This document shows, piece after piece, positions 1-34,383 of a DNA stretch of 34,383 nt. Below the pieces are notes generated by a model. The model searched no databases, was not told the origin of the DNA, and saw nothing but the letters and a program-made list of their open reading frames with translations. The DNA is from a virus, in IMG/VR virus record IMGVR_UViG_3300032236_001766, positions 1 through 34,383 of that record; one strand, 5' to 3'. Made by a program: the position numbers and the translations under genes. The stretch's first letter is position 1. Every line of letters begins with the position of its first letter.

Positions 1-22
1 CCCAATTTACAGTGTTAGTCAT
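1..22 (-). CDS. 5' end of a leftward gene cut by the window edge
   Basis: Only seven codons are visible (MTNTVNW), so no function can be given. The start is supported by context: an extended -10 promoter with a -35 lies at 59-87 on the same strand, and an AAAGAAAGG purine stretch precedes the ATG. It shows that leftward transcription continues past the left edge. The stretch 23-249 otherwise holds the promoter, the DnaA-box cluster and a pseudoknot-like element. Confidence 0.45.
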
Positions 23-58
23 TTTTAACCTAACCTTTCTTTATTTTCTAATACTGGA

Positions 59-87
59 AGTATAACATAAAAAAGTGCTACTGTCTA
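59..87 (-). promoter_or_regulatory. Leftward sigma70-type promoter
   Basis: Reading the minus strand: -35 TAGACA (82-87), a 17-bp spacer, and an extended -10 TG-T-TATACT (59-67). It fires leftward into the gene beginning at 22, giving a leader of about 30 nt. Confidence 0.6.
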
Positions 88-146
88 GTAACTTAATAGA
101 TAATCTCATTATTTGGAGCGTGGGTAGGTTAACAAAAGGTTAATTA

Positions 147-179
147 TAATCCACAGGCTGTGGATAAACCTGTGGATAA
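147..179. other. DnaA-box cluster, possible replication origin
   Basis: Two perfect DnaA boxes on the minus strand (TTATCCACA, seen as TGTGGATAA at 159-167 and 171-179) lie 12 bp apart. A third, with one mismatch and in opposite orientation (TAATCCACA), is at 147-155. Boxes 1 and 2 form the inverted repeat ATCCACAG-G-CTGTGGAT. The spacing and the non-coding position between leftward genes suggest a binding site for host DnaA: an origin, or a DnaA-regulated or titrating site. Confidence 0.55.
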
Positions 180-216
180 TGCCCGCATTTTTTGGGCAAT
201 TTTTAAAATTAAAGCG

Positions 217-243
217 GAGCAGTTTTGCAACTTGCTCAGGTTG
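217..243 (-). other. Pseudoknot-capable element, copy 1
   Basis: On the minus strand the order is CAAC (stem 1), CT, GAGCA (stem 2), A, GTTG (stem 1'), CAAAAC, TGCTC (stem 2'). That is a textbook H-type pseudoknot with a 2-nt deep-groove loop and an A-rich 6-nt loop. It begins 6 nt after the TAA of the gene at 250-432. A second 27-nt copy is at 572-598. The element also reads in frame with that stop as (Q)PEQVAKLL. Confidence 0.55.
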
Positions 244-249
244 TTTTTT

Positions 250-432
250 TTAATTATGGTTTACAGTTTTAAAACACTCATCCCAAAATCTATCTGAGTC
301 AAATCTTTCGTTATCTGCTGCAAACATTTCAATAAAATCATTTACGAGATCTTCAAAAACTTCAAGCTTCATTTCTGATCCATATGAATTTAAAATTTCT
401 GCAGTTGCAACATAATCTTTACGTGTCATCAT
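250..432 (-). CDS. Small acidic protein of unknown function (60 aa)
   Basis: This is a 60-residue acidic protein without signal peptide or membrane segment. It begins MMTRKDYVATAEIL and contains an alternating Phe/Asp-rich stretch (FDSDRFWDECF). The appearance is of a short helical phage protein of the kind often found in early regions. I recognise the style, not a function. AAAAGGA lies about 12 nt before the first ATG, and two ATGs are in tandem, so the exact start is uncertain by one codon. Its own leftward promoter is at 550-558, and the leader carries a GC-rich hairpin at 466-492. The stop is followed closely by a pseudoknot-like element. Confidence 0.75.
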   Translation of the reverse strand: MMTRKDYVATAEILNSYGSEMKLEVFEDLVNDFIEMFAADNERFDSDRFWDECFKTVNHN

Positions 433-465
433 TTTTTTTATGTGTCCTTTTCTTTTATTAAATAT

Positions 466-492
466 GAGGCGGGAGTTTTTAATTCCCGCCTC
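466..492. other. GC-rich perfect hairpin in a leader
   Basis: GAGGCGGGA / TCCCGCCTC is a perfect 9-bp stem with a 9-nt AT-only loop apart from one G. It sits in the 5' leader of the gene at 250-432, between its promoter and ATG. Neither strand shows a terminator-like T-run directly after it. The flank to its right (493-519) is also unusually GC-rich for this genome. It may be a leader regulatory structure or a protein-binding site, and each arm carries a GCGGGA. Confidence 0.5.
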
Positions 493-549
493 GCCAACTT
501 AGGAAGGGGATCGCACCCATATTTTTTATTTATCCTTTGTCGTGATTTT

Positions 550-558
550 ATTATAACA
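550..558 (-). promoter_or_regulatory. Leftward extended -10 promoter (TGTTATAAT)
   Basis: TG-T-TATAAT on the minus strand, with no convincing -35. It would drive the gene at 250-432 with a leader of about 110 nt that contains the hairpin at 466-492. Confidence 0.55.
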
Positions 559-571
559 TAGTTAAATTGTT

Positions 572-598
572 GAGCAGTTTTTCGACTTGCTCAGGTCG
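572..598 (-). other. Pseudoknot-capable element, copy 2
   Basis: Same architecture as copy 1: CGAC, CT, GAGCA, A, GTCG, AAAAAC, TGCTC on the minus strand. Against copy 1 there are three differences in 27 nt, and two of them are a compensatory A-T to G-C swap within stem 1. It begins 9 nt after the TAA of the gene at 608-763. Read in frame with that stop it encodes RPEQVEKLL. Confidence 0.55.
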
Positions 599-607
599 TT
601 TATTATT

Positions 608-763
608 TTAGAACTTTACAGAAGTGTAACGATCTTCGCCATCAACATCTAGCAACAAGGTTGTTGTTCGTGCATTGACTGGAATAATTTCCTTGATCTT
701 TCCTGTAACCTTGCTTGATGAGGTTGTGAAGAGATCTCCTACTTGGTACATTGGCTTTGCCAT
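608..763 (-). CDS. Small conserved-looking phage protein (51 aa)
   Basis: The protein begins MAKPMYQVGDLFTTSSSKV and has an alternating hydrophobic pattern (ITLL-type strands) typical of a small SH3-like beta barrel. No catalytic motif is visible and I assign no function. I chose the ATG at 763 because AGAAGGAAAAG precedes it. An in-frame upstream ATG at 823 would add 20 residues and overlaps the previous stop as TAATG, so translation coupled to the upstream gene is possible. The stop is followed 9 nt later by a pseudoknot-like element, and an in-frame peptide continues beyond it. Confidence 0.7.
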   Translation of the reverse strand: MAKPMYQVGDLFTTSSSKVTGKIKEIIPVNARTTTLLLDVDGEDRYTSVKF

Positions 764-822
764 ATTCTTTTCCTTCTTTCTGTTGGTTGTTATAGTTGTT
801 AGTATATCATTGACCACTGACA

Positions 823-969
823 TTAGAGCACCTCGTCAGGGTCAAAATCTGGTGTATCTAGAAACTCAAACTCATCTGAGTTTTCTTCTTCCCATATATC
901 GTTCTGCTCCTGCATGAAGTCAGCGGGATCTAGGGTGCTAGTGCGTTCCCATGAGTATGTGTATGACAT
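823..969 (-). CDS. Small very acidic protein (48 aa)
   Basis: A 48-codon gene reads MSYTYSWERTSTLDPADF and then a run of acidic residues. The C-terminal half is about half Asp/Glu, with the motif DTPDFDPDEVL at the end. There is no signal or membrane segment. Small acidic phage proteins often act as DNA mimics or bind host enzymes, but that is only a possibility here. It follows the secreted 56-aa gene on the same strand. AGGA lies about 12 nt before the ATG. Its stop overlaps an ATG of the next frame (TAATG at 821-825). Confidence 0.65.
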   Translation of the reverse strand: MSYTYSWERTSTLDPADFMQEQNDIWEEENSDEFEFLDTPDFDPDEVL

Positions 970-1001
970 TATATTTATTTCCTATTCTTTTATTTATTTA
1001 A

Positions 1002-1172
1002 TTAGTGTTGAGTAAAGTCTTTATGACAGCCTACATATGCACACTTATAGTGTTGAGATCTATGTATGGTGTATGTATATTTACCTACGCTAGTTACTCT
1101 ATGGCTTTTAGCCTGTGCCATAGTTGGCACTAGTGCTAGTGCTAGGCTAAGTGCAATTATCTTAGTTTTCAT
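1002..1172 (-). CDS. Small secreted protein with signal peptide (56 aa)
   Basis: The N-terminus is a clear Sec signal peptide: MKTK, a hydrophobic core IIALSLALALV, then PTMAQA ending in an AxA-type cleavage site near residue 21. The mature part is only about 35 residues, basic and aromatic, with two cysteines (C44 and C49) that could form one disulphide outside the membrane. The gene overlaps the preceding one by 11 nt, so the two are probably translated together. Role unknown; exported phage peptides can act in superinfection exclusion or wall modification. Confidence 0.65.
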   Translation of the reverse strand: MKTKIIALSLALALVPTMAQAKSHRVTSVGKYTYTIHRSQHYKCAYVGCHKDFTQH

Positions 1173-1278
1173 CTGTACCCCATGTCTTTACATCTTTGTA
1201 CATAGCGTACAGCATAGGCACGGCTACTGTCAAGCCAATAAGCATTAGGACACGAATAATGTATGTGAGAATAATCAT
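1162..1278 (-). CDS. Small single-pass membrane protein (38 aa)
   Basis: The sequence MIILTYIIRVLMLIGLTVAV and onward gives one hydrophobic membrane segment (residues about 2-25), followed by a short polar tail ending KTWGTDEN. The ATG is separated from the preceding stop by one base (TAA-T-ATG), which suggests coupling. It sits between a soluble 74-aa gene and a secreted 56-aa gene in one leftward operon. Function unknown; with the exported neighbour it may form a small envelope-directed pair. Confidence 0.55.
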   Translation of the reverse strand: MIILTYIIRVLMLIGLTVAVPMLYAMYKDVKTWGTDEN

Positions 1279-1279
1279 A

Positions 1280-1504
1280 TTATTTAGACCACGCTTTCTT
1301 TAGAGATGCATAGCGTGAGGCTATTAGGTAAGCCTTATCACTAGGGCTAGTGCTGTATTCATCAGCATTAGGGTATTTAGCATTGAGGCGAACAGCCTGT
1401 GCAATAGATAGAGCAGGGCGGGAAGGTGCAAAGCCACCAGCCTCTAAGCCAAACTCTTTAGCAATATCATTACGGATTTCATTATAGTATATAGTGTAGT
1501 TCAT
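1280..1504 (-). CDS. Unknown soluble protein, first gene of the leftward operon (74 aa)
   Basis: I begin at the ATG at 1504 (MNYTIYYNEIR) because AGAAAGGTGG lies directly upstream. A GTG three codons earlier is an alternative. The body (DIAKEFGLEAGGFAPSR, then SIAQAVRLNAKYP) looks mainly helical, with no signal, membrane segment or metal motif. It is the gene nearest to the tandem promoters at 1540-1654 and so heads the leftward operon. Function not recognised. Confidence 0.7.
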   Translation of the reverse strand: MNYTIYYNEIRNDIAKEFGLEAGGFAPSRPALSIAQAVRLNAKYPNADEYSTSPSDKAYLIASRYASLKKAWSK

Positions 1505-1539
1505 TTGAACCACCTTTCTTTAGTTAATCTAATACGAGT

Positions 1540-1568
1540 ATTCTAGCATATCGTTGCTAGAAAATCAA
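1540..1568 (-). promoter_or_regulatory. Leftward promoter P1
   Basis: Minus strand: -35 TTGATT (1563-1568), 17-bp spacer, extended -10 TGC-TAGAAT (-10 at 1540-1545). It drives the leftward operon starting at 1504. The 19-bp palindrome at 1570-1588 abuts its -35. Confidence 0.7.
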
Positions 1569-1569
1569 G

Positions 1570-1588
1570 GCGACACGCCGTGTGTCGC
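1570..1588. promoter_or_regulatory. Palindrome next to P1, possible operator
   Basis: GCGACACGCCGTGTGTCGC has perfect 7-bp arms (GCGACAC/GTGTCGC) and a 5-bp centre, and abuts the P1 -35. On the plus strand it is followed by AAATC and seven T, so it could also end rightward transcripts. The right arm is part of a 10-bp direct repeat, GTCGCAAATC (1584-1593 and 1655-1664), whose second copy abuts the -35 of P2. This favours an operator for a shared regulator. Confidence 0.5.
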
Positions 1589-1625
1589 AAATCTTTTTTT
1601 ATCTTTATTTAATTGTTATAGTAGA

Positions 1626-1654
1626 ATACTAGCAGATAAAATCAAGAAAATCAA
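1626..1654 (-). promoter_or_regulatory. Leftward promoter P2
   Basis: Minus strand: -35 TTGATT (1649-1654), 17-bp spacer, extended -10 TGC-TAGTAT (-10 at 1626-1631). It is the twin of P1, 86 bp upstream, with the same TTGATTTTC at the -35. The repeat GTCGCAAATC abuts it at 1655-1664. The remainder of the gap 1505-1878 holds no gene I can support. Confidence 0.6.
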
Positions 1655-1825
1655 GTCGCAAATCGGACATATGCGACATTTTGCGTGTGATATACACCAC
1701 ATTTATGAAGAAATATGTGCACAAAACGGACATTATGGGCACACTACTTTTTTTTAAAATCGTTTCAAAATTGTGTATCATACAAAATAAACACCCATTA
1801 ACATTTTGATCAAAAGTGATTTATA

Positions 1826-1841
1826 TGTGATTCAGATCACA
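1826..1841. promoter_or_regulatory. CRP/GlxR-like operator
   Basis: TGTGA-TTCAGA-TCACA matches the classic CRP-family half-sites perfectly (TGTGA-N6-TCACA), with one more paired base on each side (1825 and 1842). Its centre is about 45 bp before the ATG at 1879. That suits activation of a leaderless promoter whose -35 region is poor. A second palindrome, TTTTGATCAAAA (1804-1815), lies just upstream. Confidence 0.6.
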
Positions 1842-1862
1842 TTATATAAAAAAGCGGGAGTG

Positions 1863-1871
1863 TGAGATAAT
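1863..1871 (+). promoter_or_regulatory. Rightward extended -10 promoter, leaderless start
   Basis: TG-A-GATAAT ends 7 bp before the ATG at 1879, so the transcript should begin at or next to the start codon. The -35 position (1843-1848, TATATA) is weak, consistent with dependence on an activator bound at 1826-1841. Confidence 0.5.
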
Positions 1872-1878
1872 ATCTATT

Positions 1879-2406
1879 ATGAGCTTTCAACAAGCATTTA
1901 TAAATCAAAAAGATAGCAGCGAAGTTGTGCTATTTAAAAATGCTATGTATGTAAATCCAAAATTTGAAACTTTTTTAAATTATGCAAGATCTGTCGCTGG
2001 AACTGAAAAAGAAAGAATAGAATTTGGCGTTCTTAAAATTTTATATACAAATATGATTGATTCTCCAGTTATGTATGATTTTGATGGCTATCCAGAATTC
2101 AGAGATATATTAAGAAATGTGTGGGGAAATGAGCTTTGGGACGAACCAGTTATGATAGTTTCTGAAATAACTGGGGTCGGGTCTGGATTAAGTGCTCATG
2201 AGGATAGATTAAGGCAAATACACTGGAATTGCGTTGGAACTACACAATGGGATTTTTATAAAAATGATGAAATTTATAAAACTTTAATAATGGAACCTGG
2301 AGATGTGGTTTTTATACCTCTTGGAATAAAGCATGGGGTAAAAACTTTAACTACGCCAAGGGCGGGGATGGCAATATCACTTAATATCCCTAATAAAGCC
2401 AGCTAA
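1879..2406 (+). CDS. Cupin/JmjC-like iron oxygenase candidate
   Basis: A 175-aa soluble protein with the hallmarks of the cupin fold in its second half. H107-E-D109 gives an HxD metal triad start, followed by HWNC and QWDFY. Then come LIMEPGDVVFIP and the distal H152 in KHGVK, and a final strand MAISLNI. JmjC/cupin 2OG oxygenases hydroxylate proteins or small molecules using Fe(II), and this domain order fits. The substrate is unknown and non-oxygenase cupins cannot be excluded. The gene stands alone on the plus strand behind a CRP/GlxR-like site. It lacks a Shine-Dalgarno at the proper distance, which fits leaderless translation. Its last 30 nt overlap the convergent 2OG oxygenase gene, so the two oxygenases share their 3' ends. 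Confidence 0.7.
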   Translation: MSFQQAFINQKDSSEVVLFKNAMYVNPKFETFLNYARSVAGTEKERIEFGVLKILYTNMIDSPVMYDFDGYPEFRDILRNVWGNELWDEPVMIVSEITGVGSGLSAHEDRLRQIHWNCVGTTQWDFYKNDEIYKTLIMEPGDVVFIPLGIKHGVKTLTTPRAGMAISLNIPNKAS

Positions 2407-2955
2407 AACATATCGTGTACCTGATGTAACCTCTTTTACACCATGTAAATATATGGGGCTTGCAGAATGAACTAGCAAAGATCCTCTTTCTGGCTTAACT
2501 TCTATGCCAAATTTTGGATAATATGTTTGCCCCCCACTAAAATCGTCATTTAAATAGAGAACTGTACCATATTTTATATCGCTACCTTCTCCACCATCAC
2601 AATGAACCTTCATAGAGTCTCCAGTTTTGAATCTCAATATGTTCAAATACCTATCAATTTGATATTTTTGAATATATTTTTTCATTTTTTCATCATTTTC
2701 TAAAACTGATAGTATTTTTTCCATTAAATAGTCTAAATACTTGTCATCTATGTCTGTAGATTCTTTTAAATTTAGCACATTATTTCGCCAAGTGTCTAAT
2801 GCGGGGGGATGTTCTGGATCAACATTGTTTTCTCCATAATGAGTCCAATTAGATTCAGGTACACTTCTTACTACATTAAGTAAATACTCTGATTCTTCTT
2901 CATTTAAAATGTCTTTGTATAAAAAAATATTTCTTTCGAGAGCTATCTTTTCCAA
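2377..2955 (-). CDS. 2OG-Fe(II) oxygenase, prolyl-4-hydroxylase type
   Basis: This 192-aa protein has the complete P4H-family core. H118-C-D120 (KVHCDGG) and distal H171 (LHGVKEV) would bind Fe(II). R181 in SGTRYVLAGF would hold the 2-oxoglutarate carboxylate. The strand YLNDDFSGGQTYYP is the block shared with the large array at 21326-29541. The first codon is TTG, since an in-frame TAG lies just upstream and no early ATG exists. It overlaps the 46-aa gene upstream by 13 nt, so coupled translation is likely. This is the only family member outside the array and on the other strand. Substrate unknown; peptidyl proline or another side chain is the family expectation. Confidence 0.85.
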   Translation of the reverse strand: MEKIALERNIFLYKDILNEEESEYLLNVVRSVPESNWTHYGENNVDPEHPPALDTWRNNVLNLKESTDIDDKYLDYLMEKILSVLENDEKMKKYIQKYQIDRYLNILRFKTGDSMKVHCDGGEGSDIKYGTVLYLNDDFSGGQTYYPKFGIEVKPERGSLLVHSASPIYLHGVKEVTSGTRYVLAGFIRDIK

Positions 2956-3083
2956 ATTTTTAACTTTCTAAAAAATTTTTCTACTTTTTCTTCTAAATTT
3001 TGGCCAGGACGTTTTTTGTCCTTAGTTTGGTTAGCTCTAAACTGTGGACTTCTCATATATTGTGCTTGATGATCTCTTGCCAT
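2943..3083 (-). CDS. Small basic protein ahead of the 2OG oxygenase (46 aa)
   Basis: The 46 codons read MARDHQAQYMRSPQFR and then a Lys/Arg-rich helix-like tail (EEKVEKFFRKLKIWKR). Net charge is strongly positive, so nucleic-acid binding or a partner role is possible, but no family is recognised. A TGGTATAAT promoter ends 9 bp before the ATG, so the mRNA is nearly leaderless. The end overlaps the oxygenase start by 13 nt, which argues that the two are made together. Confidence 0.55.
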   Translation of the reverse strand: MARDHQAQYMRSPQFRANQTKDKKRPGQNLEEKVEKFFRKLKIWKR

Positions 3084-3092
3084 GATATTTCT

Positions 3093-3101
3093 ATTATACC
3101 A
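3093..3101 (-). promoter_or_regulatory. Leftward extended -10 promoter (TGGTATAAT)
   Basis: TG-G-TATAAT on the minus strand between the stop at 3104 and the ATG at 3083; no -35 match. It is identical in sequence to promoters before 15265, 19793, 28696 and 32732. Confidence 0.6.
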
Positions 3102-3103
3102 TT

Positions 3104-3364
3104 CTAACTGGTGGAGTTATCCATTGATTCTGTCAATGGATTGTCTTCGTCTTCAAAAATAAATGACGGGGCGGGAGCTAGAATCTGTCCAGATTCATGT
3201 AATTCAAATAATCCCTTAGCATCTGCACCTAGCTTATCAGCTATAATGGACAACATATCATAATTACGTTGTTCTTGTATAAATATAGCTCCTAATAACT
3301 CTCTTATATTATTTATAGCGTCAGTATATTCTCCAACTTGACTTATATCACTTAGATTTGCCAT
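3104..3364 (-). CDS. Unknown small protein (86 aa)
   Basis: It reads MANLSDISQVGEYTDAINNI and onward: an amphipathic helical first two thirds, then a Pro/Ala and acidic C-terminus (APAPSFIFEDEDNP). There is no catalytic motif, signal or membrane segment. AGGAGAG precedes the ATG closely, and the gene overlaps its upstream neighbour by 17 nt. Phage proteins of this build are often small structural or regulatory proteins; I do not assign one. Confidence 0.7.
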   Translation of the reverse strand: MANLSDISQVGEYTDAINNIRELLGAIFIQEQRNYDMLSIIADKLGADAKGLFELHESGQILAPAPSFIFEDEDNPLTESMDNSTS

Positions 3365-3611
3365 CTATCTCTCCTATAATCTCTTGTGTAAGATAATCCC
3401 ATTTTTTGGCTTCCATTCCCGCCGAATTATTTATCATCAAATCTCCATTTTCGGCATTTTCTACATGAAGCCATTTTATGGGAGCATCTAAATCAACTTT
3501 TCCTGCAAATATGTGATCTATACCACTTTTTATATGGATCAACATTGCAAATTGGTCGTGCTCCTCATTTTCGGGCTCAATGTAAGCTCGTTCAATGTGT
3601 ATTTTCGCCAT
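3348..3611 (-). CDS. Unknown small protein (87 aa)
   Basis: I start at the ATG at 3611 (MAKIHIERAYIEPENEEHD); a TTG six codons upstream is possible. The protein is acidic with beta-strand-like segments (FAMLIHIKSGIDHIFAGKV). No motif is recognised. It overlaps the gene before it by 20 nt and the gene after it by 17 nt, so it is embedded in the same translationally coupled operon as the CxxCxxCC protein. Confidence 0.65.
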   Translation of the reverse strand: MAKIHIERAYIEPENEEHDQFAMLIHIKSGIDHIFAGKVDLDAPIKWLHVENAENGDLMINNSAGMEAKKWDYLTQEIIGEIDGKSK

Positions 3612-4110
3612 TTGCCTCTGTTGTTCCAAGTAGTGGATAATCTTTGTCCATCATAATATTAAAATCCTCTGATCCAATCCAGAATATATTTTTCTGTACC
3701 CGCCATGAAAAGTTTATGCCATTCATGAGAGCGTATTCTATTGCCCATGATAGCACTTCTGAATCCAATTTGCGACCTGCTTCAATAAGTTTCATATATT
3801 CTATGCCTTTTACCGTTCTTGTTGTAAAAATAGCATTTGAACGATTTGGCTTAAATGATTCTGGCATATTGGGATTTGTCAGCCAATCGCATTTAAATAT
3901 CTGACATGGGTTTACAGGACGATTTTCATATGCCCCGCAACCTTTACCTAATTCTACAAAAATACAAGGACTTAAGGTTTCATCGTCCTTCATTCCCATA
4001 AATGATTCTCCAGCATTATTCTGAAGCTTTATATCCGCCCTTAAATGGCCTTCACAGCACTTTGTACAGTTTTCACAACTACGGCCTTCAACTATGGGCA
4101 AAAAATCCAT
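3592..4110 (-). CDS. CxxCxxCC (YkgJ/UPF0153-type) metal-cluster protein
   Basis: The N-terminus has the signature C12-x2-C15-x2-C18-C19 (SCENCTKCCEGHL). A second group follows: C49, C58 in GKGCGAYENRP, C69 and C74 (NPCQIFKC). This is the layout of the YkgJ/UPF0153 family, whose eight cysteines bind Zn or an Fe-S cluster. The family is widespread and its biochemical role is poorly defined. Here it is 172 aa, with a Trp-rich helical C-terminus. It abuts the preceding gene (TAA directly followed by ATG) and has GGAGG about 10 nt before the start. The neighbourhood (another zinc-ribbon protein, two Fe-oxygenases downstream) makes a redox or metal-handling role possible. Confidence 0.8.
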   Translation of the reverse strand: MDFLPIVEGRSCENCTKCCEGHLRADIKLQNNAGESFMGMKDDETLSPCIFVELGKGCGAYENRPVNPCQIFKCDWLTNPNMPESFKPNRSNAIFTTRTVKGIEYMKLIEAGRKLDSEVLSWAIEYALMNGINFSWRVQKNIFWIGSEDFNIMMDKDYPLLGTTEANGENTH

Positions 4111-4368
4111 TTAAAGCGATCCTCCTGATTTTTCGGACTCATTTTTTGCGGACTCAATTTCACGCAAAACTTTATTATAAAAATTTATTCCAGGATACTT
4201 CTTGTATCCACAAGCCATACAGTTTAAACTAATCTTTCCTTCTTCCTCTTCTTTGTGAAGAAGGCTAAAGGTAGTGCCTGGATCTTGCTTATGCATAGGA
4301 CAGGCGAGGAATTTTAGTTTCCCCGCCTGAGCTAATTGTAAATGTTCTGAAAAGACTTGGATGAGCAT
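4111..4368 (-). CDS. Small zinc-ribbon protein (85 aa)
   Basis: Two metal-binding knuckles are visible: C23-P-M-H26 (FLACPMHKQD) and C50-M-A-C53-G-Y (LNCMACGYKK). Together they could make a single zinc ribbon of about 35 residues. The rest is helical and Lys/Glu-rich, with a hydrophilic tail (SAKNESEKSGGSL). Such proteins bind nucleic acid or act as small adaptors; no specific family is recognised. The ATG overlaps the stop of the transglycosylase gene (TAATG), so it is coupled to it. Confidence 0.7.
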   Translation of the reverse strand: MLIQVFSEHLQLAQAGKLKFLACPMHKQDPGTTFSLLHKEEEEGKISLNCMACGYKKYPGINFYNKVLREIESAKNESEKSGGSL

Positions 4369-5054
4369 TAAGCTACCGCTATATTCGCCTTATTAAAAAC
4401 AGAATTTACATATTCTTGAACTGTTGGATTTCCTGGAACATGGAGATGCCATGTTTTTGGATTCCCAGCTCTTGATGGCAATAGATGTGCTGCTACTGCT
4501 TTTGTCCAACTATGATACTTTTGATAAGAATGTTGAAGTTCATCAATTATTCTTTGATCCTGTACCCATTCTGGAGCATCACATGCACTTTTATAGCCCA
4601 TGTAGTTATTCCATGTATCAGGCATGTATTGGTATGCACCACATGCACTGCTAGAATAAGACTTGCGATAATATGCAGTCGCTCCTCCAGTTTCCTGGGA
4701 CTTGATTGCATTTGCTAGTCTTGAGATTATTACCCTGCTGTCTACTCTTGATTTTAAATTTAGCTTTACGCTATATGCGGGCATTAAAAAAGTGTTTCTA
4801 GATGACAAATCATTAATTAAATAAAGAGATCTTGCTTTTACTTTATTATTAATATTATTTATATCTATATTTATAATATCTTTTATATTAACTAAATTAT
4901 TAAATTTATTAATATATAATATATTTTTATTATACACTATCATTTCCTTCATTTGAGCGTGTGCTGAAGAATCAACTCCAAAAAGCAATGTGAGAATACT
5001 CACACATATGCTTAACCACACTGTCCTTATCCTTGCTTTGTTCTCATTGTTCAT
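4368..5054 (-). CDS. Secreted lytic transglycosylase-like enzyme
   Basis: I start at the ATG at 5054, because AGGAGG sits 6 nt upstream; an earlier in-frame ATG overlaps the promoter. The 228-aa product has a Sec signal (WLSICVSILTLLFGV, cleavage near AHA at 31-33). An Asn/Ile-rich spacer (about 55-75) follows. Then a lysozyme-fold domain starts with AIKSQETGG, where E121 is the likely catalytic acid, followed by ACGAYQYMPDTW and WTKAVAAHLL. These are SLT/resuscitation-factor-like features that cut the glycan strand of peptidoglycan. The fold is common in actinobacterial and actinophage wall enzymes. It heads a leftward operon. The spacer is extremely AT-rich at DNA level (4835-4935), unlike the rest of the gene. 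Confidence 0.75.
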   Translation of the reverse strand: MNNENKARIRTVWLSICVSILTLLFGVDSSAHAQMKEMIVYNKNILYINKFNNLVNIKDIINIDINNINNKVKARSLYLINDLSSRNTFLMPAYSVKLNLKSRVDSRVIISRLANAIKSQETGGATAYYRKSYSSSACGAYQYMPDTWNNYMGYKSACDAPEWVQDQRIIDELQHSYQKYHSWTKAVAAHLLPSRAGNPKTWHLHVPGNPTVQEYVNSVFNKANIAVA

Positions 5055-5088
5055 TTTGAACCTCCTGGGGTAAAGAGTAGTATCTACA

Positions 5089-5106
5089 ATCATAGCATGC
5101 TATAAT
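5089..5106. promoter_or_regulatory. Overlapping divergent promoters
   Basis: The palindrome AGCATGCT (5094-5101) is shared by two extended -10 elements. TGCTATAAT points right (5098-5106) and TGCTATGAT points left (5089-5097). A -35-like TTGTTT for the leftward one lies at 5112-5117 with a 17-bp spacer. They drive the glycosyltransferase (right) and the transglycosylase operon (left). The two polymerases cannot bind at once. Confidence 0.65.
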
Positions 5107-5137
5107 GAGAAAAACAAGTTGGAGCGTAGATCTTTTT

Positions 5138-6142
5138 ATGAGAATTTCTTTTACAGGTGATGCTATGCGTTACATGGATCATAACACAGGTTATGGTCAA
5201 GCGTCTGAAATGATATATAAGACTTTTAAAAAGATGGGTATTGATTGTGGGTTTGAAATTAAAAATCCAGATATTGAAATTTGTTTTTCTAGTCCCGAAA
5301 CTCATTATTGGTTAAATAAAAATTCATATAAGATTGCTTACACTGCATGGGAATCAACAGATCTTACTAATGAAGCAAAAGAATTAATGTCAGAAGCTGA
5401 CGAAATTTGGGGAACATCACCTTGGGTTAAAAATGTATTTGAACATATATTTCCTAATAAACCAGTATTTTATTATAAACACGGCATTGATGAAAGATTC
5501 AAACCAGTTTTAAGAAAAGAAGCTCACAAACCATTTACATTTTTTCATATAGGAGAACCTTCATCTAGAAAAGATGGACAAATGTTAGTAGAAGCATTTA
5601 TAGAATTATTTGGTGATAACGAAGATTACAGATTAGTTATGAAGTGTTCTGGAATGAATACTGTAAAAGTAAAAGATAGATGGGGTTACACTTCTTCTCC
5701 CTCCGCACTTTATAAAAACATAGTAGATATCACTAGTTTTTTAACTAACGAACAACTTGTTGGGCTGTATGGATTATGCGATGTATTTGTATACCCAAGT
5801 TGGGGAGAAGGTTTTGGTTTCCAACCGTTGGAGGCTTTAGCTATGGGTATGCCAGTTATAAGTACTGATGGTTGGGCTGATTATAAAAAATATATTACGT
5901 TTCCAATTGAATCAGAGTTATCAACGAACCCTTGGCAAAAAATACATCCTGGTTTTATGATGAAACCAATTAAAGAAAGTTTAAAAAAGCAAATGATAAA
6001 TGCTGTAGAAAATTACAATACTGTGATTAAAGACACATTCAGGAATTCATTTTTAATACACGAAGAGTACGACTGGATAGAAGTTACAAAGCCAGTTATT
6101 TCAAGACTCGAAGAGATTTACAAAAAAAATAACAAATCTTGA
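5138..6142 (+). CDS. Glycosyltransferase, GT4-like (GT-B fold)
   Basis: A retaining glycosyltransferase of 334 aa. The C-terminal domain shows the EX7E motif E224-GFGFQPL-E232 inside VYPSWGEGFGFQPLEALAMG, followed by PVISTDGWADY. The linker strand FTFFHIGEPSSRKDG marks the start of that donor-binding domain. Family members transfer a sugar from a nucleotide-sugar; phages use them to modify DNA, virion proteins or host surface glycans. I use the ATG at 5138, because an earlier ATG at 5105 lies inside the -10 box. The gene stands just after the divergent promoter and before nrdJ. The SGNH-like gene downstream would fit a surface-glycan theme. Confidence 0.85.
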   Translation: MRISFTGDAMRYMDHNTGYGQASEMIYKTFKKMGIDCGFEIKNPDIEICFSSPETHYWLNKNSYKIAYTAWESTDLTNEAKELMSEADEIWGTSPWVKNVFEHIFPNKPVFYYKHGIDERFKPVLRKEAHKPFTFFHIGEPSSRKDGQMLVEAFIELFGDNEDYRLVMKCSGMNTVKVKDRWGYTSSPSALYKNIVDITSFLTNEQLVGLYGLCDVFVYPSWGEGFGFQPLEALAMGMPVISTDGWADYKKYITFPIESELSTNPWQKIHPGFMMKPIKESLKKQMINAVENYNTVIKDTFRNSFLIHEEYDWIEVTKPVISRLEEIYKKNNKS

Positions 6143-6168
6143 TTTTATAGCAGTCCTCATGATACACT
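6139..6168 (+). promoter_or_regulatory. Promoter for nrdJ
   Basis: TTGATT (6139-6144) overlaps the stop codon of the glycosyltransferase gene. After an 18-bp spacer comes extended -10 TG-A-TACACT (6160-6168). The same TTGATT -35 occurs in P1 and P2. Confidence 0.45.
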
Positions 6169-6207
6169 TAGGATCTATTTAATTTTGCAAAAAGAAAAGG
6201 AAACCAA

Positions 6208-8139
6208 ATGTCTACATTTATTGAAAACCCATATGAGAATTTTATTGCTCTGTCACGCTACGCACGTTGGCTAGAAAATGAAAATCGTCGTGAAACATGG
6301 GGTGAAACTGTAGATCGTTACTTTAACTTTATGGTTAATCAACTTGAATCAAAACATAATTATAAACCAGATGAAAAGCTTGTAGCAGAATTGCGTGATG
6401 CTGTATTTAATAGAAACGTTATGCCATCAATGCGTTCTGTTATGACAGCAGGACCAGCATTAGAAAGAGAAAATGTTGCAGGTTATAATTGTTCATTTGT
6501 TCCAGTTGATAATGCTCGTTCATTTGATGAAGCAATGTATATTCTTATGTGCGGTACTGGTGTTGGATATTCTGTTGAGTATAAGTACATTAATAAACTT
6601 CCCGCCCTTCCTGAAACACTTGAGAAGTCTAACAGTGTAGTTATTGTTGGAGATTCAAAAGAAGGTTGGGCAAAAGCATATCGTGAACTTCTTTCTCTTT
6701 TATGGGCAGGACAGATTCCTCAGATTGATATTAGTAAGGTTCGTCCAGCAGGTGCAAGACTTAAAACTATGGGCGGAAGATCATCTGGCCCACAACCACT
6801 TGTAGATCTTTTTGATTTTACAATTCAAGTATTTAAAGGAGCACTTGGTCGTCAATTAAAACCAATTGAAGCTCATGACATTATGTGTAAAATTGGTGAA
6901 GTTGTTGTAGTTGGAGGAGTTCGTCGTTCTGCAATGATTTCTCTTTCAAACATTAATGATATTGAAATGGCAAAAGCTAAATCAGGAAATTGGTGGGAAC
7001 AACACGGTCATCGTGGATTAGCAAATAACTCAGTAGCATATTCACGTAAACCAGATATGGAACAATTTATTGCAGAATGGAAATCTTTATATGATTCAAA
7101 GTCGGGCGAAAGAGGTATCTACAATGTGGCAGCAGCACAAGCCCAAGCAGCAAAATATGGAAGAAGAAATCCAGATATTCACTACGGAACTAACCCTTGC
7201 TCAGAAATTATCCTACGTCCTTATCAGTTTTGTAACCTTTCAGAAGTCGTACTTCGTGAAAAAGATACACTGCAGGATGTTGAACGCAAAGTCTATCTTG
7301 CAACAATTTTAGGAACTTGGCAATCAACACTTACTGACTTCAAGTATATTCGCAAAATCTGGAAAGATAATACAGAGGAAGAACGCCTGCTGGGAGTTTC
7401 ACTTACTGGACAATTTGGACATAAGTTCTTTTCTGGTCAGGAAGGTTTGGAAAAGCTTGGCTTAGTACTTGATGATCTTAGATCATTTGCAGTCATAACA
7501 AATATTGATGAGGCAGGGAAAATTGGGATTCCCGCTTCAGCAGCAGTAACTTGTGTAAAGCCTTCAGGCACAGTGTCCCAATTGGTCGGGGTGTCTTCAG
7601 GAATGCATCCATGGCATTCTGATTATTATATTAGAACAGTTCGTGGAGATAAAAAAGATCCACTTACTCAATTCTTAAAAGATTCTGGTATTCCAACAGA
7701 AGACGATGTTAGAAAGCCTAATGATACTTGTGTATTTTCATTTCCAGTAAAAGCACCAAAAAATGCTATTACAAGAGACAAGCTTACAGCAATAGAACAA
7801 CTTGAGATTTGGCTTGTTTATCAAAAGCATTGGTGTGAGCATAAGCCATCTATTACTGTTTCAGTAAGAGAAGATGAGTGGATGGAAGTTGGAGCATGGG
7901 TGTATAAGAATTTTGATGAGGTTTCAGGAATTTCATTCTTACCTTATTCAGACCATACATATGTTCAAGCTCCATATCAAGAAATTGATAAAAATGCTTA
8001 TGAAGAACTTTTGGCAAAAATGCCTAAATCAATAGATTGGAAAGCTCTTTCATTATATGAGCTTGAAGATACAACAACAGGAACACAAGCGTTAGCTTGC
8101 GTATCTGGTGAGTGTGAAATAGTAGATATTAACGCTTAA
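6208..8139 (+). CDS. nrdJ: Adenosylcobalamin-dependent (class II) ribonucleotide reductase
   Basis: This enzyme reduces ribonucleotides to deoxyribonucleotides for phage DNA synthesis without needing oxygen, using a B12-generated thiyl radical. The 643-aa protein matches the monomeric RTPR type. C95 (GYNCSFVP) and C342 (QFCNLSE) form the redox pair. C331 in NPCSE, eleven residues before C342, is the radical cysteine, with N329 and E333. The swinging-arm pair C631/C636 (CVSGEC) is near the C-terminus. The spacings (11 and 5) equal those of the Lactobacillus enzyme. CVKPSGT (449-455) is the usual phosphate-binding loop. The size is slightly below the usual 700 and no ATP-cone is present. AAAAGGAAACC precedes the ATG. 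The next gene starts on its stop codon. Confidence 0.93.
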   Translation: MSTFIENPYENFIALSRYARWLENENRRETWGETVDRYFNFMVNQLESKHNYKPDEKLVAELRDAVFNRNVMPSMRSVMTAGPALERENVAGYNCSFVPVDNARSFDEAMYILMCGTGVGYSVEYKYINKLPALPETLEKSNSVVIVGDSKEGWAKAYRELLSLLWAGQIPQIDISKVRPAGARLKTMGGRSSGPQPLVDLFDFTIQVFKGALGRQLKPIEAHDIMCKIGEVVVVGGVRRSAMISLSNINDIEMAKAKSGNWWEQHGHRGLANNSVAYSRKPDMEQFIAEWKSLYDSKSGERGIYNVAAAQAQAAKYGRRNPDIHYGTNPCSEIILRPYQFCNLSEVVLREKDTLQDVERKVYLATILGTWQSTLTDFKYIRKIWKDNTEEERLLGVSLTGQFGHKFFSGQEGLEKLGLVLDDLRSFAVITNIDEAGKIGIPASAAVTCVKPSGTVSQLVGVSSGMHPWHSDYYIRTVRGDKKDPLTQFLKDSGIPTEDDVRKPNDTCVFSFPVKAPKNAITRDKLTAIEQLEIWLVYQKHWCEHKPSITVSVREDEWMEVGAWVYKNFDEVSGISFLPYSDHTYVQAPYQEIDKNAYEELLAKMPKSIDWKALSLYELEDTTTGTQALACVSGECEIVDINA

Positions 8140-8810
8140 TGTTTTCTGCTATAACATTCTATTGGGGCAATGATGAAAATTTGCATAATTATGTAAAAGA
8201 CACATTGCCCTATACAGATGATATAGTTATAGGATATATTGATTTATTTGGAAAAGTTCCTCAAATTGATGGAGCAAGAATTCTTCCGTTTACCCACGCA
8301 TATTTATTAAAATATGGTCATAGTGCATTATTAAACTCCTTAGACGCAGAATGTAAATACGATTGGACATTTCATGCTGCTGTAGGAAAAAGAATTACAG
8401 CATTCAATTCAGATAAAATTAAAAATGCACCAGATAATGTTTCTGGATATGCTTCAACTGAAAAAGGTTTGGGCGGATGCTGGAGTAATCTTCATGATAA
8501 GAATAAAGCTGAATGGTTAAAAACTGTTCATGAAGTTATTATGCCAAAACCTGGATTTGTAAATTCTGATGAAATTGCAATTGAATGGGAAAGAACAAAT
8601 TATTCATATGACGGGGAAGCTCAAAAGCGTATATGTCAAATGTATCGTCAAATGTCAAGAACTAAATGGGTAGCATTAGAAGAAATGAATCCTCATCCTG
8701 CAAGAAATAGGGCTATACAAATGTATAAAGATCATGAATATGCTTATAATTTAGATAGACAAAATTTAATTTCATATTTAATAAACCATGATCTTGAAGC
8801 AGGAATGTAG
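8139..8810 (+). CDS. Unknown protein coupled to nrdJ (223 aa)
   Basis: It starts MFSAITFYWGNDENLHNYV at a TAATG overlap with the nrdJ stop, so it is probably co-translated. The first 40 residues (strand, helix, then DDIVIGYIDLFG) resemble the opening of a GT-A glycosyltransferase-like fold. Later there are conserved-looking aromatic and His motifs (YDWTFHAAVGKR, GGCWSNLHDKNK). I see no DxD metal motif in the expected place, so that suggestion is weak. The C-terminus is helical. The stop codon lies one base from the stop of the convergent gene at 8812. Function unknown; nucleotide-sugar metabolism is one option given the neighbours. Confidence 0.75.
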   Translation: MFSAITFYWGNDENLHNYVKDTLPYTDDIVIGYIDLFGKVPQIDGARILPFTHAYLLKYGHSALLNSLDAECKYDWTFHAAVGKRITAFNSDKIKNAPDNVSGYASTEKGLGGCWSNLHDKNKAEWLKTVHEVIMPKPGFVNSDEIAIEWERTNYSYDGEAQKRICQMYRQMSRTKWVALEEMNPHPARNRAIQMYKDHEYAYNLDRQNLISYLINHDLEAGM

Positions 8811-8811
8811 G

Positions 8812-9525
8812 TTATTCTTTTTGTGCTTCTTCAATAAATAAATTATAAATTTTTTCTAAATCTTCATGTCTAAAGGTATCTAAAATTGTTCCACTAAATG
8901 AAATTTTTGCTTTGTTATAAGTCATATCTTCTTCATAAAAACCAAGAGCATTAAAAATTTGTTTTTGACTTATAGGTTCTTTAAAGCCAAATTGATCACA
9001 ATATAAATTTAAATAATATATAAATTCATCATTTTTTTCTTTTCTAATTTGATAATCCCATTCAATCTGTTTTTCTTCTTTATTTCCTATAAAAGGGATA
9101 AATTGTGGAAATGGCTCTATAAATCTTATTTCTGCATTTTTAAAAAATGATTTTGTTGCATTTAAATATCTTAAAACGCATTCTTCTGTATTATTGCTTT
9201 TTTCTGGCATGGGTAGATGAGTTTTAGAGTCTATATATCCAAGCCATATTAATATAATACCTTCATCTTTAATTTTTGAAAATCCCTGCCTATATTCATT
9301 TTTTAACTTTTTATGCATTTCTTCATCAATTGGATCTAAATACTTGGGAAACTCTTCAAGTTGAGTGCTTAAGGTGTTTTGACCAAATAACTCTTTTGGG
9401 TTAAAATTCCAAGCTGATTGACCTCCTCTTCCCCAAACAAAAAGATCAACTGGGCATTTATTAGGATTCCAATAGTATAATAATCTGCTGGAATGACAGT
9501 CACCAATTAAAGTTACTTTTTTCAT
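8812..9525 (-). CDS. SGNH/GDSL-hydrolase-like protein
   Basis: The sequence opens VTLIGDCHSSRLL, giving a GDCHS block with S12 as candidate nucleophile. GRGGQSAW (33-39) could supply the oxyanion glycine and LIWLGYID (92-99) stands at the place of block III. DTFRH (D216, H220) near the C-terminus fits the DxxH catalytic pair. SGNH enzymes cleave esters, often acetyl groups on polysaccharides. The Asn of the usual GxND block is not evident, so activity is uncertain. It is the only leftward gene between 5138 and the right edge, with its own leaderless promoter, and it breaks the nrdJ and tail-fibre runs like a cargo (moron) gene. Its codon use is very AT-rich. Confidence 0.65.
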   Translation of the reverse strand: MKKVTLIGDCHSSRLLYYWNPNKCPVDLFVWGRGGQSAWNFNPKELFGQNTLSTQLEEFPKYLDPIDEEMHKKLKNEYRQGFSKIKDEGIILIWLGYIDSKTHLPMPEKSNNTEECVLRYLNATKSFFKNAEIRFIEPFPQFIPFIGNKEEKQIEWDYQIRKEKNDEFIYYLNLYCDQFGFKEPISQKQIFNALGFYEEDMTYNKAKISFSGTILDTFRHEDLEKIYNLFIEEAQKE

Positions 9526-9531
9526 TTTTTA

Positions 9532-9540
9532 AGTATATCA
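9532..9540 (-). promoter_or_regulatory. Leftward extended -10, leaderless
   Basis: TG-A-TATACT on the minus strand ends 6 bp before the ATG at 9525, so the SGNH-like gene is probably leaderless. It lies back to back with the rightward promoter at 9567. Confidence 0.55.
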
Positions 9541-9566
9541 CTTTTCTATGGTTTGGGACACATAGA

Positions 9567-9575
9567 TGTTATAAT
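9567..9575 (+). promoter_or_regulatory. Rightward extended -10 promoter for tail genes
   Basis: TG-T-TATAAT, with no -35 match. It starts the rightward structural run; the SD GGGGTGA follows before the ATG at 9601. Confidence 0.55.
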
Positions 9576-9600
9576 TTAAGCATAAGTCTGGGGTGACAAA

Positions 9601-9939
9601 ATGGCGTATACAAATTTTAAGATTATACAAGGGGATGCTTGGTCCATAAATTTGACCTACCTTGATAGTCAAGATAACCCTATTGACGTTTCAGAATACC
9701 AGATAATTGCAGAAGTCACAGATAAACCAGGTGGATCAATTATTTGTGCTACCGCCACAACTCAAGGTGGTCAAATTGTTACTGTTCAGGATGGAACAGG
9801 TTCAAGTTTTACAGTTAATTTTTCAGGTGAACAAACTAAAAAGTTTATTCTTCCAAAATCATATTATCAAATTAAAATAGTTGACACAGCAGATACCGTA
9901 TTGAATGGTTGGCTAGAACTAGAAGCGAGTAACTTATAA
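9601..9939 (+). CDS. Putative tail/baseplate structural protein (112 aa)
   Basis: This all-beta small protein (MAYTNFKIIQGDAWSINLTY, then strands ending in LNGWLELEASNL) resembles the N-terminal beta-sandwich found in many phage baseplate and fibre-attachment proteins. The opening 'binding of a QGD-W-x-L' strand and the turn around DKPGG fit that type. No enzyme motif is seen. It is the first gene of the structural run and overlaps the next gene by TAATG, so it likely helps assemble the fibres that follow. Assignment rests on fold impression and location. Confidence 0.6.
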   Translation: MAYTNFKIIQGDAWSINLTYLDSQDNPIDVSEYQIIAEVTDKPGGSIICATATTQGGQIVTVQDGTGSSFTVNFSGEQTKKFILPKSYYQIKIVDTADTVLNGWLELEASNL

Positions 9940-10424
9940 TGGCAAAAGCATATTATCAAACAACTAAAGTTGTAAAAGTTACAGCACCAGATAAAGTTGT
10001 TATTAAATCTGCATCATCAGTTGCAGGTGCAAAAGGTGATCCAGGAACATCTATTCTTACAGGTCCAGGACAACCATCAAATTTGGTTGGACGTGTTGGA
10101 GATCTTTGGGTAGATACAAATACAAAGATAGTATATGGGCCAAAAACAAATACTGGTTGGCCAGCACAAAGTTTATTTGAAGGTTTTAATCATGATTTAC
10201 TTGGAGTAGTTATTTCAGTTTCTACAAATCAAGTTCAGCAAGTTACAAGCAATGGCGTTCTTTATGGAGAATGGCATATACAACATAATCTTGGATATAA
10301 CCCCAACGCTACATGTATTGATAGTACAGGTAGAGTTATAGAAGGAGAAATATCCTATCCCGATAAAAATACAATCGTTTTACGATTTATCGGGGTTACA
10401 TCAGGTAAAGCATATCTTTCTTGA
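9939..10424 (+). CDS. Tail-fibre protein with short collagen-like segment
   Basis: The 161-aa protein starts with a basic strand-rich arm (VVKVTAPDKVVIKS). It has a short collagen-like stretch, GAKGDPGTS, then GDLWVDTNTKIVYGP, a motif seen in many phage adhesins. The C-terminal domain is WHIQHNLGYNPNATCIDSTG through SGKAYLS, a small beta domain common at fibre tips. The collagen-like Gly-x-x part is a potential hydroxylation site for the oxygenases encoded downstream. A strong hairpin lies within its last 65 nt (10360-10395). Start is coupled to the previous stop. Confidence 0.7.
   Translation: MAKAYYQTTKVVKVTAPDKVVIKSASSVAGAKGDPGTSILTGPGQPSNLVGRVGDLWVDTNTKIVYGPKTNTGWPAQSLFEGFNHDLLGVVISVSTNQVQQVTSNGVLYGEWHIQHNLGYNPNATCIDSTGRVIEGEISYPDKNTIVLRFIGVTSGKAYLS
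10360..10395. other. Strong hairpin inside the 3' end of a gene
   Basis: CCCGATAAA (10360-10368) pairs perfectly with TTTATCGGG (10387-10395). Within the loop, AATCGT-TTT-ACGATT can form a competing 6-bp hairpin. It lies 30 nt before the stop of the gene at 9939-10424 and may protect or attenuate the transcript. No T-run follows. Confidence 0.4.
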
Positions 10425-10454
10425 TGTTAAAACGAAAGGGTAGGTAAAATATAA

Positions 10455-12161
10455 ATGGCTAGATTATATCTAACTAATATTGACCTGAATAACAACGAGT
10501 TACAAAATGCTGTTATTCAAAACCTTTCTTCTGCCCCGCAAAGTGGCAATAAGGAAGGTCGCATTTACTACGACAACACGACCCACAAGCTTCGTGTATT
10601 TAGAGCAGATGCAAGTCAAGGAACTAAGTGGTACGACCTTTCTGTAGGAGGAACTGCAGCATCCCAAGTTATCTTAACAGGTGACGTAACAGGTAATGCA
10701 ACAGTAGACCCAGCCACAGGAATAATCACTTTAGCAACACATTTTAACGTATCAGGAACAACAAATCAAATTGCTGTTAATGATATTGATAACACTACAA
10801 CCATATCTTTAACAGATACTGTTGATATTAATACAGGACTTAATATTGGTGGATCTACTACAGAAGCAGATGGATATATTCATTTAAATGATGCAAATGG
10901 TGACAGATATGGCTCATTAGAACTTAACGGCTCTGACCTTAGAGTTTATTCAAATTCTGGAATTATTCAAACCAATGAAAATGAAATACAAGTTCAAAAA
11001 ACTTCTTATTGGAGAAATGGAACTCAGCAAGGTGTTATTGCTGCACAATCTGATGGTTCATTAAGACTTACAGGTATAAACAATGGTTTGCAGCTTGAGT
11101 CAAATAGCGGAGATATTAAGATTAACTCAGCTTCTGGCACAACTTATTTCAACAATGCAATAACAATCAATTCAGAAGGAACAATTAATGCAACTAATGG
11201 AAATCTTACATTAACTGCAGACTCTGGAGTTATTGATGCAACTGGCGTTGAAATTCACACTACAAAAGTTGAACTTTGGAATGGTTCTAATCATGGTGCA
11301 ATTCTTGCTCATCCATCAGATGGTAGCTTAACTGTTGCAGCAACTGGTTGGTTGCATTTGGAATCACATGATGGCGGAATTAGCATTGATCCAGACAATG
11401 GTCAAACTACATTTAGCAATCAAGTTCGAATTGATTCAAATGGAACAATTGAAACTAATAATTCAGATCTTACACTTTCCCCAGATTCTGGAAATGTTGT
11501 TATTAATAACAATCTTGTTACAAATGCAATTGTTTCTAAAGATGGATCTAATGATGAATTAAACATCAATGCATCGGTAGTTCAAATAAACTCTTCCAAT
11601 GTAACAGTTGGCGGTGGCGGAACTGATGGCGGATTAACTGTTAAAAATTCTAACGGAGATGTAGCATTTACTGTAGATGGGTCTACAAAAGATGCACGTT
11701 TTGGAAACAATGTAACAATTGATGGTAATTTAAATGTTACTGGAACACTTAATGCAGTAAACCGCACCGAAATTAATATTGAAGATAATACAATTAAACT
11801 CAATACTAACTGGACTGGTGCTCCAACACAAGATGCTGGAATTATTGTAAATCGTGGAACAGCTAACGATACAGCTATTATTTGGTCTGAATCAAATAAA
11901 GACTGGACATTAACAAATGATGGTTCAAACTACTATGCAATCGCACGTAAGTTTGTAGCTACAGTCGGAGATGCTTCAAATACATTGTTTGATGTAGTTC
12001 ACAATCTTGGAACCCGTGACTTAACTGTTCAGGTAAGAGAAAATAATGCAGAATACAATCTTGTTGAAACAGATGTCTTGTTTAAAGACAACAATACTGT
12101 TACAATTGGATTTACAGATGCACCAGATGCAAACGCATACAAAATTATTATCGTAGGATAA
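10455..12161 (+). CDS. Large tail-fibre protein, beta-helix type (568 aa)
   Basis: The N-terminal about 65 residues (MARLYLTNIDLNNNELQN, GRIYYDNTTHKLRVF, KWYDLSVGG) form a fibre-attachment domain seen in many phages. Residues about 75-480 are repeated short strands rich in Asn, Gly, Ser and Thr (for example NGTINATNGNLTLTADSG), typical of a beta-helical shaft. Around 430-470 the segment GNLNVTGTLNAVNRTEIN matches intramolecular fibre motifs. The last 65 residues (VVHNLGTRDLTVQVREN to AYKIIIVG) are a terminal beta domain common in fibres. It probably recognises the host surface. No signal peptide. Confidence 0.8.
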   Translation: MARLYLTNIDLNNNELQNAVIQNLSSAPQSGNKEGRIYYDNTTHKLRVFRADASQGTKWYDLSVGGTAASQVILTGDVTGNATVDPATGIITLATHFNVSGTTNQIAVNDIDNTTTISLTDTVDINTGLNIGGSTTEADGYIHLNDANGDRYGSLELNGSDLRVYSNSGIIQTNENEIQVQKTSYWRNGTQQGVIAAQSDGSLRLTGINNGLQLESNSGDIKINSASGTTYFNNAITINSEGTINATNGNLTLTADSGVIDATGVEIHTTKVELWNGSNHGAILAHPSDGSLTVAATGWLHLESHDGGISIDPDNGQTTFSNQVRIDSNGTIETNNSDLTLSPDSGNVVINNNLVTNAIVSKDGSNDELNINASVVQINSSNVTVGGGGTDGGLTVKNSNGDVAFTVDGSTKDARFGNNVTIDGNLNVTGTLNAVNRTEINIEDNTIKLNTNWTGAPTQDAGIIVNRGTANDTAIIWSESNKDWTLTNDGSNYYAIARKFVATVGDASNTLFDVVHNLGTRDLTVQVRENNAEYNLVETDVLFKDNNTVTIGFTDAPDANAYKIIIVG

Positions 12162-12185
12162 TACAATAAACTAGAGGAGGATCAG

Positions 12186-12557
12186 ATGTCAAGAAAAATG
12201 TTAACCCCATTAAATCTCTTAACGAGAGCATCTGATCCATCTTCTGGTGTAGAAGGAGATGTTTATTTTAATACTGATGATAAAAGTATTAGAATATTTA
12301 ATGGTATAACGTGGGTAACAATTGTTAAATCTGATGATCCCGTTCCATTTTACGAACACACACATACATATGATGGTGATGTACATACAATTAATATTCA
12401 AGATCCAATATTATTAGGTGGAAATATTGATGGCGGTTCTGTTTTAGAGACTATCCCTGTTATAATTGGTGAAGATGGTGGAAGTGCAAATGCAATTAAT
12501 ACAAGACTTTCACAATCAAATCTTTCAAACTCGGATGGTGGCATAATTGGCCAGTAA
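12186..12557 (+). CDS. Small fibre or adaptor protein (123 aa)
   Basis: An SD GAGGAGGATCAG precedes the ATG. The N-terminal half, SSGVEGDVYFNTDDKSIRIF followed by NGITWV, is the same type of attachment motif as in the gene at 10455. The middle has a His-rich HTHTYDGDVH, and the C-terminus is Gly/Asn-rich and flexible. Without a long shaft it is more likely an adaptor or short fibre. It overlaps the next gene by 11 nt. Confidence 0.65.
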   Translation: MSRKMLTPLNLLTRASDPSSGVEGDVYFNTDDKSIRIFNGITWVTIVKSDDPVPFYEHTHTYDGDVHTINIQDPILLGGNIDGGSVLETIPVIIGEDGGSANAINTRLSQSNLSNSDGGIIGQ

Positions 12558-13122
12558 TTTCCCAAGCAGTATAGATTCAATAACAAACCCAAATTCAACA
12601 GATTCACTATCAAGTCCATCACATTCAGAGCAACACATAATTGCAAATACTGCAATTGAAGCTCTTGAAACAAAAGTTGGTATTGATAATTCTACAGATC
12701 AAAATTCCCTTGATTATAAAGTTACAGATGCACAAGCACAAATTACAGCACTAGCTGCTTCTGTTCAAACTTTGGGCGGGAATACTGTAGAAGTACTTGG
12801 ACTTCAAGGAAATAATGACCTAGAGGTCTATGGAATAGAAAACCCTACAACTATAGATACAATAGATTCAAGTGTTTGGCAGTCTGCCGAATATAAGATG
12901 CAAGTAACAAAAGGTAATGACGTTTATTCATCAGATATAAATGTTTTGTTTACCCCATCTGTAGTTAATGTTTCAGAATTTAATATTATATCTTCAAGTG
13001 ATGGATTTCACAATCCCGCCCACTTTGATTTTGTATATAATGGAAGTATAATTGATTTAGTAATCACACCAGTTTCAGGTTCTGTATCAGTAAGATTTTA
13101 TAGAACTGCTTTAAAAAAATAA
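12547..13122 (+). CDS. Fibre protein with helical linker and tip-like beta domain (191 aa)
   Basis: Starts at a TTG inside the previous gene. Residues about 10-50 (SEQHIIANTAIEALETKVG) form a trimerisation-type helix seen in many phage fibres, followed by DAQAQITALAASVQTLGG. The last 80 residues (SAEYKMQVTKGNDVYSSDI to VSVRFYRTALKK) are the small beta domain found at the C-terminus of many cyanophage and T4-like fibre proteins. A related domain ends the gene at 13148. GCGGGA occurs within it on each strand (12776 and 13014). Confidence 0.65.
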   Translation: MASNFPSSIDSITNPNSTDSLSSPSHSEQHIIANTAIEALETKVGIDNSTDQNSLDYKVTDAQAQITALAASVQTLGGNTVEVLGLQGNNDLEVYGIENPTTIDTIDSSVWQSAEYKMQVTKGNDVYSSDINVLFTPSVVNVSEFNIISSSDGFHNPAHFDFVYNGSIIDLVITPVSGSVSVRFYRTALKK

Positions 13123-13147
13123 ATAAAAACAAGGAGTAACACCCAAC

Positions 13148-14785
13148 ATGGCAACAGTAGATAAAAACTTTAGAATTAAAAATGGATTAATTGTTGAAGG
13201 CACCACAGGTACAATCAATGGTAATAATATCCTTACAGAGTCAGCAAGTGACTCATATATCCTTAATCTTGTTGGCGGATCTACACTTGTTAAATCCGTT
13301 GACACAAATGTATTTACAGTAGACAATACAGGATATTTAACTCTTAATTCAGATGTTGTAACAACAACTGGAACTCAAACACTTACAAACAAAGAATTGG
13401 AAAACCCACTTCTTAAAGGTGAATTAAGACTCGAAGATTCAAGCGGAACTTTTGAAGCATTAATTTCTCTTTCAAGCAACGAGTTAGTTCTTGATACAGA
13501 TTCAAGAAATATTATTCTTTCACCAGAAGGTGGAGATGTTTATGTTCAAAATTCAAGCACACCAGGCAACATTGTAGTCACAAGAGATTATGCTGATGGT
13601 GCATATGATGCAAATGGTGCAGCATCAGCTGCACAAACTGCAGCTCAAAGTTATGCAGACTCTCTTGCATCAAACTACGATGCAAATGGTGCTGCTGCAG
13701 CAGCTCAAACAGCTGCACAATCTTATGCAGATACAGCAGCTACAAATGCTGAAAATGCTGCAAAATCTTATGCAGATGGTCTAGGAGCTAATTACGATCC
13801 AATAGGTTCAGCAGCTGGGGCACAAACCGCAGCAGAAAGCTACGCAGACTCGTTAGCATCACATTATGATCAAGCAGGAGCAGCAGATGCTGCTCAGACT
13901 GCAGCAGAAAGTTATGCAGATACAGTAGCAGGAACGGCACAATTAAATGCTGAAGCTTATGCTGATATCAAAAAAACAGAAGCAATTTCCGCTGCAAATA
14001 CCTATACAGACACAAAGGTTGCTGATTTAGTAGGAGCTGCTCCATCACTTCTTGATACATTAGCAAAAATTGATGCTGCAATAGCAAATGATGCTAATTT
14101 CTCAACAACTCTTCTTAATGATATTGCTACTGCTCAAGCTACCGCAGAATCTTATACAGATTCAGCAATTAGCACAGAAGTAACAAATCGAAATACAGCG
14201 ATTGCTACTGCTAAATCAGAAGCAATTACAGCAGCTGAATCTTATGCAGACAATTTAGCTGGAAATTATGATCCAGCAGGAGCAGCATCTGCTGCTCAGA
14301 CTGCAGCAGAAAGTTATGCTGATAGTTTGGCTGGAAACTATGATGAAGCAGGTTCTGCTTCATCAGCTCAATCAGCTGCAAAAACTTATGCTGACAATCT
14401 TGTTGCAAATGGTAATTCAAGTGCAACACCAACATACCAAGCTCTTAATGTTGGAAATTATACAGAATTAATTTCTGGTTGGAATAGTACATCAACTGGT
14501 GCAACATTTGTTCCAGTTTCATGGAATGCAAATTATGGAACAGCTAAATTAACTGTTCACGTAAGAGATGGCGTTCACTCACAGGCATCAGAAGTTTTGA
14601 TTGCACGTGATTCAAATAACAATATTGCTATTACAGAATATGCAATTGTTACAACAAATGGATTACTTGCTGATATTTCAGCAATATATGCAGGCGGAAC
14701 TGTTTCATTAACAGTTTCACCAACAGCTGGACATACAAATGTTGAAGCTGTAGCATCTGGTTCAGTTATAATCTGGGCAGACTAG
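13148..14785 (+). CDS. Ala-rich coiled-coil tail fibre (545 aa)
   Basis: SD AAGGAG precedes the ATG. Residues 1-15 (VDKNFRIKNGLIVEG) form an N-terminal motif shared with the gene at 14859. TLTNKELENPLL (about 78-89) is a motif repeated in the giant fibre. Residues about 150-430 are repeated helical units of the pattern SYADSLASNYDANGAA-AAQTAAQ, an alanine-rich trimeric coiled coil. The C-terminal 90 residues are a beta domain like that ending the gene at 12547, with HVRDGVHSQASEVLIARD. It is likely a long rigid fibre with a receptor-binding tip. The DNA repeats here are a source of spurious open frames on other strands. Confidence 0.8.
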   Translation: MATVDKNFRIKNGLIVEGTTGTINGNNILTESASDSYILNLVGGSTLVKSVDTNVFTVDNTGYLTLNSDVVTTTGTQTLTNKELENPLLKGELRLEDSSGTFEALISLSSNELVLDTDSRNIILSPEGGDVYVQNSSTPGNIVVTRDYADGAYDANGAASAAQTAAQSYADSLASNYDANGAAAAAQTAAQSYADTAATNAENAAKSYADGLGANYDPIGSAAGAQTAAESYADSLASHYDQAGAADAAQTAAESYADTVAGTAQLNAEAYADIKKTEAISAANTYTDTKVADLVGAAPSLLDTLAKIDAAIANDANFSTTLLNDIATAQATAESYTDSAISTEVTNRNTAIATAKSEAITAAESYADNLAGNYDPAGAASAAQTAAESYADSLAGNYDEAGSASSAQSAAKTYADNLVANGNSSATPTYQALNVGNYTELISGWNSTSTGATFVPVSWNANYGTAKLTVHVRDGVHSQASEVLIARDSNNNIAITEYAIVTTNGLLADISAIYAGGTVSLTVSPTAGHTNVEAVASGSVIIWAD

Positions 14786-14800
14786 TAGTTTAAAAGGTTC

Positions 14801-14821
14801 GGGGGATCCTTAAAATCCCCC
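14801..14821. other. Intergenic hairpin
   Basis: GGGGGAT-CCTTAAA-ATCCCCC is a perfect 7-bp stem with a 7-nt loop between two fibre genes. No T-run follows on either strand, so it looks more like an RNA-stabilising or processing hairpin than an intrinsic terminator. Confidence 0.5.
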
Positions 14822-14858
14822 ACACAAAATACAAATTCTAGGGGATAGTGAACCGAAA

Positions 14859-15209
14859 ATGACAGTAACAGATAAAGATTTTAAAGTAAAGAATGGCCTA
14901 AATGTGGCGGGAGATGCGACATTTGGATCACAAGTCATACTAGGATCAACCCCTTTAGCGTTTGATACAAATACAAATAGACTTCAATTATACATAAATA
15001 ACGCATGGTCTTCTATCGCCACATTGGACGATTTAGGAGGTAATTTGTCATTTATGGATATCGGACTTTCAATTGATTATAATGGTCAACCTACATATAT
15101 TGTCCAAGGTAATGGCGTTGTAATTAGCGGGGATAGTAAGTTTGTAGATGCAGGATCTGCAACACCTTATTCAAGTATAGAATATATATTTGATTCAGGA
15201 GTAATTTAG
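14859..15209 (+). CDS. Short fibre-associated protein (116 aa)
   Basis: It starts MTVTDKDFKVKNGLNVAGDA, the same N-terminal motif as the gene at 13148, and continues LAFDTNTNRLQLYINNAW, an attachment motif shared with 10455 and 12186. The C-terminus is a beta-rich segment ending EYIFDSGVI. It combines the heads of two neighbouring fibres without a shaft. It is perhaps an adaptor, chaperone-like partner or a deletion derivative of a longer fibre. GCGGGA at 14907 is used as an in-frame Ala-Gly pair. Confidence 0.65.
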   Translation: MTVTDKDFKVKNGLNVAGDATFGSQVILGSTPLAFDTNTNRLQLYINNAWSSIATLDDLGGNLSFMDIGLSIDYNGQPTYIVQGNGVVISGDSKFVDAGSATPYSSIEYIFDSGVI

Positions 15210-15225
15210 TATTAATCCATTAAAC

Positions 15226-15234
15226 TGGTATAAT
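15226..15234 (+). promoter_or_regulatory. Extended -10 promoter (TGGTATAAT)
   Basis: TG-G-TATAAT about 30 bp before the giant fibre gene, with no -35 match; SD AAAAGGGG follows before the ATG at 15265. Confidence 0.6.
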
Positions 15235-15264
15235 AAAAAAAATAAAAATTAAAAGGGGTAACAA

Positions 15265-18200
15265 ATGTCAACAGTAAGAATTCAACTACGTAGAGGTACA
15301 GCATCACAATGGACCTCCATCAATCCCATCCTCGCAGGTGGAGAAGCTGGCTTTGAGTCAGATACACTTAAGATTAAAATTGGTGACGGTAGCACCCACT
15401 GGAATGACCTTGGTTATGCAACAGTTACCCCACAAAACCTTACTGATGCAATTAACTCAGTAGTGGCGGGAGAAGTAAGTGGTTATGCTACCCTTACAGA
15501 CCTTTCAGATGCTATAGCACAAGAAGTTACAGATAGAAACAATGCAATTGCTACAGCCGTAAGTGCTGTTGTTGCAGGAGAAGATTTTATAGCAATATCT
15601 GAAAAAGGTGTTGCAAATGGTGTCGCTACTCTTAATTCTTCAGGAAATATTCCAGATTCTCAAATTGCTTCAGATATAGTCCGCAACATAGAAATGGGAG
15701 ATGCATTAGCTTCAGCTGAAGCAGCTATTGATATAAAAATTTCAACAGCACAATCAAATGCAGAAACATATTCAGATAATAATTTAGTAGATGCAAAATC
15801 TTATACAGATTCAAAAATTTCAACAGAAGTAACAAATCGTAATTCTGCTATAAATACAGCAAAATCTCAAGCAATTTCAACTGCTGAAACATATACAGAT
15901 ACAGCAATTAGTAATCTTGTTGCAGCAGCACCTTCGACATTAGACACATTAAAAGAAATAGCTGATGCAATAGCATCAGACGAATCAACAGCAGCAGCAC
16001 TTGCAACAACAGTAGGAACTAAAATTCCTTTATCTCAAAAAGCTTCTGCAAACGGTGTAGCAACACTTAATTCAAATTCAAAAGTTCCAATGGAACAACT
16101 TTCAATTTCAGGCGGATCAGGAATTGAATATGACCCTTCAACAGGAATAATAGCAGTAAATAGTACTATTGCAACAATAACATATGTAGGTTCACGAATA
16201 GATGGCGTTAGATCAGATGCTTATAATTATACTGATGTTGCAGCGGGAGTTGCATCAGAAGCAACAATTGCTGGTGTTATAGAAGCTAAAGCATATGCTG
16301 ATACAAAATCTACTCAAGCAATAAATAGTTCAAAGTCATATACTGATATTGCAGTTACTAGCGTAGAAGCATATACTGATTCTGCAATTGCAACAGAAGT
16401 AACAAATAGAAATAATGCAATTTCAGCATCATTAACTACTGCAGAAAATTTTGCTTCTAGTGTTGCTTCATCTGCACAAAATACAGCAGAATCATATGCT
16501 GATACTAAAAAATCAGAAGCAATATCTACTGCTGAATCTTATGCAGATCAAAAGAAATCAGAAGCAATTACTGCTTCAGAAGGATACACTGATTCAGCAA
16601 TATCGTCAGAGGTAACTGCACGTAATTCTGCAATTGCAACAGCTAAATCTCAAGCAATTTCTACATCAGAAACATATGCTGATTTAGTTGCAGGAAATGC
16701 ACAAACAAATGCAGAATCATATGCGGATACAAAGAAATCTGAAGCTATTACAGCAGCAGAATCATTTGCTACCGCTGCAGATTCAACTTTACATACTACT
16801 GTTACTGGCGAAATTGCAACAGCTAAATCTCAAGCAATTTCTACTGCTGAAGGATATACTGATACAGCAATCAGCAACCTTGTTAATGGTGCACCTTCAA
16901 CATTAGATACACTCAAAGAAATTGCAGATGCTCTTGGATCAGATGCAAATCTTTCAACAACAATTACAAATCATATTGCTTCAGCTAAAGCAGATGCAGA
17001 AGCGTATACAGATTCAAGTATTGCAACAGAAGTTACAAATCGTAACTCAGCTATTAATACTGCTAAATCTCAAGCAATTACAACATCAGAAGCCTATACA
17101 GATAGTGCTATATCTGGAGAAGTGTCTAATAGAAATACAGCAATTTCTAATGCAATCTCAACAGAAGTTACAAATAGAAATTCAGCTATAGCAACAGCTA
17201 AGTCTGATGCTGAAACATATACTGATTCTGCAATCTCAACAGAAGTTACAAATAGAAATTCAGCGATATTAACTGCTAAAAATTCAGCAATTACAACTTC
17301 AGAAAACTATACAGATAATGCAATTTCTACAGAAGTTACAAATAGAAATAATGCAATAGCGGGAATTGTAAAAACAACCGATACTGGTTCCGTGACCTCA
17401 GCAATGATTTTAGATGGAACAATTGTAGATGGAGATATTTCAACATCAGCTTCTATAGCAGATACTAAACTTGCAACGATAACAACATCTGGAAAAGTTG
17501 CTAACTCTGCTACAACAGCTACAGATGCAAATACAGCTTCAGCAATTGTTGCTCGTGATGCATCTGGCAACTTTACAGCTAATTTAATTACAGTTAATAC
17601 AACTCCTACTGCAAATGGACACGCAGCTTCTAAGGCTTATGTTGATAACGTAGCTTCAGGAATGAATTGGCATACTGCAGTAAAAGCAGCTTCAACTGGT
17701 AATAGCGGAGTAACTTATAGTAATGGAACAGCTGGAGTAGGCGCAACCCTTACAGCAGATACAAATCGTTCAATTGCAACTCTTGATAACGCTTCCTTAG
17801 TAGTTGGCAATAGAGTTTTGATGAAAGATCAAACGGATGCTAAGCAAAACGGTATTTACGTTGTAACAACTCTTGGAAGCTCTTCAGCCCCTTGGGTATT
17901 GACTCGTGCTTCAGATGCAAATAACAGCACCCCAGGACAGGTAGCCCCAGGAGATGCAGTTTATGTTCAGGGTGGAACTGTAAATGGAAATCAAGCATTT
18001 ATTGAAACTGGAGAAGGAACTGGAACAGGGCTTTCTATAGTATTAGGCACAGATTCTGTTACATGGACACAGTTTACTGGAGCAGCTAACTTAACTGCAG
18101 GAAATGGTCTTACACGTACAGGTAACTCAATAGATGTTGTTTCTTCAACACTTAATATCACAGCAGATGCAGTAGATCTTGCAACCGTATCTCAAACAAA

Positions 18201-19755
18201 TACTACAGGTGGAAACCTTGCAAATGGTATTGTTTCCGCAATTACAGTAGATGCTTATGGTCGTGTTACAGGATATCAAACTGGAGCACAAAACGTTGCA
18301 AGTACCTCAAATAAAGGTATTGCTTCTTTTGATTCCGCATCATTTACAGTAACATCTGGTAACGTAGTTATTAAATCAGCTGGTATCTCAAATACACAGC
18401 TTGCTAATTCAAGCGTAACAATTGGTACAACAGCAATTGCTTTAGGCTCTTCATCAACTACTCTTGTAGGTCTGACATCAGTATCATCAACTGGATTTAC
18501 TGGTGCACTTACTGGTAATGCTGATACAGCAACTAAGCTTGCAACAGCACGTAATATTAATGGTGTATCGTTTGATGGTTCAGCAGCAATTACTGTAAAA
18601 GCATCTACTACAAATGCTCTTACAATTGGAACAGGCCTTTCAGGATCATCGTTTGATGGCTCAGCTGGGGTTACAATTGCTATAGATTCAACAGTAGCAA
18701 CATTAACTGGATCACAGACTCTTACAAATAAGACTCTTACATCTCCAACAATTGGAACAATCCTTAATACTGGTACATTAACACTTCCAACATCAACAGA
18801 TACACTTATTGGTAAGGCTACAACAGATACCCTTACAAATAAAACATTTGATACAGCTGGAACAGGTAACGTATTTAAGATTGCTGGAACTCAAATTTCA
18901 GCTAATACAGGTACAGGATCAAACGTTCTTGCTACCAGCCCAACAGTAACTGGTCTTTCAACAGATACACTTACAACAACTGGTAACGTAACGGTTGGCG
19001 GTAACTTAACAGTTAATGGTACAACAACTACAATTAACTCAACAACTCTCAATACAACAGAGCAAGTTCTTGTTATCTCTAATGCAGCTACACCAACAGA
19101 TGTAACTGCAAATGGTGCGGGAATTACAATTAAGGGTGCTACAGATAAGACAATTAAATGGTACTCATCAACAGGTGCTGTAACATTCTCTGAAAATATT
19201 GATATAGCATCAGGTAAAACATATAAGATTAATGGAACAGATGTACTTACTGCTACAGCAGTAGGTGGAAGAACAATTCCAGGTTCAGCAATCGTTGGTT
19301 TGACAGATACTCAAACTCTTACAAATAAGACTTTGACTTCTCCATCATTAACAACACCAACAGTATCTTCTGGAACCTTAACAGTTTCATCATCTGGTGT
19401 AACATTCTCAGATGGAACAGCTCAAACAACTGCAGGTGTTGCATCACTTACAACAATTGGAACTGCAATTGCTGCTTCAAACGGAACATATTATCCATCA
19501 CAATATCGTGATCAGATGGTTCCAATTTCAGGTGCATATGCACTTACAATTGCTCCAGATGGAACAAATACAGCAGCTGTTGGTACATCAGTAGACTTCT
19601 ATCAATCAGCAGGAACAGGTGCAAGCTTTGTAGCGGGATCAGGTGTAACAATTATTTCCACCCCAGGACTAAAGCTTAGAACTACTGGCTCTGTTGCAAC
19701 AATAATGAAGACAGCAGCAAATACATGGTTACTATTTGGTGACTTGTCAGCATAA
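15265..19755 (+). CDS. Giant tail fibre (1496 aa)
   Basis: Residues 1-55 (VRIQLRRGTASQWTSINPI, then IKIGDGSTHWNDLGY) are a well-known phage fibre N-terminal domain that joins the fibre to the tail. Residues about 60-720 are Ala/Thr/Ser-rich helical repeats (AETYTDTAIS, VTNRNSAI, LKEIADAI), a long trimeric coiled coil. About 785-935 follow ASKAYVDNVASGMNWHTAV and a globular domain (RVLMKDQTDAKQNGIYVV) found in many fibres. Then beta repeats with TLTNKTLTSP at about 1153 and 1352. The last about 100 residues (YRDQMVPISGAYALTIAPDG to WLLFGDLSA) form the tip. It should set host range. Five in-frame GCG-GGA codon pairs occur. Its own promoter is at 15226. Confidence 0.85.
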   Translation: MSTVRIQLRRGTASQWTSINPILAGGEAGFESDTLKIKIGDGSTHWNDLGYATVTPQNLTDAINSVVAGEVSGYATLTDLSDAIAQEVTDRNNAIATAVSAVVAGEDFIAISEKGVANGVATLNSSGNIPDSQIASDIVRNIEMGDALASAEAAIDIKISTAQSNAETYSDNNLVDAKSYTDSKISTEVTNRNSAINTAKSQAISTAETYTDTAISNLVAAAPSTLDTLKEIADAIASDESTAAALATTVGTKIPLSQKASANGVATLNSNSKVPMEQLSISGGSGIEYDPSTGIIAVNSTIATITYVGSRIDGVRSDAYNYTDVAAGVASEATIAGVIEAKAYADTKSTQAINSSKSYTDIAVTSVEAYTDSAIATEVTNRNNAISASLTTAENFASSVASSAQNTAESYADTKKSEAISTAESYADQKKSEAITASEGYTDSAISSEVTARNSAIATAKSQAISTSETYADLVAGNAQTNAESYADTKKSEAITAAESFATAADSTLHTTVTGEIATAKSQAISTAEGYTDTAISNLVNGAPSTLDTLKEIADALGSDANLSTTITNHIASAKADAEAYTDSSIATEVTNRNSAINTAKSQAITTSEAYTDSAISGEVSNRNTAISNAISTEVTNRNSAIATAKSDAETYTDSAISTEVTNRNSAILTAKNSAITTSENYTDNAISTEVTNRNNAIAGIVKTTDTGSVTSAMILDGTIVDGDISTSASIADTKLATITTSGKVANSATTATDANTASAIVARDASGNFTANLITVNTTPTANGHAASKAYVDNVASGMNWHTAVKAASTGNSGVTYSNGTAGVGATLTADTNRSIATLDNASLVVGNRVLMKDQTDAKQNGIYVVTTLGSSSAPWVLTRASDANNSTPGQVAPGDAVYVQGGTVNGNQAFIETGEGTGTGLSIVLGTDSVTWTQFTGAANLTAGNGLTRTGNSIDVVSSTLNITADAVDLATVSQTNTTGGNLANGIVSAITVDAYGRVTGYQTGAQNVASTSNKGIASFDSASFTVTSGNVVIKSAGISNTQLANSSVTIGTTAIALGSSSTTLVGLTSVSSTGFTGALTGNADTATKLATARNINGVSFDGSAAITVKASTTNALTIGTGLSGSSFDGSAGVTIAIDSTVATLTGSQTLTNKTLTSPTIGTILNTGTLTLPTSTDTLIGKATTDTLTNKTFDTAGTGNVFKIAGTQISANTGTGSNVLATSPTVTGLSTDTLTTTGNVTVGGNLTVNGTTTTINSTTLNTTEQVLVISNAATPTDVTANGAGITIKGATDKTIKWYSSTGAVTFSENIDIASGKTYKINGTDVLTATAVGGRTIPGSAIVGLTDTQTLTNKTLTSPSLTTPTVSSGTLTVSSSGVTFSDGTAQTTAGVASLTTIGTAIAASNGTYYPSQYRDQMVPISGAYALTIAPDGTNTAAVGTSVDFYQSAGTGASFVAGSGVTIISTPGLKLRTTGSVATIMKTAANTWLLFGDLSA

Positions 19756-19757
19756 TC

Positions 19758-19766
19758 TGGTATAAT
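19758..19766 (+). promoter_or_regulatory. Extended -10 promoter (TGGTATAAT)
   Basis: TG-G-TATAAT directly after the giant-fibre stop codon; SD AAAAGGGGAC precedes the ATG at 19793. Nearly the same arrangement as before 15265, so the two genes are probably expressed alike. Confidence 0.6.
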
Positions 19767-19792
19767 TAAAAAATAGAAAAGGGGACAATAAA

Positions 19793-21307
19793 ATGTCAAA
19801 GCAAGCAGGTAGATTTTCAGCAGATGGTCAAGATCAACACGTTGCCCCGTTAGCCGTAACAGGTTTAACAGCAGCAAATGTAGGAACTGGTAGGGCATAT
19901 AACAATGGAGCAGCAAACTTAGCATGGACACTTCCAGCTAACTCTATTCCAGCTACATTATATACTATTACATCAACTCCAGCAACTACAACACAAACAA
20001 CATCATCTACATCATACCAGTTTACTGGATTAGCATCTGGTACTGCTTATACATTTACAGTTGTCCCCTCAAACTCTTATGGTTCTGGAGCATCAACTAC
20101 CTCTGGATCAATAACAGCTACTACGGTTCCGCAAGCACCTACAATTGGCACAGCCACAGATACAGGTTCTGGACGTGCTTACAATAATGGGCTTGCAACA
20201 GTTCCATTTACAGCAGGTGCAACAGGAGGTTCAGCAATTACTGGATATACTGTTACAGCATCAGCAGGAGGATTTACTGGAACTGGAACAACTTCTCCAA
20301 TTACAGTTGCAGGTCTTGCATCAGCAACAGCATATACCTATACTGTTACTGCAACAAATGCTAATGGAACATCAGCAGCATCTGCAGCATCTAACTCTGT
20401 TACAGCAACAACAATCCCACAGGCACCGCAAGCACCTGGAGTTACATCTACAACAAACGGTGTAGATGTAGTATCTTGGACAGCGGGAGCAAATGGTGGT
20501 CTTGCACAGACATTTAATATTACAGATGGAACAACATCTTACACAAACGTTACATCACCATATTCATTTGGTGAAACAGCAGGATCTACACACTCATTTA
20601 CAATTACAGCTGTAAATGCAAATGGAACTTCAGTAGGAGCAGCAACTGGATCTATTGTTACATTCTTTGCCCCACCTACATTCTTCTCACCCCCAGGGTT
20701 CTTTGCACCACCAATATTCTTTGCACCACCAGGGTTCTTTGCACCACCAATATTCTTTGCACCACCAGGGTTCTTTGCACCACCAGGATTTTACATCATT
20801 CCTTATTTTGCTGGACTTTGCATTGATGGAGATACTTTAATTGATACTTCAAATGGTAAAGTTGCAATGAAAGATTTAAAAGAAGGAGATGCTCTTCTTT
20901 CTTATAGTATTAAAGAAATTAATGATCAACCAGATTATCAAAAATTCTCATGGAATTCTGAAACATTCACAGTTGATTCAGAAGGATTTACAGAATCTGT
21001 AATTACTGAAATTTCTTCTAAAGAAGATTCAGATATAGTTTGCTTTAACGATAATACAAAAATTAAAATGACATTTACTCAGCCAGTATTTGTTAAGTCT
21101 CACGTTGACAACATATATAGAGTTAAAGAAGCTTATTTTGTTGAAGAGGGCGACTTACTTATTTGGGCATCAGAAGATGGCTCATATACTGAAGTTCCAG
21201 TTACTAAAATTGATTATTATACTGATGAAACTCGTACAGTTTATCAGCTCACATGTAAACCGCATGACTGGTTCTTTGCTGACGGAATGTTAGTTCACAA
21301 TAAATAA
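19793..21307 (+). CDS. Fibronectin-III adhesin with FFAPPG repeat and C-terminal Hint domain (504 aa)
   Basis: Three fibronectin type III-like domains span about 15-105, 108-205 and 210-288; the pattern YTVTASAGG, ATAYTYTVTATNANG is clear. Residues 291-333 are seven FFxPPx units (DNA repeat 20663-20788). A Hint (hedgehog/intein) domain follows. C343 begins block A (CIDGDTLIDTSNGKV), and the domain ends WFFADGMLVHNK with H502-N503 one residue before the stop. Hint domains rearrange the peptide bond at their first Cys, cutting off or ligating the preceding protein. The block B His appears replaced (TFTQPVF), so activity may be partial. Probable virion adhesin, processed or tethered through its C-terminus. 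Confidence 0.8.
   Translation: MSKQAGRFSADGQDQHVAPLAVTGLTAANVGTGRAYNNGAANLAWTLPANSIPATLYTITSTPATTTQTTSSTSYQFTGLASGTAYTFTVVPSNSYGSGASTTSGSITATTVPQAPTIGTATDTGSGRAYNNGLATVPFTAGATGGSAITGYTVTASAGGFTGTGTTSPITVAGLASATAYTYTVTATNANGTSAASAASNSVTATTIPQAPQAPGVTSTTNGVDVVSWTAGANGGLAQTFNITDGTTSYTNVTSPYSFGETAGSTHSFTITAVNANGTSVGAATGSIVTFFAPPTFFSPPGFFAPPIFFAPPGFFAPPIFFAPPGFFAPPGFYIIPYFAGLCIDGDTLIDTSNGKVAMKDLKEGDALLSYSIKEINDQPDYQKFSWNSETFTVDSEGFTESVITEISSKEDSDIVCFNDNTKIKMTFTQPVFVKSHVDNIYRVKEAYFVEEGDLLIWASEDGSYTEVPVTKIDYYTDETRTVYQLTCKPHDWFFADGMLVHNK
20663..20788 (+). repeat. Seven 18-bp tandem repeats encoding FF(A/S)PP(G/I/T)
   Basis: Seven direct units of TTCTTTGCACCACCA plus a variable triplet (GGG, ATA, ACA or GGA); the first two are more diverged. 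The last units alternate PPG and PPI. The array joins the third fibronectin domain to the Hint domain. Near-identity of the later units suggests recent expansion by slippage. Four units carry Pro-Pro-Gly, the favoured context of prolyl-4-hydroxylases. Confidence 0.9.
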
Positions 21308-21325
21308 TATTTAGTAGATTGGAAT

Positions 21326-21967
21326 ATGTTTGTGAATCAAACATGGAGCTCAAAAGAAAATTTGGGTATAGGAATTTCTGTCTATAGGGATGTTTTTACA
21401 AAAGACTTAAACATAATAGAAGATATGATTGGTGTTTTAGAAAACCCTTTAAGTCCTTATTCTTGGAAAAAATCTTATGTTGGCGATAAAAAAGAAGTAA
21501 ATAATTATAGAAACTCTAATGATTTTAAATTTAGAAAATCAGACATAAGAAATGATAGTAAAGAATCAAAAATAATTAAAGATGTTTGGCAAACATGTTA
21601 TGATAAAATGATTGTTGCAGTTGATGATTATATTAAAGAGTACAAAATGAATCCTTTGCAATACTGGGAAGTTATGAATTTTATTAAATATGAACCAGGT
21701 CAATATTTTGAAACACATTGTGACCATGGATTTACATATAACTCAACTACATCGTTAGTTGGATATTTAAATGATGACTACGAAGGCGGGGAGTTATATT
21801 TTCCACTACAAGACCTAACAATAAAACCAAAAATAGGAGATTTATACATATTTCCATCAACTTATGTATATCCTCATAAAGCAATGCCAGTTAAAGATGG
21901 GTTAAAGTATTCATTAGTTACAATGTTAGATCATAATCCAAAATGGCATTATATTGGAAAGCAATAA
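21326..21967 (+). CDS. 2OG-Fe(II) oxygenase 1 of the array
   Basis: P4H-type protein, 213 aa. Iron ligands: H131-C-D133 in THCDHGF and H184 in YPHKAMP. K194 (GLKYSLVTML) stands at the 2OG-binding position usually held by Arg or Lys. The block YLNDDYEGGELYFP precedes DLTIKPKIGDLYIFP. The preceding helix-strand QYWEVMNFIKYEPG is shared with array member 4 (23788), its closest paralogue. There is only a weak SD, and the start lies 19 nt after the Hint-adhesin stop, so it may be transcribed together with that adhesin. Substrate unknown; the adjacent FFAPPG repeat is an attractive candidate. Confidence 0.88.
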   Translation: MFVNQTWSSKENLGIGISVYRDVFTKDLNIIEDMIGVLENPLSPYSWKKSYVGDKKEVNNYRNSNDFKFRKSDIRNDSKESKIIKDVWQTCYDKMIVAVDDYIKEYKMNPLQYWEVMNFIKYEPGQYFETHCDHGFTYNSTTSLVGYLNDDYEGGELYFPLQDLTIKPKIGDLYIFPSTYVYPHKAMPVKDGLKYSLVTMLDHNPKWHYIGKQ

Positions 21968-21971
21968 AAAT

Positions 21972-22715
21972 ATGGAATATAAAAGCATTAAGTTTTCATC
22001 AACTAAAAAATGGATTGATGATAGCCATATAACATATCCATCTCCAGCTAACAAAAATTTACCAACATGGTATAAAGAATCTAAAAATTTTATGACTGAT
22101 AAAAATACTGGAGAAATTTTAAAAGATAGTAATGGTAATAAAATAGTATCATGGAGAGCATGTCCATCAATGCTAGATACTTATTTGACTGGTTATGTAT
22201 TAAAAACTCCATGCGATATAACATTTTATAAAAATGAGTTTAATATTATAGATGTAAATGTTGAAAATCAAAAATATAAAGATTTTTGTCAAAAAAGATC
22301 TCCTATGGATGAATCTGGGTTCTTTCACCCTAAAGGTTTTTATAAAAATCATTTTGCATGGCATGGATATTGGAATATTGAAACTCCAGAAGGATATAGT
22401 TGTTTATTTTTAAATCCAATCAATCATTTTAATCTTCCGTTTCTAGATACTTCTGGAATAATTGACACAGATAAAGTATCAATTCCAGGATCAATCCCGT
22501 TTTTTATACCAGAAGGTTGGACGGGAACTATACAGGCTGGAACCCCATATATGCAAGTAATACCATTTAAAAAAGAAAATTGGGAATCTACTTTTGTAAA
22601 AGAAGAAGAAGATGTTTTTTATAAAAAGAAAATAGAGGTTACAAGGCTTTTCAGACAAAGAAAAACTGGCGGTATATATAAAGAAAAATTTTGGAATAGA
22701 AAAGATTATAAATGA
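21972..22715 (+). CDS. DUF6065-like protein A (247 aa)
   Basis: I start at the ATG at 21972; a TTG six codons upstream inside the previous gene is possible. The protein begins with LPTWYKESKNFM after a short strand, then ACPSMLDTYLTGYVLKTPCDI. The C-terminal half has LFLNPINHFNLPFLDTSGII, then AGTPYMQVIPFKKENW. This tail strongly resembles the end of DUF6065 family proteins, whose function is unknown. The gene at 25145 is a paralogue. No known catalytic triad is visible. Placement between oxygenase genes, with a 4-nt overlap into the next one, suggests it works with them, for example in substrate binding or modification. Confidence 0.65.
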   Translation: MEYKSIKFSSTKKWIDDSHITYPSPANKNLPTWYKESKNFMTDKNTGEILKDSNGNKIVSWRACPSMLDTYLTGYVLKTPCDITFYKNEFNIIDVNVENQKYKDFCQKRSPMDESGFFHPKGFYKNHFAWHGYWNIETPEGYSCLFLNPINHFNLPFLDTSGIIDTDKVSIPGSIPFFIPEGWTGTIQAGTPYMQVIPFKKENWESTFVKEEEDVFYKKKIEVTRLFRQRKTGGIYKEKFWNRKDYK

Positions 22716-23275
22716 ATAAAATATCATTAGGCCCAAGTATAAGTTTGTATAAAAATGTAAATATTGATATATATGATATTCTAAAAGAAATAAATGATGA
22801 TTTATGGAAAAATGAAATGGTTGTAAATCAAAATGGAAACAGGGAGCTAGACTTAGATAATAGAAATACAAAGTCTTTAACTATTCCTATTAAACAAAAT
22901 AAAGATATGGATAAAAAAATAAACCTATTGTCAAGTTTAATAAGTGATAAAATTATACCAATAGAAAAAGATTATTTAATTGAAAATGATACAAATTTAA
23001 AATCTCATGATGATTATAAAATATTAAAATATGAAATTGGTGGTAAATTTAATTTGCACAGGGATGACGGTGGAGGTAGGTTTAGAAGAATGTCTTGGGT
23101 TTATTATATAAACGATGATTACGAAGGGGGAGAGCTTTGCTTTCCGACTTTTAACATTGATATAAAACCAGATGCTGGAGATTTAATATTTTTTCCATCA
23201 TCTTATGCATACCCTCATTATGTTAAACCAGTTATTTCTGGAACAAGGTATTCTATAGCTAGTTGGATGAGATAA
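22712..23275 (+). CDS. 2OG-Fe(II) oxygenase 2
   Basis: 187 aa. H116-R-D118 in FNLHRDDGG, distal H169 (YPHYVKPV) and R179 in GTRYSIASWM complete the active site. YYINDDYEGGELCFP and DIKPDAGDLIFFP match the array pattern. It begins at an ATGA overlap with the DUF6065-like gene and ends 3 bp before the next oxygenase, so translation is coupled. The N-terminal region (about 1-100) is divergent and Asp/Asn/Lys-rich, probably the substrate-selecting part. Confidence 0.88.
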   Translation: MNKISLGPSISLYKNVNIDIYDILKEINDDLWKNEMVVNQNGNRELDLDNRNTKSLTIPIKQNKDMDKKINLLSSLISDKIIPIEKDYLIENDTNLKSHDDYKILKYEIGGKFNLHRDDGGGRFRRMSWVYYINDDYEGGELCFPTFNIDIKPDAGDLIFFPSSYAYPHYVKPVISGTRYSIASWMR

Positions 23276-23278
23276 GAT

Positions 23279-23770
23279 ATGAATGAAATTTTAATTGTTG
23301 ATGATTTTTTAACAAAAGAAGAATGTGATATTTTAATTAATGAAATTAATAATTCAGATTTAAATCTTTGGGACATAAGATCAGATGGAAAAGATATGGC
23401 TACTTTAAAATTAAAAAATCATAAAATCTTAATAAATATATATAATAGATTAAATAGCTATTTTGATTCAAGTTTTAAATTACAAATGATCAGGGTAGCA
23501 CATAGGACAACTACAAATACAATTTGGGATGCACATTCTGATGAAGAAGGCGGGTCAGAAATTAAATATGGAATTGTTATATACCTAAATGATAATTTTA
23601 TTGATGGAGAATTAAACTATATTAATTTGGGAATTAAATATAAACCTAAATTGGGATCTATGGTAATTCATCCAGCAGATCAGGAATACAAGCATGTTGT
23701 AGAAAAAGTATCTTCAGGCATTAGGTATACTCTTACCAGCTTTGCAAGAGCCTTAGAAGATATGATATAA
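23279..23770 (+). CDS. 2OG-Fe(II) oxygenase 3 (short form)
   Basis: At 163 aa it is the shortest member. It opens ILIVDDFLTKEECDILINEI, the classic P4H first strand and helix. H86-S-D88 (DAHSDEEGG), H139 (YKHVVEKV) and R149 (GIRYTLTSF) form the active site. The central strand reads YLNDNFIDGELNYI rather than DDYEGGE, so it is off the main lineage. In build it is closest to the leftward oxygenase at 2377 (EEGGSEIKYG against GEGSDIKYG). The stop overlaps the extended -10 of the next gene. Confidence 0.87.
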   Translation: MNEILIVDDFLTKEECDILINEINNSDLNLWDIRSDGKDMATLKLKNHKILINIYNRLNSYFDSSFKLQMIRVAHRTTTNTIWDAHSDEEGGSEIKYGIVIYLNDNFIDGELNYINLGIKYKPKLGSMVIHPADQEYKHVVEKVSSGIRYTLTSFARALEDMI

Positions 23771-23771
23771 T
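23763..23771 (+). promoter_or_regulatory. Extended -10 promoter inside the array (TGATATAAT)
   Basis: TG-A-TATAAT overlaps the stop of the gene at 23279; SD AAAGGAG follows, 5 nt before the ATG at 23788. It splits the array into at least two transcription units. Confidence 0.55.
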
Positions 23772-23787
23772 AAAAAAAAGGAGAAAA

Positions 23788-24459
23788 ATGCTTCAGAATG
23801 CAGAATATTTATACCCAGGCATTATGGTATATAGAGATGTCTTTAAAAAAGATATGGACATAATTAATAGATTAGAAACTAATTTATCTAGTTCGGATGT
23901 AGATAATAGATGGTCTGTTGCAAGAACTGGTTATTCAATTACAGATAAATCATATAGGGATTGTTTTGATTATAAAATTAAAAAAAATGATAATGATGAT
24001 TCTAAAAAAAGTAAAAACAGAATAGAGTTAGAAAAGCTTTGGCAAGAATGCAAAGATGTTCAAATAGACCCCATAGAAGATTATAGAACTATGTTTGGAG
24101 TAGCCCCATTAAATTATTGGGAAGCTTTTAATTTTATTAAATACGGAAAAGATCAACACTTTCAAGTTCATTCGGACCACGGATATTCCTATATAGCTGT
24201 TCTTTCAGCAGTTGGCTATATTAATGATGACTACGAAGGTGGAGAATTATATTTTGATAAGTTTGATTTAAAAATTAAGCCAAAAGCTGGAGATTTATAC
24301 CTATTCCCATCTGCATTTGTTTATTCACATGCTGCTATGCCAGTCCAATCAGGAACAAAATATTCAATAGTAACCATGTTAGATTATTTTGAGGCAGCAC
24401 ATACACCAGAATATAGGGAGATGGAAAAAAGATATGCTGATTCATACTCTTTAAAATAA
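23788..24459 (+). CDS. 2OG-Fe(II) oxygenase 4
   Basis: 223 aa with H128-S-D130 (VHSDHGY), H181 (YSHAAMPV) and K191 (GTKYSIVTML). NYWEAFNFIKYGKDQHFQ and YINDDYEGGELYF make it a near twin of array member 1, including Lys in place of Arg. It has the best Shine-Dalgarno in the array (AAAGGAG) and its own promoter. Like member 1 it is followed by a DUF6065-like gene, which suggests a block duplication. Confidence 0.88.
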   Translation: MLQNAEYLYPGIMVYRDVFKKDMDIINRLETNLSSSDVDNRWSVARTGYSITDKSYRDCFDYKIKKNDNDDSKKSKNRIELEKLWQECKDVQIDPIEDYRTMFGVAPLNYWEAFNFIKYGKDQHFQVHSDHGYSYIAVLSAVGYINDDYEGGELYFDKFDLKIKPKAGDLYLFPSAFVYSHAAMPVQSGTKYSIVTMLDYFEAAHTPEYREMEKRYADSYSLK

Positions 24460-24462
24460 AAA

Positions 24463-25152
24463 ATGTATAATTTGACTGCGTATAGAATGCCAAATGGAGC
24501 AATAATAAATCAATCTCCAGTAAAAAGAGACTGGATGGATAATACCCATGATAAACATGCATATCAATGTTTTCCACTTTCACTTACAAATTCTTTAGGC
24601 TGGTCAATATCATATCCAAAAGATATATCATTTGTGCTAGAATCAAAAGCTGGTAATCCAAAAGGTATGGTAACAGTTTTAGAAGGACATGAGTTCTGTA
24701 GCAACTCCAGAATGAATTCAACAATAAGTTTTAAAACTGGCATAAATATATCAACAGATGAAAATGTTACATGTTTAATTATGCCAGTTCCCAATCAATT
24801 TATTGATGGTGCTCAGTGTTTTACTACTCTTTTATCAACATCATTTTTTAATAATGATTTGCCTATAGTTTGGATGGTTACAAAAATGGATCAAATTATT
24901 ACAATAAAAGCTGGAGCACCAGTTGCCTCAATAATTCCAGTTTCTTTATCAGAAATAAATAACTCTGAAATTACTATAAAACCAATGAAAGAAAAAGTAG
25001 ACTTATTTAATGGAAAAGAATATTTTGAAGCAACAAAAAAAATAACATCTTTAGGGAAATGGACAAATTTTTATAGAAATGCAACTGATCACTTGGGAAA
25101 TAAAATTGGAATTCATGAAGCAAAATCTTTAAGGTTTAAAGTTAATGAATAA
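24463..25152 (+). CDS. DUF6065-like protein B (229 aa)
   Basis: The opening SPVKRDWMDNTHDKHAYQCF, then PLSLTNSLGWSI, is the recognisable DUF6065 N-terminus. Next come FCSNSRMNSTISFKTGINI, a strand pair (CLIMPVPNQFIDGAQCF) and IKAGAPVASIIPVSL near residue 150, where DUF6065 proteins have their 'GEPF' strand. It is more distant from the two other DUF-like proteins. No enzyme motif is evident. The 8-nt overlap with the next gene implies coupled synthesis with protein C. Confidence 0.68.
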   Translation: MYNLTAYRMPNGAIINQSPVKRDWMDNTHDKHAYQCFPLSLTNSLGWSISYPKDISFVLESKAGNPKGMVTVLEGHEFCSNSRMNSTISFKTGINISTDENVTCLIMPVPNQFIDGAQCFTTLLSTSFFNNDLPIVWMVTKMDQIITIKAGAPVASIIPVSLSEINNSEITIKPMKEKVDLFNGKEYFEATKKITSLGKWTNFYRNATDHLGNKIGIHEAKSLRFKVNE

Positions 25153-25870
25153 TAAAATTATTTTTCATTCAAATAGAATATATAATGCTTTTTTTCAACA
25201 AAATAAGCCAGTACCTTCTGATAAAAAAATGCCAGAATGGTGGAAAAAATCTGAAAGATATTTTATAAATAAAGAAACTGGCGAACCATTTTTTGATTTT
25301 CAAGGAGATAAAGCTTTAACGTTTAAAGCATGTCCAGCATTATTAGATATTTTTAGTGTTGGATATTTTTTAATTACACCTTGCGATATTGAGTTTTTTA
25401 ATGAAGATGGAATAAAAAAAATAAAATTAGATGGTAATTTTTCAGATTTTTGTGCACCAAGAATAGAAATGCCAGGATTAGAAGTTCCCAAAGGCTACTT
25501 AAAAGATCATTTTAGATGGTATCCAAATTGGTCTCCAGAGCTTCCAGAAGGGTATAGTGCATTATACATAAATCCTATAAATAGGTTTGATCTACCGTTC
25601 ATATCTATGTCTGGTATAATAGATAATGATAAAACTAATACTCCAGGGTTTATTCCGTTTTTTGTAAGAGAGGATTTTGAGGGTGTTATTCCAGCAGGGA
25701 CTCCATATTTACAAATCATTCCGTTTAAAAGAGAAAACTGGGATTCAGAATTTAAATATCACGATAGTGAGAGTATAAGGTTGAGACAAGTTAAATCAGC
25801 AGAAATTTTTAGAATAAAAGGCGGAGGGGGATATAAAAAACATGTCTGGTCAAGAAAAGAATACAAATGA
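25145..25870 (+). CDS. DUF6065-like protein C (241 aa)
   Basis: Paralogue of protein A (21972): MPEWWKKSERYFINKETGEP, FKACPALLDIFSVGYFLITP, YSALYINPINRFDLPF, SGIIDNDKTNTPGF and AGTPYLQIIPFKRENW line up in order. Similarity runs the full length, so duplication of a whole gene is likely. The C-terminal VWSRKEYK matches FWNRKDYK in protein A. The next gene starts within its last 29 nt. Confidence 0.68.
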   Translation: MNNKIIFHSNRIYNAFFQQNKPVPSDKKMPEWWKKSERYFINKETGEPFFDFQGDKALTFKACPALLDIFSVGYFLITPCDIEFFNEDGIKKIKLDGNFSDFCAPRIEMPGLEVPKGYLKDHFRWYPNWSPELPEGYSALYINPINRFDLPFISMSGIIDNDKTNTPGFIPFFVREDFEGVIPAGTPYLQIIPFKRENWDSEFKYHDSESIRLRQVKSAEIFRIKGGGGYKKHVWSRKEYK

Positions 25871-26543
25871 AAAGGGTTTTTATATAAACTCAGAAGAAGT
25901 AAGAACTATGGCAAAATCAATAACCCCTTCTGGGCATTTTGGTATTTCTGCAGACATGATACAAGAAGTAGAAGATGCAGTAACCCCAGAAGAACAAGAA
26001 TATCTTTTAAATTTTGCAAAAAATAATCAAGTATGGGATGTTACAGAAAACAACTATAATGAAAATGGAACTTTAATTTATGGTGCAAATATTTGGAAAG
26101 ATAGGGTTGCATCATATAGAAATTTACAACAAAATGATCCAAAAGTAGTAGAAATTCTTTCTGCAATAGTAGAACGCTTGAGGTTAAAGATAGAAGATTT
26201 TTATAATGTAAAAGTAACTGCTTCAGGCCCAGCCGTAGTCCGTTGGCCATTAGGTACTCATCAACATCCACATGCTGACAAAGAAATGCATGATGGACCA
26301 GATGCAGGTAAGCCAAATAATTTTCCATGGTATGACTTGGGAACAGTATTTTATTTAAACGACGATTACGAGGGCGGGGAATTGTTTTTTCCCTTGCAAG
26401 GAATAAAGTTTAAACCTAAAGCAAGAGCTGCTTATTTTTTCCCAGGAGATAAAAATTATATACATGGAGTAACACCAGTATTAAGTAATTGTAGATATAC
26501 TGCTCCATTTTTCTGGACAATAAAAGAATTGGATGTAAAATAA
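25842..26543 (+). CDS. 2OG-Fe(II) oxygenase 5
   Basis: H144-A-D146 within a His-rich THQHPHADKEMH, distal H208 (YIHGVTPV) and R218 (NCRYTAPFFW). YLNDDYEGGELFFP and IKFKPKARAAYFFPGD follow the array pattern. The insertion between the first His and the core strand (MHDGPDAGKPNNFPWYDLG) is longer than in members 1-4. The first ATG lies inside the preceding gene. A later ATG at 25908 (MAKSITPSGHFG) is an equally possible start, giving 211 aa. Confidence 0.85.
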   Translation: MSGQEKNTNEKGFYINSEEVRTMAKSITPSGHFGISADMIQEVEDAVTPEEQEYLLNFAKNNQVWDVTENNYNENGTLIYGANIWKDRVASYRNLQQNDPKVVEILSAIVERLRLKIEDFYNVKVTASGPAVVRWPLGTHQHPHADKEMHDGPDAGKPNNFPWYDLGTVFYLNDDYEGGELFFPLQGIKFKPKARAAYFFPGDKNYIHGVTPVLSNCRYTAPFFWTIKELDVK

Positions 26544-27317
26544 TTGGATAATAATATTGAATTTGTTGAACTTTTACCAAAAGTTTTGATTTATAAAAAT
26601 TTATTACCAAATTCAAAAGAACTTGTAGAAATAATTAAAGATTCAGAAAAAAATTCAGATGGAAAATATTTTTTACAAAAATGGACTCCATGGAGTGTTT
26701 TTGGAACATATACTCAAGACAAACATGATGACTCGTACCCAAGAGAATTTGGTGAGATGTATGATAAAGAAAAATATCTTTCTGATTCAATAAAAAACGC
26801 ATATAATATTGCGTATTCAGATTATATAAAAAGATTTGACATAACGCTTCCTCCAGATTGCGTTTTAACAAGTTCATCATATTCTAAATATAATCCAAAT
26901 TTTGATCCAATGAAAAATGATCTTACTATGCAATATCATACAGACTATATTATGTCTGAAGCAGAAATGCCAGGTCCAAAATTTTTCTTAACATGCACAA
27001 CGTATTTAAATGATGACTACGAAGGCGGGGATATTGAGTTTTATGTTGATGGAGAATATTATCCGTATAAACCAGTCTCTGGGGACATTTTAGTATTTCC
27101 TTCAGGAGCACCGTACTACCATGGAGTTAGAACAATAAAAGGCGGAGAAAAGTTCTTTATAAGAGCTTTTATGCAATATTATTTTGATGGCACACCAGAA
27201 TGGTTATGGAAGCAAAGATATTATGGTGCACATAGGTGGGCAAAAATGGAGCAAGAACGTATTGAAAAAGAAAATCCAAAAAACATGATATACACAGATA
27301 GGAAAAAAACTCAATGA
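26544..27317 (+). CDS. 2OG-Fe(II) oxygenase 6
   Basis: 257 aa, starting at a TTG immediately after the previous stop; no early ATG exists. H132-T-D134 (YHTDYIMSEAE), H193 (YYHGVRTI) and K203 (GEKFFIRAF) are the ligands. The core strand is YLNDDYEGGDIEF. KWTPWSVFGTY in the N-terminal part resembles KWLPWTASDSN in member 8, so the two form a subgroup. An extra 45-residue Arg/Lys/Glu tail (QRYYGAHRWAKMEQERIEKE) could bind a partner or polymer. Confidence 0.85.
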   Translation: MDNNIEFVELLPKVLIYKNLLPNSKELVEIIKDSEKNSDGKYFLQKWTPWSVFGTYTQDKHDDSYPREFGEMYDKEKYLSDSIKNAYNIAYSDYIKRFDITLPPDCVLTSSSYSKYNPNFDPMKNDLTMQYHTDYIMSEAEMPGPKFFLTCTTYLNDDYEGGDIEFYVDGEYYPYKPVSGDILVFPSGAPYYHGVRTIKGGEKFFIRAFMQYYFDGTPEWLWKQRYYGAHRWAKMEQERIEKENPKNMIYTDRKKTQ

Positions 27318-28012
27318 AAATAAAATCTTTAAAAGATGATTTTTTTTATGTTGAAAATTTTATAACACCAGAAGAGTGTCAATCAATAATAAATTATTTG
27401 GAATGGCAAGTTCAAAATAAAATATTAGAGTGGAATCAGATTTCTTTTTATGGTTCTATGGCAATGGGTTATTGGCCTTACGATGAAAATTTAAAATATT
27501 TTAATTTAGACAAAAATTATTTTAATAATTTAAAAGAAAAAATTAAAAAAATATCTGAAGAAGCACTAGGCATAGAACTTTCTGAAGTAAGTTATCATGC
27601 ACAAAAATGGGTTGATGGAGCTTTTGCAGGTTACCATTCAGATAATTCTGATGAAAATGGAAACCCAACAGCTTTTGAAAGAAGTAAATATGCAGTCTTT
27701 TTATATCTAAACGATAATTTTGATGGTGGTAGTTTAAAGTTTAAAAACTATGATATTGATTTAAAACCTAAAACTGGATTAATTGCTATATTTGCTGGAG
27801 GTCATGGAAACGAACATATGGTAACAACAATATCTGGTGGATCAAGATACACTGTAGGTTCATTTTGGGATGATGCAAAGTCTGAATATTCTGATGAAAA
27901 AAGAAAAGCTTGGGCAGATGAACTTGCAAAAGTTCGTGCTGATCAAGAAATAATGTATAAAAATTGGGAAAAGATGGAAGAGTTGGGATCAAAACCAACC
28001 TTGTCAGAATAA
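27314..28012 (+). CDS. 2OG-Fe(II) oxygenase 7
   Basis: 232 aa, ATGA-coupled to member 6. It opens with DFFYVENFITPEECQSIINY. H108-S-D110 (YHSDNSDENG), H168 (GNEHMVTTI) and R178 (GSRYTVGSFW) give the active site. The core strand is changed to YLNDNFDGGSLKF. The C-terminal helix (SDEKRKAWADELAKVRADQE) has no counterpart in members 1-4. It is one of the most diverged array members. Confidence 0.86.
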   Translation: MKIKSLKDDFFYVENFITPEECQSIINYLEWQVQNKILEWNQISFYGSMAMGYWPYDENLKYFNLDKNYFNNLKEKIKKISEEALGIELSEVSYHAQKWVDGAFAGYHSDNSDENGNPTAFERSKYAVFLYLNDNFDGGSLKFKNYDIDLKPKTGLIAIFAGGHGNEHMVTTISGGSRYTVGSFWDDAKSEYSDEKRKAWADELAKVRADQEIMYKNWEKMEELGSKPTLSE

Positions 28013-28014
28013 AA

Positions 28015-28650
28015 ATGAATTCTATAGATAAAGATGTTTTTATTGCAGATCATAAAAATGATAAAATTTTTTATTGGAAAAATGTTATTTCCAATCCTTC
28101 AAAAATTTTAGAAGACATAGATCGTTTAGAAAAAGATGAAAGTTCTTATATTAAAATTGAAAAATGGTTACCTTGGACAGCAAGTGATAGTAATTCAAAT
28201 ATATATGGAGATTTAAAAACATTTTATCCACAAAATATTTACGCTCAAACAATTAATCAACAGAATGATATTGATGCATACAACATTATTAATAACTGTG
28301 CAATTGCTTTCAATATGTGCTTTAGCCTTTATTTTAAAGAGCATGGAATAAATATAGAAAATTATAATATTGAGTATAATTGGTTAGTTTTAAAAAGATG
28401 GAATATTGGGTCTAAAATGGGACCTCATTTTGATGGTAGCTATGGTAAAGAAAATAAACTAGAGTTTACAGCAATATTATATTTTAACGATGATTATGAA
28501 GGCGGAGAACTTTATTTTAATGATCAAAATATATTGTTAAAACCAGAAGCGGGAAGCATGGTTGTTTTTCCAGGCTCTTTTACACATGAAGTAAAAGAAA
28601 TAAAGGGCAATTATAGATATATGATGAGTATATCTGCTTATAAAAAATAG
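28015..28650 (+). CDS. 2OG-Fe(II) oxygenase 8
   Basis: I start at the ATG at 28015, directly after the previous stop; an upstream TTG in the previous gene is less likely. The protein is 211 aa with H138-F-D140 (PHFDGSYG), H191 (THEVKEI) and R201 (NYRYMMSIS). YFNDDYEGGELYF and LLKPEAGSMVVFPG follow. It groups with member 6 through KWLPW. GCGGGA at 28549 encodes Ala-Gly in a strand near the active site. Confidence 0.87.
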   Translation: MNSIDKDVFIADHKNDKIFYWKNVISNPSKILEDIDRLEKDESSYIKIEKWLPWTASDSNSNIYGDLKTFYPQNIYAQTINQQNDIDAYNIINNCAIAFNMCFSLYFKEHGINIENYNIEYNWLVLKRWNIGSKMGPHFDGSYGKENKLEFTAILYFNDDYEGGELYFNDQNILLKPEAGSMVVFPGSFTHEVKEIKGNYRYMMSISAYKK

Positions 28651-28661
28651 TTGTTTTTTTA

Positions 28662-28670
28662 TGGTATAAT
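28662..28670 (+). promoter_or_regulatory. Extended -10 promoter (TGGTATAAT) before the last oxygenase
   Basis: TG-G-TATAAT in the 45-bp gap before the gene at 28696. SD AGGGGGC follows. It is the only real gap in the 21326-29541 array. Confidence 0.6.
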
Positions 28671-28695
28671 TAATTTATAATAAATAGGGGGCAAT

Positions 28696-29541
28696 ATGTT
28701 GTTTTACGATAGAGCAGACTGTATTAATCCGTCACCATATATTGATGAATATGGAACTAAAAGTGGTATTTTTATAATTAAAAATGCAGTTCCTAAAGAA
28801 TTAATTGAAAAAATTGAAAAACAATTGAAGGCAATGCCCGAAGAATTAAATAAGTTTGATCAAACATTAATAAACTGGTATAGTGAAAAAGTAATATACG
28901 GCATAGATGGAACAATGGATCTTTGGGAACTTGTCAGTGAATTAATTGGACCAGAATGGGTTACACACCCAAATGTAAGCTATATACGTGTGCAACCTGG
29001 TGATAATGGAATGTTTATTCACTCAGATAGTCCAGGAAAAGGTGCCTGTCATTTATTGTCTCAAGCAGACAGATGGAACACATGTTGTTTATTAGATTAC
29101 GGTCTATGTGTCTATCTTGGAGATTATGAAGGAGGAGAAATATTTTATCCATCAATTAATCCAGATGGAACAATAAAGTCACAGGGTAATTCTCAAGAGG
29201 GTTGTTTTGAATATAAGCCTGAAAAAGGAGATATAGTTATACATAGTGCTTTTGAACCTTATTCGCATGGGGTAAGAGAAGTAAAATCTGGGACAAGATT
29301 TGTTTTTTCAAACTTTGTTTTAAAAGCTAAAGATAACCCAGGAACATTTTATAATTATGGAACTCAAGAATATAAAGATCAAATAGGCGATAAAAGCCCT
29401 GAAAAGATAGATATTTGGCATACACCATTAAAAGAAAATCCTCAGTTTACACAAGAAAAAATAAAGATTTATCAAGAATCTGGTCTTGAGGGCGAAGATT
29501 TGGCCAAAGAATTCTTTAGTGATATGGTTGAAGATATATAA
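28696..29541 (+). CDS. 2OG-Fe(II) oxygenase 9 (long form)
   Basis: 281 aa, the longest member. H109-S-D111 (IHSDSPGKGACH), H191 (YSHGVREV) and R201 (GTRFVFSNFVLK) are in order. The core strand is YLGDYEGGEIFYP. A cysteine-rich insert (WNTCCLLDYGLCVY) and a loop containing EGCFEYKPEKGD set it apart. The last 80 residues (NPGTFYNYGTQEYKD and onward) form an extra C-terminal part of unknown role. It has its own promoter, so it may be regulated separately. The gap 29542-29654 that follows holds an AT-rich inverted repeat and the next promoter. Confidence 0.86.
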   Translation: MLFYDRADCINPSPYIDEYGTKSGIFIIKNAVPKELIEKIEKQLKAMPEELNKFDQTLINWYSEKVIYGIDGTMDLWELVSELIGPEWVTHPNVSYIRVQPGDNGMFIHSDSPGKGACHLLSQADRWNTCCLLDYGLCVYLGDYEGGEIFYPSINPDGTIKSQGNSQEGCFEYKPEKGDIVIHSAFEPYSHGVREVKSGTRFVFSNFVLKAKDNPGTFYNYGTQEYKDQIGDKSPEKIDIWHTPLKENPQFTQEKIKIYQESGLEGEDLAKEFFSDMVEDI

Positions 29542-29639
29542 TTAGAAGCAAAATTTGTCTTATAAGTTAAACAAAATTGTTTGTTATTTAACAATTTATG
29601 TTAATTTAATGTTGTTTTTTACGAATTATGGCGGTAAGG

Positions 29640-29648
29640 TGGTAAAAT
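29640..29648 (+). promoter_or_regulatory. Extended -10 (TGGTAAAAT), leaderless
   Basis: TG-G-TAAAAT ends 6 bp before the ATG at 29655, with no Shine-Dalgarno in between, so the mRNA is probably leaderless. It starts the portal operon. Confidence 0.5.
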
Positions 29649-29654
29649 TTAACT

Positions 29655-29993
29655 ATGCCTAGAATGAAAGTAACACCAATAGAAGAAGTAAATTACGGAG
29701 TCTATGTTTGGCAGATGCCAGATGGCTCTATAGTTCGTGATGAAGACGATAATACTTTAAGTATCCCGTCCATAAAAGGCGATATACGTCAGATTCAAAA
29801 ATTAAAGGTAGCTGCCAGAAGCTATGGCCTTGATGAGGGTAAGCCTCTTTTCTTTTCTGGTCATCGTCAAGTTACTGAAGAAGAACTTGAAGAACAAAAA
29901 GCACGGGCGGAGATGGGAATGGTTCCAGACCCACAAGATATGCCTGCAATGCTTGAATATGTAAAAGAAGCAAGAGAGATGGGGTTAGCATAA
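29655..29993 (+). CDS. Conserved pre-portal protein (112 aa)
   Basis: It reads MPRMKVTPIEEVNYGVYVWQ and then MPDGSIVRDEDDN, GDIRQIQKLKVAARSYGL, GHRQVTEEELEEQKARAE. I recognise the general style from actinobacteriophage genomes, where a similar short gene lies just before the portal. That is memory, not a search. It is acidic and soluble, with a beta-rich first half and helices after. The stop is one base from the ATG of the portal gene, so the two are co-translated. A role in head assembly is plausible. Confidence 0.7.
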   Translation: MPRMKVTPIEEVNYGVYVWQMPDGSIVRDEDDNTLSIPSIKGDIRQIQKLKVAARSYGLDEGKPLFFSGHRQVTEEELEEQKARAEMGMVPDPQDMPAMLEYVKEAREMGLA

Positions 29994-29994
29994 T

Positions 29995-31578
29995 ATGGAT
30001 CACAATGTAACTATTATGAATGATGATGAAGGCGAAGATGTATCAATTTTAAGCGATGCTGATTTTGGTTTATTTGCAAAAAGAGAAAAAGGTTTTGATG
30101 ACCCATTTAATTCAACATGGGATGACATCAGAAAGTCAGAAGGTTTAAGTGAAAACTTTAGACGCAAAGCAGCAAGATTAGAAAAGTCTTTTACTGGAAG
30201 ACAAGATGCAAAATCAAAAAAGCTTGACCCACTTGATCTTACAGGATATTCATTATTTCAAATAGTTCAGCCTCCATACAACATGCTTTACCTTTCACAA
30301 CTATATGACGTATCTCCATATCATCACTCAGCAGTTAATGCTAAAGTTGCAAACGTTATTGGACTTGGTTATAAGTTTGAAGAAACATATAAGACTACTT
30401 TAAAGGTAGAAGCTGTTATGGATAAACCAGACAAGCTTGACAAAATTCGTTCAAAAATAGAAGCAGCAAAAGTTGATTTGCGTGACTACATAGAGTCATT
30501 AAATTCAGATGATTCATTTTTAGAAACAATGAAAAAAGTTTATACAGACCTAGAGGCTACAGGAAATGCTTATCTTGAAGTTGGTCGTACAACAATGGGA
30601 AAGATTGGTTACATTGGACATATCCCTTGCACTACTATGCGTATTCGTCGTCACCGTGATGGTTTTGTACAGGTTGTATATAACCGTTATACGTTCTTTA
30701 GAAATTTTGGAGACAAAGAAACTCCTGACCAAATTGGTACAGATCCACAACCAAACGAAGTAATTCATTTTAAAAAGTTTACTCCATCAAATACATATTA
30801 TGGCATTCCAGATATTCTATCTGCAAAAAATGCAGTTGCAGGTGATGAATTTGCCCAACGCTTTAACCTAGACTACTTTGAAAACAAAGCGGTTCCACGT
30901 TATATTATTACGGTTAAAGGTGCAAAGCTTACAGCTGAATCAGAGCGTAAACTTCTTGAATTTTTCCAAACTGGATTAAAGGGTAGAAACCACAGAACAC
31001 TTTATATTCCTCTTCCATCAGATGGAGAGAATGCACGTGTTGAATTTAATATGGAGCCAATTGAGGCGGGAGTTCAAGACTCTTCATTCCATCAATATTC
31101 AGTAGAGAATAGAGATCGTATTCTTATTGCACATAGAGTACCTATCTCAAAAATTGGTATGCCTGCAGATGTATCATTGGCAAATGCTAAAGACGCAGAT
31201 AAAACATTTAAAGAGCAAGTATGTCGTCCTATGCAAGAAGAACTTGAATACAAACTTAATAAAATTATGGTTGAATTTACAGATGCATTCCTGCTTAGAT
31301 TTGAAGAGCTTGCATTAACAGATGAAGAAACACAATCAAGAATTGATGCTGCTTATCTTGTAAATAAAGTTGTTCTTCCAAATGAAGTAAGAACGAGACT
31401 TGGTAAACCACCTATTCAAGGTGGAGACGTGCCGCTAGATCTTAATGCACAAGATGCAGCTGAAACTAAAACAGATGCAAAAGGAACAAGAGTAAGAGAT
31501 AAAGAAAGAAATTTAAATTCGTCTGATAAAATGGGTAGCGGTAGAAACCCACAGGGCGAAGGTAGAAAACAAGACTAA
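29995..31578 (+). CDS. Phage portal protein (PBSX-like family)
   Basis: The 527-aa protein would form the dodecameric portal ring through which DNA is packaged and the tail joined. Typical signatures: DPLDLTGYSLFQIVQPPYNM (about 80-100), then SPYHHSAVNAKVANVIGLGY, then GNAYLEVGRTTMGKIGYIGH and VIHFKKFTPSNTYYGIPDIL. VEFNMEPIEAGVQDSSFHQY and RVPISKIGMP are the later core. The C-terminus (from about 480) is hydrophilic and disordered, rich in Lys, Gly and Asn. Length fits the family. Terminase and capsid genes are not in this window. Confidence 0.92.
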   Translation: MDHNVTIMNDDEGEDVSILSDADFGLFAKREKGFDDPFNSTWDDIRKSEGLSENFRRKAARLEKSFTGRQDAKSKKLDPLDLTGYSLFQIVQPPYNMLYLSQLYDVSPYHHSAVNAKVANVIGLGYKFEETYKTTLKVEAVMDKPDKLDKIRSKIEAAKVDLRDYIESLNSDDSFLETMKKVYTDLEATGNAYLEVGRTTMGKIGYIGHIPCTTMRIRRHRDGFVQVVYNRYTFFRNFGDKETPDQIGTDPQPNEVIHFKKFTPSNTYYGIPDILSAKNAVAGDEFAQRFNLDYFENKAVPRYIITVKGAKLTAESERKLLEFFQTGLKGRNHRTLYIPLPSDGENARVEFNMEPIEAGVQDSSFHQYSVENRDRILIAHRVPISKIGMPADVSLANAKDADKTFKEQVCRPMQEELEYKLNKIMVEFTDAFLLRFEELALTDEETQSRIDAAYLVNKVVLPNEVRTRLGKPPIQGGDVPLDLNAQDAAETKTDAKGTRVRDKERNLNSSDKMGSGRNPQGEGRKQD

Positions 31579-31590
31579 AGGAGAAATAAA

Positions 31591-32142
31591 ATGGGAGCAG
31601 CAAAACCAGTACCAGCAGTAGGGGCAAATAAGCCAGGATCAGCAGCACGTTTTCTTGAGGTAGCAATGTCTCAGGTTGGTGTAGTTGAAGGTCCAGCAGA
31701 TAACGAAACAGATTACGGTAAGTTTACAGGACATGATAAGCAAGCATGGTGCGGAAGCTTCATGATGTGGTGTGCAAAGCAAGCTGGAGTAACAATTCCA
31801 GATACCGTTTATACACCAAACGGTGCAAATGCATTTAAAAAGGCAGGAACATTTACAGAAGCAGCAAAAGCTGATCCAAAGCCAGGAGATCTAATTTTCT
31901 TCCACTTTGCAGCAGAAGCTAAGCCAACAGATGAGGTACAGCACGTAGGTGTTGTTCTTAAGAATAACGGAGATGGAACAATTACAACTGTTGAAGGCAA
32001 TACCAGCCCAGACTCAAAGCCATCTGGATCTGCAGCTAACGGCGGAGAAGTTGCTTCAAATATTCGTGGCTACAAAGTGGGAAACAAAAAGGGTAAGTGG
32101 GCTACAGTGGTAGGATTTGGTCGCCCAGCCTACACAGCATGA
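31591..32142 (+). CDS. CHAP-domain endolysin
   Basis: CHAP amidase/endopeptidases cut the peptide part of peptidoglycan at lysis. C54 in QAWCGSFMMWCAKQAG is the nucleophile, H118 in VQHVGVVL is the base, and E135/N137 in VEGN completes the site. PGDLIFF (98-104) is the usual strand. It is 183 aa with only this domain and no recognisable wall-binding domain. There is no signal peptide, so a holin elsewhere or a partner must allow access. SD AAAGGAG precedes the ATG. The secreted HNH-like gene starts inside its stop (ATGA). Confidence 0.85.
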   Translation: MGAAKPVPAVGANKPGSAARFLEVAMSQVGVVEGPADNETDYGKFTGHDKQAWCGSFMMWCAKQAGVTIPDTVYTPNGANAFKKAGTFTEAAKADPKPGDLIFFHFAAEAKPTDEVQHVGVVLKNNGDGTITTVEGNTSPDSKPSGSAANGGEVASNIRGYKVGNKKGKWATVVGFGRPAYTA

Positions 32143-32669
32143 AAAAAGGAATTATAGTTGCATTTTTCTTTGCTATGTTTGCAGCAGGAGCAACAGCTTC
32201 AGCAGCTACACCTGATTGGGTACTTCCTAATTCAAAAGTAACTCCAGGGGTATTAAACCCTGCTGTAAATCAGGCAAATATCAATCAAAATGTTTGTAAA
32301 GCAAATTGGACGGGAACAGTAAGACCTCCAGTATCATATACAAATAAACTTAAAGCTACACAAATGGCTTCAACGTATAAGCCTTTAGTTGCAAAATTTG
32401 GTGCAAGTGCAGCAAATTATGAAGAAGATCATTTAATCTCATTACAACTTGGAGGAAGTCCAACAGACCCAAAAAATCTTTGGCCTCAACCATATGCAGG
32501 GAATAATGCACGTAAAAAAGATGTAGTTGAAACTAAGTTAAAGAATATGATTTGTTCTGCAAAGATTTCTTTGGCGGATGCACAAAAAGCAATTGCAACA
32601 AATTGGGTAGCAGCATACAATAAGTATGTTACTGCAGCAGATCAAAAATCTGTAGACTCAAACGGATAA
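32139..32669 (+). CDS. Secreted HNH-type nuclease-like protein (176 aa)
   Basis: Start at the ATG overlapping the endolysin stop. Residues 1-22 are a Sec signal peptide (MKKGIIVAFFFAMFAAGATASA). The mature domain has YEEDHLISLQLGG (E96, D97, H98) followed by NLWPQPYAG with N113 and ARKKDVVETKL. This is the pattern of a secreted bacterial HNH/beta-beta-alpha-Me family with an EDHLIPLELGG-like motif. Two cysteines (C53, C139) could form a disulphide. DNA cleavage outside the membrane would fit, perhaps to clear host DNA at lysis or to destroy competing phage DNA, but it is untested. Confidence 0.7.
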   Translation: MKKGIIVAFFFAMFAAGATASAATPDWVLPNSKVTPGVLNPAVNQANINQNVCKANWTGTVRPPVSYTNKLKATQMASTYKPLVAKFGASAANYEEDHLISLQLGGSPTDPKNLWPQPYAGNNARKKDVVETKLKNMICSAKISLADAQKAIATNWVAAYNKYVTAADQKSVDSNG

Positions 32670-32687
32670 CTAATTAAATAATCATTC

Positions 32688-32720
32688 TGGTATAATAGGC
32701 ATGTAGACGCATTCTACATG
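32688..32720 (+). promoter_or_regulatory. TGGTATAAT promoter followed by a 5' hairpin
   Basis: Extended -10 TG-G-TATAAT (32688-32696). Next to the probable start of the transcript lies an 8-bp hairpin, CATGTAGA-CGCAT-TCTACATG (32700-32720), whose 3' end touches the SD GGAGGT (32720-32725). It may stabilise the mRNA or mask the ribosome site. Confidence 0.65.
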
Positions 32721-32731
32721 GAGGTCAAAAA

Positions 32732-34383
32732 TTGACCAGAAAGATTAAATTTATAATAGCAACCTTGTTTACCACAGGGTTGCTATTTCTTTTTCCTTCA
32801 AATAGGGCTCATGCAGATGAAATTGTTACCACAGTAACCACATCTCAACCAATATCTGATCTTCCTACAAGCATAATGGATACATCTACAGTTACTGTTG
32901 AAACAGTTCAAACCAAAATAGATACAGCTGTATCAAGTCTTCAAACAACATCTCAGGCAAACGGAAATGCCATTATTACTGCTATTCAAACAAATATACC
33001 AAATACTGACACAGCCACAGCTGTTTCTATTGCTACTAGCCAGGAACCTATTGCAACCGCAGTTGCTGATGCAACAGTTAAAATTCAAATAGCTCAACAA
33101 ACAATTGACTCTGCTACTGTCGCTGCACAAGTTGCACAAACAGCTATTGCTGCTGTTAATACTCAAGATGTAGTCGTAGCACAAGCACAATCAGTTGTAG
33201 ACACAGCAACTGTTACAACAACAAATGCTCAAAATACTTTAACATCTGAAACTGCTAAGCTACCAGATCTTCAAGCAACCCAAACAACAACACAGTCTGG
33301 GTTCTATACAGAAAATTCTAATTTAGGCACAGCAACAAGTAATGTTGAAATAGCACAAAATACTTTAACTAATGCTCAAATTGATTTAACAAATAATGGT
33401 ACGATAACCATTACAACTAATGGTGTAACAGCAACTGTTTATCGTGCTACAAATGGTGCTGCACCTGTTATTGCAAATCAAACACCAGTTGAAGTAATAA
33501 CTTTACCTAATATTTCTGCCAACTGGGGAAGTGGGCAAATACTAAACTCTGGATTATCTGATCATGTTATTGTTAAATATGAAGGAACTATTACGGTACC
33601 ATCTGATGCAATTGCCGTTAAGTATGCAGTTTCATCAGATGATGGATCAAAGATGTATATAAACGGAGTACTCGCAATAAATAACTGGCGGGATCAAGGA
33701 ACTTCTTGGAGCGGATACTCGCCTATTTATGATACTACAAATAATAAAAGTCAAGACTTTATTGTTTGGTATTATGAAAATGGTGGAGGAGCAAGTTGCA
33801 CATTAGGCTGGATGATATTTAGAGCAGATGGCACTGGTTACTTTACAACTCCTGGAGCATCAGCATTTGGTAAAACTACAACTACTCAAGATCCAGTTAA
33901 GGTTGCTGCAGTAAATACAGCACAAAATAATTTAACATCTGCACAATCAACTTATAACACACAATTAGCTGTAAGAGATGCTGCGTATCAAGCTTGGCAA
34001 GATGCAATTAATGCTGTAAACACTCAACAATCTGTTATTGATGCAGCACAAGCAACATATGATACTGCTCAACAAAACCTCACCATTGCCCAACAAAACC
34101 TAACAACAGAACAACAAAACCTCACAATAGCACAACAAACCTCACAATCTGCATTGCAAACAGCTAATTCTCTTGCAGATTCTGCAACTGTTGCTGTTCA
34201 AGATGCAAACACTGCTACTGGAAATGCTGTTAATGTTACACAAGATTATTATGCAAAAATTGCAGCAGACAAAGCAGCAGCAGATGCACTAGCTGCACAA
34301 CAAGCTGCAGCAGCAGCTCAAGCAGCAGCAGACAAAGCTATGGCGGATAAACTTGCAGCGGAAGCTGCAGCAAAAGCACAAGC
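32732..34383 (+). CDS. Large secreted PA14 and coiled-coil protein (3' end outside the window)
   Basis: Start is a TTG, placed by the SD GGAGGT 6 nt upstream; reading stays open for 550 codons to the window edge. Residues 1-26 are a Sec signal (KIKFIIATLFTTGLLFLF, cleavage after AHA). Then Ala/Thr/Gln-rich helical repeats (AQTAIAAVNTQ). About 262-380 form a PA14-like beta sandwich (KYEGTITVPSDAIAVKYAVS, DDGSKMYINGV, WYYENGGGA), which usually binds glycans. After it comes more coiled coil with AQQNLT repeats and an Ala/Lys-rich stretch. It could be a cell-surface or virion adhesin; glycan binding is inferred. Confidence 0.8.
   Translation, partial: MTRKIKFIIATLFTTGLLFLFPSNRAHADEIVTTVTTSQPISDLPTSIMDTSTVTVETVQTKIDTAVSSLQTTSQANGNAIITAIQTNIPNTDTATAVSIATSQEPIATAVADATVKIQIAQQTIDSATVAAQVAQTAIAAVNTQDVVVAQAQSVVDTATVTTTNAQNTLTSETAKLPDLQATQTTTQSGFYTENSNLGTATSNVEIAQNTLTNAQIDLTNNGTITITTNGVTATVYRATNGAAPVIANQTPVEVITLPNISANWGSGQILNSGLSDHVIVKYEGTITVPSDAIAVKYAVSSDDGSKMYINGVLAINNWRDQGTSWSGYSPIYDTTNNKSQDFIVWYYENGGGASCTLGWMIFRADGTGYFTTPGASAFGKTTTTQDPVKVAAVNTAQNNLTSAQSTYNTQLAVRDAAYQAWQDAINAVNTQQSVIDAAQATYDTAQQNLTIAQQNLTTEQQNLTIAQQTSQSALQTANSLADSATVAVQDANTATGNAVNVTQDYYAKIAADKAAADALAAQQAAAAAQAAADKAMADKLAAEAAAKAQ

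Follow-up and report, generated by a model that had tools for sequence, protein, structure and literature searches.

A conserved phage operon of 2OG-Fe(II) oxygenases that probably hydroxylates the Phe/Pro repeats of an adjacent fibre-like protein

2OG-Fe(II) oxygenases are common in phages, where they are usually filed as auxiliary metabolic genes. Cyanophages carry single members (PHROG 61) of the same superfamily as the array described here, with about 26–32% identity to its oxygenase O1, but among the matches found these stand singly or at a few sites in each genome, unlike the array. PBCV-1 vCPH, Bacillus anthracis P4H, algal P4H and PHD2 resemble the array in fold, HxD...H triad and 2OG-binding K/R, and the Pro-rich substrates of vCPH and other peptidyl-prolyl 4-hydroxylases can be likened to the repeat of the candidate substrate found here, which we call REP. 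However, vCPH and P4H are single enzymes, whereas the array operons encode 4–9 distinct predicted oxygenases in a fixed order, together with DUF6065 proteins. Plant extensins and other hydroxyproline-rich glycoproteins also have a proline-hydroxylated stalk of aromatic/proline repeats; their likeness to the REP repeat is a convergent comparison only. In a Baltic Sea survey, viral use of prolyl 4-hydroxylase 'remains cryptic' (PMC9301287). In open-access PubMed Central, which mostly leaves out subscription papers so that absence from it is no proof, our searches found neither a description of an operon of this kind nor any mention of DUF6065.

The window, meaning the whole stretch of DNA analysed, is the complete record of a 34,383-base virus contig, and the remaining phage genome lies beyond it. 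Positions 21326–29541 (+ strand) are filled by nine co-oriented 2OG-Fe(II) oxygenases (O1–O9) and three DUF6065-type proteins (D1–D3). The first-pass annotation had read nine complete HxD...H...R/K active sites here, and the translations confirmed every one: O1 (21326–21967; HCD...H...K; Pfam E = 4e-12), O2 (22712–23275; HRD...H...R; 4e-17), O3 (23279–23770; HSD...H...R; 5e-7), O4 (23788–24459; HSD...H...K; 8e-13), O5 (25842–26543; HAD...H...R; 2e-7), O6 (26544–27317, TTG start; HTD...H...K; 1e-8), O7 (27314–28012; HSD...H...R; 3e-8), O8 (27964–28650; HFD...H...R; 4e-11) and O9 (28696–29541; HSD...H...R), all on the + strand. With the Pfam 2OG-FeII_Oxy_3 cut-off of 27 bits as the oxygenase test, eight of the nine passed; the divergent O9 scored 20.9 bits, yet all-versus-all comparison and a tree place it as a relative of the others. 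The LNDDYEGGE-type strand that had been noted is common to the set, with variants in O3 and O7 (LNDNF) and in O9 (YLGDYEGGE), but coupling by a true 4-base ATGA overlap was confirmed at two junctions only, D1/O2 and O6/O7, the others ranging from −49 to +45. The TTG starts listed for D1 (21954–22715, +) and O8 are probably wrong, and we prefer ATG 21972 and ATG 28015 because they fit better directly behind the preceding stops. Shuffled sequence contained promoter-like sites just as often, and megablast returned no match to cultured phages. A tenth oxygenase, Om, lies outside the array (2377–2955, − strand) and scores above the PF13640 cut-off.

Upstream of O1 stands REP (19793–21307, +), a protein of 504 residues with fn3 domains (Pfam E = 2e-12), an (FFxPPx)7 tract and then a C-terminal Hint/intein-like domain. 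The FFAPP-type tandem repeat itself, which holds the proposed modification sites, spans 20662–20790 (+; Tandem Repeats Finder period 18/36). Codon variation in the repeat was computed, but because the sampling pattern itself fixes F and P we do not read it as a sign of selection. Looking for a catalytic Cys start and a His-Asn end, we found a Cys behind the repeat and the terminus VHNK; matches to Intein_splicing (E = 1e-5) and Hint_2 were both below the Pfam cut-offs. The Hint-like part is optional among REP relatives, and the tested Hint segment of REP had no match in cultured phages. A collagen system of the vCPH kind needs Gly-X-Y repeats, whereas the six-residue unit of REP is FFxPPx, without such repeats. 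RiPP clusters likewise combine a repeat-bearing, precursor-like gene with several following tailoring-enzyme genes in one operon. They differ in that REP is large, fn3-bearing and fibre-like, and neither a leader peptide nor a small-molecule product could be recognised for it; no short precursor or exporter was seen within 19793–29993, and we rejected identification as a RiPP cluster.

We scanned IMG/VR with the repeat alone (FFxPPxFFxPP) and then checked the loci for oxygenases by profile. Among the matches listed, 91 of 110 loci held oxygenases (0.33 per kb), 303 of their 324 oxygenases lay downstream on the same strand, and the oxygenase nearest to the repeat was a median of 83 bp away; with the repeat ORFs masked, the link was kept in 55 of 66 DNA clusters. 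The oxygenase operon and the FFxPP repeat are thus linked. The profile detected no oxygenase in the other 19 of the 110 listed loci, some of which end near the contig end, and at least two such loci (L183 and L243) contain a divergent oxygenase relative. One locus, L045, had four aromatic-PP matches within a VG-repeat protein and no oxygenase. Collagen-like fibres with GxQ repeats almost never had oxygenases nearby (3/116 loci among the matches listed, 0.004 per kb), which rules out a collagen-like substrate, and proline richness alone as the trigger is ruled out by a TP-repeat control (5/109 among the matches listed) and by the VSPVG-repeat loci L012 and L020, which lack arrays. The FxPFG repeat does not always need an oxygenase, as only 37 of 114 listed loci have one. 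Bacterial genomes served as a weak control: their 74 in-frame FFxPPxFFxPP matches were mostly single chance ones, and none had a neighbouring oxygenase.

The core order REP (fn3 plus Phe/Pro repeats)–O4/O1–D2–[D1/D3]–O5–O6/O7–O8 recurs, with few exceptions, in at least 49 non-redundant phage clusters, each with at least three oxygenases. Across these clusters REP precedes the 'A'-type oxygenase (O1 or O4; O4 is the core form) in 42/42 cases, A precedes D2 in 45/46, D2 precedes O5 in 41/43, O5 precedes O6 in 33/33 and O7 in 37/37, and O7 precedes O8 in 33/33, with 65% of neighbouring operon genes overlapping. Operons having REP also contain D2 (39/42) and O5 (41/42). Nine oxygenases in a row, which had seemed unusual, marks the upper end of a range seen repeatedly, with 4 to 8 in most operons. 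With a core order that recurs so widely, the array is no haphazard collection of paralogues. Local duplication may account for O1 and O4 (47% identical in pairwise comparison), and O8 is duplicated in L055, as would be expected had paralogues accumulated by tandem duplication with no joint function; but in the tree each oxygenase other than O1/O4 clusters with orthologues from other phages and not with its array neighbours, and all nine active sites are intact. We regard passive amplification as highly improbable, and as ruled out by the tree and the conserved order. That dozens of phages share these genes, their order and the kind of repeat ahead of them instead points to a dedicated assembly line for modifying the repeat.

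The portal gene (29995–31578, +; phrog_12 E = 3e-58) served as a lineage marker, its product being ∼53–57% identical to those of Streptomyces phages of the Stanwilliamsviridae. Among portal relatives, 12 of the 13 having aromatic-PP repeats carried at least three oxygenases, compared with 2 of the 30 without; one of these two exceptions, L009, has FxPFG repeats and the other, L074, ends before the repeat gene. L009 is a near-identical phage (portal 99%; DNA 96.5% identical over 29640–32393) that carries a different enzyme set with its FxPFG repeats, a PF11397 GlcNAc-transferase-like gene among them. The two phages align again from 29640 onwards, and the exchanged segment is bounded on the right by the conserved small-protein gene directly upstream of the portal (29655–29993, +; phrog_9394 E = 6e-37). 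Repeat type and enzyme set therefore change together. This joint change, and the placement of arrays behind the FFxPP repeat and not behind other fibres of the same lineage, would go unexplained if the oxygenases instead targeted host proteins or surface molecules (ribosomal proteins, EF-Tu, envelope glycoproteins) and the fibre gene were a mere neighbour in a hypervariable locus. We think such host targeting unlikely, although the locus is indeed hypervariable in relatives, with glycosyltransferases, a sulfotransferase, a carbamoyltransferase and others, and although the structures that match O4 best include P4H of Pseudomonas putida, which was solved in complex with EF-Tu.

Structures were predicted for O4 and D3. 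The O4 model (pLDDT 91.9) has a prolyl-hydroxylase fold, a DSBH with the HxD...H triad, and its closest PDB structures are peptidyl-prolyl hydroxylases (Z about 20). PHD2, P. putida P4H, algal P4H and vCPH match at Z 18–21, the algal P4H structure containing (Ser-Pro)5. By sequence, the best PDB match of O1 was a bacterial P4H (E = 1e-6), while O2 matched PiuC, P4H, P3H1 and PHD2. That O2 is slightly closer to the PKHD-type PiuC than to P4H, and that PHROGs classes phage 2OG oxygenases as 'auxiliary metabolic gene', would suit a role in host metabolism, through hydroxylation of free amino acids or siderophore-related compounds or through PiuC/PKHD-like management of iron and 2OG. Such genes would not be expected to keep one order behind a single kind of repeat fibre across dozens of clusters, and the array showed no genes of an accompanying pathway; we consider this role very improbable.

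Three DUF6065-like proteins had been annotated as partners of the oxygenases. Pfam assigns DUF6065 (PF19541) to D2 alone (24463–25152, +; 91.5 bits against a cut-off of 26.6, E = 8e-26), a core operon gene with no match among cultured phage records. D1 and D3 (25145–25870, +) have no Pfam match and belong to phrog_7084 (E = 8e-37 and 9e-33), but hhalign joins them with D2 in one superfamily (prob 95.9, E = 6e-9). Folds of the dUTPase/dCTP deaminase kind appeared among the matches of DUF6065-type proteins, and the D3 model (pLDDT 95.6), a predicted dUTPase/beta-clip fold, matched dUTPase (Foldseek E = 2e-3, prob 1.00; VIA Z 10.1, 2.7 Å over 119 residues), giving DUF6065/phrog_7084 a predicted fold. 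In the consensus, the GY..., GIIDxD and GTPxxQIIP segments resemble dUTPase motifs 1, 3 and 4, with GIIDxD retained in D1/D3; by eye, the consensus has neither a PRSS-like motif 2 nor motif 5. By gene order they are candidate partners, and the modelled fold would suit a nucleotide enzyme no less than a scaffold. A DUF6065 protein that handled a pyrimidine nucleotide, with the oxygenases hydroxylating it in a TET/JBP-like hypermodification, would fit this fold and the RNR gene that adjoins the operon in one lineage. Such nucleotide or DNA modification nonetheless seems to us very unlikely, as Tet_JBP matches fell far below the Pfam cut-off, the nearest folds to O4 are peptidyl-prolyl hydroxylases and it is a fibre repeat, not replication genes, that the operon accompanies. 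The neighbourhood of a DUF6065 relative in halovirus HF2 contains tail genes and RNR, with no annotated oxygenase.

We consider it probable that the array, as one version of a conserved phage operon, serves to hydroxylate the Phe/Pro repeats of REP, the fibre-like protein encoded next to it. The first-pass annotation had proposed a hydroxylase cassette modifying a fibre or adhesin and had called for a look at gene neighbourhoods in relatives; there, the oxygenases are tightly linked to the fibre-like gene and follow it in fixed order. From this linkage we infer that REP is the substrate, with the aromatic/proline repeat of 19793–21307 as the likely site; the modified residues, the DUF6065 role, a place for REP in the virion and any advantage to the phage are inferred as well. 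In this mechanism, REP would supply the fn3 domains, the FFxPPx tract and, here, the Hint domain, and the following genes the P4H-type oxygenases and the DUF6065 proteins of predicted dUTPase fold. Using Fe(II), 2-oxoglutarate and O2, the oxygenases would hydroxylate the repeat while REP is being made. The O1/O4 type would most probably make hydroxyproline at Pro-Pro pairs, the O5–O9 subfamilies probably target other Pro, Phe or already hydroxylated units, and DUF6065 would most likely be a (trimeric) scaffold or adaptor. Once matured, the repeat would form a stiffened or chemically diversified stalk presenting the fn3 domains on the virion. Because five to nine oxygenases seem too many for a six-residue unit, some may act elsewhere. 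Phage hydroxylases thereby gain a specific, testable candidate substrate, the repeat of the directly upstream gene. If hydroxylation of REP is borne out, phages would have dedicated multi-enzyme systems for equipping a fibre with non-coded amino acids. Such systems could supply unusual hydroxylases and biomaterials, and would add a new dimension to phage–host diversification.

We entertain more tentatively an ordered assembly line in which different oxygenases oxidise the Pro and Phe of each FFxPPx unit in sequence so that the virion fibre consists partly of non-coded residues, variants add glycosylation or radical chemistry, phages vary the fibre by swapping repeat and enzymes together, and the Hint domain may cut or ligate the fibre. 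Transferases of the PF11397 'GlcNAc' family, which we take to be tied to the Skp1 pathway, occur in the L009, L010 and L170 cassettes; the array here has none. In the Skp1 pathway of Dictyostelium and Toxoplasma, P4H-made hydroxyproline is then glycosylated (PMC3515798, PMC11570480), but its substrate and oxygen-sensing role are unrelated to the array. A radical SAM-SPASM enzyme sits inside the operon of one relative.

The nine co-oriented oxygenases (O1–O9, plus strand, 21326–29541) and three DUF6065-type proteins (D1, 21954–22715; D2, 24463–25152; D3, 25145–25870) reported by the first-pass annotation were each confirmed individually, and the active sites are complete in all nine oxygenases. 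Immediately upstream of the array lies a fibre-like gene, REP (19793–21307, plus strand), which encodes fn3 domains (Pfam E 2e-12) and a tract with seven FFxPPx units. The C-terminus of REP (20816–21307) is a Hint/intein-like segment with a terminal VHNK, for which Pfam matches fall below cut-off and no match was found among cultured phages; this domain could cut or ligate the fibre end. Relatives keep, degrade or lack the Hint part, making it optional, while their Phe/Pro repeat is regular. The fibre encoded at 15265–19755 is 1,496 residues long, contains many repeats and has an Mtd_N domain (E 2e-12).

The window spans a complete IMG/VR record (34,383 bases). Its portal is 53–57% identical to those of large Streptomyces phages of the Stanwilliamsviridae. 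In one of these, Blueeyedbeauty, glycosyltransferase genes are followed by RNR, endolysin, two hypothetical genes and the portal, in that order. The window has the same ends (glycosyltransferase at 5105 and RNR at 6208 on the left; a small gene at 29655 and portal at 29995 on the right), and the ~20 kb between them holds the fibre genes and the oxygenase array. A tenth oxygenase lies outside the array (2377–2955, minus strand), near a CxxC-rich protein (3592–4110, minus strand). Because a relative of the latter sits inside the oxygenase cassette of a portal relative (L009:3290–3712), these minus-strand genes may be part of the same system.

To sample by repeat rather than by enzyme, we scanned IMG/VR for DNA coding FFxPPxFFxPP, without using oxygenases in the sampling. 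Among the matches listed, 91 of 110 in-frame loci had at least one oxygenase and 74 had a DUF6065-type gene, compared with oxygenases in 3/116 listed loci in a control scan for GxQGxQ repeated fibres and 5/109 in a scan for proline-rich TPTP. In the listed FFxPP loci, 303 of 324 oxygenases lay downstream of the repeat gene on the same strand, the nearest at a median of 83 bases, and 55 of 66 DNA clusters (repeat ORFs masked; 1 kb, 85%) retained at least one oxygenase. Fisher's test for this linkage gave p 2e-39, which is not a count of independent events because looser clustering merges the loci into fewer groups.

When each oxygenase or DUF gene of the retrieved loci was matched to its closest counterpart in the window, a recurrent order emerged: REP, A (the O1/O4 type), D2, optionally D1/D3, O5, O6/O7, O8 and sometimes O9. 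Across 49 non-redundant clusters that each have three or more oxygenases, REP preceded A in 42/42 cases, A preceded D2 in 45/46, D2 preceded O5 in 41/43, O5 preceded O6 in 33/33 and O7 in 37/37, and O7 preceded O8 in 33/33; neighbouring operon genes overlapped in 65% of cases. The 42 REP-bearing clusters contained A (42), O5 (41) and D2 (39). An extra block in the window, O1-D1-O2-O3, sits between REP and O4, with a similar form in two other loci (L211, L089), and O5 is inverted in a second lineage (L170, L186, L261). The operon occurs in at least three contexts: ahead of the portal in the window and L273, ahead of RNR in L097, and following tail or virion structural genes in the second lineage. 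In a tree, window oxygenases group with orthologues from other phages, only O1 and O4 being close paralogues, which speaks for long-standing, distinct subfamilies that each have a role of their own. Cassettes of L009, L010 and L170 also carry a PF11397 transferase. A radical SAM-SPASM enzyme is inserted in one operon (L126:10717–11652) and has a close homologue in an array-less locus (L088). Such extra enzymes fit a protein-modification locus.

We compared 43 loci that have a window-type portal preceded by at least 6 kb of sequence. At least three oxygenases were present in 12 of 13 with aromatic-PP repeats versus 2 of 30 without; of these two exceptions, L009 has FxPFG repeats and L074 ends before the repeat gene. 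Portal relatives with collagen-like fibres lacked oxygenases, except L035, which has a YYNPP repeat too. In oxygenase-free relatives the locus instead holds glycosyltransferases, a sulfotransferase, a carbamoyltransferase and an FkbM methyltransferase. The clearest example is L009, whose DNA is 96.5% identical to the window at 29640–32393 and 75% at 18645–20239, with only short fragments aligning between. L009 carries an FTPFG repeat and another set of enzymes: four oxygenases, the CxxC protein, the PF11397 transferase, two DUF6065-type proteins and two more divergent proteins that seem to have an HxD/H...H...R pattern. Repeat and enzymes have thus been swapped together. A separate FxPFG scan gave an intermediate link among the matches listed, with oxygenases in 37/114 loci, never three or more by the profile used, and 49 of the 53 oxygenases downstream on the same strand. 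The (FxPFG)n fibres (L515–L634) form a second large class in phages, many with a Hint-like end; about one-third have one or two oxygenases and about one-third a DUF6065-type gene. Portal relatives L012, L020 and L042–L045 have a (VSPVG)n or (VG)n fibre with a PF11397 GlcNAc-transferase-like gene directly behind and no oxygenases, another repeat-enzyme pairing.

Against PDB sequences, O1 matched bacterial prolyl 4-hydroxylases alone (E 1e-6), and O2 matched PiuC, P4H, prolyl 3-hydroxylase and PHD2. The predicted O4 model (pLDDT 91.9) has a prolyl-hydroxylase fold; its matches are peptidyl-prolyl hydroxylases from animals, algae and bacteria, from an amoeba and from PBCV-1 (Foldseek E 6e-11; VIA Z up to 20.7). 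The array's oxygenases probably hydroxylate the REP repeat. Proline is the likely first target, since the O1/O4 type adjoins REP and is the most P4H-like of those tested. That O5–O9 would act in sequence or at specific positions is plausible, if on balance doubtful. The modification might affect fibre stiffness, stickiness or recognition. A Baltic Sea survey states that the way viruses employ prolyl 4-hydroxylase "remains cryptic" (PMC9301287), and phage 2OG oxygenases resemble human EGLN3 (PMC12774648). Viral protein hydroxylation is the nearest known kind of system, and every component family is already known; we found no description of the operon in the open-access literature searched, and D2 had no match among cultured phage records.

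The predicted D3 model (pLDDT 95.6) matched dUTPases (Foldseek probability 1.00; VIA Z 10.1 over 119 residues), a likeness that is clear but not huge at this Z, and fold alone is not proof of function. A GIIDxD...GTPxxQIIP stretch in D3 resembles dUTPase motifs 3 and 4, and D2 belongs to the same superfamily. This gives a new structural annotation for DUF6065/phrog_7084, a predicted dUTPase-like beta-clip fold. We tentatively suggest that these proteins might serve as a scaffold or adaptor, not as a nucleotide enzyme. D3-type relatives are widespread among haloarchaeal tailed viruses; in Halorubrum phage HF2 (L514) the gene adjoins tail genes and RNR, and no oxygenase is annotated nearby.
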